DNA of 64,000 nucleotides from Parelaphostrongylus tenuis (taxonomy: Eukaryota > Nematoda > Chromadorea > Rhabditida > Metastrongylidae). Where the stretch lies: contig JAHQIW010007138.1 of the NCBI GenBank assembly GCA_019055375.1, positions 62,001 to 126,000 on the forward strand. Direction: 5' to 3'. This document shows, one piece after another, positions 1-64,000 of the stretch (position 1 is its first letter; each line of letters opens with the position of its first letter). Position numbers and translations under genes: made by a program. The notes under the pieces were generated by a model, which was not told where the DNA came from, did not search any database, and saw only the letters and a program-made list of their open reading frames with translations.

Positions 1-1790
1 GTATGCCTATGATGGCACCTTCAGAAGTAAACTGTTAGCTAAGTCGATAATAATGAGACTCTGGTCATTTCTTTGATGACGGACGGTATCCACATGGCGA
101 TACTTTGCACAAAGATCACTGGCAGAGAGTGCTATGATGGTGAAGTTGTATAACTAAAAACGCAGCACCGTTAGAGCAGTGTGGTGTATGAAAAGTGTTC
201 AGTTGAAGGAACTTTTCCAAGTTATTCACTGTGCACGATGCTACATGACATGCAAATTAAATAGAAGCTTCAATAAAAAAAAACAAAACTGTTTTAAGAT
301 GAAATAGTAACCAGCTGCTGCTTCCCGGGAATCAATTGACATGGATTTTCTCAGATCTATTAGGGCTCCTTTGCAGATGAGAAACACTTATAGATAACGT
401 GGTATCCTTTTCATATTCGGGAATTTGGATGTTGTGTCAGTTTTTTCATAAACGAAGGATATACGGCTTCTTTCACAAGTAATTCAAACGCATTCAGAAC
501 TTCCAGAAAGCACCAATTCAGGAATCACGAAACTTAACTTGTTTTGAACCTTCGATGCATACAGATTGAAATCAGAATTTTTTATTTTTATTTATTTAGC
601 GAATATTAGGCGAAATATGGGCGAGATAAGAAAAAACACTTGCTTCTACAAAACACCATTTTATTTTGAAGGTTACAGCGTTATAAAGGGAAGTTTTGAA
701 AGACCGATGAAGTAGGACTGAAGACTGAAATTTGGACGGTTATTACTGCTCCTGTAGTAATTTCTTCTCCAGTGAATGATATCGGCTATTCTTTTGATCC
801 CTCCTATTCATAAAGAACCATCAATTGCTTTTTCGCAGTCTACAAAAGTTAGGATTAAAGACAGATGGTATTCTCGACAGACTCCTAAGGCTCTAATATT
901 AATAATGATTGTGAGACATGTTGCTTAGTCGACACGAGCCTGGTAATAATAGCAATAGTAACAGTAGTGGTGATAATAGTCCGATGGCTGATGCTTCGGC
1001 GAGTTCGTCACTTTCAAGGCTGGGCATATACGTTTTAACACTTTGGGAACCACATGGGTCATATTGACCCATGGTTCTTGTCGTCGCGCACCAGAGTTTT
1101 ATACTGCGCGAACATAAAAAGTAAAAGTGGAGGGATATTACTTGGTAGATTAAGCTTCCAAGAGAACACTATCACTATCTAATGATGAAACTATCATTAT
1201 ACAAAATCCTGTTTAGTTTCCATGCGCTTTTTGATTGAAGGAATGCCATTTGTTGAGCAATGAGCCACTTTCCAACAAGAAAAACCACACCTTTCCGGAA
1301 GCCAGCGCATTTCCAGCGGATTATTAACATTTGTTTCTTTTTTTGTTAATGTTTTTATAGTCGTTCGATATCCTGAAAAATGCTGATTCGTATGGTATTC
1401 TCGGTTTGTCGTTCAACTTTCATACCAAGTTTTTCTAACCGATAAAACAGGAGATTTTGCAATCTTAGTCCATTTTTTGGACTGGGCTACAGCCGAAATT
1501 TTACTGTTACACACTGATATTCTAAATTGAATCAGGTAGAATAGTACTGAAGGAACACATAGAAACATAGCTTCAGTTAAAACACCGTCCAGTTTTTTTA
1601 GGAGGTTTACTAATCCCTACGAACTGAATGAAGTGTAAACGCACCGTATGAATGTGTTGGTACTTTCTCTCCCTTTTCACTCAGCAAAGCTTTTTCATTA
1701 GACTATTAGTATTTATTCAACAGCTCGAAAACTGAAAAATCTAGTATTAAACCTTATTTATGGAGTCTTATATTAAGCTTTACTAGCAAA
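1..1790. other. No gene recognised
   Basis: AT-rich sequence with short random-looking ORFs only. A stretch near 940-975 is rich in imperfect trinucleotide units (AAT/AGT type). I see no domain, RNA gene or clear repeat boundary here. Confidence 0.5.
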
Positions 1791-1799
1791 AACGATGAT

Positions 1800-2020
1800 T
1801 TGCATGTGGCGCACTGGTTCGAGGTGCTTTGCATAGTGCACCAAGTCGTTGTGATTCGATATCGCACGCATAGCCCACCCAAGCTTTCCATCCCTTCGGA
1901 TCCATAAATTTGTGCCAAACTTGTCCAGGAGCATAAGCAGCACTGGCTTAATATCTCTGTAGATGACAGCAAGTTATTGTGAAGGTCATATATGCGCATA
2001 ATCACCTCAAACGAGTACGT
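1800..2020 (+). repeat. Interspersed repeat R3, copy
   Basis: Resembles 21,530-21,765 in the same orientation: both carry a 'tcgatatcg' block, a block ending in an 'acttgtc' word and similar spacing. Related copies lie at 25,890-26,110, 41,000-41,180, 55,760-55,930 and 57,700-57,900. Several R3 copies sit beside tRNA-like sequences, so R3 may be the body of a tRNA-headed SINE. No coding function is proposed. Confidence 0.4.
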
Positions 2021-2329
2021 TTATTCGAAGACAAGTGCATGACACATCCCTCAAGGATTCTTCGACGCCAGCTTCGTTTAATTCACCCAGGTATCTCACT
2101 TGATCTACTCGACTAACTTGGACTGTACTTGGCAGCAGATTCACGACCTCTTCTTGAAAAGAATTTGCAAATGGAGTACAAATATTGTTGCTGTTAAAAA
2201 CCCTCCGCTAAGAATTTTTTTAATACCCTTTTTTACACCACTAGTCTATCGTCTTTTTCTAACCAGTTATCTTCCGTTGGTCACAGATATTTGCCTGCCC
2301 TCCAACCACTTCGTGATGATTGGTCAAGG

Positions 2330-4130
2330 ACAGTTCATGAAAGTTGGCCAGCTCCTTGCATGTGAGCATTATGTCGTTTTGAACACCTGCTTGTTGTCAT
2401 CAAAGAGTAGGGCTTTGGGTGAGAGAGAGCTTAACTTGACGCACTGTTTGTAAGAAATCTATTGTCGCCATGCTGCAATCAGTCTCATCACCGATCTAAC
2501 CTTCGGCATTGTTTGTGTACATGCTACCACACAGGGTCTGTAAGTCCTCATCTAGAGGCATCACCTCTCATACAAAGCATTTATTAAGGCGTACTTTTCC
2601 ATACATTTTGTACCTAGCAACTTTGCAATGTTTGCAGGAATTTCATAATATAGCATACAGTTTCGTTGCTGCCTATCATAATAGCGAGCAATATACAATA
2701 ATCAACACAATGCACTTCTATTTTTTGGCATACCATTAATCTGCATAACTTTTAACAAATGTGAAGCAATCATATTCCGTGAGCCTCACACAAACACCAC
2801 TCCACCACATGTTATAGGTCTGAAACGCAGCCATAATAATCCAGTGCATCGTTAGAGTATTCACTTCAATTGTACGTGCGTAACCGCTTTATATAAAAAC
2901 TATAAATAATTTATAATCAGTCATACACTAATATAGACTATTCAGAAGCGAAATTACTCACATGGCTAGGGAGGAATGATATTCATCAAAAACAGATGAT
3001 GGATTAGGTCCTCATTTAGTTATGAGCAGCTGCAAATGACTATTGGTGGTTCTACTGAAGTTATTTGGAAAGGTTGGAACCGGACAAAGTACGATAGTTC
3101 GTCTTAAGACCACTTAAACAGGAGTGCATAAAACACCTGAATCAGCGCCATTGTTTAGTGACAAATGCTGCCTTGATAGATGATGTCCATCGCGCGATAC
3201 AAAATGATTAAAGAAAAACTGATGGTTCTTAGAGGATAGACTGAAGTAATTTCAGTGTTCTATAAAGGTATCGACTCCTGAAATACAGTGATATTGGAAA
3301 ATTGGGGAGAGTTAGTCACATCGTAAACAGTGTGCAAACTATTTTTGACACACTATCCATTTACTTGTAAATCAACATCACAATGATTATTTTAAGGTAT
3401 AAGTCAAGAGATTCTACCATAATTTGGACATTTCTATCCTAATAATTGATTCTTAAAAACAAATTGGTATACGGTTTATCATGAGGATACTATATTCATT
3501 ATTGACTAATGACGGCTATTCGTAACAATGAATATAGGTGATTAATCTTGATATAGCAATTTATGATAAACGCGAGTGAAATGTGGATAAATGGTAGCAA
3601 GAAAGATTAAATTCGGTTCATAAGAGTCTGGAATATGATGTTCACATAAGCATCTAGATTTCCCTTTCAAAATATGCTGCTTAGAAATAAGCATAGACAG
3701 GATTTCCAGGTTACGGCGATTTAAAGCGACACTCATACAGAGTATAAGTGGATCTATGAATAGTTTTCACTCATAAGACAGTAGAGCAAAGTCTTTTTTT
3801 GCGGTTATCTAGAAGCTTCATTCCCTGAAGTCTCCTAATTTTGAAAACTTTCTCCGAATTATCGTTGAAATCTTTTGCATTACGGCGTGCAGTACCACTT
3901 TTCAATGACATCTCATTGTTTTGTGATTGTTTTGACATTTTCCAACCACATGTAATCTTATTGAAATCTCTTTCACTATAGTTTTTTTTTGTTACTGACG
4001 ATTAAACGCTTCTTAGTAACGATAAAATTCCAAATTTCACTGGAGAAACTACCTCAATGTCATCTTAACGAGCTTCGCTCGCCGCGCCGCGCACAAATCA
4101 AGTGGTTCGCAGCGTGTTAATAAACTGTTC
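2330..4130 (-). repeat. Unknown element X, copy 1
   Basis: Read on the minus strand from 4,130 down to about 2,330, this matches 20,640-22,330 read on the plus strand in the same order: a GC-rich 'tttgtgcgcggcg' start, a stretch encoding an I-W...I...K...L-I-x-S-N pattern, a block beginning MSKQS, a block with RRNLEI then ML.SKQ, the words 'gctgccttgatagatgatg' and a conserved 'caccgat' block. In copy 1 an ORF of about 55 codons rich in Lys, Arg and Asn (start MSKQSQNN) is open near 3,775-3,945, followed by the 64-codon ORF at 3,736-3,542. Conservation of amino acids between diverged copies suggests coding ancestry. I do not recognise the family; it could be a DNA transposon, a retroelement piece or a duplicated gene. 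Confidence 0.5.
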
Positions 4131-4380
4131 GAATGATTCGTGAGTTCTCTTCATATATCGCTCAAGTGAGGTCTAAGATCAAACGGAAAGAAGATGTAAA
4201 GTATAGCGTGATAGTGACACATGTGCCCTAATGGTTTATTTCTGGATTTTTAACATTTATCCAAAACACTTCAAAAATTTGTGCTTTGGTAACTTGACAA
4301 TCACGTCAAAATCATTATTATGGTGTGTGTCCTATGTGGACGTAGAGGTTTACTTTTCTAGATACCAGATTTGCTATACA

Positions 4381-4625
4381 CATGTTCGTGGGCCCCGTGG
4401 TCAAGTGTTGTGCTACTTGAGGCGGTGGGGCGGACTAAGCCCCTCCCAACACTCTTTAGCAGTCAACAACGAACGCCTTCTGGGACGCCACGGCCAGGCT
4501 GCCCTTAAATTGCAAAGAGGCGTGCTCAGTCAGTATTTTACTACATTCAAGAGCAACAGAAAAACAAATTGTGTTTCTAGAAGTACTGAGATGCGCACAT
4601 TGAAAAAAGAAGCACTTTGAAGACG
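4381..4625 (+). repeat. SINE-like repeat S1, copy 1
   Basis: One of four related copies (others near 49,345, 53,325 and 60,998). Shared features are a GC-rich head with a 'ccgtgg' word, a C-rich pyrimidine block, a 'cagtcaac' word, a 'gaacgccac' word and a tail with 'aaacgaatt' and 'gtactgagat'. The head resembles Pol III box A/box B spacing but is too diverged to call a tRNA gene. The short ORF across it looks like a shadow of the repeat. Confidence 0.45.
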
Positions 4626-5181
4626 AATCAGCAAGGTGTCTAAAAACGAAAAGTGGCCTACTCGTCTCGTTAATCTATCATCCTGCTTGCCTTGTTTGCT
4701 AATAAATATATTGTGTCTTAACGCACACTTCTCATTTTCTTTCATTAGCAGATTATTCTTAGTCTCATTCTCTTTCGCTAGAGATTATCAATTTTTGAGC
4801 TGTACAATCGATTGTAGAGGCAATTGTGGATTAGTTGACGGAGTACGCTGTGAGGTGGAAGCTCAACAATTTTTGATGGACCTTTCATGACCATATCTTT
4901 CTAGGCAGATCTTAATAGCGTTTGCAATTTCTTATTATTTTATCAAAACAGCTCAGAAAGAATCGCTTTCAGGTGCGGAATATTGTTTTTCGGCCTAAGC
5001 TTAGCTGTTAAGCTGATCCAAGTGACTGATGTTTCGTAGCCCCTGCAAATGTTTCGCCAAGTTTACAATTCTTTCTCATATTTTATTCTGTGCACACATT
5101 TGTAATTTGTCGGTGCATACTTTCGAAAAAAGCTTTTTTGTGCGTGAGGAATGAAAACAAAGTTGATGGAATAGTACAATT

Positions 5182-5451
5182 TTATTGCATGATTAGAGAT
5201 ACCATTTTGTGCTCCATCTTTTTCATTGAAACTTCTTCTGAATAAAAATGTGAGCCAGTTCCTATTTGAATCTTTTTTTTAGCATATTCTAGGCACTCAT
5301 ATCGTTTATTTGAGGTTTCAAAACATTTGTGCACTTCTTCTGTGAAACAGACATTGTGGAATTCGTCTGTATGATTCAGTGAAGTGAGAGCAGTGAGCGA
5401 AAATTGATACAACCACCTCAAACATAGAAACGTCGGCAGGGCTCCGTACAT
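5182..5451 (-). CDS. Candidate small single-exon gene, 89 aa
   Basis: This ORF has more context than most in the window. It starts with an ATG and a hydrophobic N-terminus (MYGALPTFLCLRWLYQF, possibly a signal peptide), followed by a polar region with Cys residues spaced like a small secreted protein (NVCF..., HKCFET, YECLEY). A TATATAAA box lies about 60 bp upstream at 5,509-5,516 on the minus strand, and an AATAAA polyadenylation hexamer overlaps the stop codon at 5,181-5,186. Alternatively the coding part starts at a 3' splice site ('catacag') inside the ORF, which would make it a terminal exon. I recognise no family. No sign of repeat origin was seen, unlike most of the window. Confidence 0.28.
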   Translation of the reverse strand: MYGALPTFLCLRWLYQFSLTALTSLNHTDEFHNVCFTEEVHKCFETSNKRYECLEYAKKKIQIGTGSHFYSEEVSMKKMEHKMVSLIMQ

Positions 5452-5664
5452 ATCTGTGACGCATGGCTGACTCCTAGATTTGCAGGTTTATTGATGATAT
5501 ATGTTCGTTTTATATAGACGGCGTTGATTTAGTGTCCACCGACAACGGCAGATGCTGAAATGAAGTGAGATTCATACTACCCCGACGCCAGCATCTGTAA
5601 CCGCTCTGTTAATTAGACTTTGCTGCATGGTTCTCAAACAAGTCGCCATGACAATGCTTGTGCT

Positions 5665-5868
5665 CTATTCAAATAAACGAAACTGCACAAAAACAGTGCA
5701 ATTCAAACCGAGTAGGTTTTTTTTAATTGTCAAGGCTGTGAAGGTAATGACGATACTGTCGCTTTCATCGTATTTGTAGACATTCCAGGCAAACCTGGCA
5801 TTTGTAATGTGCAAATTCCTGTTAGTGTTGCCGACGATGAAAGATTTTGGTGGCGCCATCATCGTCAC
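5665..5868 (-). other. Candidate coding exon, unknown
   Basis: A 67-codon open frame with protein-like composition (for example ARFAWNVYKYDESDS near residue 24) on the same strand as, and just upstream of, the candidate gene at 5,182-5,451. No clear donor or acceptor joins the two, so it may be an unrelated open stretch. Function unknown. Confidence 0.15.
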
Positions 5869-6049
5869 TGCAGGAAACTATGAATTCTATATTGACACGT
5901 TCCTCCATTGCAATAGTAAATGCAAAAGCACTACATCTGTGCCTTGACTTTCTTATTCTGCGAAGCTTTTGCTACATCAGCTGGCACTACGAATACCGTA
6001 TAAATTTCAGAAAAAGAAGGATATGGCGGAACACGTAAGGAAATTCCAT

Positions 6050-7295
6050 CAATTTGATGGCCCGATTTTCAGTCTCGCCATGATAGCTTTCCTCACATTA
6101 TAGCAAATTTTCTAGTTGTTAACATTGAGCTGTTCTTTTATTCGCAGATTAATGGAAAAATTTTTGCCTTTCTGATTTCTGTTATACTTCGCTTGTTATG
6201 CTCGTTGCGGAGTTAAACAACGGGATATCTACCCTGAAAGTGAGGCGTAATTTTTCATCGGGGGTGCCGTTCACTGAAATGGCATTCCCAGAAGCCTTGC
6301 TCAGTGTTGTGATCTTCATTTCTCCAGCTATAAAATGATTATTAATAGCCTAGTAAAAGGCAAGAAGTACTACTTGTTGATTGTAAGAAGTAGAATTATC
6401 AACGCAAGAAGGTAAACTGCTAACTAATGCTAGTGTATGAGCATAGGTAATTTGTTACTGACTGATGAGATATGTAAAATATCGACTGTTGATTCTTTTG
6501 AGTAACAATCTACAAAATTTGTGAAAAATTCCCGAAAGTAGGTGAAGAATTGCATTCTTCTCGAAAGAGTACTCCAATGTTGAGTGCCAACTCTGTAAAA
6601 GCATGCTCATAAAATATACTGAAAAACTCTATATATTTTTCTTCTAAAACATACACTGTAGAAAATGTATTTTAGAATTACTCTCTTGTGACATCAATGA
6701 AGAAGATGTGAACAAAGAGTTGGAAATGCTTTGTCGCAACAACGTAGCTTTTTCGTTGAAAATAAGAGATTTTTGAGATAGAGGCGCTTTTTTTTGCCTT
6801 AGGTACTCTTATGAAGCTCGCTTTGATTATATTATGTATTCTTTAGCGGTAATGTTTTCGGAGAATGTTTTTGTCTTATTTGTCAGCAAAATCTCCATGA
6901 GGTTCAAACAACGGGATATTCATGCTGAGGGCAAAACGTTTCGTCTTTCTGTTAAAAAAGCATACTATAATAGTCTTATCACAAAACTTGCTCAGTATAT
7001 AGATCAGCATTTTTCAAGCAATCGAATAATCACAAAAGCAACGTTGAATCAAGAGAAATGTTCAAGTATGGTTCGAATTGTGTTCCATTTTGCAAGGATG
7101 TGTTTTCACATGGAAACATGGGGAGTTTTTACATTACGTAGCCAATCTTTGAACACTGAAAATACCTTTACAAGAAATTCTTTGTGATAATATATCTTTT
7201 AGCAGCGGTAAATTGCCTTCAACAAAAGTACTTATAAGCGTCAACAATCTCTTGTCAATATTGATGAACATACTAGTTTTATAATGGAATGTGAT
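6050..7295. other. No gene recognised
   Basis: Low-complexity AT-rich sequence. The longest ORF (117 codons at 6,834-7,187) shows no family resemblance, codon-bias signal or splice context I can support. Confidence 0.45.
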
Positions 7296-7299
7296 AATG

Positions 7300-8190
7300 G
7301 GTCTCCAACCAAGTTTCCGAATTTGATCCGGAAAATGAAATTTTCTCTAAAAAACAAAATTTTAATTTGCCTATTCTGTGCGGAATTTTCTGCTCATCGT
7401 TTGAAGTATTTTTGCACATATTGCCCAACAATGGAGCCGTCAGTCGAAGTCATTCGCAACTTACTGCCTTACGGGTTTCAACTGGGGCACAAGTTTCAAA
7501 CTTCTCATCCTCGTCGTCATCGACGCTGTTTGTTCTTAAGCAGAGTTATCACTTTCGATGAGAAGTGGATCTTCTTCAGAAGCCAGCGTCGTTCAAATCA
7601 GTGGTTGTCACCAGGTCAGCAAGGAAACACCGAGATCAAATCGACCAAGGCGCTAAAAGCAATGCTTATCATTTTCTAGGATCAAAGTGAGCCGATTCAT
7701 TGAGATTTGTTGCAGTCCGGTCAGACTATCAACGCTGAGCGATATTGCCAGCAGCTAAACCGCTGCAATCAAGCAATTCTACTTCACCGTCGCCGCGAAG
7801 TCATTTTGCTTTAGGACAATGCAAAGCCACACGCTGCCAAAAAACAAGGAGGAAGTTGACCGATTTGTGCTGGGAGCACTTAAACTATCCGCCGTATTCG
7901 CCAGGTCTGTCGCCGTCCTATATCTCTTTAGATCATTGGAGCACTGACTAGACAAAAGGAAGCTACGTCGAGATATTAATCAATCGCGTCGAGAATTGAC
8001 TGGTTGGTTTGCGTTGAAAAATAATGAGTTTTATGAGCGCTGAATTGATTTCTTGCAGAAGCGTTATCAGAATTGCATTCAGGCACACGGAGAATATCTC
8101 AATTAATGTTACGTGACACTTTCGATTACATGGGAAAATAAATCTTAAATTTCTGGGTTAAGTTCGGAAACATAGTTGGAAACTTAATAC
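7300..8190 (+). mobile_element. Decayed mariner transposon
   Basis: The ends form terminal inverted repeats of about 30 bp: 7,301-7,329 and the reverse complement of 8,155-8,186 share TCCAAC, then GTTTCCGAA with the same spacing. The element is about 0.89 kb, shorter than the roughly 1.3 kb usual for mariner, because the N-terminal DNA-binding half of the transposase is missing. The interior encodes a recognisable mariner catalytic domain (separate entry). Confidence 0.85.
7390..8130 (+). pseudogene. Mariner transposase remnant (D,D34D type)
   Basis: The transposase cuts and pastes mariner DNA using an Asp triad. The first Asp survives in the motif TFDEKWIFF followed by NQWLSPGQ at about 7,550-7,615. 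The second lies in a DNAKPH motif near 7,815-7,835. The third is normally in the YSPDLAPSDY motif; here the same place (about 7,893-7,920) reads YSPGLSPSY, so the catalytic Asp is replaced by Gly. The reading frame also changes several times and there are in-frame stops, for example near 7,677. The N-terminal helix-turn-helix region is absent. The copy is certainly non-functional. Confidence 0.85.
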
Positions 8191-8689
8191 TCTTTCCGCT
8201 TTGGCAGCTTTATGCAAGCGACGGAATCCTCGAGTTTCGAGCTATATAACTACCAGAGTTTCAAGGAATAGCCATCCACAGACATCAGTTGAGCAAACAA
8301 AGAAAATAGACTGTGAAACATGATCTTATTTCCTTGCTCCAACTCAATAAGAAGGGTTATGCAGAACCGAACGGTTTAAGTAAATTATTGCATCTGGAGC
8401 ACAGTGATCCTAAATTATGTATCTTCTTGTAGTAAGTCCTACTTTCCTAACCAATTACATGAGAGTTGATGTACGGAGGAAGCGCAGGCATAGGTAAACT
8501 ATAGAGAAGCAATTATCACTTCTCCGAGTGCCTTTCTCCTATGAGCCCACATTTCTAGCTCCCTGGCATAGAAGCTCTTCTGCTTTTTTTCAGGCAACAA
8601 GCAGTCATTCGATAGCTTGTAACTTGAGAACTTCAGCGGTGTTTTACTTCTAAAAAAGCCTTCTTGCTACTGTTGTGATAATGATTCGT

Positions 8690-9240
8690 CAACTTAGCTC
8701 TCTGCAGTTTTGATGGTGCACTTGAATTTTCTGCAAAGACTTTTCATTGTACTGCAGTATTCAAAACATTATTGCATTCACACGCGGCGTTCGTTCTTTG
8801 CTCCAATATGTGGAGGGAATTTCGCTACAGTGGCACCTAACCTTCACGCTTTCGAAACATTACACACACCTTAGTTGACAAGAGATAAGCACCAGTTGTG
8901 AAAACCAAACTTTTCTGGTTGCGATAGCATGCTAAGAAGTTTTTCCTGATAACCAAACTTAATCTTGAAATTGTTAAGATTTATGCTTTCAAATGCATAT
9001 GAAAAGTCACGAGAAAAGTTATTTTCAGCAAAAATTGCCGACTTGTGAAATATGATTTTATTCATACTGTTACCGCGAAAGGTTATCCATAGATCTCATC
9101 TACACTGTTGAGATATACAAGATTTAAGCTATCGCACGCCTACAGAACCCTAGGAAAAAGCACAAAACGTGTTTTTCCCGAGGGTCTGAAATGGGTATAG
9201 ACAGGAAAAATTATACCCTTTTTTTGACTATGGCAGCGTT
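8690..9240 (+). repeat. Interspersed repeat R1, copy 1 (diverged)
   Basis: Matches 25,240-25,850 and 40,270-40,930 in order: a 'tcacacgc...cg' block, 'ctttgctccaatatgtgga', 'gagataagc' and the terminal 'aaaaagcacaaaacg...tttcc' block followed by 'gggtatagac'. Non-coding repeat of unknown class. Confidence 0.5.
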
Positions 9241-10400
9241 TGGTCGCTTTTACTCACAAGCAGTTTTTCCCTCGATGGAGTTTTTGATAATTATCGCGGC
9301 TTCACGAGTTAGAGAATGTCACGTCCTACACTGTAGGCGTTTTAGTGAAATTCTTCAGTTGAGCACATGTTATCCGCCACAGTGGGCTGTTTGTGTGGTG
9401 ATCATCACCATGCAGAAATTATCATTTATCAACAAATCATCCACGATTCACTATAGTAGTATTCAGCAATTCATTCGCCTCTAGAGGTTGCATTATAGAC
9501 TTACTCTCCAGTCCGGTGCACACGTTGCAAGATTTGACATTTTGTCTCTCATACTTGGGACCTTGAAGGAGCACCACTCTCTCTTGATTACTCAACAACT
9601 CATCATTACTGTGCGATTAGTACAGGTCAAAATTGGGTAATTGGACATTGATGATAAGAATTATAAGGCAAATAACAACACCGAGTGATGATTTATACAT
9701 ACACAAATTATATACAAAACTATGATTAGTGTGCACGATTATAAGATCACGTCATTCCGCCAGCTTAGTCGAATCGTGCAACTGAAAGTAATGTTGTAGT
9801 AAATTTGTAATTTAACGTTCACGTTTACTATGTAATTAAAGATTTCAGAATAATAAGAGTAGGCTGCCCACATGTAAGAAACATACGAACTTCAACGGTA
9901 AACTAATCTTTGGAAACTACTTCACAAGAGGAATATAAAAGAGAAGTAATGGGCTTTAGAAGTATAAGGAAGTGACTGAAGTTTACTAGAAGTCACCAAA
10001 AGCTATGGAAGTGGGAGAGCTTTTATACTGACGAAGACCTAGGATGATAAACGAAGTTTGGATCAAAGGAAGAAACTGAAAGGAAAAAGGGGAATCAACG
10101 GTATTATAACTTATGGACGGGAGAAGATCGAACGTTTTTGTGTTTGCATCGGTGTGAGTGGACTGCTTGGTTAGATCGCTCTCGTTTGCTTTTGTCATAT
10201 CCCCAGATACACGTGTGATAGTGTGGTTGGCGTGTAGTTCGACGTTATTTGCCATAAACATGCAATTGATTATTAAATTATTGAACTTAGAAAACTATTT
10301 AGTAAGGTTGAATAGAGAATGTTCGGTAGAAAAGTCTCTACAGTTTCATACATTTTGTTAATGCACGCAAAATAACTTACACTTCTGATAGGACACTCAA
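9240..10400. other. No gene recognised
   Basis: AT-rich sequence with short ORFs. A possible two-exon model on the minus strand here was considered and rejected (see rejected list). Confidence 0.4.
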
Positions 10401-10690
10401 AAATAGTTTCCAAAAAGTCTTGCACACTAACATGATAGCTCATCGTCCGATATTTTAAAGTCATTTCAGAAAAACATCGCCAGTCTAAGCGGAATCGAAA
10501 GAGGAATGCCTCATAATCACATGCGACAAATAAAAAGTGGTGTGTTTCTCTAAATGAATTGGGTAACCTGATGTTATCAGCCTCTGATGAAGGAAAAACC
10601 GCTGGATGTTAGCCGTCACAATGTTATATATTCCAAAAAACACGTCTTTGACTCAAAATAAAAGCAATGTATGGAAAACTGATCAGTCTT
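10400..10690 (+). mobile_element. Penelope-like element, 3' fragment
   Basis: The sequence near 10,500 matches the segment after the GIY-YIG domain in the better PLE copies: an 'aaagaggaatgcct' block that translates to EECLIIT in line with copies at 19,080 and 48,030. It is followed by the PLE terminal motif 'CTCTGATGAAGG ... GTTAGCC' at 10,571-10,617 and ends near an AATAAA-type signal (about 10,660). It is a short, old remnant. Confidence 0.6.
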
Positions 10691-11529
10691 CTTGATCACA
10701 CTTGTTTATTGAAGATTGTGCGTCCTAAAAACAAAAACAACTCAGCAAATTTTATCTGTGGCTTGTGTGATGACACATATTTGATTGTACCTATCCATTC
10801 ACTGCGCAAAGCTCCAGTGATCGCTCAAATCTGATAAATAAACAATTTCTATTTGGAAGCAGAGCTGTTCCTTTTTTGCTCTTTATAGGATTCCTGCAAA
10901 TTTGACAAAATTTTTGCCTTTTAACTTGGTTGCTGGCTGATGTTTAGAGCTTTTTCCATACCACAGCCTTGCTTCTTGAAAATTGAAGCACAACTTACAG
11001 CTTTCACATCAAAATACTGAAGCCAATTTGTGAGAAATCAAAGAATCCTATTATTGTCGCCCATAATACAACAGTAGTTAGCTGTAAGGATCATCATGAT
11101 GCTACATTCCATTGAGAAAGAAAGTTTGTAGGGGCAAATAAAGCATAGAATTGAAGCATCAACCTATGATCTAGTTTGTCTTTAAACAAAAAATTTTTTC
11201 CTCCACAAACGATTTCGGGGATCATCAGTCTACACTCTTTACTGTTGTGTAGATTGACTGCTGGTAGCTGGCTACCTTTATAGTTTGATAAAGCACAAGC
11301 AAGCGACATATTAGTTTATTCTTTCCCTCTTTGACCTGGGAAATTTTACTTGAGCGTTGGTTGACTATGGAGAACGCTGAGTGGAGAGGTCGAATCAGGA
11401 CGGCCTAGCAGGGAAAAATATGGAGTTCTACATTTTCGGCAGGTTATTTACTGGCTATTCGACAAGACGACTGCCGTGGCGAACGTGGCAAGAGGTGGAG
11501 CTAGGCGAAACGATCAAATATTGTTATTC

Positions 11530-12035
11530 ATACCTTTCGTTTCGAGTGTTTTCTTATGACCACGCTCAAATTCCAATATCCCGGATAATCATTTTTTGAG
11601 CAACGCATGTGGTCTTTTATATAAGGGCTGACTTATAGAGCCCAATACCTTATATGACATTCCTTATTTAACGAGACCACATGCGTGGCCCAAAAATGAT
11701 TATCTGGCATATTGAAATTTGAGCGTCGTCTTAAGAAAACTCTTGAAACGAAAAGTAGGATATATTAACGATACCATCCAAGAGCAATCGAGTGTATAAC
11801 ACTGTTTGTTTACTGATAATTCTGCTGGACTTACAGTGTAAAATGTTCGCCGTCGCCTATTGTTAGTATAGGGGTCTGAGCACTCCGAGAAGATTGGCTA
11901 AAGGCGAAAAGGGTACCTCCCGAATAATCAAACCGTTGAGGTTGAAACACGTGTATCGAGCTCTATAAGTCATCGCTTATATAACAGACCACATGCGTGG
12001 CTCAAAAAATGATTATCTGGCATATTGTTATTCAT
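11530..12035 (+). repeat. H1 hammerhead element, decayed copy
   Basis: The right part (about 11,660-12,030) follows the H1 unit order: the 'gaccacatgcgtgg' palindrome, 'atgattatctggcatattgaaatttgagcg', 'gaaaactcttgaaacg', 'gagcaatcgagtgtataacac', and a hammerhead position at 11,918-11,962. There the catalytic segment expected to be CTGACGA reads ATAATCA, while GAAA, the ACACGTGT stem III and the closing TCGAGC remain. The left part (11,530-11,645) is an inverted partial copy. The ribozyme should be dead. Confidence 0.7.
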
Positions 12036-12639
12036 TTGGGAATTTCTCCTTCGCTTTGAAAGAAACTGCAGATAAAATTACTTACTAAGATACCACAGAA
12101 TTTTTTTTACACATTGATATGCTTTTCGGCTTCTAGCAAATTATGCGTGTGATAACAATGAAGGCGAAGACGAATGTGAAACATAAGTTATGCCCTGAGT
12201 GCGACAGCTTCATTTAGGGGCGTTTTGAAATACCGGCAACGTGCGATTGTAGCCTCAAATCTCAACTTTCCAGTGCTTACTAACACTCCTATGAAAAGTT
12301 TCTCTCTAACGAATGAGATCGGTTTATCACTTGTTCTCCTCTCCTTATCAGAAATAATCAGTGCTTATTAGTTTGCTATGCTCAGACACTCCTCCTTCCA
12401 ATTTCTTCTCGGATTTTGAGATCCATCCAAAAATCCCTCAACAGTTTTTCGCGCTGACGTTGTTGACACGTGCCCCACAATTTCAACCACCACCTCAAAG
12501 TCTTTATCGTTACGCCTATCAGTCCTATGTATACCAAAAGTTGTGCGCCAATCGATTTTCCGTCGAGGTGTTCTCTTGTGAGTACACAGATTGGTTTATC
12601 CGTTTCGCATATCATCGTATCAATATGTGGAGTACTGTG

Positions 12640-12692
12640 CAAAAACGTTTGCGTCAGCCGGGATTCGAACCCAGCTACTTGCTCATAGGTTG
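12640..12692 (-). repeat. tRNA-like fragment
   Basis: The words 'cagccgggattcgaacccag' match the 3' half of the tRNA-like sequences at 50,129 and 50,497, including a perfect box B (GGTTCGAATCC on the minus strand). The 5' half is absent. Confidence 0.5.
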
Positions 12693-12719
12693 AACTTTTA
12701 TCTAAGCTAGTGCGCTTTT

Positions 12720-13670
12720 TATCGGCAAGTCACAATGTGAGCTATAAGCAAGGATGGCGGAACATGCGCAATACTTGGAACATCATAATGTGTTGTAGTT
12801 GAGAAAAAGGCATAGAAAGTAAGTTTGGAGTCTATCAGTTGCAAATTTAATTCCAACTGCTGTCTCAGCTTAATTGGGATTTGATTACAATCTCGAAGGT
12901 AGCCTGGCTGTGGCATTTCATAGGGAGTTCGATGTTGACTGCCGTGGAGTTCTAGGAGGCGGAATTAGCAAGCGCGGCGCAAGGAGCGTCGCAGCCATTT
13001 AACCACGTCGTCCCGCCACAATCTTCACTGTCAAAATATCATTTCTCATTTTGGGAAGAGAGAGTGGTCAGACAGCAAATCATTACTCTTTTGTTTCTCA
13101 TGGAATTGTCACAGGATATGGTTCTTAGAGATGATCCGAGTAATTTTCATATGCCATTTTCTTCATTTAATCCGAGCTACAAAATATTTCTTGAATGCGT
13201 CAGAGTATAAACACCTCAATCTTTCAAACAAAGCTCAGTTTCGGTGGGTTTTGAGAATGCTCATTCCAGCTTCTACAGATTCGGCCGTAGATGTAGCTCA
13301 TCTTTGTTTTAGATCTTGTACCATAACATCTCTTCAACGTTTCGCAAATTCAAAAGTTAGTTGGTGGTTGTATGTGGCACAAGCAACCAGACATTTGCAA
13401 TAATAGCTCGATTGTTTTTGGAACAGTCGTTTTTTGGATACTTTCTCATTCGCAGCTGTCACAGAGCTAACACGAAAATACCGACAATGCGGTCGTATTC
13501 TTCGTCGCTGATGTTGCTTCCGAACATTCACATGAGCTGATTAGTAACTTCTATAAAACCAGGTCATGACATCCTGTAGTAATCAGCTTGAATTTTTTTT
13601 TTTGTTTAACCCTTTTGCCGATGTATGATATTACAAATATATATTTAATAATGATGAGTGATGTTTAAAC
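12720..13670. other. No gene recognised
   Basis: Short ORFs only on both strands; no conserved domain or repeat boundary identified. Confidence 0.4.
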
Positions 13671-13674
13671 CATG

Positions 13675-13855
13675 AACGTCGAACGGATACGAACCGCATT
13701 TAGCCCTTTTAGGGTAAACTACTGCAGTACCGGCGCTCGTTCTGCCATCACTTTTTCTCTAACGCAATTGTATCGATCTCTCAACACTAACCGCCAACGA
13801 TTTGACCTGGCAAGCCGTCATCGGCATTGAACCCCAGGCACGCTAACAGATATTT
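13675..13855 (-). repeat. tRNA-like repeat copy with tail
   Basis: On the minus strand, 'gagcgccggtactgcagtag' followed after about 20 bases by a 'cggttcgtatcc' box-B-like word resembles the head of the 50-kb tRNA-like repeats. The following 'ccgccaacgatttgacc ... gccgtcatcggcattgaacc' block is the spacer that accompanies those repeats at 26,340-26,410, 41,420-41,500 and 50,240-50,300. Confidence 0.55.
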
Positions 13856-13925
13856 ATATATATATATACATATATACATTTATATAAATATATATGTATA
13901 TATATGCATATAGATATATATATGC
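13852..13925. repeat. AT microsatellite
   Basis: A run of TA dinucleotides with occasional C or G, adjacent to the tRNA-like repeat. Confidence 0.9.
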
Positions 13926-14935
13926 TCAACTTAGAATCCTTTTATTCAACCGCTTTTAGAGGTGATATGATGTTTTTTTGACAATTTCAACACTTTATTG
14001 ATACGCCATCACAGTATTTCTACACTCTGCTGATCCAGTACTTTTATCTTACAAATAGTTCAGTAGTCTCTTTCTTGAACGTCGTAGAATACTGGTTGAG
14101 CGAGCCTCGTTGCAGCTCGAGGATAACCTGGCTGTGGTGTTCCATAGAGCATTGCACGACGCCCTCCCTATCAACGGTGGGCGCCAGATTGTTATAATCG
14201 AGAATCGTGTCTTCCTAGGGCTCATGAATTTTTGGAGTCCCTCAAATGACGCCATCGAGCTGCATCGTCGTCGATAATACAGCGACGGGACTTTGCTCTT
14301 TGAAAATGTCGAATATGGAAGGAAAGTTCAGGGATATGGCAAAAACGGAAGTAAAGCCTGTTTCCCCTACAGCTTTGACAATTGGAGAAACCCTCTCGGT
14401 TTGAACTGCATTCTATTTTTGGTAGATTCGTCTTGTAAGGAAAAGATCTGAGTAGACCACAAACATCATCATGGCGACTTGGGCGAGAACGATGTGGCGA
14501 TTTTTCTTTCGTCCTTGAATGAATAGAATCTCCTTGCAATTATTCTGCTACTCGCTCTCTTTATTTGAAACTTGCATCTCAAAACTCGATGGCTAACTTT
14601 TCGGAGGCAGCGCCTTCGTCAGAGCCTAGACTTATTTATCATATCATATCTGCCTACTCGGTTAATATTTCCAATGCATCAAAAAACATATAGAGGAGAA
14701 ATCTATAGTCTAGTCATTCTGAAAACCCAACTTATTTAGCTTTATGACAGCGATCACTGGTCTCGTGTGACACAATCTGTAAAATGAACCACAATCAGAC
14801 TAGAAGATAAATCTGGGATACGGTGTCATATCACTTGTCGCGCTCAGGCTTTCTTCCCTCCTATTGATTTCTGGTCTTTTGCGGTTTATCCAAAAGCCTC
14901 AAAGGCCCTTCACTCTGATGTTCCTAGTGCTTTCA

Positions 14936-15349
14936 CTACCACATCAATGTCCGTTCCACTTTGTGTGCTCTTAAAGGCTTACTTACTTTGTTGTTGGCTT
15001 TCCAGTCTAAATATTCTTTGGCGCGGAGGCAAAGTGGTCTTCCTGTTTCACCAATGCATTCTCCAGCGCATGTTGTGCACGAGATCAGGTAGATTGTACC
15101 CGAACTCATGCAATGTCCTTCTCTTCCATTAAGGCATACTTTACAATTGCCTGTCTTGCACAAGCTGTAGTACAAGCGGTTTCGAAACAATTGGCGAAGT
15201 AAGTAATAAGGAGGAATTTTCTGTGATTTTGCGGAGCTTTCCAGACCACTGTTTCTTAAACACCTTTTTATAATTGCGCTTATTTCAATCGTTATAAAAG
15301 GTAGTTTCGAAAGTATGTTCCCGTCTAGGTTTGAAACAATATCGTTCTC
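14936..15349 (-). pseudogene. GIY-YIG endonuclease domain of PLE A1
   Basis: This is the best-preserved PLE endonuclease in the window. On the minus strand the order is an upstream zinc-knuckle-like segment (SLCKTGNCKVC), then GTIYLISCTTC and ECIGETGRPL, which correspond to the GIY and YIG motifs, then the conserved Arg and Glu of RAKEYLD. In PLEs this domain nicks target DNA to prime reverse transcription. The frame stays open to about 14,936. The upstream end is cut at 15,349/15,350 where the hammerhead element begins, so the protein cannot continue into the RT. Confidence 0.85.
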
Positions 15350-15762
15350 CGAGGACGAGGAGGCCGAAACCTCCAAAACACCGGTGTATGACCCTGGCGT
15401 ATCAACCTCGTTTGAGCTTAAAGCATTCTTTTTTGGAATTATATTGAATGTTTTTCTCAGGGTTTCAAAAACAGTCGATCTTTTGAATCAGTTTTGATCT
15501 AACAGCAAAAAAATTCATCCACTGAGAGGTGGTGATGGACCAGTGTCTTTGTACACTGTGCCGTCACCACATACGCCTCTCTCCTTGCTTCGGTGCAGGG
15601 CTTAATGTGGGGCGAGGGTCACTGACGAGGAGGCCGAAACCTCCGAATCACCGGTGTATGACCCTGGCGTATAAACCTCGTTCAAGCTCAAAGCATTCTT
15701 TTTTGGAATTATATTATGTGTTTTTCTTGGAATTTCAAAAACAGTCGATCTTTTGAATCAAC
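15350..15762 (+). mobile_element. H4 hammerhead-bearing insertion in PLE A1
   Basis: The PLE sequence breaks after 'atcgttctc' (15,341-15,349) and resumes with 'attgttctc' (15,763-15,771), a 9-bp target-site duplication with one mismatch. PLE copies A2 (near 18,565) and A3 (near 32,010) show the same site uninterrupted. The 413-bp insert is about 1.5 tandem units of 270 bp: positions 15,355-15,500 repeat at 15,625-15,760 ('ccggtgtatgaccctggcgt', then 'ttttttggaattatatt' and 'acagtcgatcttttgaatca'). Each unit starts at a hammerhead motif. It has no coding capacity and was presumably mobilised in trans. Confidence 0.88.
15616..15664 (+). ncRNA. Type I hammerhead ribozyme, family H4
   Basis: In order: stem I strand GGGTCA, catalytic CTGACGA, stem II GGAGG / CCTCC closing a six-base loop, GAA, a short stem III (CA/TG, loop CCGG), then T, A17 and the second stem I strand TGACCC, which pairs perfectly with GGGTCA. 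The one flaw is position 15.1, which is T where A is expected to pair with U16.1. The first repeat (about 15,352-15,394) keeps A at 15.1 but has G12 changed to A and lacks the 5' stem I strand. Predicted cleavage follows A at 15,658. Confidence 0.8.
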
Positions 15763-16769
15763 ATTGTTCTCATTATTATTGTTATGGGCATAACTCTCCT
15801 TATTTACCTAATTTCAATGCTGCTCTTTCGTAGCCATTTGAATTAGCTATCTTTCGCGCCAAACGAAGTAAGACTTCTTTTTCCCCACTCCCTATGCTAA
15901 CACTTGTAGCCGTTTGGTACATGTTTCAAACGAGCGCCCTTACCGTGGGTGATTGGTGATTAGAAAGTTAGTACACTAAAATGTTATTACTATTGGTTTG
16001 CGTTACCATTTTGTTATGTAGCCACTTTCAGAAAGATGGATTTGAACGTTCAAATATGAAAGCCAGTTCTCCCTAGGTTTCTTTCGTGTAAACATAATGT
16101 GCTCTGAGTAGCTGTTCAGAAGATCAAAACATATGCTACCTCCTCCTGTGTTGAGCAGATGATAAGACAATTATCTATGTATCAACACAGGAATAATGGA
16201 CCACGACGGAAAACGAAGCTTCTACTCTGAACATAAAAGATGACGAGGCTTGGAGCCAATCGTTGCCCCATTACCAGCCCTCTAATTTGTGCAAAATGTT
16301 TTCCCTACGACCTAAGACAAAACAACTCAGGCACCTCCTCAAAAGAGTCATGAGTTCTTGAACTGACATGCCATAAGTATATTTTTTCGTTATTTCAACA
16401 AACAATTGGAGGAATAACTGCAAAATCTCCGCCTTTAGCACTCGTTGACAACCGAATTCTCCTAGAGCTTATTAGCTCCTGAATTTGGCACATACCGTGC
16501 TTGTGCTCGTGATTTAAGTTCGAAATGAACTTTTTCGATCGGCACCTACTTGATATGCTGAGAAATTTGTTCGAAAATCAACGGAAAATCGGGTCGACTT
16601 CAATTTTCAGGTTGTTGATGTGTGAAGAGCGATCTTGGGACAGGAGGTGAACGTAATTACACCCTTTGTTGTTCCAAACCTAGTCTTTCTACTTTTGCTT
16701 TATATCGCACTTGGTTTTGGACTTGAAGTATGTTAAATACAATACTGTGCATGAACAGATGGAAAGCTG

Positions 16770-17320
16770 GGAATCCATTCTAACAATGAATGCACATTCT
16801 TCGGAAGACCACACCCCCTAATACAGTGACCCTTGAAGTATTTGCTGCGTGATTTACCTCAGATTCACATCCAGTCTCGTTGAGAATGGGGTATTTCCCA
16901 AGTTCTTGACGCTGAATTACGTTTTAAATAAAGAAAAGGACAGTTTGTGAAAAGTTTTGCATTTTTTCAATCATGCCAATGTTTAGAGATAGTCAGATTT
17001 TTGAGATATTGCAAAACGTACCTACGAGATACATCCAACTTGTAAAAGACGTATCACCTTTGAGCGCTGCACAGTGTATAAATTTATCCCTAATTTCATT
17101 AGGAATAGTAGTTTACTTCCTACCAAAGTTTACAAAACGACTTTTTTCAATTAGTAAAGAGGTGCATATATAAACAATCTCATTGTTCTCGGTTTGGAAA
17201 CTAATCTTTGGAGAAGAACTATAGCTGATTCCATATCTATTTGTAACAATATTCGGTATAAAATTAAGAATAATTTATAAAAGAGATTTGAGAACCTGCT
17301 ATGAGAACATATTTTAACGT
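16770..17320. repeat. Centre of head-to-head PLE pair
   Basis: Sequence between the divergent PLE copies A1 and A2. The block at 16,770-16,960 ('tggaaagctgggaat', 'ctaatacagtgacc', 'aaataaagaaaaggac') recurs at 30,245-30,440, and its reverse complement recurs in part at 17,330-17,490. The middle (about 17,050-17,320) is AT-rich with no recognised gene. Confidence 0.55.
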
Positions 17321-19410
17321 CAAGAATTTGGAGAAACCCCATTCTCAACGAAACTAGAAATGAATTCGAGGTAGATCACGTGCCAAATACTCGAAGGTCA
17401 CTGTATGATATGATCCTTCCGGAGAATGTGCATTCACTGCTAGAATGGATTCCCAGCTTTCCATCTGTTCAGCCCATATCCAAAAAGATAATGCACAGTA
17501 TTGTATTTAATATACTTTGAGTCCAATACCAACTGCGATATTAAGCGAAAGTAGCAAGACTAGGTTTGGAACAACAAAAGGGGTCATTATCACCGCCTCC
17601 TTTCCAAGAACGTTTCACAGACGAAAACAATCTGGCATTGAAGATGACTCGATTTTCCGTTAATTTTCGGACGAAGTCTCAGCATGTAGATACCGATCAA
17701 AAAAAATTTTTTTCGAACTTAACTCACCAGCAAAAAAACGATATGCGCCAAATTAGGGAGCTAATGAACACTAGGAGAATTCGGTTATCAATTAGCGATA
17801 ACGACGAATAATTTGTAGTTATTCCTCGTCAGTTGGATGTTAAAATAACGTATAAACATCTTTAGGATGTGACCCTTTATCGGCCACCTACTGAGGGGGA
17901 TTATAAAGCACAATACCAAAAATTAAACAGGGCGAATTGCTGATAGAAAATGAATTGAGAATAAATAGTATGACATGTCAAAGAGTAATTCATGACTCTT
18001 TTGCAAGAGTGCCTAAATTGTTCTATCTTAGATGATCGGGAAAATATTTTGCACATATTAGAGGGCTGGCAACGAGGCAACGATTGTCACCAAGCCTCGC
18101 CACTGCTTTTATGTCGAAAGTGGAAGCTCCATACTGTCGATACATAGATACTGTCAATACATAAATGTTAGTTCCATCATCTGCCCGACACAGGAAGAAA
18201 TGGACATATGTTTTGATTTCTGGAATATGCATTCACAGTAAGTTAAATTTACACGGGAGAAACTTATAGAAAACTGGCTTCTATTTTTGAACGTTCAAAT
18301 TAGCCTTTTTGAAAGTGGCCACGTAACGAAATCGTATTGCAAACCAAGTAATAAAAACTTTTGATGTACTGACTTTTTTCCAGCAGTTACCCACGAAAAG
18401 AGCGCTTGTTTGAAACATGTACTAAACGGCTAGACGTGTTTGTACGGGAAGTGGGGAGAGAGAAGATTCATTACGTTTGGCACGGAAGATGGCCATTTTA
18501 AATGGCTACGAAAGAGCAGTCACCGTGGTTAGGTAAATAAGGAGAGGTATGCCCCATAGCAACAATAATGAGAACGATATTGTTTCAAACCTATGCGAGA
18601 AGATACTTTTTAACTACCTCTTATAACGAATGTAATAAGCGCAGTTATGAAAAACTGTCTAAGAAACAGTGTACTGAAAAACTCCCAAGTAATCACAATA
18701 ATTCCTCCTAATAACTTGCGTCGCCAATTGATTCGGAACCGCTTGTACGACCGCTTGTGTAAGACTGACAATTGTAAAGTATGCCCTTATGGTAGAGAAG
18801 GAGATTGCACGAGTTCGGGTAGATTATACCTAATCTCGTGCACAACATGCGGTGAAGAATGCAATGGTGAAACAGGAAGAGCACTTTGGATCCGCGCCAA
18901 AGAATGTTTAGATTGAAAAGCCAGCAGCGAAGCAAGTAAGCCTATGAAGGCACACAGAGTGGAAAACATCAGAATGAGGACTTTGATGTGGTAGTGAAAA
19001 TCCTGGGGCAAGCACCAGAAACATCAAAATGAAGGGCTTTGAGGATTTTTGGATAAACCGCAAAAGACCAGAAATCAATAGGAGGAGAGAATGCCTGAGC
19101 GCAACAAGTGATTTGGCACCGTATCCCAGATTCATCTTCTAGTCTGATTGTGGTTCATTTTACAAATTGTATCACACGAGGCCGGTGACCGCTGATCACA
19201 AAGCTAAATAAGGTGGTCTTTCAGAAAGACTAGACTGTAGAATTCTCTTCTATATGACTTTTGATGCGTTCGAAATATTAACCGAGTAATAAGAAATGAT
19301 GTGATATATACGTCTAGGCTCTGACGAAGGCGTGGCCTCCGAAAAGTTAGCCATCTAGTTTTGAGGAAAGAAAGTACCAACCTCGTGCAAATTTCAAATA
19401 AGGGAAAAAA
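17320..19410 (+). mobile_element. Penelope-like element A2 (plus)
   Basis: Order along the plus strand: N-terminal coding block (17,566-17,870), RT motif C region (QRLSPSLATAFMSKVEAP then CRYID near 18,070-18,150), linker, GIY-YIG domain (18,647-18,916), EECL block (about 19,083) and the 3' motif 'CTGACGAAGGC ... GTTAGCC' at 19,319-19,349. Compared with A3 it lacks about 390 bp (A3 31,000-31,375) carrying the RT fingers and motif A. Stops and frame changes are common. It lies head to head with A1 and is followed by a hammerhead-derived element at 19,408. Confidence 0.85.
18647..18916 (+). pseudogene. GIY-YIG domain of PLE A2
   Basis: An 89-codon frame with LCKTDNCKVC, then GRLYLISCTTC and ECNGETGRAL and RAKECLD: the PLE GIY-YIG endonuclease order. 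The YIG motif reads CNG instead of the expected YIG, so activity is unlikely. It stops just after the conserved LD. Confidence 0.8.
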
Positions 19411-19950
19411 CAATTATTTTTCGAATCATGCATGATGCCTGCTATGTGCACTTATACAGCCCACTGCACGTGTTTCTGTACGTAGACATACCGCGCACAA
19501 GTGCCATAAAATCAAAGAATTTACTAGATGGGCAATGAAGTACACTAGAGTGCTCTTGGGTGGTATTTATAAAATATCACTCCTCTACCTAAGGTATTTG
19601 AGCTCCCCCAGGAGGATCGGCTAAGACGAAGAACATTGCTCACCTAACGACGCTGCAAAGACCGAATATTGGGCTGTATAAGTGCCCGTAACATACCACA
19701 TATGGCTCAAGAGATAATTATCAGACATATTGCCTCACCACTATTTTGCCTTTTGTGTTTCAGTTTTCTAATGAAGATATCCTCATCGATTTTGAGGTTT
19801 TTTATTTGTATTGCTAATTCTCGGCTGTGATTGCTCGTGCGAATGTTTTCTCATCGTTTTTTATCTGTAACAGAAACGCATCTATGGTGAATGCTCCTAC
19901 GTCTTGTCACAATTTTTCCATATTGCCGCACGATACGATGATATACCTTT
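19408..19950. repeat. H2 element: inverted, decayed hammerhead repeat
   Basis: Homologous to 33,433-34,170 ('tatttttcgaatcatgcatg' at the start; 'atttgtattgctaattctcgg' and 'gccgcacgat' at the end), with an internal deletion of roughly 100-170 bp. It holds two hammerhead positions in opposite orientation: a minus one near 19,462-19,500 and a plus one near 19,647-19,682 ('cacctaacgacgctgcaaagaccgaat'), both with core mutations. It begins exactly where PLE A2 ends. Confidence 0.6.
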
Positions 19951-20325
19951 ACTTCGAGTGTTTTATTAAGACCACGCTCAAATTTTAAATAGATTTTCAT
20001 TCCAGCCAACATGTCATGTGGTCTGATAAGGGCTCTTGTACAGCTCGATATGATTTAAAGACATAATGTGATAAAAATACCAGCCAAAGAGCAGTCGTAT
20101 CGGATATGTCCACTTGACATACACTGTAAATCGTTCACCTTCGGTACCTATTTGTAGGTAGACCAGGTTCACCGGAGGATTAGCTCATAAGAAGATTGAA
20201 GAACGAAGCGTTTTGCCCGACTAACGAGACTGTAAGGTCGAAGAACGTGCATCGGGCTGTACAAAAATCCTTTACCAGATCACATGACATATTGGCTCAA
20301 ATAATAATGAGAGGATATGAAAATA
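19950..20325 (+). repeat. H1 hammerhead element, decayed copy
   Basis: Follows the H1 unit order, with an inverted partial block on the left (19,955-20,050). The hammerhead site at 20,215-20,257 keeps stem I (GCCCGA / TCGGGC), stem II GACT-GTAA-GGTC and GAA, but the catalytic CTGACGA reads CTAACGA and stem III is altered, so cleavage is not expected. Confidence 0.7.
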
Positions 20326-20639
20326 ATTTCCCATTGATGGTTTTCCTATCAAGTAGGCATTCTTGCATTGCTACTATCATTCGGTTTCAACCACATGCTA
20401 CTTGACTGTTCTGATTTTTCCTGCGGTTAAAGTTAACTCCATCTTTTGTATCAAGAAATCGCTTCCGTGTGTTGCCTTCAAATATTGCGCGTTGGTTTCG
20501 CAACGTGTAGGCATACTTAGCCCTCTCAGCCAAATATGAGAGTCATTATCGTACATTTGTTTGTTAAGCCTGTATCGCCCATTCCTAACCATTCCTCGTA
20601 GGTGTATTCGTCGTGAATCTCAGCAACACGTTGGAAGCC

Positions 20640-22330
20640 ACGTTGATTTTGTGCGCGGCGAGCGGCGAGGTGACGAGCGCAGCGTGTTGCGACGACACTG
20701 TAGTAGTTTCCCAATGTAATTTGGATTTCTATCCTCATTAAAGAGAGTTTAATCGCCAGTAACAGAGAAATATGATGAATGAGACTTCAATAAGGCTACG
20801 ATTTTTTGGGACATGTCAAAACAATCATAAAACAACCCACTGATTTATGCAAGTGGTACTGCACATTGTAATGAGATACGAAATCAGCGACTTTGAGTAA
20901 ATTCTCTCAGAAGTAGTAGACTTTAGAAGTTGGAGTTAAGCTTCTATATAGATTTGAAAGAGACTTTTTTCTAGTGCCTTATGAGTGAAAACTCTCTATA
21001 AATCCACATGAACTGTGAATGAATGTTGTATTATCGCCGCAACCTGGAAATCCTGCCAATGCTTTTTTCTAAACAGCAGATATTTGAAATGGAAACCCAC
21101 ATGCTTACAAACAATCATACTTCGGACTTTATAGAACGATCATGCTTTCCTAATTACATTTCTACAGATTTCGCTCACATTTATCGTTCATTTAATATGT
21201 CAAGAGTAATCACCTTTATTTATTGCTACGAATAGGCATCAAAAATTAATATTCATTATAATATCGTCAAATGATAAATTATATTACCAATATGTACTTC
21301 CAAATCAAATATTAAAAAGTAAAACTTCCGATTTTAGTATAATCTCATGACATATACTTCAAAATTATTATTGCGATGGTAAGTTACAGGGTATTGAATA
21401 GTTTGCCAAGAATAATGTTGTACACTGCATGCGATGCCACTAAACTCTTCCAGTCTCCTAAATTAGTGTATTTCAGAAGTTGGAAAATTTATAGAATACA
21501 CAATTTACTTTGTTTTACCCTTTCAGAAAGAGTGAACATGTGGAGCAGTGATAATAGGTGCTCTGTGTCACACAAAAGTCAATGACTCGATATCGATATG
21601 ATGGCTCACCAAGCCGTCCATCCATCTGGAATCGGTAGAATGGTACCGAACTGTTCGCAGACTTGTCTGGGAGAACAAGCATCATTGACTCCAGCGAGAT
21701 GCCACCGCGAGTCTTTTCAAAGGCCAGATGTGCATTCAGTTACCTCAAACAAAGTCATAAATTGAAGACGCATGCATGGAGTATCCTTCAGGGATTGGTC
21801 AATGTCAAATGCTTTATCCTTTCTCCTTTTATCCTTTGAGAGCTATAAGTATTTTTATCATTTTATACTGCGTTATGAGCATCGTCTATCAAGGCAGCAT
21901 TTGCCACTTGGCATGGAGGCTGATCAGGTGTTCTATTCATTCCTTTTTAGTTGACTAGCCTCAAGACGTGCTATGTACTTTGTCCAGTTCCAACCTCTTC
22001 AACCAACTTCAACAGAATCATCTGTGGCAGGTTGCCTTCCCTATAACTACATGAGAGATCTTATCTTCTATCTCCTCCCGATAGATATCATCCCTCCTAA
22101 CCATGTTAGTAATTTGTCTTCCGCATAGCATGTTCACAGTACCGAAGGGGATATCGGTGATGAATTTGATGACAGCATGGAAGGCAATTCTTTTATCGCA
22201 TATACTAGGTCATGTCAAGCTCTCTCACCCAAAACCCTGCTCTTTGGTGACGACAAGCAGGTTTTCAAAATGACCTAATGCTCACATGCAAAAATACCGT
22301 TAAAGAAGAACTTTCTTACTTCCCATGAGG
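20640..22330 (+). repeat. Unknown element X, copy 2
   Basis: Inverted partner of 2,330-4,130. Blocks in order: 'tttgtgcgcggcgagcgg', 'agtttaatcgccagtaacag', MSKQS block at 20,810, RRNLEILPML.SKQ block at 21,040-21,075, reverse of the 'gctgccttgatag' block (about 21,890-21,905) and reverse of the 'catcaccgat' block (about 22,150). Compared with copy 1 it carries an R3 repeat at 21,530-21,765. More stops interrupt its frames than in copy 1. Confidence 0.5.
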
Positions 22331-22840
22331 TATAGAATAAATCATATCAAAATGTGAAGCGAAGTTCATCTCTTAATAATTTCATTTCAAATTTTGTGTG
22401 GACATTCGTCGTCATGGCTACAGCTAGCATCTCACTGGTGTTCTATCAAAAATGTTTTTGAACATCGTGTGGTGGTCAAAACCCCTATTATTCTTTTATC
22501 GAAATTCGGGTAACTCTTGCGATGGCGACATCAAGACAATTCGTTAACATTAGTCACCTCTTGATCTTTGATTATTTTTCGAAAAATTAGTGTAGAAGTG
22601 CACCAGAAGTATCGGTTCAATGTTGTACTGTTCAGAATCTCATTTAATATACTTCTTTTTAAATATTCCACACTATTGCAGCATTTCCGTATGTAACAGT
22701 TAAATATCCTCACCTTAGTGTTTGATTGGAAACTCGTACCGAGATGGTCACTGGACAACTCGCTCTGATCCACGTAAGTTAGCCACTGCTTGCACGAAAA
22801 ATGAACACTATAATTACATCACCATTCTGAGCAAACAAAG

Positions 22841-23780
22841 GTAAACAGCTGGGTTCATCACGCTCGCTTCGTAGAACGGGAATCCTTTTTCTACTTAAAT
22901 TTCAAAAAGCCATGTACTTGAGTCACCAAGATTTGATTCATGTTCAGGATTTCTGAATGTTAGCCGAAATGGAACGATGTCGCTAACATGAAATATATAT
23001 GTAACAATCAAACAGGATATAAAAGATTTTTTTACTCGCATGATCGACTATCAATTAATCTCTGCATTGAATGAATAATTCCTTGGTTTTCTTTTTCAAC
23101 AGATATGAGGTTGTCAATTTGACGATTTATTCGGTACAGATGAACAGTCGCTTTGGCTTCGTTGCCTTCTTCAGAACCTGAAAGAGTCGAATTGATATGC
23201 AGCACTCTAAGACAAGCACTATCATAACCAGAGCAGAACTGCTTACACACCTTTTTCTTTTATGGTTGCTTTCATGCGTTCTTTCTGATTTATCAAACTC
23301 CTATATAAGTCAAGAGAGTATGACTTATTACACCATAGTGGAGACCACACTACGATCCATACTACTAAGCCAAATGGGGTAGCAACAGTAACAACGCTAT
23401 TGAAAATGCTCTGTCATATCAAGTGATGGATAAAGAAAAAATGCGCTCTACACAAATGAAAAATTCTACCAAATCAAACAATGAAGCATTATGTACTTTA
23501 AAAGAGGATAAAAGAAAGAGAAAAGTAAAAGCAACAGAAAGGCAAAAGTGTGGATACGGTAGCGCAAAAATGAAACTATAGCCCACTTGAATACAGAACT
23601 GAAATCTCAGTAAAGTAGAGAGATGGCAAAAATAGGCACCTGCTAGAAACCTTGTGTTCTTAAACGGACGATTTCAGTTGTTAGAAAGGTTGTTTCCAGC
23701 TTACACACTAGTAATCGAGGAACATGACTAAGTTCTAATAGAAATAACAAGCTTCAAGAAATTCGAGCGTAGCCATGAGA
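22841..23780 (+). repeat. Repeat D, copy 1 (uninterrupted)
   Basis: Matches 34,591-34,675 plus 35,075-35,950 over its whole length at high identity ('gtaaacagctgggttcatcacgct' at the start, 'cttgagtcaccaagatttg', 'caatcaaacaggatataaa', 'gacttatta...accatagtggagaccacactacgatcca'). On the minus strand, 23,150-23,190 holds a 'CTGAAGAAGGC' word like PLE 3' ends, so D may be a PLE-derived 3' region. It provides the empty site for the 399-bp insertion in copy 2. Confidence 0.7.
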
Positions 23781-23819
23781 AAAACTCGAATTAAAGTTAT
23801 AAAATTATGAGATATAATG

Positions 23820-23975
23820 CAATTTAAGTGTGGTCTTAAGAAGACTCTCGAAATAAAGCTATGATATACTGGCGATACCACTCAAGAGCAACTGAGTGTG
23901 CAACACTGTCTGCTTGGTTATATCTTCACTTGACGGACGCCGTAAAATGTTCGTCCTTACTTATCTCTTTACAAA
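23820..23975 (+). repeat. H1 element, 5' portion without hammerhead
   Basis: Contains the H1 words 'gtggtcttaagaagactctcgaaa', 'gagcaactgagtgtgcaacactg' and 'cttgacggac', then breaks off before the hammerhead. Truncated copy. Confidence 0.55.
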
Positions 23976-24209
23976 AAGAGATAAAAGGTTTCCGAAAGAA
24001 TCGGTTAAAGACTAAAGATATTGCATACTATATATATGCTTGCCAACAAACGATCGCGGGAAGTTTCTTTCACGCCATCATACAAACAAACTTTATTTCC
24101 TCTGGCTTTTTTGAAGACCAGCAGACTCAGTATTTCATTTCATGATTGGTAGAGATTTTTCATTGCCGTTTTTGCAGCATTGATATAACGTTATTTCTGC
24201 AATTTTTTG

Positions 24210-24320
24210 GATGCCAAGTGATGTACAAGCTTCGAACCGCAAGAGGAAGTTAAACCGGCGCTTCACCCATGTCAGGGCGCGTTCTGCACTACAATCCCGA
24301 GGCCACCGTTCTGCCACCAT
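24210..24320 (-). repeat. tRNA-like repeat, diverged
   Basis: On the minus strand the order 'gcctcgg ... gtagtg ... gcgccc ... gaagcg ... ccggtttaac' parallels the tRNA-like sequences at 34,710 and 34,918. Box B is degraded. Confidence 0.35.
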
Positions 24321-24666
24321 TTTCCCTTGCTTATATTATATTTAATAGGGTCTGTATCATATTTGTACGTAAACCAACAACGGCAATCAGTAAGCACTAT
24401 GTGACTTAACGGGAACGGAATTCTGGAATGCTAAGATGGAAGTGACATGAAGTCTTTTGATACCGATGAAGCCTCCTTGGAATTGCAAGAGTATTAAATA
24501 CTTGAGAAATTTTACTCAAGGGAACATCTGAATCATTTTGAAGACGGTAGTTTTCTGAAAGCACTTGCTCTCAATAACACTTGCCTGAGATATGGATCCT
24601 TCAGCTAACTAGACATTCAATGAAAATTTTGAATGACTTTCAAGAACTTTACTCCTGTTTATCTAC

Positions 24667-25010
24667 TCATGTAGTTCTTCCCTTACGATCATGTGCATTG
24701 ATTTCAAAATGGATGCTGCTGAAGATTAGTCTGGAATGATTTACTCTACATGAGAACTTTTCTAAATCCTTGTGGAACACTTCGACATCGTCTTCTTCAT
24801 AGGTTGTTATTGGTGTCCCAACTTCGATTATGGTGAGAGCTGGCTCTGATACACATCCCTTGAACCGCAAAGGTCCGTTTCGAGCTGCCAATTGCTTGAA
24901 TGGATCTATATTCATAGTTAGACTCATTTTGAAGAGATTAGCAAGGCTGCTAAAACCTCTACGCATGTTCCGAGAAATGACTGGTCCAGTAGGCATCCTA
25001 AAATGGGTGG
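24667..25010 (-). pseudogene. RTE endonuclease fragment
   Basis: The minus-strand frame PALTIIEVGTPITTYEEDDVE aligns residue by residue with the plus-strand RTE copy at 27,283 onward (PALTIFVAYEPTSSYDEDEVE). The upstream part (RGFSSLANLF...LTMNID) aligns with its preceding segment. This is a short piece of the apurinic-endonuclease-like domain of the same LINE clade, without the RT. Confidence 0.75.
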
Positions 25011-25239
25011 GATCTTTCCTACTCAGTCAGGCCGATGACGTCTCACGTTATTCTTTCTTCCTGCATTACCATTCACGCGTTAGTTTACGTTCTTATAACT
25101 ATTTTTTGTCATCCAAGGTATAGCTTTCTGACCTATGAACGTGGGAGTACATAAGGCTGTGCAAGAGCCTCATGACATGTGGGCTCAGATATTAATTGTG
25201 TGATTTTTTAGAATAGCCTGCTTATCACATTGTCATAAT

Positions 25240-25850
25240 AAAAATGAAACCACTTTTCACAAGCAGGTATTTTTTGCTGGAAAAAGCTCTCTCCTTGAAC
25301 TTTCAGTGCTATTGACCCTCGATGATTTTAATAGTGTACGTGGTTTTCAAAAAAGGCTTCTTCGTTGTGCTGCAAAACAAAAGATAAATTCTATTTCAAA
25401 CGTGATGCACATCCTTTGCTAAGCAATGTGGATGGGATTTCGCAAAGTTGGCATCAAGCCGTCGCGCTTTCGAGGCAGTACACACTCCAGCCAACAAGAA
25501 TTGCGCGACGAGTGCATGACCCACTCTTCTTTTGGTTGCAACAACAAAATAGGAGATACGGTTAGAAAATCAAGCATACCATTGAAACTGTAAGGACTAG
25601 TGCTATGAACCTGTTGCTGAATATCTAGGACAAAAGCATGGTTCAGCGAAAATTGCCCCAATGTAACGTAGTTCTATCTTCAGTGCCGAAGAGCATATGA
25701 AAAAAAATTTCAAACTGAGTAAGTCGTTGAAATTCTTGAGATTAGGCCATCAAATGGCTCAAAAACTCTAAGAAAAAGCAAAAAACGCGTTTTTTCCTAA
25801 GAAGTGATGGGTGCAGATAGGGTTAAAGTACCGATTACGTTCATACACAT
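25240..25850 (+). repeat. Interspersed repeat R1, copy 2
   Basis: Pairs with 40,270-40,930: 'aaagctctctccttgaactttcagtg', 'cacatcctttgct', 'ctgttgctgaatatctaggacaaaagc', and the 'agaaaaagcaaaaaacgcg' end. R1 is followed in both places by R3 and then a tRNA-like sequence, so these may be parts of one composite repeat of about 1.4 kb. Confidence 0.6.
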
Positions 25851-26214
25851 GCTATAAGAATGGATAAAGAATCAAACTCTTGGTTTTGATATTGAAGGAT
25901 GCTCTATACATTCATCTCCATCTAGCAGTCTGAGATGAATGAATGTATATCTGGCTTATACGACGACTCACAATGATCTAAAGATGTGTCACCTCAGTGC
26001 TGCCATTCTCTCAGACAAGTTTGAGACCAATTCGACGAATTCGACGACCCAGGAAAGATGGAAGGCTTGATGAACTTTGGGAGTGGGTCAAACATCACAC
26101 ACCCCATGAGGATTAATTTGTGAAATTTCTACAAATTTCAATAATTATGAACAGAAATCTTTATCTGACCGCTTTTGCGGTGTTATAATGTTACAACTAT
26201 ATCTAGTGATGCAG

Positions 26215-26483
26215 AATGATGTGCAAAACTTCCGCATAAGCGAGTCTCAAACCCACATCTCATTCTACCCGGAAGCGTGTACACTAGCCCGTTGTATAAC
26301 TGACGCGCATTTTGTCATCACTCTTTCTGCGCAACAACGCATCTATCTGTCAGCCGCCAGATGTCAACGCTATCGCACGGGTCGTCAGCATAGACATTGA
26401 ACCCAGTCAGACTGACAGATTTTGGGCATTTAATGATCAAATAGAAATCCTTCTTTAACAGCTTTTTGCGGTGTTATAATGCC
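26215..26483 (-). repeat. tRNA-like repeat and spacer, cut by RTE
   Basis: A minus-strand tRNA-like sequence (about 26,232-26,308, ending in 'gtctcaaacccacatctcattc') with the usual spacer ('gccgccagatgtcaacg', 'cattgaacccagtcagactgacag') and the 'gcggtgttataatg' word. The homologous copy at 41,290-41,625 continues into the 3' half of a second tRNA-like sequence; here the RTE begins instead at about 26,484. Confidence 0.6.
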
Positions 26484-29400
26484 CTCCACGGACCTGCCTC
26501 TCTGAGAGATCCTGCCCGGTTAGCCGCTGCCGGCGCGTGGCGTGTCCCCAGGTGGTGGATAGGTGAGTAGACGCGAAGCAAAAGCGATCGTGTGCTTCTC
26601 AGAGAAGCAGTTGGATTAAGGGGACGACCCCCCTGCTTCTGCAGAGCCGATTTGACTAAACTCTATTTCTTCGAGTCAAGTCGGCCAAAAGCCTGCAATC
26701 AAGGGGATGGGAAGTACATGGGAGGTGGTCGGGAGTCGCATTCAACAAACAAGCTCCACCCGCTCCTCCGAGAGAGTCTGGAAAGCTATTCGTAAGTATC
26801 CAGCTCCCAAATTAAAAGCCTAGCGAGCTCTACGATGGTTATAAAGTGCTAAAAACAGTAACAAATACAGGCCTTATTCCTCTGACCTTGAAATAGCCCC
26901 TGGGACGACAGCGCCAGGTAGGGCGAGTGCGGAGAGGCTGCTAAAATTTTAGGGTCAAACTAGGCTGCCAAGATTGAAACGAACTGAAATGACTATCTGC
27001 ACTTATGATTCAATAACTTTTCGTCATGAATTCACTTTGGAAAATCTATTGATTTACGCAAGAAGGATAAGAAGCTATGTCATTGGCCTGGCTGAGACGA
27101 GAAGGCGCCATCCTTTTCACGCTTTTTATGACACCGGAAAAGCACTGTTCTTTGGAATATGCGATAGCAGAGGTATCAGCAGCGTTGGCGTTTTCGTCAA
27201 ATCTAATTTGACAGTGAACATAGATTGGATTGATTAACTAACAACCCATATCGGACGGTTACGGTTGAACCAATGTGATTCAATGCCGGCTTTGACCATC
27301 TTCGTTGCCTACGAACCAACATCAAGCTATGACGAAGACGAAGTCGAAGCGTTCGCTGTAAACCTTGCAAAATTCTTCAGAGAAGATCATACATTCTTCA
27401 ACGTCATTGTCGGAGAATTTAATGCAAAAATTGGACCTAGAAGAACGTCTCAAAAACGTCACATTGGAACCCACGGGCTAAAGTGAAACGAACAAGGTAA
27501 GAGGCTATCTGATTCATCATGACGACCCAAACCATTCATGGTAACTCACAATTCCAAAAGCCTCACTCTCAGCGATGGACGTGGGAGCTTCCCAATGGCG
27601 AGTACAATATTGAAATAGACAACATCTTAGTATATCGAAGGTTTTGCCTGACCGATGTCGCTGTTGTTCCTAAGTACAACACGGGATCAATCCATCGCCA
27701 CCTTCGCGCAACGTTCCCTTTTTAAGGAGAGGAGAGAAAGCTGCTAAATTCGAACAAGGAAATCCCAGAAGTACTGTAACTGGGATGTATTCAAGTCATT
27801 AGTCCGCTCTCTGAAACTACCGTTGCTGACAACATCGACCAAGAATGCGATCGACTTGTTAAACATCCTCACGTTAGCGCTATGAAAGCCGAGAGTTCTA
27901 AGGTTACAAAGAGACGCTTGTCCACGCAGACACCCGAGCTCATACGTCAACGTGGAATCGCACGAGCTACAGGCAACCGAAACCTAACGTGCGATCTTGC
28001 GAAACACTGCAGAAAAGCGATAAGAAAAGACCTTATAAAGAAACGAGCAGCAGTTATGAAAAGCAGCAGAAGCTGGGAAAACATTCGCAAAGCCCAGCGA
28101 GGCCTCGCCAATTATAAGACCAAGATGACTGCACTCCGATGCCCTGACGGGACACTTACAGCATTCAGAAGGGCTTAGGAGAACATCATCCACCAATACT
28201 ACTCGGATCTCTTCTCTAGACATGTCCTCTTCGTCATAGAAATCGAAAGAGGAGGAATATGTCGTTTCACCGGTCCTCCGTTCCGAGATCCGGCATGCTG
28301 TATCGCCGATGAAGAACAGAAAAACACCCCGATTCCGACAGGATTAGACCAGTTCACCTGAAGACCTTGTCTTTAGTTCTCATCAACACCTTGGCTCGCC
28401 TCTTCACCCGCTGCCTCTCAGAATGTAAGGTCCCCATTTTGTGAAAAACGAGCAAGACCATACTGTCGTTCAAAAAGGGAGACCTTTTCGACATAGGCAA
28501 TTATCGTTCAGTCCGCTTGCTGTCCAATATCTATATACTCTTTACTCGAGTCATCCTAAACAGGATTAACAAAACACTGGACGAAGGACAGTCATGCGCT
28601 CAAGCAAGCTTCCGAAAAGGATGGAGTACAGTAGACCACATCCACACGATTACAAGACTCGTTGAAGTTTTACGTGAGTGCAAACAACCACTCTGTTTCT
28701 CTTTCATCTATCTGACAAAAGCCTTCGGTTCACTGGAAACAGAAGCAGTTATAGAGGTTTTGGATAACCAGGGCGTCCCTACTAGGTACATAATGATCCT
28801 TCGTGAGCTTTATAAAGATTTCACAACCAAAATATCTTAATTCTACAACAAATTTACCTCGACGTAAGGAGAGTAGTTCAAAAAGGCAGTGCAATTTCGC
28901 CGAAACTATTCACTACCATTCTACAAAACGTCATAAGAACATTGGAATGGGACGATATGAGATTGAAAATTGACGGTCGACAATTAATCCATTTTCGCTT
29001 TGCTGACGATATCGCATAATACCAAACATCAGCCAAGCAGAACGAACGTTGACCGATTTCGATAACGCCTGTGGAAGGATAGGTCTCCAAGTAAATCTAA
29101 CGAAAACGATGTTCATGAGAAACGGATGGGTTTTGAATGCCCCATTCACGCTCAACGGAACGACAATGTTCAGTTATGTCTATATTGATCGTGAAATCAA
29201 CATGGTGAACGATCTAGCTCCAGAGTTGAGCAGGATGAAACAAGTGGCTTGGGTAACGTTTAGGAGCTTTGAGGGTTTAGTGAAGATGACAAAGAACATC
29301 CGACTTCGTGATTTGACTCGACGATTATCCTTGCCCTAACGTATGCAGCAGAAACTTGGTCGCTACGTAAGAAGAATTGACGATCACTTGGCGTTATTGA

Positions 29401-29820
29401 AAGCGCAGTCGAAAGGTCGCTGGTAGGAGTATCCCTATCTCGCCAATGAGAGAAGATCCTAAGTTCCGACATAGGTCATCGATCAAAAATCAAAGACGCC
29501 CTTCTTTACCGCAGGATGTCGAAAATAAGGTGTGCCGGACATGTGATGCGCTCCAACGACAACCGATGGACGAGAGCCGTTACCGGCTGGATTCGTCGGG
29601 ACATCAAGCGCTCTATAGGAAGACCACCGACCCATTGGTCCGATTTCATCGCGAAAGCTATAGAAGAAAGATTTGATACTCAGCAAATCCCTAGAGCAAG
29701 AAGGACCCTCTGGGCTGCTCTTGCACGCGATAGGGAAAAATGGAAGTGTTGTTGGTACCTGCTCGAGTCACTCGACGATCAACGGGACGACAGATGATAC
29801 AGGTGTTTTATATTCCTCCT
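26484..29820 (+). mobile_element. RTE-clade non-LTR retrotransposon, near full length
   Basis: A GC-rich 5' untranslated region (26,484-26,970) contrasts sharply with the AT-rich surroundings. It is followed by one long decayed ORF with an endonuclease then a reverse transcriptase, and a C-terminal segment with KIRCAGHVMR and NRWTRAV, the order and wording of RTE LINEs of the kind I associate with strongylid nematodes. It is inserted in a tRNA-like repeat on the left and abuts a minus-strand PLE on the right. The total of about 3.3 kb fits a near-complete RTE. Confidence 0.88.
26974..29797 (+). pseudogene. RTE endonuclease-reverse transcriptase, broken ORF
   Basis: Endonuclease (26,974-27,725): the catalytic Asn motif reads TYDS instead of TYNA, LAETR keeps the Glu, the Asp of VxGDFNA is Glu (VGEFNAKIG), and the final SDH reads SIH. 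RT (about 28,480-29,020): AQASFRKGWSTVDHI is recognisable; motif A reads FIYLTKAFGSLE where an Asp pair is expected; motif C FADD is intact at 28,999-29,010 but a stop follows at 29,015-29,017. The C-terminus (29,516-29,797) has GHVMR and GRPPTHWSDF. There are at least six stops or frame changes. It once copied LINE RNA by target-primed reverse transcription; it is now dead. Confidence 0.88.
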
Positions 29821-29822
29821 CA

Positions 29823-30560
29823 GTGGATGGTCGACAAAGGGTAACATCCTAAAGATGTTCTTCCGTTATTTCAACATCCATTTGACTAAAAATAACTAAA
29901 AATTCTCCGCCCTTATCACAAATTGCTAACCGAATTTCCTAGTGTTTATTAGCTCATATTTTGGCATATACCATGTTTTTGCTCGTGAGTTAGGTTCAAA
30001 ATGAACTTTTTCGATTGACACCTATTTAGTATGCGGAGAACTTCTTCCAGAAGTCAACGGAAAATCGAGTCGACTTCAGTTTTAGGTTGTTGTTGCCTGA
30101 AGAACGTTCTTAGAAAAGGAAGTGGTGGCAATGACCTCCTTTGTTGTTCCGAACCTAGTCTTTCTACTTTTGCATTATATCGCAGTTGGTCTTGGACTTA
30201 AAGTATGTTAAATACACTACTATGCATTGCTGTTATGGGTATGGGCAGAACAAGTGGAAAGCTGGGAATCAATTTTAACGGTGAATGCACATTCTCCGGA
30301 AGGATCATACCCCCTAATACAGTGACCCTCAAAGTATTTGATGCGCGATCTACCTCAGACTCACTTCTAATCTCGTTGAAAATGGGGGTTGTCCGAATTG
30401 TTGACGTTGAATTATGTTCCAAATAAAGAACAGAACAGTTCGTGAGAAGTTTTGCACTTCTTTAATGACGCCAATGCTTAGAGATAGTCAGACATTTGAG
30501 ATATAACAAAACGTACCAACGAGATGCATCTGACTTATAAAAGACATAATATCTTCGAGG
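29823..30560 (-). mobile_element. Penelope-like element A3', 5' part (minus)
   Basis: The reverse complement of 29,830-30,220 matches the N-terminal coding block of A2 (17,520-17,880), and the flank 30,245-30,440 matches 16,770-16,960. It holds no RT core or endonuclease. It forms a head-to-head pair with the plus copy A3 beginning near 30,600. Its left edge lies against the RTE 3' end. Confidence 0.75.
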
Positions 30561-30881
30561 CAAAAGATGATCTCATTACGGTAAAAAAGTCACCTTTGTC
30601 GTCGCTGAACCGTGCATAAAATTATCCCTAATTTCATTAGCAATATGAATTTACACACAGCATGCGGCTTACCAGAGAATTCGCGCCAAGAAGCTGAAGT
30701 TGACACGATTTTCCGTTGATTTTCGGACAAAGTTCTCCGCATACTAGATAGACACCGATTGAAAAAATCATTTCGAACATAACTGACGAGCAAAAACACG
30801 GTATGCTCTAAATTCGGGAGCTAATAAGCAGTAGGAGAATTCGGTTATCAATTAGTGACAAAGGCGGAGAATTTTTAGCGA

Positions 30882-31807
30882 TTGCTCTGCAATTGGACAT
30901 TAAAATTACGGAAAAACATCTTCATAATTTTAACCTTTTTCTGGCCATCCACTGGAGAGAAATATAAAGCACAATATCGAAAATTAAGCAGAGAATGGGT
31001 CAAAACGGCAAGGGCAGCTGGTGTACAACAATCTATAGTCCGTCAACTTAAGAGCGATTTGCCAACTTGTCCCGTCCTACGCATTATCAAAACACATAAG
31101 CTCACCTTTAATAGTGATCCAGAGTTTACCGATCCTTTATCATTCAGAGCTAGGCCGATTATTAGCAGTGTAGTTGGACCGACGGATAGAATAACATGGT
31201 TTTCGAGCCTCATTTCATCGCTCTTATTGGAATACATGCCAGTCTACCTAGCACCGAAATTTTCCTAGAACGCATAAATCGTACACGGCCAAATCACACT
31301 TATGTAGTGGAATCGTTCGATGTTACTGCTCTTTACACGAACTCGTAGAATGACACTCAACTAAAAGCAATTCACGAATTGCTGGTAGAAAATGAATCGA
31401 GAATAAATAGTATGACATGTCAAAGAGTAACTCATGACTCTTTTGCGATAGTGCCTAAATTGTTCTATCTTTAGATGATCGGGAAAATATTTTGCACATA
31501 TTAGAGGGCTGGCAATGAGGCAACGATTGGCACCAAGCCTCGCCACTGCTTTTATGTCGAAAGTGGAAGCTCCATACTGTCGATACATTGATACTGTCAA
31601 TACATGAATGTTAGTTCCATCATCTGCCCGACACAGGAAAAAGTGGACATATGTTTTGATTTCTTGATTAGGCAGTCACAGCACGTTAAACATACACGGG
31701 AGAAACTTACTGAAAACTGGCTTCTATTTTTGAACGTTCAAACTAGCCTTTTTGAAAGTGGCCACGTAACGAAATCTTATTGCAAACCAAGTAATAAAAA
31801 CTTTTAA
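30882..31807 (+). pseudogene. PLE reverse transcriptase, broken
   Basis: The first frame (to 31,268) shows VLRIIKTHKL and RARPIISSVVGPTDR, typical PLE RT fingers. After a frame change, motif A reads SFDVTALYTN with its catalytic Asp codon at 31,319-31,321, then a stop at 31,346. QRLAPSLATAFMSKVEAP and YCRYID follow; the second Asp of the YIDD box is Thr (YIDT, 31,584-31,595). The thumb frame (31,604-31,807) has TREKLTENWLLFLNVQ and CKPSNKN. The enzyme primed DNA synthesis from nicked target DNA; several stops and frameshifts make this copy inactive. Confidence 0.87.
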
Positions 31808-31992
31808 TGTACTGACTTTTTTCCCATCAGTTGCCCTCGGAAAGGGCGCTCATATGAAACATGTACTAAACGGCTAGAAGTGTTTGCACGGGGAGTGGGA
31901 AGAGAGAAGAGTCATTACGTTTGGCACGGAAGATGGCCATTTCAAATGGCTACGAAAGAGCAGCCACTGAAGTTAGGTAAATAGGGAGAGGT

Positions 31993-32540
31993 ATGCATCA
32001 TAGCAATAATAATGAGAACGATATTGTTTCAAAGCTATGTGGGAAGATACTTTTGAAACTACCTCTTATAACAAATGCAACAAGCGCAGTTATAAAAAGG
32101 TGTCTAAGAAACAGTGTTCTGGAAAACTCCCTAATGATCACAATAATTCCTCCTAATAACTTCCGTCGCCAATTGGATCGGAACCGCTTGTACGACCGCT
32201 TGTGTAAGACTGACAATTAGTATGTCCTAATGGTATTGAAGGAGACTGCATGAGTTACAATATGTCTAATCTCCTGCACAACATGCGTTGAGGAATGCAT
32301 TGGTGAGAAAGGAAGACCACTTTGGATCCTCATCAAAGAATATTTAGATTGGAAATCCAACAGCAAAACAAGTAAGCCATTGGGGGCGCCTACAGAGCGG
32401 AAACGTCACGACGGGGACTTTTATAGGGAAAATCCTGGGGCAAGATACAGAAATATCAGCGGGAAGAACTCTCGAGGCTTTTTGGATGGACCGCAAAAGA
32501 CCAGAAATGAATAGGAGGTTAGAATGCCTGATCATAACAA
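31993..32540 (+). pseudogene. GIY-YIG region of PLE A3
   Basis: The 75-codon frame at 31,993-32,220 gives RRQLDRNRLYDRLCKTDN, the segment before the GIY-YIG domain, and ends at a stop at the place where A2 continues KVC. The GIY-YIG part is decayed: 'gtctaatctcctgcacaac' and 'ggtgagaaaggaagaccac' preserve the ISCTTC and GE.GRP words at 32,260-32,320 with frameshifts. Not functional. Confidence 0.75.
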
Positions 32541-32856
32541 GTGATATGGCGCCTCATCTCAAATTTATCTTCTAATCTGGCTGTGGCTCTTTTTACAAAA
32601 TGTGTCACTCTAGAAAGGTGACCGCTCTCATAGAACTATGTAGGGTGGAGCTCTGCAGAATGACTAGAGTGTAGATTTTTCCATATGATTTTTTGATGCA
32701 TTCGAAGTATTAACCGTGTGATTAGATATGGTGTGGTATATACATCTACGCTCTGGCGATGGCGCTGCCGTCGAACCGTTAGCCATCGGATTTTGAGGAA
32801 AAGGAAGTAGCAACCTCGTGCTAGTTTTAAATAAAGAAAAGGACAATTTATCAACG

Positions 32857-33121
32857 AGGGCTGACTTATAGAGCCCGATACACGTGTTTCAATCTTGCGA
32901 TCTCGTCAGTCGGGCAGTTACCCTTTCTCGTGTTTTGCTAATCTCTGTGGGAGCTCCAGTCCCCACACTAAGAGTTAGCGACGACGAAGTTGTACACTCT
33001 ATGTCCAGTGAAATTTTCACCGAACATAGGGTGTTGTACACTCGATTGCTCTTGGCTGGTATATTCAATATATCATGTCTTTCGTTTCGAGTGTTTTCTT
33101 GAGATCACTGCTTAGATTTTC
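32857..33121 (-). mobile_element. H1 hammerhead element, copy b
   Basis: Minus-strand H1 unit directly downstream of PLE A3. Order on the minus strand: 'gaaaacactcgaaacgaaag', 'gaatataccagccaagagca', 'atcgagtgtacaacaccct', 'ggggactggagctcccac', 'gattagcaaaacacgag', then the hammerhead at 32,915-32,873. It forms an inverted pair with copy a. Non-coding. Confidence 0.8.
32873..32915 (-). ncRNA. Type I hammerhead ribozyme, H1 copy b
   Basis: Minus strand, 43 nt: stem I GCCCGA, catalytic CTGACGA, stem II GATC with GCAA tetraloop and GATT (one G-U pair), GAAA, stem III AC/GT around ACGT, A17, and stem I TCGGGC, which pairs perfectly with GCCCGA. All conserved core bases are present. The predicted cleavage triplet is GUA, cutting after position 32,879. 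Confidence 0.88.
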
Positions 33122-33432
33122 AAATAATGATTATCAGGCATGTTGAAATATCGAGTGTACAACACCCTGTGTTCGTGAAAATTTCACTGGACATGGAGTG
33201 TGAAAGGTTCGTCGTCGCGAACTCTTAGGTGGGGACTGGAGCTTCCACAGAGATTAGCAAAAGACGAGAAAGGGTAACTGCCCGACTGACGAGATCGCAA
33301 GATCGAAACAAGTGTATCGGGCTCTATAAGTCAGCCGTCACTGGTAGACCACTGACATGCGTGGCTCAAATAATGATTATCAGGCATATTGAAATTTGAG
33401 CAGTGGCCTTGAGAAAACACTTGAAACGAAAA
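33122..33432 (+). mobile_element. H1 hammerhead element, copy a
   Basis: Plus-strand H1 unit, inverted relative to copy b and joined to it at a short palindromic junction ('aataatgattatcaggcat' with about 60 bases of the unit skipped). It continues past its hammerhead into 'gaccactgacatgcgtgg' and 'gaaatttgagc'. Non-coding. Confidence 0.78.
33280..33322 (+). ncRNA. Type I hammerhead ribozyme, H1 copy a
   Basis: GCCCGA, CTGACGA, GATC-GCAA-GATC (perfect stem II with a GNRA tetraloop), GAAA, CAAGTGT stem III (AC/GT pairs, loop AAGT), A17 at 33,316, then TCGGGC pairing with GCCCGA. All core bases are canonical; the stem III loop differs by one base from the other copies. Confidence 0.88.
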
Positions 33433-34175
33433 GGAATTGTTATTTTTCGAATCATGCATGAAGCCTGCTAAGGGCACTTATACAGCCCAGTGCACGTGTT
33501 TCGTTCTTATCGGCCCCCTCAGTAGGGCAGCGTCTCTCGTCTTGACCAGTTCTGTCGAGGGGGACCTAACTCCCTTGCATGGAGAAGACGCAGACATACT
33601 ACGTACAAGTGTCATAAAGTGAAAGAATTTACTAGATGGGCGATGTAATAAACTAGAGTGCTCTTTGTTGGTATTTATGATATATCATATCATTCCCTTT
33701 ATTGTTTTCTTAGAACCACGCTCAAATTTCGACAGGCCTCACAATTTTCTTAAAGCACACATTTCCTTTGCTTGATGGCACGTGTAAATTATGCGTCTGC
33801 GTCGCCTCTTTCTATAGTATTTGAGCTTCCCCGAGAGGATCGGCTAAGACGAAGGACATTGCCCAACTGACGACGCTGCAAAGGCCGAATATTGGGCTGT
33901 ATAAGTGCCCGTAACAGACCACATGTGTGGTTCAAAAGATAATTATCAGGCATATTGACTCTCCACTATTTAGTCTTTTGTGTTTCAGTTATCTAATGAA
34001 GTCATTCTTATCGATTTAAAGGTTTTTTTATTTGTACTGATGATTCTCGGTTGTGATTGCTCATAAATGTTTTCTCATCGTTTTGTATCTCTAACAGAAA
34101 CGCATCATGGTGAGTGCTCCTGCGACTAGACACAATTTTTCCACATTGCCGCACGATGCGATAATATACCTTTAT
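33433..34175. repeat. H2 element with inverted hammerhead remnants
   Basis: Full-length relative of 19,408-19,950. Two hammerhead positions face opposite ways: minus 33,485-33,528 (CTGACGA changed to CTGAGGG, GAAA and ACACGTG kept) and plus 33,861-33,896 (GCCCAA / TTGGGC stem I and CTGACGA kept, but stem III deleted so that GAA runs straight into TATTGGGC). Both are predicted inactive. The right end (33,960-34,170) is unique sequence shared only with 19,730-19,950. Confidence 0.65.
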
Positions 34176-34237
34176 GCATTCCAATCATTTTTGAGCCACG
34201 CGTGCCAGTGGTCTGTCAAATAGGGCTGACTTATAGA

Positions 34238-34280
34238 GCCCGATACACGTGTTTCGATCTTGCGATCTCGTCAGTCGGGC
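34238..34280 (-). ncRNA. Type I hammerhead ribozyme, H1 copy c
   Basis: Canonical in every position: GCCCGA / TCGGGC stem I (6 bp), CTGACGA, GATC-GCAA-GATC stem II, GAAA, stem III AC/GT closing ACGT, A17. Predicted cut after position 34,244 on the minus strand. This is the cleanest ribozyme in the window. Confidence 0.9.
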
Positions 34281-34550
34281 AGTTACCCTTTCTCGTCTTT
34301 TGCTAATCTCTGTGGGTGCTCCAGTCCCCACGCTGAGAGTTAGCAACGACAAACGTATTACACTCTATGTCCAGTGAAAAACTCATCAAACACAAAGTGT
34401 TGTACATTCGATTTCTTGTGGCTAGTATATTCAATATATCATAATATTCGTTTCCAGTGTTTTCTTAAGACCACAGCTCAAAATTCAATATGCCTTGCAA
34501 TCGTTTTTGAGCCACGCAAGTCAGTAGTCTGTCAAACAGGCTGACTTATA

Positions 34551-34590
34551 GCCCGATGCACGTGCTTCGATCTTGCGATCTCGTCAGTCG
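34551..34590 (-). ncRNA. Hammerhead ribozyme, H1 copy d (altered)
   Basis: Core CTGACGA and stem II GATC-GCAA-GATC are intact and stem I is cut to four pairs by the element boundary. The 15.1-16.1 pair is G-C instead of A-U (GAAGC ... GCA), a compensatory change that keeps stem III but replaces the required U16.1, so cleavage should be weak or absent. Confidence 0.75.
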
Positions 34591-34709
34591 GTAAACAGCT
34601 GGGTTCATCACGCTCTCTTCGTGAGAACGGGAATAATTTTTTTTTTTGGTTAATTCTCAAAAATCATGTACTTGATAACTAAGAGAATTGAGTGGTGGAC
34701 AAAAACACG

Positions 34710-34781
34710 GCCTCAGGCGGAAATCGAACCCACGTTTCATCCTATCCGGGGACGTGTGCTCTACCACTACACCACCGAGGC
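34710..34781 (-). ncRNA. tRNA-like sequence (left arm)
   Basis: 72 nt that fold as a cloverleaf on the minus strand: acceptor GCCTCGG / CTGAGGC, D arm, anticodon stem CGTCC / GGATG, T arm with GTTCGAT. The anticodon loop reads CCGGATA (nominal GGA), but position 33 is C, where real tRNAs have U. I therefore call it tRNA-like, probably a SINE head, rather than a tRNA gene. Confidence 0.6.
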
Positions 34782-34917
34782 ACATTTGCCCGATCACTCA
34801 TTCTTCAACATCTCAACTGGGTTTATAAAGCAAAATAGCATACCCGACCAACCTGTCAAAGGTTGGTGGCTGATAGCTAACACTGAGATGTTGAAGAATG
34901 AGTGATCGGGCAAATGT

Positions 34918-34989
34918 GCCTCGGTGGTGTAGTGGTAGAGCACGCGTCCCCGGATAGGATGAAACGTGGGTTCGATTCCCGCCTGAGGC
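34918..34989 (+). ncRNA. tRNA-like sequence (right arm)
   Basis: Mirror copy of 34,710-34,781 with three substitutions or fewer. The same cloverleaf, CCGGATA loop and near-perfect Pol III box B (GGTTCGATTCC) are present, so internal transcription is plausible even though decoding is not. Confidence 0.6.
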
Positions 34990-35999
34990 CGTGTTTTTTG
35001 TCCACCACTCAATTCTCTTAGTTATATAAGTAATATAATAACACTGCGGAAAAAACAGTGAAAATACTATAATTTCATGTACTTGAGTCACCAAGATTTG
35101 ATTCATGTTCAGGACTTCTGAATGTTATCCGAAATAGGAATATGACGCTAGCATGAAATATTTATGTAACAATCAAACAGGATATAAATGGTTTTATCAA
35201 CTCGCATGACCGACTAACAAATAATCTTTGCATTGATTGAATAGTTCCTTCATTTTCTTTCATTCAACAAGTACGAGGTTGTTAATTTGACGATTTATTC
35301 AGTACAGATGAATAGTCGTTTCGGGTTTGTCGCCTTCTTCAGAGCCTGTAGGAGTCGAATTGATATGAAACACACTCACACAAGCACTTTCATAACCAGA
35401 GCAAAACAGCTTACACACCTTTTATTGTTTTATGGTTGCTTTCATGAGTTCTTTCTGATTTATTAAACTCCTATATAAGTCAAGAGAGTATGACTTATCA
35501 CGCCATAGTGGAGACCACACTACGATCCACACTACCAAGCCAAATGGAGTAGCAACACTAACAACGCTACTGGAAATGCTCTGTCATATCAAGTGATGGA
35601 TAAAGAAAATATGCGCTCTACACCAATGAAAAATTCTAACTAATCAAACAATGAGGCATCATGATCTCTAAAGGAGGACAAAAGAAAGAGAACAGTAAGA
35701 AGCATCAGAAAGGCAAAGTGTAGATACGGTAACGCAGAAAAAACTGTAGCCCACTCTTGAGATACAAAACTGAAATCTCAATCAAGTAAAGAGATGGTAA
35801 AAACAGACATCCGCTAGAAACCATGTATGCGTAAACGGACGATTTTAGTTGTTGGGATGAGTTGTTTCCACCTATACACTGGTAATCGAGGATCATGACA
35901 AAGTTCACTGAAAGAATAACAAGCCTCAATTCTTGTATGCGTTAGAGATATGGCGAATAATCCAAGCATAACATACATTTGCACCACAGTACACGGATG

Positions 36000-36470
36000 T
36001 CTCATAAGCGGATCAATTCAATTCCGAGTTTCCTTGGAATAGTTGCTGTCGGTCGCTTTTTTCTTTGAGGATATTCAAAAACAATATGTGTTAAGGAAAC
36101 CGCCAGGTCAAATTACCTATGACGCATGAAACTTATAAATATGGCAAAAAATACCGGACAAGGAGGAAAAGTTGTCGAGTACTTTGTCCCGCTTCTACGT
36201 TGCGGTGGTTAATGTTCCCCGGCACTGGTCACTGGAATTGGCTGCCAGATTAATAGCAGCGTCATATTCGCCAAAATGGCTCATATACGGTGTCCACGAT
36301 ACCGAGCTTGGCATAATAACGACTTGTCGCTTTTTAGTATCGCAGAATTGTTCCTGAGAGCCTATAATTTATGGATTAACAAAAAATGATTTCGTAACTA
36401 CACGAGAGTACTTGCTGACATAAAGATACATTTCAAATTCTGTTACCTACCACTCTCTTGCTGCTTCTTG
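36000..36470. other. No gene recognised
   Basis: Short ORFs without family resemblance. Confidence 0.4.
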
Positions 36471-36517
36471 CCGTGTATTGCATTATTTGGCGGTGGGACG
36501 GCTTACGGAAGGTGCAG

Positions 36518-36660
36518 CTGTCCTGATAGCGATGGCTCATGAAAGAAGTGGCAGTCCTTGTGGCAGGCTGGGAAGAAGTGGAGATCCTGGTGGTAGATCG
36601 GTTTATGGAACAAGTGGCAGTCCTGGTGGCGGGCCGGTATGCGGAATAGCTGCAGAAGGT
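36518..36660. repeat. Minisatellite, about 33-42 bp unit
   Basis: Three to four imperfect copies of a unit containing 'agaagtggcagtcctggtgg' variants. Read on either strand it gives a repetitive peptide (Gly-Ser-Pro rich on plus; His-Gln-Asp-Cys-His rich on minus), but no start, splice or codon evidence shows it is translated. Confidence 0.6.
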
Positions 36661-36944
36661 AGAGAATAATCGATTTCGTTTCAACTATGCAAATAATTAG
36701 TGTTTTGGGTAATAAACAGCTAACGTGAGCCAAATTCCTGCAGATTAGAACATCCTATAGAAAATGGTGGTCAGATAGAGTTGAAAAATGAAGTCAAGTG
36801 TTATCGTGCAGGAAAATTGCAAAGTTCGCGCCGTTTTGATTTTTTAATGTGATTTCGCAATAAAATTGCAAGACCTTGATATCATTCAATTGAGCATTTT
36901 CTCGCGAACATTTTGGTTTACAACTTGCTGTACGTGCTTGCCGG

Positions 36945-37092
36945 AGGAGCTCGCTAATGGCTCCATTAATCTTGTGCTCCACTTCACTAACATTTTTCTC
37001 TACGCGCCGTTCATGCTTGAGTAGCAAGCGAATTTGTTCTTATGGCAGTTTCATAATAAAGCGGGTACCGGCAAGTTGTATATCAAAAGGTC
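36945..37092 (+). repeat. Repeat R5, copy 1
   Basis: Matches 49,898-50,030: 'ggagctc', 'ttaatctt', 'cttcacta', 'ctctacgcg', 'gcgaatttgt' and 'ttgtatatcaaaa' in the same order. Class unknown. Confidence 0.5.
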
Positions 37093-37224
37093 CGCTCAAA
37101 AAACGAAATTGAGCGCTAGCAGAATCATGCAATTTCACTTAATTTTGGTTAATAGACCTGCGAAGAAAATCTCCGCAAATGGCTTTTTTGGCCACAACAG
37201 TTGTCATCTTCAATGTCCTATATA

Positions 37225-37600
37225 AACTTACAAGTAGATCTGTTGGCTCATGTTGACTCAAATAACAATGGAGAGATCTATTGAAATTCGAGCGTGGTCT
37301 TATGGAAACACTCGAAATAAAGGCATAAGATTACTAAAATACCAGTCAACGTTCAATCGAATATAAAACACTGTAAGTTTGGTGATCTTTTCACTTGACA
37401 TACAGTGTAAACCGTTCGTCATCGATAACTCTCTCTAGGGAGAGCAGGCTCCCGAGAGGACTGGCTAATGAATTGAAAGACGACGAGTTCCGCCCGACTG
37501 ACGAGACTGCAAGATAGAAACACGTGTATCGGGCTGCACAGGAGCCTTACCAGATCATACGACATGTTGGCTCAAATAACAATGAAGAGATCTAGCATGT
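37225..37600 (+). mobile_element. H1 hammerhead element, copy g
   Basis: One full H1 unit plus flanks: 'tcgagcgtggtcttatggaaacactcgaaa', 'ataccagtcaacg', 'cacttgacatacagtgtaaac', hammerhead at 37,492-37,534 and the trailing 'accagatcatacgacatg' block. Similar flanking words ('caaataacaatggagagatct' and 'caaataacaatgaagagatct') occur on both sides, at 37,259 and 37,563, so the copy exceeds one unit. Confidence 0.75.
37492..37534 (+). ncRNA. Hammerhead ribozyme, H1 copy g
   Basis: Stem I GCCCGA / TCGGGC is perfect, CTGACGA and GAAA are intact, and stem III ACACGTGT and A17 are canonical. Stem II (GACT-GCAA-GATA) has lost its closing pair next to the core, compared with GACT-GTAA-GGTC in the 20,215 copy. 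It may be weakened but is not obviously dead. Confidence 0.75.
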
Positions 37601-37780
37601 AAATCATTCTGAATATGAAAAATATATAAATAATAGCAACTTTAGGGCACTTTCAAACGAAAACTTGGGAGTTTGATATCTTTATTTTTACTATTTTTAA
37701 CCAAAAAACTGCGGAGTCATATTTGTAAACCTAATGTCTGGCTGCAGTGGTGATTCAAGCATATTAACATATTAAACAAA

Positions 37781-37984
37781 ATGACCGGCAACTGGTTTAT
37801 CGACCTCAGAGCCTTTGATAAAAAGTGCAGAGGAAGAGGGTTTTTGAGAGGACGCCATAAAGCTATAACCATGAAAGTGAACTCTGATGAAACGATTTCG
37901 ATGAAGCGAATTTCAATTGAACGATCGCCTCTGAAGTATTCACAGATGGAGAGACTTTTGTTGTGGAGAAATAAAGAATGGTGA
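37781..37984 (+). other. Candidate short ORF, 67 codons
   Basis: ATG-initiated frame rich in Arg and Lys (MTGNWFIDLRAFDKKCRGRG at the start). It is the only region nearby not matched to a repeat family. No splice or promoter support; unknown. Confidence 0.15.
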
Positions 37985-38413
37985 TCTAAAACATTAGAAA
38001 TTAATCAGCGTGCGAATTCTTTAAGCTTTCAAAAGTCACTTAACAGGTAGAAATACATGGAACTCATTGTTTCAAAGTTTTTAAAGGCGATTTATAGGAG
38101 CAACACAGTCAAGAAGGTAAACTTTGAATGTGATACATCACGATTTCAAACAACATGTACTGATCTAACCTCAAATCTCAAAAGTTTGCTTAAATTTTTG
38201 GAAAATAAATAGCACAAACTTCAAAATAATAGCGTAATTTCTGTCCTTTCCAGAGAAAAATAGAAGCTACAATAGTTAGAAAGCTACAAAAAAAGAACTC
38301 TAACAGATCAAGTATTTCTAAGTGAGTTCCACTAGTTTTTTGAAGGAAGGGTATTGTAAAAGAGAAGAAATGATGAATTTGAACTCTCCAGATGTTCCAA
38401 AAGTGATAAAGTG

Positions 38414-38941
38414 ACATTATTCAACAGGGACGGCTAACTCAAATGGCGATAGTATAATTGAACTTCTTCTAACTCGCTGCAAAAATCTGACGAGTTACTT
38501 GTGGGCCGTATCGGAAAAAGGACAACCAGCAAATAACGCCGTCATTATGGTGAGACTTCGTAATTCAGTACACTACGTTTGCGTAGAAATTATTTGCCCA
38601 TAAATTGGAGATTGCAAACTGCATCGTTTCGGACGAATTCAATCGACGGAGAGGCACTCCAAGACATAAAACTCAGAAACATGGGGCACTATCAATCTGC
38701 GAAAATCCGGATTGTTAACGATAACTGCGAGCATTTCTCACAAATAAAACGTTCTGATGGAAGTCACAATATGAACAAATCGAAAAAAAAACGGGAAAGA
38801 CGAGCACTCACAGCTTCAGCCAAGACATTACCAATCATAGAGACAAAGTTACCACTTAATGACGTAAATTCATGCGTTTCTGAACGTAAAAACGCACGAG
38901 TGTTATTGGGAAAGTTCAGTGCCCTTCTTGATAAGTAGACA
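38414..38941 (+). other. Candidate coding region, two overlapping frames
   Basis: An open frame from 38,414 to 38,603 (TANSNGDSIIELLLTRCKNL, then WAVSEKGQPANN) overlaps a second frame, open from at least 38,579 to its stop at 38,939-38,941, that ends KNARVLLGKFSALLDK. The composition looks protein-like. They could be a frameshifted pseudogene or exons joined by a very short intron; neither is proven. No family recognised. Confidence 0.2.
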
Positions 38942-38954
38942 CGAGGCTGTCATA

Positions 38955-39290
38955 GTAGAATATATTAAATACAACGTATTACCATCAGTGGCCAACACCT
39001 GAGTGGTGTCGCGATCTTCAAAGCCTGAAAAGGCTAACTTGCAGCCTACCAGTTAGGCAGTTCAATAACTTCAGCAGAAGATATGATATATGAATTCTCA
39101 GGTGCGAAGTGAAAGGTTTCTATAAAACATTTATTTTGTTCCTTTCAAGTTTTCTGATTATTTAAAAAACCAGCCGCACACCATCGAATAAACTTGGCTC
39201 AAATCAAAAATCGGGTTCCAGATAAGGCGCGAGATCACGCATGATGTTTGGGCACTCGTTGTTACTGTTTGTTTCTGTATTTTTGACATT
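38955..39290 (-). mobile_element. Penelope-like element, 3' fragment (family B)
   Basis: The reverse complement matches the 3' part of PLE B1 (46,040-46,330): 'gatctcgcgccttatctgga', later 'ggctttgaagatcgcgac' and 'gtggccactgatgg'. The coding part is missing. Confidence 0.55.
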
Positions 39291-39949
39291 TGCACAAGTC
39301 GGTCCGAGAGTCTTAAGTGCAATGTTCGTGAATCTACGTAGTTCCTAATGTAATTTATTTCAAAATGATAATTTCAATCTATGTGATCTAGTTCATTTGT
39401 TATCTGTTCAATATGCCCTCTAAGACAGTCGTTTGCACTTCTGAAAATGAAATGTATGCTAGAAGTATTGGGGCTCGCATGGCGAAGAAAGAATTACGAT
39501 ACAGGTCAAAAGTGACAAAAACACAGAGATCGCCATCAGGCTCGAGCGAAGTTATGAACTGAGCTACTGCATAATATGGATGTAGTAGTTTCAGTAGAGG
39601 CATCCTTTAGAGAGACCAGCATTGATTTTCAGGTCGTCGAACTACCTCCTCCGATGGAGCTGATTTTCAAGGAAGATTATGGAACTTTCAGAACTTTTAT
39701 TATAGGAATGTTGCTCAATAGCGGCATAAAAAGGCCCAATGAACAATCAAGTTGATGAGAATAGTATGATTTTGTCAAAGAAATTAATGCATGTTCCATA
39801 AGCCAAAACTGGGAACTTCAGATCAGTTTGTTATCAAAACCAAAATGACCTTGTTTTAAAACTCTCCTATTCGAGCTTTTACGTCATTGAGAACAAGGCG
39901 TTAAACATATGCCAATAAGCCAGAAGTCTAGTGGCAACGGTGGAGTGCA

Positions 39950-40110
39950 TAGGGCGTCAAGGTCGAAACACGTGTATCGGGTTCTATAAGCCAGCTCTAT
40001 AATAGACCACATAACATGTTGGCTCAATTGATAGTTATGAGCTATGTTGAAATTCGAGCATGGTCTTAAAAAAGCACCCGAAACAAAAGGTGTAATATTA
40101 CTAATGGCCT
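39950..40110 (+). repeat. H1 element, truncated copy i
   Basis: Starts inside the hammerhead ('aaggtcgaaacacgtgtatcggg' at 39,958-39,980, so GAAA, stem III and the 3' stem I strand survive) and continues into the normal unit ('gaccacataacatg', 'cgagcatggtcttaaaaaagcacccgaaac'). The 5' half of the ribozyme is not recognisable. Confidence 0.6.
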
Positions 40111-40269
40111 GCTCAAGTTTTCGTAGAACACAAAAGAAAACTATCTGTCATCATTACAGCATGTTAAGATAAGCCATCATGAGCTCTCAAATGTTGGTCC
40201 TCAGAGAGGCAAAAATTAGAGGTAGAATCAGTGACCAATAACCAAACTGTGAATTCAATAAAATGATAG

Positions 40270-40930
40270 AAGTAAAGAATTTTCTAACCGTAACTTGCTT
40301 ATCGCGTTTTAAAGTAAGAGTAAAATCACATTTCACATTTGAGCATTTCTACAGGACAAAGCTCTTTCCTTAGACTTTTAGTGATCTTAGATAGTTTGAG
40401 TCTCGACGATTTCAATGCTGTACCTCGCTCTCAAAAAAAATTTTGTTGTGCTGTAATACTGAAAATAAAATTGTATTTCACACGCCGTGCACATCCTTTG
40501 CTCCGCAATGTGGATATGATCTCCCAAAACTGGCATCAAGTCATCGCACTATCGGGGCAGTACACATACTAAGCCAACAAGAGATGAGCCCCGAGTGCGA
40601 AACCCAATCTTCTTCTGGCTGCAACAACCCAGTAAGAAATTGTTTTAGAAAATCAAGCAAACCATTGAAATCATGGAGACTTGCGCTACCGACCGGTTGT
40701 TGAATATATAGGACAGAAGCTGTGTTCAGTGAAAACTGCCCAAGTGAGAAACACAGTTCTATTTTTAATGCCGCACGCAAATAGAAATTTTAAACCAAGT
40801 AAACCGTTGAAATTTTTGAGACTTGAGACATTGAATGACTCAGAAACTCTAAGAAAAGAACAGAAAACGCAATTTTCCTAAGGGGCTGGAAATGTGGGGT
40901 GCAGATAAAAGAAAAGTACCGATTACGTTT
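40270..40930 (+). repeat. Interspersed repeat R1, copy 3
   Basis: Close relative of 25,240-25,850 over the full length, followed by R3 (41,000-41,180) and a tRNA-like sequence (41,290). Short ORFs across it are not supported as genes. Confidence 0.6.
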
Positions 40931-41289
40931 CACACAAATGTTATGAGAATGACTAAAGGATCAAACTCTCGGTGTTGATACCTCAGTAATGCACTATGCA
41001 TTCGTCCTCATCTAGCACTGTCTGAGACGACTGAATGCTTTCTGGCCTATGCGATGACTTACAGTGATCAGAAGATGCGCGAACTCAGTGATGCTGTTCT
41101 CCAGACAAATCTGGGATCAATCCGACGACCCAGGGAAGATGAAGGGTTGGTGAGCCTTGGGCATGGATTGTACACCACCCACCCCATGTGGATTAGTATA
41201 TGAAATTTTTACAAACTTGATTTATTGTAAATAGAAATCCTCATTCAACCGCTTCTCGCGGTGTTATAATGTTACAAGTACACCCAGTG

Positions 41290-41625
41290 ATGCAGAAAAA
41301 TGTGCAAAACTTTCGCGACAGGAGGGACTCAAACCCACATCTCAATCTCTCCGCGAGCGCGGATGAATTACTGACGCCCGTTTTGTCATCACGCTTTCTA
41401 CGCAGCAACGCATCTATCTGTCAGCCGCCAACTGTCAACGGCATGGCACGTCAACGGTAAACGGGTCAACGGTCGGTGTCGACATTGAACCCAGTCACGC
41501 TGACAGATATTGGGTACTGAATGCTCAAACAAATATCTTTACTGAACAGCATTTTGCGGTGTGCTAATGTTCCCGGAGAGAGTGAGATATGGTTCGAGTC
41601 CCGGCTGGAGCAAAAGTTTGGCACG
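41290..41625. repeat. Inverted tRNA-like pair with spacer
   Basis: A minus-strand tRNA-like part (about 41,312-41,382), the usual spacer with 'gccgccaactgtcaacgg' and 'cattgaacccagtcacgctgacag', then a plus-strand 3' half with 'atggttcgagtcccggctgg' (41,590-41,610). Same layout as 34,710-34,989 and 50,129-50,567. Confidence 0.6.
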
Positions 41626-41639
41626 TCACTCTGCATCAT

Positions 41640-42760
41640 TGAACTATTATAATTATCGTCGAAAAAATTCTCAAAAACTTCAGAAAGAAATCTAGATTTC
41701 TGACGCCTCGATGCGATGGAACGTCTTCTCGTCCTGATGGACGAAACTTCGTTTGTTTAGTTGCTCTAGCGTTTCAGAAACGCCTTAACGAGAACGACAA
41801 AGGAACAATCGAAAGATTTGTCACATTCCAAAAATTGGATTTCATCGAGAATACATTAGTGAAACAGTAATAAGGAAAGCTACAATAACTACTCGCCTCC
41901 ATAATTGCTACTCATCTACATGACCGATCGTATATTTACAATGTCTACTACTAACATATCCCTTTGCGGACGGCACTTCCGGCAGACGAGCGGCTCGGAC
42001 GGCTATGAAGAGAGTCTGCCGGCGCCTGCTTCAAGGCCATTATGGTGGTTTTCTAATGAAATTTGTACTGCTTTCGTCAACATGTAGGATTTCTATGTCA
42101 ATAAACGGTCAGATTGATAGAACAGGCCTCAATAAGGCTATTTGTATTAGAAATGACGTAATTGCTCCACTCACAATCTACGTTTTCAAAGGAAAAAACT
42201 AAGCATCCATGAAAGGATTATATTTAGGAGCCTTATCAAACGTTTCTGTGATATTTTATTTATACTTACATTCAATTCAATCAAATTTCTATTTCTTTCA
42301 TCTATCCGCATACTTTATTGCGTGAAGAGCATAAAATTAATCACACTGGCTGAAAATTGGAAAACAATGAGTAGTTCGTCAAAAAAAAGTGCTGCTTGTT
42401 GCTGCGATCCCTTTTCATCGATAATTCTTTATATTTATTTGATTAGTACAGTTCAGATTCCCATTCCTCAGATCAATGCATAATTTCGCTCGAATTCTTT
42501 ATTCATAGCTATGGCATACCCAGAAGAGAGGAGGTATAGCGGCTCTTTCCGCTCTCTCCACCCTATTTGAGCGTTTTGGTAGATACGTATAAAAAGTCGT
42601 TTTAGTAGTCATTCGATAGTTAAAATCAAATGAACTTGACTGATGCATTTTATTCCTTAGAAAGGCCTGTTTTCGCTGCTGCAACAGTCAAAAAAATATT
42701 TCATTTATTTTTGTTGCATTTTGCTCCACTTTCAAATCATTAGAGAGGGAAAACCTTAGC
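41640..42760. other. No gene recognised
   Basis: AT-rich; the plus-strand ORFs near 41,905-42,200 lack support. A 'gcggacggcacttccggcag' GC-rich patch at 41,956-42,030 is unexplained. Confidence 0.4.
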
Positions 42761-43480
42761 AACTTCAAGAATGTATTCGATTTTGATAAAGGGCTTCTCG
42801 GAGTGTTGGGTCAAAAAGATTTGATTTCGCAAATTTGGATCAGTTCCAACGCCCGCATCCTGTTTTGACCTCTCAGAAAAAACGCGCTTCCTGGTTTTTG
42901 TTAGAGCTGTATTAATCATTCGATAGCTTAAATCTAAGTAATTTTTCTTAACATGGTTTTCTTAATACGCTCTAACAATAAAGATCAAAATATCTTTCAC
43001 ATTCAAGCATTTCTCACTGAAATTAGATTTTTCGCTGAACTTCTAATAACTCCTCTATAGCTCAAATCTCTCAAATACCCACAACAACTTTTTTGAAAAG
43101 AGCTCTCCATTGAACTGTAGCAGTCAAAAGAAGAATACGTTTCGCAGTCAGTTGATGTCTTGTTAAAGGAACGGTGACTTGAGGCCAGTTTCGCGAAATT
43201 CTACAATTTGGAGTGCGAAACCCAATCTTTCTTCGACTACCGCAGCTCACTAAGGAGTCCTCTCTAAAAAAAAACTACGTCCATGAAATTGCCGAGATTT
43301 TCACTATCTAGTGGTTATTAATCGTTCATAGAAAAAATTTTATTTGGTGAGAAATCCTTGAATGTGAAACAAAAATTTATTGCGACTGTTAAGAGCGCAA
43401 AAAACGAGCCATTTGAGAAACAAAATTCACCATTCAAGTTCACTTGACTTCAGCTATCGAATGAATACTAGTAATCTATT
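42760..43480 (+). repeat. Interspersed repeat R1, copy 4 (diverged)
   Basis: Shares with copies 2 and 3 the 'ttgagcatttct'/'tcaagcatttct' block, 'aaagctct'/'gagctctcc' block, 'gagtgcgaaacccaatctt' and 'ccatgaaattgccgag' in order. Confidence 0.45.
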
Positions 43481-44759
43481 GAAATAGGTCTTTTCTGAAA
43501 TAACTCAAAACCACGATCGCAATTCTAAAAATGCGATTGCTTGTGACAGAAATCGCTTTCAAGAGTAGGGATTTCCAAGACAGACAGAAAAAACGAAGAC
43601 TCACGAGCACAATCTTTGAAATGCGATTGGATGCAACAGTGCTTTCACAACTAGGAATTGCCAACTTGATTGGGTATTATTTTCATGAGAAATACATTTG
43701 CAGAAGTTCTTTCCATAACTACTTGATTTTTTTCGCAAAAAAAAAGTTCATAAAAATTAAAATTCAACTATATAGTCCCAAAAAATTCGCTACAAATTAG
43801 ATTAATAGGACTGCCATTATAAAACGCCACGTTACATTTACTAATAAAATACTATGGAAATTTTTCAATACAACAAGCTCATTATCAAAATTAAAATTGT
43901 CAAAGCTATCGTTTTGACTACAAAAACATCGACGAGATGAGAGAAAATGTTCAATAACAGCTGGAAAAACATTTCTTTTAGCAAGGATGTTTTTTTTTTT
44001 CTTTGAAAAAGGCACGATATAGGTAGCATTAGTGTTAATTTCACTTAAATCATTCATACAGGACCGACGTCATTGACACTTTATCGTTCTTGGTGACAAT
44101 GTTTCTCTATGAACTTAATTAACACAAACTTTTACTGGAGCACGCACCAATCTTTGTAACCGTCCGAACGGGGCGCTCCGCTGAGGGTTGTAATGATCCT
44201 CATCGTCCACAAAGGGATATGGAATCATAACAACTACTGGTTAGTTAGTAGAAATAAGAATACTTGAACAATTTCAAGTTGATCAAAAATTCTTTAAAAG
44301 AAAGAACTTGAAATGATTTTTGCAAAAAACTCAAGATCGTTATTCAAAGCATACCATGTCTAGAATTTGAACGTTTTGGTTTAAAGCGGAGGAGGTCTAG
44401 GAGAAGCAAGGGAGGGGAGATGCTTCAGGTGGCTTCGATGGAGAACTGTCTCCGAATGAAGTCCACTAGCCTTTTATATAGGGAGTTAATCGTGTTTTTA
44501 CAGAGAGCGTAGAGGCAGAGAAACAGAGTGGTCAAGGACGTAGAATGAACTAGATTTACAGCGCTTGTCATTCGTCTGTGGCATGTATAAGTCTACAAGT
44601 GGATAGATTAATAGTCATGAGAATCTGAAATCTAAAAATAGCTGCTATTATCTCGAGAAGTGCTAAACAGATGTTCGGACCGAAGAACTTTGTCCAGAAT
44701 GCTCGAAGTTCGACAACTACTAATGGGATTCCGATGACTTTTCTTGTCTTCTACCACAG

Positions 44760-44932
44760 GGACAAAATTCCAGGAACTAAAACAACTGTATGATCTTGAA
44801 TATTCACAGAGAGACTTCTTCAAAGTGCAAAGATTTATTCTGAAATACAGATATTCAAGCCAACGAGTCCTTATAGATGGTCCAGATCAAACGCGAAACT
44901 TTTTTGATTTCTTACATCGCATTAAACGATAA
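44760..44932 (+). other. Candidate terminal exon, unknown protein
   Basis: Preceded by a strong nematode-style 3' splice site: a pyrimidine-rich tract ending 'cttctaccacag'. The frame is then open for about 57 codons with a charged, protein-like sequence (QELKQLYDLEYSQRDFFKV, later DGPDQTRNFFDFL) to a TAA stop. No upstream exon could be fixed and no family is recognised. No repeat match was seen in the window. Confidence 0.25.
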
Positions 44933-44939
44933 GTTCTTC

Positions 44940-45960
44940 CTTAATTCTTATCCTTCTGTCACCTCATCACTCTACAATTATTTATCGCTTGAGTAGTGGA
45001 ACATGAAAAGCCACAGAATCAATCAAAAGTATGAGAAAATGAAGTGACGTGAAGGAAATGGTCGTGAAGCAATATAAAAGGATGGCATGGCTATATTAGT
45101 GGAAGACTGCGACTAACAGCGTGCTTTCAGGTCAATGAGCATAGCCTGTGGCAGAAATTAAGGATGAGCTTAAGAGGCGGTCAACCTAAAGCAAACATGT
45201 TAGGAACTGTGCTGAGGTTCCACATAATCGCTGAGGACGCATTTCCGGTAGCTAGAAGATAGCGCAAAAATATAGGAGGAACTCTGATCAGCCACAAAAC
45301 GATAGTTTGTGCAAGCAAGTTTTTGAAAGAAGCGATGTAAGTGATTGATGAGTAACGCAGATGTCATGGGTTATGCATTCATCTTCCACTTGTGCAGCTA
45401 AGGACTGAAGTATTTTATATATGAAGGATAAACGCAAAGCCATTAATCTATACAATAATGCGCTTCACGTACAAAATGCTCGTAGTCTATCCGTGCCTTC
45501 GCTCAATGTAAGTGTCACTGAAATCAACCATGTAGAAGTATTAGTTGCATTGGCTGATGTAACGTCGGCTTGCATACAATGTTGCCGGCCGAGTTTAGGG
45601 TCCTAAAATCCTGCTAGATACTGCTGTTAGAAGAAATCTGACACTGGGCAGTAGCGATCATGGATTTGTCAAAGCAGCTGACGGACGAGACCAGGATTAC
45701 TAATGAATCCCTGGACCCACTCCCATATGACGACACATTGAATCTTGTCATCAATTCAACAAAATGGGACTCACCGTGAAAAGAAAATTGGATTTGAGAG
45801 TCTTCGATAGTGAAAAAGCTTAAAAACTTCGGGTTTCACTGTGAATCTTAGTACGTGTCAGTTCGACGTACTACAAGTCTACAAGTCCGACGGGCTACGA
45901 ATACTAACGATACAATTCTAATGGCCAGCTATCGACTTACCTCGGCATTGATTGGACATT
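44940..45960. other. No gene recognised
   Basis: Mixed sequence with short ORFs; 45,660-45,730 contains words resembling R3 but too few to call a copy. Confidence 0.4.
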
Positions 45961-45969
45961 TCCTAACCT

Positions 45970-47560
45970 TCTTTTGTTTGATAGGCACGAGGTTGTTAAT
46001 ACACGTTTCCTTTGTACAAAACATTACAATAAAGTTCGTAACAGTGGCTAAGGTTTTGGTAGTTTTGCGTTCGTCAGAGCCTAAAAGAGCCAATTTGACA
46101 ATCAATCCACATAGATGAGCACTTTTCACAACCAAGTAAGATGAAATCTGAACGAATCGTAGGAGTTCAAACGTACAGTAATCGGTATAAATTAAATACT
46201 CACCGTATTTTGCTGTTTACTAGTCCACTAGTCAATATGTAGACCAGCAGCACCGATTATTTTATAGGCGACGAACGAGTGTTTAAAAATCGATCTGAGA
46301 TAAGGCGCAAAATCACGAGTGATCTCAAGGCATTCATATTTCCACTTCATATCTGGATTTATGATATAATTCCAAAATGCTTCGAGGCTTTTTCGCTAAA
46401 GCTCTCGTCTCCATGCGTTCCTGTGCGAGGATAAAAATTTCTACTTTAGAGTTCACCTTCTTATGCGTCTTTGCCCTATGCGTACCTAGTGGTATTTTTA
46501 AATCCATTTTATCGCCGTTGCATAGGTGTTGTTTGATACGGACATAGAGAGGCCTTCCAGTTTCGTCGATATATTCGCCGCTGCGCGTTTTACAAGAGAC
46601 GAGGTAGACTGTACTCAGTGCTCATGTATTCACCGCCTCTACCGTTGAGGTATATTGTGCAACCTTTCGTCTTACAGAGACAGTCATAATTTCGATAGTA
46701 GTTACCGATTTCTCCAATTGTCTTTTTCGAGCAAAGTTTAAATAGCTATACCTATCTCGCTCAAAAAGAAAGAGAGAACTGACGGGACCTTGCTTTTTTG
46801 AAATCATCGTTTGTGGGCGCATAATTTCTTCTCAGCCTATATCGAGGAGCTACAGCTTCGTAGCCGTTGAAAATGATATATACTGAGGCTCAGGAATTCT
46901 ACCGTTTGTTCCCTTCCATTACACCCACCAGTCGCTGTTCGGAGTATGCTTTTAACAAGCGCCTTTTTTTGTGTGTGGCGTGGGGATAAGAGGAGAAATG
47001 AAGATCCAAGATATTTTTGCTACTTGGCTTTCGTTATCACTTCGCAATGTAACCATTATCGGATAGATTTGGATGCACGTTCAGGAAAGGAAGTCAGTTA
47101 TTTTTCGGTATCTCACGCTTGAATTTTATCATTCTGACTGCTCATTCAACAATCTAAAAATCTGTCCATTTTTTCTTGAATGGAGCAGAAAATCTAATAA
47201 TCGTTTATATATTTGCAGTAGGTTAATGGCGGGAGATCATTCACTAGGGCATCAACTTTAGACATGAAGGCAACAGCCAGATTAGGTGCCACTCGCTGCA
47301 CTATTGTCAACCCTCTTATTTGTGTAAAATGCTTCCTGGACTATCAAAGATCGAGCAGTTTAGTCAATCTTTCAGAAGAATCATGCCCTGCTGTTTTAAT
47401 AAGCCATACATGTTCATCGCCCCTGGTGTTTCATAAAAAGCTCGTGGGTGGTTTGCAATTTATATTCGTTCGACACGTTGCTATAAAGAACGCTTACACC
47501 AAGTGACTCCATCACGTACGCGCTGCTTGGACGATGTTCGAGAGATGGGCTTGGTTGTGA
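45970..47560 (-). mobile_element. Penelope-like element B1 (minus)
   Basis: A different PLE subfamily from A1-A3. On the minus strand: RT motif C region (APNLAVAFMSKVDAL near 47,290, then YCKYIND near 47,200), GIY-YIG domain (46,420-46,610), 3' untranslated part and the terminal motif 'GGCTCTGACGAACGC ... CTTAGCC' at 46,040-46,085, ending in 'acaacctcgtgcc' near 45,985. It lies head to head with B2. Confidence 0.82.
46385..46620 (-). pseudogene. GIY-YIG domain of PLE B1
   Basis: On the minus strand: STVYLVSCKTRSGEYIDETG, then RPLYVRIKQHL and a conserved THRAKTHKKV segment. The YIG motif reads YID. This stretch is open, but the frame upstream toward the RT has a stop (about 46,620), so the full enzyme is broken. 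Confidence 0.8.
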
Positions 47561-47589
47561 TTTTGCAAATGGGATATCAGTAGAGTTAA

Positions 47590-48400
47590 GAAGCATGCGA
47601 TTCTATCCGTCGATCCGTCTACACAGCTATTGAAATACCACCGAATAGTCTGAAGAACGAAGTAGTCGGCAACCAATTAGACAACCGTTTATTTGAAACG
47701 ATAAGATGAATAAAATGCCTCAACGATAGAGACGGCGATTGCATGAGCATAGGTACAGCCTACCGAATGTCTTCTAAAACGTGCGGCGGGAAATATATCG
47801 GCGAAACGGGATGGCGCCTATATGTTCGAATCAAAAAATACCTAGACAATAAAGATAAAATTCATTTATCAACATCACTATGTACGCATAAGGCACAGCT
47901 GCATAAGGAGGTGAATCTGAAGTAGAAATATCCATCCTTGTACAGGAACGAGATCGCAAAATGTAGTGCGCAAAATCATCGACGCATTTTGGATTTACAC
48001 CAAAATTCAAATACGAATAGGAGAGATGAATGCCTTGTTATCACGCGTGATTTTGTGCCACATGTCGGGTTGATTCTTGTGGATCCGAGACAAAAATATC
48101 ACTCCTCGGCCATGTAATACTTGGTGCAGCTGGTCTACATATTGAGCAGTGAACTAGTTAACAACAAAATGCGGTGAGTATATAACTAAAGTTCATTACT
48201 ATGCGTTTCAACTTCTGCGATATCGCCTAGGTTTTACTTCATCTGTTTGTGGAAAGTGTTCTTGTATGTGGATTGCACGTCAATTTGGCTTTTCATGCTC
48301 TGGCGAAGGCGAAACTGTTGAAACGTTAGCCACTGATACGAACTATGTTTACTATTTTGCAAAATGAAAATGTTTTAACAACCTAGCGTTTGCTCAGCAA
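47590..48400 (+). mobile_element. Penelope-like element B2 (plus), 3' half
   Basis: Starts near 47,600 with a segment equivalent to PPNNLRRQL of the A copies and continues through the GIY-YIG domain to the 3' motif 'CTCTGGCGAAGGCG ... GAAACGTTAGCC' at 48,299-48,331 and an 'acaacctagcg' end near 48,388. No RT core is present. It pairs head to head with B1. Confidence 0.8.
47640..48065 (+). pseudogene. GIY-YIG domain of PLE B2
   Basis: The frame at 47,743-47,925 gives SKTCGGKYIGETGWRLYVRI with an intact YIG motif and conserved Arg, then KKYLD. A TAG at 47,923-47,925 interrupts it before the EECL-type block (DECLVITRDF at about 48,030). The GIY half is degenerate (GTAYRMS). Inactive. Confidence 0.8.
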
Positions 48401-49340
48401 AAGAAAGTCGCGGAACTAACACTACATCAGGAAACATCATCACGTTCAGTCGGGAAAAGTCTTGCTTCATTCTTTTGCTCTTAGATAGTGAACTCGATGG
48501 AGAAGTAAAAAATGTGCTCAGATTGTAAAACAAGAAACTTTTATTTTCTTTCCAAGACCCGCAAACTCCCTTGGCCCTGATTTCAGCTAAACAACTTTCA
48601 TGTAACATGAAATATATGTTTGCTGATTTTATTAGACGACTGAGCCGACATGAGGGGTTGGTGGAAAGAAATTTTGTTCGCCTTTGTGATGCACTGTTTC
48701 TGCAAAAGCCCCTTAATGAATGATTTCTATTTGCATTTGATAATCTATTTTTGTAACATTCATATTTCTCATTAAATATTTATAATATGCCTCGATTAAT
48801 CTTCCTTTCACGCATATACTTCTATGGGCATTGTTGCAGCGAATAGTAGTGCTCCGCGAACACTTGGTACTCGTAATTGCGACTATTTAGCCATTCATCC
48901 GATAATTGAGATTAATAATGCTAATTTTCTATCCAGTCAAGATTATAGAGGCAAAATACGGCCTGACGATCTCTCCTTAGGAAAAAAAACAAATGTTTGG
49001 ATGTAACTTTCTAGAGAACGCGATATTTACTAGCTTCATCTGATTACTTTGGCTTTCAAATTACTGTATAGTCATTGATTGTGTTCTGATTACAATTCCT
49101 TGCTAACCTTTCGGGATGGAAGGCATCCATTTGGATACACGATTTTTTTTAGACTCTTGTTGCTGAAATCCTTTTCTTAAAATTTTCAAGAATTTTTTGA
49201 GAGCTTGAATTTCGCAGATCTCAATAAAATGTTTGATTTGAGAACATGTTTTGTATCACCTTGTCGCTGTGAAAGATTAGGTCGTTCCAGTTGACACTAG
49301 AGCAATAAGCACTATAATTATTGCCCAGAATTAATTATAA
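48400..49340. other. No gene recognised
   Basis: Short ORFs without domain, splice or repeat support. Confidence 0.4.
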
Positions 49341-49344
49341 TAAT

Positions 49345-49540
49345 GGGGCACCGTGGGTGAGTGTTTGTGATGCTCGTAGCGACGCGCGTGAAGGAAGCTC
49401 CACCCCACCTCCCTCCGACACTCAACGGCAACACCCTATGGAACACCACAGCAGGGCTATCCTTGAGATTGCAAGGAGACTTGGTCAACTAGTATTCTAC
49501 GCCGTTCACGAAGGAAACGAAAAACGAATTGAATGGTGGA
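49345..49540 (+). repeat. SINE-like repeat S1, copy 2
   Basis: Head 'ggggcaccgtgggtgagtg', 'ctccgacactcaacg', 'ctatggaacaccacagcagg' and tail 'cgaaaaacgaattgaatgg' align with 60,998-61,190. The short ORF across it is not supported as a gene. Confidence 0.5.
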
Positions 49541-49897
49541 AGTAGTGGAAAAGCACAGCAAAAAAAACAGAAGAAATCTTGTGATATCTTATCAAACGAT
49601 ATAACACAAAATAAAAATCATAATTGTACGACCTCGTTATCGCTCAGTCGCGCATTTCCTTGTAAGCTTTTGATATCCAACTTGGCTATAATTTCTTCGA
49701 TATGGAGTTATTGTGGAAACAAATTCTCTTGGTATTCATGCACCAGCAGGCGTGTAGGGGAAGACATTAGTGAAACGAAGCGCGAGATGGAATTTGAGGA
49801 TATGATACGGTTGAAGAAAGGACGGCTAGGAGGTGCTTCGCGAGATTCAAGCTGGAGAGATCAGTACGGCAGATAATCGCGCTCGGGTCGTTCACAG

Positions 49898-50030
49898 GGA
49901 GCTCCGTTAATCTTGCGCGCCGCTTCACTAGCATTTTCCTCTACGCGGATTCCATTCATGGGTAGCAGTAGCGAATTTGTCCCCACGACAACTCCATCTT
50001 GAAGCAAGTATGGGCAAATTGTACACCAAA
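49898..50030 (+). repeat. Repeat R5, copy 2
   Basis: Partner of 36,945-37,092; see shared words there. Confidence 0.5.
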
Positions 50031-50128
50031 ATGTTTACAAAAAATGTATAATGGGACAATATCAAAGCAGTGCACTTTCAATTACTTCTGATTATACCCA
50101 ATATGTGGAATACTGTGCAAAAACGTTC

Positions 50129-50199
50129 GCGTCAGCCGGGATTCGAACCCAGATCTCACTCTTTCCGGGAGCGTATGCTAACCGTAGCACTACCGACGC
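50129..50199 (-). ncRNA. tRNA-like sequence, left
   Basis: 71 nt: acceptor GCGTCGG / CTGACGC (one G-U), anticodon stem CGCTC / GAGTG, loop CCGGAAA (nominal GGA, C at position 33), perfect box B GGTTCGAATCC. Probably a Pol III SINE head rather than a decoding tRNA. Confidence 0.6.
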
Positions 50200-50496
50200 T
50201 CGTTTTGCACAGCACTCTTATTTACGCTATAACGCGTTGTCTGCCAACAGCCAACCGTCGACGGTGTGGCGGGGCAGCCGTTATCGGCACTAAACCCACT
50301 TGAGTTGACAGACATTGGATATCGAAAATCAGTCATAATTCTTTCTATTTTGACTGCCACTTGCAGTGGTATGATGCTATTAGTATACCCAATATTTGGA
50401 GTACTGTGCAAAAACGTTTGCCCCGCCAGACCGTCGATGGTTGGCTGTTGGCAGAGAACGCGTTATAGCGTAAATAAGAGTGATGTGCAAGAACGA

Positions 50497-50567
50497 GCGT
50501 CGGTAGTGCAATGATTAACATACGCTCCCGGAAAGAGTGAGATCTGGGTTCGAATCCCGGCTGACGT
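50497..50567 (+). ncRNA. tRNA-like sequence, right
   Basis: Inverted partner of 50,129-50,199 with the same CCGGAAA loop and box B; the D-arm region differs at several bases. Confidence 0.6.
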
Positions 50568-51599
50568 GAACGTTTTTGCACAGTACTCCACATATTGGCT
50601 ATAAGTATAACATCATACCACTGCAAGTGGCAGTCAAAATAGAAAGAATTTAGACTACTTCTGATTAGTAAACTTGGTGTTTATTGCTCTCAGGCCAAAA
50701 CTTATAAAATGGACTCAATAGTATTAGATTTCACACTCAATTTGTTTTGTTTACTCTGCTCGGGCTTGTGATTCAGTCTCGTGTATTGTTGATGATCATT
50801 CGATAATTTGAATCTCGAAATATTCATACTAAAATAGGTTTTTAAAAGACAGGCTGTTAGAGCAAAAATAAGATTGTTTTTTGTACTAGGAGTAGTTAGC
50901 CTGTTTCTTGAACATTTTAGCTAGTTTATTTGGTAATGTAAAACAAAAAAAAAGTTTGTACGTATACAATGAAAGAACAAAGTCTCCTCTAGAATTTTAA
51001 TGCAGCAAAACTAGAAAATTTTTCGAGACAGAGAAAAAATACCCAAGCAAATAATGGAATTCGCGCTCTTTTCGACTGACTCGTGCGTAGAAAAATCAAT
51101 TGCTTTCGGCAGTGTGCATTATTTGAGAGTGCGATTTTTATTAGTTATATAGAATTTTTTTCTCTACATCGGAAGAATTTTGATTTTTTTTCAATAGAAA
51201 TGTAGAGACGTTTTTGTATCGTTCTAAAGGTGCAAACATTTTTTTTTGTTTCACATTTCCAAGTGAAATAGGTATGAAGTTCAAGCGACGAGCTAAATAC
51301 TTCGTGTGCGAAGCCTGTTCTCCTTTTCGCCATCGCGGTGCTATGCAGACCTTCTCAAAAATGTTTTTAACATCAATATTGTCGAGATTCGGACTGTTAA
51401 ATGCCTACTGAAATCTCAGCGAGAAGCCACAAACACACACCAGCCGAGCAAGCAAAGCAAACTGAGTGTGAAACATTATACTATTCTCGATTTTACAACA
51501 CAGAAAAAATATTTCGTCCCAAAAGGGTCAAATCGCTTTTGTAGCAGTGATATATTATTACAACCAAATATCTACCTTTGTTAAATAATCAAAATTTCG

Positions 51600-52285
51600 A
51601 ACCTTGGGCGGGATTTGAACTCACGTTTTACCTTTTCTAGTTACGTCTATAATCAATGCATCGCCGAGGCTCTTGCTCTGCTATTACCCTTGCTTACAAG
51701 GCCAAACCGATGACGGTTGAATGCTAACAGATTACCTTGTATCGCAGAGAGAGAGAGATTGCAGATGAAGAGCCACGGTAGTGTAGTGGTCAACAGATAT
51801 CCCTCGAAACTGCAAAACGAGGTTCAACTCCAGCCTTAGGTTTGTACTAATATCTGTCACTAAACAATATTGGATGTGTATTGATTGCTCATTGATTGCT
51901 AGCTGCCTATTGATTGTTTACTCTATCGATGAAGTTATTAGTGGCCGAAATCTCACAATCAACGAAAGAATTGGCATTTTGACTGTTTTACCGGCATTGA
52001 ATGTTAATTGAAATTACAACTATATATCCAAAGGTGGTAAATGACAATGCGAAATTTTCGACCCACCTCGTAGTTGAACTAGCGCCTCACTCAAACCAGG
52101 GCGCGCGCCACCACTACGCTACGGCTCATCGCCCTGTTATCACTTTTTCTGCATAATTCTTCTCAGCTATCAGCAACTAAACGTTGACAGGTTTGATCTG
52201 GTTTGTGATCTTAGTGGTGTACTAGTACCACGCGCCCCAGGTATAAGTGAGGTGCTGGTTCAACTCCCGCCAAAGTTTTGTATAT
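51600..52285. repeat. Cluster of four tRNA-like repeats
   Basis: Minus: about 51,606-51,676 (box-B-like GTTCAAATCCC); plus: about 51,769-51,838 (AGCCACGGTAGTGTAGTGG head, GGTTCAACTCC); minus: about 52,065-52,135 (GAGCCGTAGCGTAGTGG head); plus: about 52,215-52,275 (GGTTCAACTCCCGCC). Alternating orientation again gives two inverted pairs with short spacers. All lack a normal anticodon loop. Confidence 0.55.
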
Positions 52286-53019
52286 CACTCGAAATCGTAT
52301 ACAACTGTAACATCATGACACTGCTAGAACGGCGACGAAATAATAAAAAATTAGCTGGAGTCTTCAACATAATCAATGCTGACGTCGCCCAATCACTTAT
52401 ATTGGGATTTCTTTTTTCATTAACAAAAACGATCGGTGTTGATCGTCGCTCAGCGGTATGCTATGCATTCATCACAGTGGCTGGAGGATATCAGACTTCT
52501 TCATGCAATAGCTCGAGGTGGACAGTCGACCTATCAAGTTAGTGTTACTATCATTCCAACTTGCCTCTAACTCATTTGAATATCTCCAAATAATTAAGAT
52601 CCGTCTTACTCGATAACTGTTTTTGTATTTTCGGGTAACGACATCTCTGTAGCTCTGCAGATTTCTAAGCACCCTTGCTTGCGTGCGCAATAGAAACAAC
52701 TTGCATTGTCGTCAATGCAATTTTGTAAGAAAGCCAAGATATATTGTTGCCTTCCATTTCGCATCGTACTCAGATTTTTCTCACTCTACTTCATCGAAAA
52801 CTCTGGCGATCGTTAATTATGAATGTTAATCAGTCAGTATCCGGTCGTGACCGGTTCCATTTTACGCGAGGAATTATAACACGCTAATTTGAATTAGGTC
52901 AGAGCCATTTTGTGATAGAAAATGGATTAACTTATAAAGATTACTTCATTTTTACGTTTCGATAATTCTAATTAATTCGTAGTACACTTTTTATTTCCAA
53001 ATATTAGGAGAAAAATTAC

Positions 53020-53160
53020 TCTGGACTTGGTATCGAACTGTTTTTATCCCGTTTTACTTCGGTGTCTTCCAGAAACCTTACATATTCAGGACAGCACCTA
53101 CTGATCTCAGAGGGCATATAACAGCTATCAACGGTCAATGCGTGCTGGTTCCAATGCATC
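53020..53160 (-). repeat. Diverged tRNA-like repeat
   Basis: 'ctggacttggtatcgaactg' with the 'gctatcaacggtcaatgcgtgctgg' spacer word known from the other tRNA-like repeats. Confidence 0.35.
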
Positions 53161-53324
53161 TTCCTTCTGCTATATCTTTAGCGGTTGAGTTGTTTGTCGT
53201 ACGTTTCGTATTAAGTAGGCCATTTAACTATTATGTATACTGAGCAAAGCGCCGGCGAAGATAATGCACTTTTTCTAATAATTAAACTTTCTATTTTACA
53301 AAAACTAGCTTTGTTTTTGTGCTC

Positions 53325-53455
53325 ACCGTGGCCGTGTGATTGTGAGGCTCGTCGCAGTGCGCGAGGATTCGAGCGCTGTCTTATCAACCCTCTCCGACAG
53401 ATGATAGAGACGACTTACAGCGGTAAAGCTGTGGTGAGGAGGGCGATGTTGTCGT
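53325..53455 (+). repeat. SINE-like repeat S1, copy 3
   Basis: 'caccgtggccgtgtgattgtga', 'gcgaggattcgag' (box-B-like) and 'ctctccgacag' correspond to S1 copies 2 and 4; the tail is short. Confidence 0.4.
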
Positions 53456-53459
53456 GACA

Positions 53460-55750
53460 TAAGCAATTACGAATGTAAACAACTCCCTGTCTTTCACCAA
53501 GAAAAATTCGTAAAAAATACCCAGTTTACAACGTGGAGCTTGTTCATGATCGGCTTTCTGAATTGTTAGACGAACAAAAATCTCGGACGGTAGCGTTCAA
53601 CAACGCAGATCATTACTGGTCAGGAAGGTAGTATCACATCACGGCTAGCAAGATTACCCAGTGATGAGGCTAATGTATCGGATTGGAGAGAAAAACTTAC
53701 AGAAACGGTTCTAGCTGCAATTTGAAGTCACCCATTGCTGAATAAGTTACTCGAAAAATGAAACACACTTCGATTGAGGCCTACTTTATAGTAGCTTTGA
53801 TATAGTTTCATTGAAAACAATCAGTGATAAATAATCAGATTCTCCTTATAAACATCAAACACGGTGCTTTCTCTTCAATTTCATTATCAGCAATTATCAC
53901 CTTAAGAGAATCAGACCCATAATCTCATTACAAAGCATGTTAACTCATTTATTACCTTATCTGCAATTTAGAGCTCATTGCGAACGGCACATAAGGAGAT
54001 GAGCAGTATAAGGTTGAGCAAAATTCATGGAAATTCTCAGAAGTTCGGTTTTTATGTGCATATTAACCAAAAGAATTTTTTACTATCCCCAAAGTGTATA
54101 CCACCATTGTCAACGACTTTCTGCCACTTTATTCAACCCCTTGACATGCTTCTTCAACTTCATTAAACGATTCAAATCGACGGTCATTTGAAATGTGCTG
54201 CATCGATAGAAATTGAGCATAGTAGGATAAAACTGATGCATTTCCTAACGAGGCTTCTTGTGGACAAAGTCAAATTGGTGCAACGTGTTGACAATGGCCC
54301 CACTGTGAAACATCAAACTCTTCAGCCAAACTACGAGTGCTCGATGAAAGTTCAGCATCGAAAGCCACTTTCAAATCACTTTCATTCAAACACGTAGCCG
54401 GTCGGAACGAGACATTTCAGCGAGATCAAAATAGCTCTCTTCGATTGCTTGAACCATCTGCCCTCAGTAGATTTTGTCTCCGTATCAGCGCCTTCACCCT
54501 CAATAATCTCATCGACGGTTTTAAAAATCGTTAAGCATCTTCTTCAGTAATGGTAGATCAACACATGCAGATCACACTGTTCAATAGGAATTATGGTGCT
54601 GGAATGAATGAACCAGATAAATTCATGCAAAACTAGCATTAAAAATGAACAAAGATTCCAAAAAATAAAACTTTCAAGAATTTCCGAGCTTTCTGTTCAG
54701 CATAGTATAATGATAATCTTGAGTGGAGTGGCTTTTGAAATATTTGCCGCACTATGTATATTCATTGGATGACTGATCGAAAGGTGATTCAAATAACATG
54801 AGCGAGAACGAGAACGAGAATTTGTGCAGTCGCTAATTTGAAATAATCCCTTTTCGAAAAGGCGCTCACTCGCAGGTAATCTGTCTAACGATTGTCTGTC
54901 AATTCGAATCAATCGCTATAGTGAATTGTTCTCATTGCATGGAATGTGTGGGTGCAGATTTAGAATAGATTTAACATAGGGTGTAATACCGTCACAAATG
55001 CTGACAGCAACGTGTTCGTATTTTGTGCCATAGGAACCCAAGCTCAGTATCAACACAGGCATCATTCATACACATAGAGCGTTAGATCAAAAGCTCCTCT
55101 ACGATCGCTTCCTACACAAAACCCCTCGTTTTTCACGGTTATCGAAAAATCACTGTTTATCATCAAAAGTCGGCAAGCTTGCAACGGCGCAGAAACTGCT
55201 CGTATTTTCGCAGAAACGAAAACGCTAGGACATTATGGGTTGATGAATGACCGGGTGAGTAGCGTCTAATCGCTGTCGATAATAGCTGTAAATTTAATAT
55301 TAACTAGTTTTTAGAGATAAAACTCCTTGATTGCATTGTATACCACTATACGCAGGCGGGCGAAGTGGATTAAGTGAATAGTATCTTATGCATACCCTTT
55401 TCAAATGTTCATTTATACATACCGGCCGCCGCCCTTCTGTACTCAGTCGCAGGCTAATCCAACAGGGATGTAATGTCATGTGTGACTCGCGAAAAATATC
55501 TCTATTTACCGATCTACAGAAACCTTTCAAGAGCAAATTCAATGGCTTTTGTGACATTCCAATTCTAAATATTATAAGGAATCGAAGCTTTTATATGGAA
55601 TAGGCGAGCATAAATAATGCACAACAGGCCTAAGGTGAGTTCAAATGTTGAGAGCAATCTGTTTGACTACTGTAATACATCAGCGCAAGAAAGGATAAAC
55701 CTCTCAGAGCTATTGATCTCTGAGTTGCGCCATGCATTTGCCTTCAATTA
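53460..55750. other. No gene recognised
   Basis: Two kilobases of AT-rich sequence with short ORFs only. I see no domain or matched repeat. Confidence 0.4.
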
Positions 55751-55759
55751 TAGCTTCAT

Positions 55760-55930
55760 TTGAGATGATTGAATGCATATCTGATCTTTCAAATTTTAGT
55801 GGTGCCTATCGGTGTATCAAGCCTGTGCTGCTATCCTCTCAGACAAGTCTGTTACCAATTTGGCGATTCTGGAAAGAAGAAAGATTTGGTGAGTGATTGG
55901 CGCACGATCGAGGCACCGACCACTTGTGCG
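55760..55930 (+). repeat. Interspersed repeat R3, copy
   Basis: 'gaatgcatatctg', 'gacaagtctgttaccaatt' and 'ggaaagaagaaagatttggtgag' match the R3 copies at 25,890-26,110 and 41,000-41,180. Confidence 0.45.
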
Positions 55931-56772
55931 ACGCAAAACACCTCCAGTCTTCGCCACTCGGACTCTCAAATTAACGTAACATATTAAACAGCAGTATGCT
56001 TTCCATGCATATCCAGAGAGAAGGAAACCAACCTCTTCTGCAATCCTATAATGTTCACAATCACTCAAGTCCCTCATTAGTTATGAAACTAGTGTTTACT
56101 ACCCTAAAAGTTATAAAGCCGCAACTGCTAAAAATGCGTTCTTCCACAGACATCTTTGTCAAGCACTACTTATCCAAACTGCGATAAGTGTTAAGCAGCA
56201 AAATCAAGGGAACTGTTCTGTTCACTGGTGATATTTATATGACTAGGCAGAGAGACAATTTTGTCGTATTATGAATGGCTTACATCTACTTATCGATCGT
56301 GTGCAGTTTATTCAATCTGAGGTAAACACAGTGTTGTTCCGTTCCTGCTCAATCATGACCCTCTGGAACAATTTTATTCTCAATGAAAAAATAGTGCAGA
56401 CATGACAGGTCCAAAGTGCAAATACACAATAGCAGAGTATGTAATATCGTTTGGATTAAGCTGGTATAGAAAATCTAAAAGAACTGAATAATTTTTACAA
56501 AATACTTCAAAATTCTGACGATAATGGGACCGTTCGATGCAATTCATGCCATTGAAACGCTAGAGCAAACTCTCCTCTGCATTTGGTATATCCTCATTCT
56601 TTAAGCCCTCCACTGGCTGACATGACATTTCATCGTCTGTTATCGAAAATAATTCTATGCTGAATGCATTTCGGCAGTAAACATTTCAAAAGCTGCCATA
56701 AAAGACAAAACTGATGGAAAGTATTGATTGTAAATGCGATTGATCTAGAAATGATGAGTGAGCAAGCAAAAA

Positions 56773-57095
56773 TCCCGCCTCACCAAGGAGCTGAACTCAA
56801 GTTTCATACCTACAAGCACGTGCTACCTCTACACCATCGAGGCTCATCACTTTGCTACGATTTGTTCTTCGATTTAGGATATCGTAGCTTTCAGCAACCC
56901 ACCATAAACGGGTTTGCGCGAGTGAGCAGATATTGGCGTTAAACCCAAATAAGCTGACGGCTAATTGCAGTGTGTAATCCATAGAGATTCATTAATTCAG
57001 CGCTTTAGGAGTGGTATTACGCCACAAACATTGATAAACATGCGTCCCGGTAAGGTTAAAACGAGGGCTCATCTTCCGTCCGAGGTTGCATTAAT
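56773..57095. repeat. Inverted tRNA-like pair
   Basis: Minus 56,773-56,848 (GCCTCGATGGTGTAGAGGT head; box B degraded to GAGTTCAGCTCC) and plus 57,042-57,090 (3' half only), with the spacer 'gcaacccaccataaacgg', 'cgttaaacccaaataagctgacgg'. Same layout as 34,710-34,989. Confidence 0.55.
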
Positions 57096-57349
57096 GTTTA
57101 CCAATAAACATTTTTTAGATAAATATTCGTGACACCATACTACAGCTAATTCAGTAGAATGGTAAATTTATGTAGAAGCAATTACTACAATAAAAAATGA
57201 TTCGCATCAGTTATAGCCCATATTTCCCGATTTGATACAGGAAGAATTGTAGAGATGTTACGTCTGCAGAAGCAGAAAATGATTCGACCAATTCCACTGA
57301 CTAAAATAGGACCTCAGATAATTCCATAACTTTAATAACGCTCGATATT

Positions 57350-57577
57350 ATGCGTAATATGACTTGCCGATGTAGGCAGAACATAAACTTGCGAACAATC
57401 AGCAATCATAACAATGGTGATGCATCACTGGATCTTGAAAAACGACCAGCGTTTTGGGACGTATACCTTAGAAGTGATTCTGCGATATTATTACCATCGA
57501 TGTTCAAGTCGAAGCCGAGTACTTATAGTTCTAGTTTCATTACGGAGCCTTTTCCTAAGTCATATTTCATAAGATAA
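57350..57577 (+). other. Candidate open frame, 75 codons
   Basis: Protein-like composition (NNGDASLDLEKRPAFWDVYL, later PSMFKSKPSTYSSS) and no repeat match, but no splice or promoter evidence. Unknown. Confidence 0.15.
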
Positions 57578-57699
57578 GCTTAGAACAACTCTAATTAGAT
57601 AAGATTTTGATACATCAAAAAGCGAGCAATAATATAAATGGATGTAGCTCTCGGCGTTTATTGATTTTCCAAAGAATGTGACATACATTCTCTCCGCTT

Positions 57700-57933
57700 A
57701 TGGAATTATCCGGGTGGTTGAATGCATATCTGGCCTTTACAATGACTAGCGGTTGGATTCCGATGTATCAAGTCACTGTTGCTAATCTCCCAGACAAATT
57801 TGGTGTCACTAGAAATGATCCCCCTCCCCCTTCACCAGGGGGTGGGAGGCTTGATAAGCCTAGAGTACGGAATCGAATCATCAATTTAACATATGTCTCA
57901 TAGAGTAATTCTGACCACTGCGCCACACGCTCT
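57700..57933. repeat. R3 copy plus tRNA-like sequence
   Basis: R3 words at 57,715-57,860 (plus strand), followed by a minus-strand tRNA-like sequence at 57,869-57,933 with a perfect box A (TGGCGCAGTGG) and near-perfect box B (GATTCGATTCC). This is direct evidence that R3 and the tRNA-like heads belong together. Confidence 0.55.
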
Positions 57934-58029
57934 GCTTGAGTAATAACATGTGAATGTGCGCTACCTGTCGGAGGAACCCGCAAATCAACAAGCAACTGTC
58001 CTGCATGAAACTCATACTCGTAATCGGGG

Positions 58030-58120
58030 TAATAATTATTCTACTCATTACTGCTACTACTATTATTATGCTACTTATTATTATGACTTTATTTATTATT
58101 ACTTACTATCACTATGCGAC
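58030..58120. repeat. ATT/ACT-rich simple repeat
   Basis: Imperfect trinucleotide array ('ctactactattattatg', 'cttattattatg'). Confidence 0.7.
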
Positions 58121-58129
58121 TAATCATCG

Positions 58130-60490
58130 ATCGGTCAGAAAACACATAGTGTGGCAGCTAAATCTGCACTATTTGAAGATGAAAGGGAAAGACATCTTGA
58201 AGAGAACAAGCATGAATGTATAAAATCTTTGAGAACTTCTTGTCTATCACTACGTTCAAGAGGGAAAAATACCAATGAGGAACTCTGTTGATGACACTCA
58301 CCTCGGCCACATATGATCTTTGCACGTGAAATGTCCAGAGCCGTATGCACACCACACGATCATTGAGGGCGGAATGCTTTATCTATCATTCGATAATGAT
58401 TTAGAAGTCAAGACAAAACTATAGATATACCTTACTAAAGTGAAAGATAAAATCATCATCTGAATGGCCGAAAAATAATAGTAAAAGTATTTATTTGCCA
58501 CAAATGGAAATACTTCCAAGAACACGTTCCAAGACAAACGGCGAATAGATCCGATAGATCAAACAGAGCAATAACAGAACAAATTGCATAACAACAAGCA
58601 GCTCATCAGAACGACATGAGACAGGCATTAAAAATCACTCAATAATGTTCAGATTAATTCAGACGATTGAGAATAAATTGCCCATTTGAGCATCCACTAC
58701 CCATAAAACCACTATTTGGGGAAAATTCGACATATCCACATGTGGCACTAAACGAACAGACCACGTTCTACTGGAAATAACAGTGATTGATTTTGAAGGT
58801 AACCTAATAACAAGTAGTAGGGAATATCAAAGAAAAAGCATAAAGTAACCTTCTCGTGTTGTCTTAGGTAGTTGTTATTACTAAGTTGCTGGCCACATAA
58901 AGAAGTTGACTTGGTTCTTCTGAAATTACTGACATACTTCAAGATGTATTTCACGATAGAACGCCTATCCTCTACGAATGAATCTTAAACTGATTATTGA
59001 GTAGGCCAAGTAGCGCATTCGTATAAGAGGGTTTTAAGCTCTCAGAGGTTTAGTATGGTATCTCTAATGGTATCATACGTAAGTTCCGGCGTTCTCGCTT
59101 GCCTCATCAGTAGCACACGGCTGCGGCTCATTCTCACTACTATTAGGAGCGATGACAAAATTTATCACTCTCGACGAAGCGAAAGGATCACTTGATGTTA
59201 CTCTCTAGTGTGACTGGTTTTTGATGGCTTACGGCTGTAACGAAAGAAAACAACAATACCTTCCATTTCCTGGAGAACCTTTTGGATTGTCAGATTTATA
59301 TGGTCATCTGAAAACTTAGAGAATCTTGTGTAATCACATAAATTCCCAAAATGAAGCCGACAAAATTTCTCAGATTGATCAAAGTTCCAGAACACTGATT
59401 TTAATCGATGCTTCAATATTTCTTATGCATAGTTATTCTTACAAAAAATTCGAGTAATATCACCTCGTTCAGTAGTTTATGGTATTGGAGAATGGTCTTG
59501 ACAAAACTAAAGTTTTGGCTCGTTGACGAATACATATTTAGTCTAATGACTTTTATTTCAACTGATGATGTACATTATGACTTGAGATATGGTAGTTCAA
59601 CTTTGATAGTCTGTGGACACTTACGACACTTTCTTATACACTTAGCTCAATGTGTATTGTCGTAAATGCATTAGATTCTTTGATCAATATTGCATAATTT
59701 CCATCCCTTTGAAGAAAGATTGATGGCGAATGAGGATATAAGACAGGAAAATGTAGAGTGACAAGCTAATTAATCCAGATATCAAATATTGTCAATAATT
59801 TGTCTAAGAGAAGGAGTGATCAAGAAAAAACGATTTGTGCCGGGACACAAATGAGAATTGCGGTCGGTGCGAAATGGCAGCACGCCGCCCATATGACCTC
59901 TAAAATCCACACAATTAAAGGTTTTAGAAGAATAGTTAAAGTTTCACTGTGTGACCTCATAGAAAGTGATATGATTAGTAGATAGTAGGGAACACGGTGT
60001 AAGAACGAAATAAAATAAATCGCCTTAAAACTTTTTTCCTGCTTCACAACAAACTTCTATTTTTGATGGAAGCTAGCGATGAATTTGGAAATCTCTAGAG
60101 TAAACCTGACCCAGGAATACAGGGGAAATCAACTGAATGCTATCCATAAAGAAAAACAAAACCCCATCCAGCAAACTTACGCCCAAAAGTCAAAGCGACT
60201 CGCGGATGACGGACTGATGCAAATATGAAAATAGGTAAAATAAAAACTAAAAATCTAAAATGAATTATAATATCAGTTTTAAATTGGCACCGATTATCAT
60301 GTCGTAGGATGAACTTCGTGTCGTAAATTTTCCTATCCTAAAGCAGTTCGTCATGCTAGAAACACTCCATGCAACAACCGTGAAGAGCTACAGCGCTGTA
60401 TCGCTAGCGAAAAAATGTTAATGAGTTCATCTGAGTAATTTGTAATAGAAATCGGTAATGAGGCGTAACCAAGCTATTGTTGTGTGTAGT
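58130..60490. other. No gene recognised
   Basis: Short ORFs; 59,035-59,160 has faint similarity to the H3 hammerhead region (see rejected list). Confidence 0.4.
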
Positions 60491-60504
60491 GTTACGTTAT
60501 GAGG

Positions 60505-60580
60505 GCGGGATAGCGTAGTGGCCAGTGATGCAGTGTGTCAAGAAGAGATTTGATAAGTGATACGCTGGTTGCATTCCCTT
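60505..60580 (+). repeat. tRNA-like repeat, diverged
   Basis: 'gggatagcgtagtggccag' (box-A-like) and 'cgctggttgcattccc' (box-B-like). Confidence 0.4.
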
Positions 60581-60997
60581 TCAAAACACTCTCTTGCCAT
60601 CAATCAACTGAAACCTATAAACGATTTAGCTCGATTATCTTCAGGATTACAAGGAAATGCACCTCGGTCAGCATTATACGGCATTCTCAAAGAGGATGAA
60701 ATCAGATCAAAATACTGGTTTGCTGTAAATCTTGGCAATAATTTATATATATGTAAACCGTAAAGATCTATTTTGCTTAGCTCACACGAGGTTGGTGACG
60801 GTAGTAGAAGTAGCAATAAAAGTAGTAAATTTTGAATGGCTGAAGTCCAAGATAAAGTAAAATCAACGTCTAAAGAAGACCAATCGCCAAAATGTCATTC
60901 ATCGAACTGCTACTGCTATTACTGCTACTGCGACTATGACCAAATTCCTATCAACTAGTTAAAATAAGTATTCACAATTCGCATAAAACTAATAGAG

Positions 60998-61245
60998 GAG
61001 CCGTAGCAGAGTGTTTGTGACGTTGGTCACAGAGCGCGTGGAGCCGAGCTTCGCCTCCCCCTCTCCCCTTCCCCCTCATTTCTCTCCGGCAGTCAACAAA
61101 AACGTCCTATGGAACGCCACAGCAAGGTTGTTCTCGAGAGCCGTTCAAGAAGAAGACGAAAAACGAATTTAGTGCCAAAAGTGCTGAGATCCGCATACTG
61201 AAAATGAAGCACTGTGATGACGGATTAAATAAAGTGCTATGTAAA
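60998..61245 (+). repeat. SINE-like repeat S1, copy 4
   Basis: The longest S1 copy: head 'ggagccgtagcagagtg', C/T-rich block, 'ggcagtcaacaaaaacg', 'ctatggaacgccacagcaagg', 'gacgaaaaacgaattta', and a tail 'aagtgctgagatccgcatactgaaa' that also ends copy 1. Confidence 0.5.
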
Positions 61246-63050
61246 CTAATAAAGACGAAATCCTCAAGCAACAGGCGAAGCAACATGTAAGAATTTTCAA
61301 AAACTTTGTGGAGAATGAGTACGAGGGAAGGAATCAAATGTAGGGAGTGCTGGGATCTCCAGGAAAATTGTGATGACGGATCGTGTAAAAGAAGTCGCTC
61401 ATAAATTTGTACCAAATCCTTTCTTCTGATAACTGATGTTATGAGAAAGTATAGTGGCCTGTTCATTGGTAATCAAAACCGATCGATCTCTGTGGTAGTA
61501 AGAGATATCTATGTCTAACGTACGCAACTATCATCTCCGCTCTGATAAAGCCATCTAAATTGATGAGCTCGACAATTCTGTTATGAAACAAACTATGAAG
61601 AAGGTGTCGTTGTGCTCGTTGTAGTTTTTGGTTAAGCACGGTACTAAGACGGAAACAAGTTGAGTTCATTTAGTAATACAAGTGATAGCTTGAGGGGATG
61701 AGTCGTTTACAACATTTGTTCATCTTTCGAAAAGACCTTCCATAGTATATACAGAATAGTGTTTAAAAATTCCGTTCTGATCACGAGTAAACAATACTAC
61801 GTTAAATTTCAATCCTTGATTACCGTGACAAAAATAACTTTTTCGCAAACAGATGCATCGATCTCACATAATCCGATAGGGAAATGAGTAGGAAAAGGAA
61901 AACAAAACAAAAATTTATCATCTTCGTTAGGCAGGCTATCGAATGATTACCAAGACGTCTGAAAAAGGCTGTATGTGCTGCCAAAACAAACTACTGGAAA
62001 AGCGACTCTTGTAGAGGCCTTATCGGTCCCTCGACATCTTCGAAAAGACGTGAACAGAGGTTGTGCCCGCCGAGAGAGTGGAGTTTTGATAAAATATCTT
62101 TTTAATCTCCTTTGTTTTTGCTGTTCTTTTGGTATGTTCTGAGGCACAAAGTAAACGCCAAGAGAATCAAGTGGTAAGCAAGGATTCGATCTCAGAGAGG
62201 GGCTGAATCCGAGCTTTGCAGAGGAGTGTGTTATCACTCAGTGTGCCTTTGCTGATAATGATGTTTCATGAAGAAAATTAAGTAGTCGAATTACCACTTC
62301 TTATGCCTGAAATTCACGAGTCCTGAAGAGAATGCGCGAGAACAGTCAGAAAAACTAGTACTACAGAAGATATTAGACCTTTCATGAACGATAATACATT
62401 TTGAAGTGATGGGTATGGTTGATGATGAAAACTTAGTGGCACATAAAACGATTGCGACAACATGCCCACCCATGACGAGAAAGAAAATTCGCGGCCAGCT
62501 GCCGACCGGCATACAAAAGCAGATTTCGGAACCAGAACGATTTGGCGCCATGCCAATACGAATGGTAGCGTGTTGTAGCAGAATGTAGTTTATGGCTGTT
62601 GATTGCTTTTTTCTCGGTGTTGTGAGTTAAGGTAGGCGTTTTTTATGTTCATCGTAGAGAGATGCGCCTGGAGTGGAAGGTTTTGTGCGGTGATTCTTAG
62701 GCGCAGTGGAGAAAGAAGCAAATAAAAAAGGAAAAGGGTTGGCGAACGAAGGAGATAGAAAGGGAGAGAGATAACAATTCGTAACAAAGCTTAGTTTAAG
62801 AAGGATTTTTGGCTCTCAATTCAATAGCTTCAGACCTGACTGCATTCGTGGGTTGTTTTAAATTTTGAATCCTACACGACTAATTGATTACTGTGCAATG
62901 CGAGTCTAAAATGACAGCTGAATTCGCAAAATTCGTAGACGGCAACTACTTAATCATAAACTCATAGATTTTGATTAGAAAGTTTCACATTCGACTGCTT
63001 TTTGAGACATAGCTTAAGATAATTTAATTTGACGACATGATTCAGGCCTT
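61245..63050. other. No gene recognised; one tRNA-like repeat
   Basis: 62,170-62,240 (minus) has a box-B-like GATCGAATCC and belongs to the tRNA-like family. The GC-richer stretch 62,290-62,590 is open on both strands for 60-86 codons, but neither frame resembles a known family. Confidence 0.35.
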
Positions 63051-63054
63051 TCAT

Positions 63055-63500
63055 TAGGTCTGGTAGGGCACATATAAAGTGCCAGACATGTGTTTCAATC
63101 TTTCAGCTTCATCAGTAGCACGGTGCCCTTCGTTCGAATCAAACCCTTATAAGGGGATAAACCTCCTGTGTATAAAGATTAACGACGATCATATTACATC
63201 GCAAATGTCTCAAGTGACAAGATCACTCGACATTGCAGTGATTAACAGTCGGTTGCCCATGGCTAGTAAATTTGGTAATACCTTTATATAAATATACCAG
63301 CCGTGAGCAGTCAGGTTGTTAATTATTGCAATGTCGGGTGATCTTGCCACTTGACACATTTGCATTGTAACAAACTCGTAGATTCCTGTGTATATACGGA
63401 GTAATCCCCTTACAAAGGCTGGGCTCTAACGAAAAGCACTGCACTAATGATGAGACTGAAAGGTCAAAACACATGTCTTGCACCATATTAGTACAATAGC
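63055..63500. mobile_element. H3 hammerhead element, inverted pair
   Basis: Left half 63,055-63,270 and right half 63,290-63,500 are inverted copies ('ggataaacctcctgtgtata' with 'tcctgtgtatatacggagtaat', 'caagtgacaagatcactcgacattgca' with 'gcaatgtcgggtgatcttgcc'). Each half has a hammerhead position near its outer end. Sequence differs from H1 and H4 except in the ribozyme. Confidence 0.7.
63079..63121 (-). ncRNA. Type I hammerhead ribozyme, family H3
   Basis: Minus strand, 43 nt: GTGCTA stem I, CTGATGA, stem II AGCT-GAAA-GATT (weak, one mismatch), GAAA, stem III AC/GT around ACAT, C17 and TGGCAC, which pairs with GTGCTA (one G-U). The cleavage triplet is GUC, the commonest natural one. The partner at about 63,441-63,485 (plus) has C3 and G12 changed to A and looks dead. 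Confidence 0.75.
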
Positions 63501-63714
63501 ACACCTGATATAATCTTTATATATGTTATCAGACTGCATGAATATACAATTTTTCCTTCATTTCTGAATACTCCAAAATCTAACCAGGAAATTCTTATAT
63601 ATGCAGCACTTAGGCGTGCTTGCCTAAGGTTTTTTGACAGTATTGATGTTATGCTTGAGAACAAATATTCTATCAATGATAAATGATTTAGCACCTTACT
63701 GTGGTTTGATTGCG

Positions 63715-63780
63715 CATCTAGAGCAATGGTAAAAGGTGCTTGATGAAGGAAACACTGTCTATGGTTCAATCGTGCGCCCC
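63715..63780 (+). repeat. tRNA-like repeat, diverged
   Basis: 'gagcaatggtaaaaggtgc' and 'tggttcaatcgtgcgcccc' keep box-A-like and box-B-like words. Confidence 0.4.
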
Positions 63781-64000
63781 AGTAAAACAACCCCTCCATC
63801 CATCCGCGTTTTGCAATTGATATTGGAGTGAGCGGTGGAATAATCCCTCAGTACCGTCCCTATGCCGGTGTTATAATCCTCATGATCTTATATCCAACAA
63901 AGAACGTAGCCCATTGAGCGGCTATTATACGTGACGCAAAAGAAATTAACTGCTCATTTCATTCCTAGCTCACCGGTTTCTCAAAGTTCACTAGTTTCCC

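Follow-up and report, generated by a model that had tools for sequence, protein, structure and literature searches.

The hammerhead motifs found in a 64,000-nucleotide stretch of a Parelaphostrongylus tenuis contig (hereafter, the window) belong to a family of units, H1, that are probably retrozyme-like, non-coding retroelements of about 317 nt with type I hammerheads, moved through two-ended target-primed reverse transcription of the Penelope type. The sampled H1 elements are mostly outward-facing inverted pairs, many of them with direct repeats of 9-14 bp and often with one short and one long 3' end, and this footprint is also seen in the sampled GIY-YIG Penelope-like elements of the same genome. 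It is by the footprint that the two are linked, no sequence similarity having been established between the 3' ends of H1 and those of the Penelope-like elements.

Three motifs of the window (A, B and C; Table 1) had been described in an earlier note as canonical type I hammerheads, and their positions, strands and all conserved bases were found exactly as given there. Each has the core CTGACGA...GAA, a stem II of 4 bp with a GCAA loop, A17, a stem I of GCCCGA/TCGGGC, and a stem III of 2 bp (A-U, C-G) with a loop of 4 nt; that is, the CUGANGA...GAA core, the three helices and the H17 cleavage site of the type I hammerhead are all present. The stem I helix is there as claimed, but its continuation had been overlooked: the 3' strand bulges out by six nucleotides, and past this bulge comes an outer helix. 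We also applied a strict descriptor that demanded the full core, at least 3 bp in stem II and 2 bp in stem III, at least five of six stem I pairs and an H17 other than G. It returned just A, B and C from both strands of the 64 kb and nothing from 60 windows simulated with a first-order Markov model, as expected from the earlier statement that the match is beyond chance, and we thus reject a chance origin of the three motifs.

The earlier note also held that the absence of a covariance-model score above threshold at these places would count against the motifs, and, taken literally, this is what the Rfam model RF00163 gave: A, B and C score 23.0-27.7 bits, all below the gathering threshold of 34 bits, at which none of the three was reported from the whole window. 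Specifically, motif C reached 27.7 bits (E 7e-4) in a scan of 3501 bases, with ends agreeing with 34238-34280, while A and B were not listed in that scan and reached 23.0 bits (E 6e-4) and 23.2 bits (E 5e-4) just when 81 and 86 bases, respectively, were scanned. A closer H1 relative elsewhere in the genome (L078:7726-7768) passes the Rfam cut-off with 34.8 bits and scores 70.4 bits in a covariance model that we built from six window copies. This model revealed 12 clear motifs in the window, the six outside its training having E values of 6e-15 to 1.2e-5. The cluster of three reported earlier is real in every member, but nine more copies, most of them with core changes, mispaired helices or a missing part, and the inverted-pair insertions had escaped notice. 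Folding energies of A, B and C were no better than those of shuffled sequences (z -0.27, -0.18 and -0.38), and the best fold contains stems I and II for the motifs at 34238 and 33280, not for that at 32873.

Base-pair covariation was assessed in eight diverged motifs, picked for gap-free alignment (six from the window and one each from loci L078 and L043; the decayed window copies D, E, F, 63R, P11R and the copy at 19632 were left out, and one of the eight, P19R, has an altered core base). In this set, 11 of 18 base pairs have changed on both sides and 91% of the 144 cells are paired, whereas none of 500 shuffles reached 11 two-sided pairs and sliding the partner strand gave at most two. Assignment to the type I hammerheads with a 2-bp stem III is therefore backed by the geometry, the sub-threshold RF00163 scores, the above-threshold relative and the covariation, and the conclusion that the three window motifs are type I hammerhead ribozymes, predicted from their sequence to be self-cleaving, is supported.

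Table 1. Hammerheads, H1 units, Penelope-like copies and tRNA-bearing elements of the window (position 1 is its first letter).
Feature	Position	Strand	Remarks
Hammerhead A	32861..32921	-	minimal motif 32873-32915, span with outer stem I helix; descriptor, Rfam, covariance model
Hammerhead B	33274..33334	+	minimal motif 33280-33322; descriptor, Rfam, covariance model
Hammerhead C	34226..34286	-	minimal motif 34238-34280; descriptor, Rfam, covariance model
Hammerhead F	34541..34598	-	5' side of stem I lost at insertion junction; G15.1-C16.1 replaces A-U
Decayed hammerhead in D/E paralogue	19632..19686	+	covariance model
H1 pair A/B, head-to-head (outward-facing)	32849..33439		possible 8-bp end repeat GAAAAGGA at 32836 and 33428
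H1 direct tandem F to C	34173..34591	-	313 nt between cut sites; reference unit U
Older inverted pair D/E	33440..33958		hammerheads 33473-33534 (-) and 33855-33909 (+, helix III lost)
Inverted pair P11	11528..12027		exact 14-bp end repeat ATATTGTTATTCAT at 11518 and 12022; decayed hammerhead 11913-11973 (+)
Inverted pair P19	19952..20320		hammerhead 20209-20269 (+), G5 to A; no end repeat of at least 7 bp found
Single unit K	37249..37594	+	32-bp terminal direct repeat (37249-37280, 37563-37594); hammerhead 37486-37546 (+)
Inverted pair, diverged family	63053..63509		hammerheads 63067-63127 (-) and 63435-63495 (+, C3 and G12 changed); no end repeat found
Penelope-like copy P17, head-to-head arms	14578..19415		arms 14578-17064 (-) and 17305-19415 (+); broken frames
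P17 GIY-YIG fragments	14939-15487, 18614-18913	-, +	
Penelope-like copy P29, head-to-head arms	29803..32848		arms 29803-30559 (-) and 30603-32848 (+); broken frames
tRNA-Ser inverted pair	34664..35086		tail of about 50 nt on right; exact 12-bp end repeats TCATGTACTTGA at 34664 and 35075
tRNA-Ser inverted pair	50083..50667		tail of about 50 nt on right; exact 12-bp end repeats TACTTCTGATTA at 50083 and 50656

The motifs are carried in non-coding units of 313-317 nt (Table 1). The A/B pair is missing at the paralogous site 19414/19415, and pieces homologous to D/E follow the paralogous Penelope copy on its 3' side, within 19414-19951. We searched the genome (481,506,261 bases in 5105 contigs) at the DNA level with window positions 33250-33420 as the query and obtained 47 matches from the best 40 of 1430 first-look candidates; the 39 places outside the window that were fetched represent 37 distinct loci, since L029, L031 and L032 are one locus. 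Among the 68 hammerhead-like matches in the 39 places, a number that counts one locus more than once and contains a few chance hits, 30 retain all strict features. Neighbouring arms (at least 82% identity, at least 45 nt, a gap of at most 60 bp) face outward (-/+) in 30 of 32 cases over the 37 loci, with two ++ cases, both of them split arms (L022 and L025), and no +- case; without the identity and length filter the counts are 33 of 36, two and one, respectively. No such neighbouring pair is present at 8 of the 37 loci. Direct repetition also occurs, as dimers only, in the window tandem and in arms of L033, L041 and L045.

End repeats of at least 9 bp flank the elements at 15 of 38 loci (L032 excluded and L031 retained for this count), compared to 0.6% of 1406 cross-pairings, and were not found at the other 23. 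The 3' ends of the arms fall largely into two classes, the long one reaching about 45 nt beyond the short one: the 30 outward pairs comprise 19 long/short, one long/long and 10 with another end. Given that the query included the long end, selection partly accounts for the long arm at each locus, but not for the rarity of a second one. At 12 of 15 loci inspected letter by letter (14 with repeats of at least 9 bp plus L026 with 8 bp; L046 excluded), one arm has the short end, near GATTATCAGGCAT, and the other the long end, near CGAAACGAAAGA, the exceptions being L036, where the long end comes about 15 nt early, and L030 and L042, with a long end and a shorter-than-usual short end. Folds at the H1 3' ends were no better than those of shuffles, and we claim no hairpin there. 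Arms of the same locus are 91.9% identical, compared to 91.1% with arms of other loci, and were each other's top match in only 2 of 24 comparisons, a few of which join arms that are not direct neighbours.

The predicted cut site is crossed by 63 of the 72 H1 arms, so that integrated copies mostly would derive from templates that were uncut or re-ligated (circular) there. Two window arms that start within 3 nt of the cut (p 0.03) had made a cut-site footprint a candidate, which the larger sample did not uphold: 2 of the 72 arms have their 5' end at the cut site against 1.8 expected, i.e., no enrichment. In the wider interval from -3 to 31 there are 13 such ends against 7.9 expected (p 0.05).

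Turning to the Penelope-like elements, four relatives were identified for an endonuclease fragment of the window, and PF01541 is listed for three of these. Most of the Penelope reverse transcriptase (RT) pieces were not recognised by Pfam, and we take them to be RT based on motifs recognised by eye and on the endonuclease relatives with PF01541. A genome search with the endonuclease, in which the best 150 of 14007 first-look candidates were scored, showed open frames of up to 884 codons. Neighbouring endonuclease domains at most 6 kb apart are arranged -/+ in 17 of 18 pairs and ++ in one (47 rows from contigs with more than one match, three far-apart rows of contig C2306 being left out); of the 17, two on contig C3034 look duplicated and one is the window's own. 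Among 12 fetched Penelope loci, eight were judged to show both outer ends, and in seven of these head-to-head copies the end repeats measure 10-19 bp, compared to a maximum of 9 bp in 42 cross-pairs; the eighth (L082) has a 9-bp repeat only, equal to that maximum. By eye, one arm runs to a late end and the other stops early in all eight, the early stops being scattered, and the arms of four young pairs are 98.6-99.8% identical. The Penelope frame is followed on its 3' side by a mini-hammerhead with GAAACGUC, which in L080 is also present 5' of the frame. The earlier pointer to Penelope-like elements and animal retrozymes was right, with the refinement that the hammerhead of the autonomous Penelope-like family seen in this genome is another one, poor in helix III, whereas H1 has the 2-bp stem and tetraloop that are described as resembling the hammerheads of invertebrate retrozymes (PMC7229834).

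A partly comparable arrangement is found in the tRNA-bearing elements, which form two outward-facing inverted pairs in the window (34675-35074 and 50092-50655), each with one tailed arm. A third pair (L080:1090-1380) has its tail, by eye, on the left, and an end repeat of 8 bp was not found for it. In a genome search whose query included the tail and in which the best 40 of 2952 candidates were scored, neighbours at most 500 bp apart (33 retyped rows) were -/+ in 14 cases and ++ in four. Three of the 14 lie on identical-looking contigs (C2769, C1835 and C1638) and are truncated by the contig start; the other 11 comprise seven long/short and four long/long pairs, and the latter make the likeness to H1 partial. 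Contig C2047 carries three tandem copies of the tRNA element 291-294 bp apart. One Penelope clade might bear tRNAs. We tentatively suggest, with less than even confidence, that one Penelope-like machinery is responsible for moving three or more unrelated kinds of RNA (its own mini-hammerhead pseudo-LTRs, H1 retrozymes and tRNA elements) by one two-ended reaction with short and long starts, and that the tRNA, standing at the ribozyme's place, may replace it as the RNA-processing signal.

Other hammerheads and repeats were also encountered. RF00163 passed its cut-off in at least 20 places of the genome (74 of 119811 candidates scored; best 45.8 bits) and in none of 14 control genomes. Four passing places at three loci (L090-L092) were inspected and represent another hammerhead family with a longer stem III; at L090:116-376 two passing hammerheads form an outward inverted pair with arms 95.7% identical over 93 bp. 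A further hammerhead-like family, with the sequence GGTCA CTGACGA GGAGG...CCTCC GAA ACACCGGTGT A TGACC, occurs at L083:4583-5680 (-), L088:4512-4856 (+) and L078:6101 (-); its cores in L083 are 263-264 bp apart, with one gap twice that, and form a tandem retrozyme-like array. Within the window, repeats of about 850 bp at 35076-35929 and 22911-23757 are 87% identical, the former with a mini-hammerhead-like core CTGAAGAAGGC...CCCGAAACGAC at 35313-35342 (-), and a decayed non-LTR retrotransposon, presumably RTE-like, lies at 26953-29794 (+) with an RVT_1 match at 28445-28837 (E 7e-8). The SL1 leader, a mark of nematodes, has 102 exact copies in the genome (none for the reversed control), and an SL1 tandem array spans G000:C3131:236-24504 with a spacing of mostly 568 bp.

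Animal retrozymes, as described in PMC7229834, are non-coding units of 170-400 nt with a type I hammerhead that has a 2-bp helix III and a tetraloop, and H1 resembles them in these features as well as in its direct tandems, TSDs of more than 4 bp and co-existing Penelope-like elements; that is, H1 has the non-coding unit (313-317 nt) with a type I hammerhead and the direct tandem, the latter as dimers only. The sampled H1 elements differ in being mostly outward inverted pairs, one arm of which often has a tail; the terms inverted, head-to and orientation are absent from the main text of PMC7229834. The pseudo-LTRs of Penelope elements, in turn, are described as inverted, with TSDs of 8-10 bp and an optional tail on one of them (PMC3846280), and H1 shares with those of Penelope/Poseidon the inverted pair, the optional tail on one arm, a TSD of about 8-10 bp (end repeats at 15 of 38 loci) and a hammerhead. 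H1 differs in that its hammerhead has a looped helix III, unlike the mini-hammerhead of the autonomous family in this genome, and in that the unit is without a reading frame, 313-317 nt being too short for an RT and GIY-YIG frame; such frames are found in the separate Penelope copies. Type I hammerheads also occur in short repeats of newt, Schistosoma and cave crickets according to a review (PMC6155905), and H1 is alike in this respect; however, the fetched H1 copies are dispersed pairs or dimers, as opposed to long tandem satellites. In the open-access literature, which leaves most subscription work outside (including studies of Penelope hammerheads), we found no nematode retrozymes, the sole co-mention concerning human ribozymes, no text joining hammerhead, head-to-head and Penelope, and none with a SINE mobilized by Penelope.

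In the mechanism that we consider probable for H1, a Penelope-like protein would make staggered cuts in the two strands of the target. Each 3' end freed in this way would prime the copying of H1 RNA into cDNA, starting at either of two internal sites, and the resulting cDNAs would be joined head to head; the hammerhead would serve to process multimeric or read-through H1 RNA. The footprint common to H1 and the Penelope-like elements suits priming at both ends of the cut target. It has been reported that a Penelope-like protein cleaves both strands, extends them and can initiate internally, and that hammerhead cleavage is unnecessary for insertion in vitro (PMC11167929); the arms that cross the cut site and the unenriched 5' ends at it are in line with the cleavage-independent insertion described there.

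Alternatively, H1 units could be solo pseudo-LTRs belonging to an autonomous Penelope-like family that is absent from our sample, as opposed to a separate non-autonomous element. The H1 anatomy (inverted pair, optional tail, short end repeat) does match that of pseudo-LTR pairs, and D/E units or homologous pieces lie directly 3' of both window Penelope copies, but the pseudo-LTR of the young autonomous family is a different one, with the mini-hammerhead, and H1 repeats head to tail with itself; we therefore regard this origin as unlikely, though deserving serious consideration. It is also rather unlikely, in our view, that the inverted pairs arise through self-priming (fold-back) of a single template instead of two-ended priming. 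While fold-back has been proposed for bdelloid Penelope elements (PMC3846280) and would agree with the nearly identical arms of the four young Penelope pairs, the two arms of a pair often differ in their 3' end points and have 5' starts unrelated in position, which argues against it.

As for the hammerheads themselves, they might be inactive passengers kept merely through the copying of the elements, a view with which the sub-threshold Rfam scores, the many damaged copies and the absence of a cut-site footprint in the 5' ends would be compatible; the two-sided pair changes, which occur in all four helices across the diverged copies, make it distinctly improbable. Inverted repeats with flanking direct repeats are likewise what MITE-like DNA transposons with terminal inverted repeats would show, but the variable length of the end repeats, the unequal and variable 5' extent of the arms, the two alternative outer ends and the direct tandem copies render this explanation highly improbable. 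A phage or viral origin was rejected, as the region has no phage match and the three hammerhead patterns are absent from viral contigs; among 30 pattern matches to the Penelope endonuclease in the viral contigs, none was confirmed as a relative.

Penelope-like elements have been put forward as a strong candidate for the mobilisation of animal retrozymes, based on shared hammerheads, tandem copies and co-occurrence (PMC7229834). With H1 and Penelope-like elements sharing an insertion footprint in one genome, and with recent Penelope copies present in it, the idea that Penelope-type machinery mobilises retrozymes becomes directly testable.
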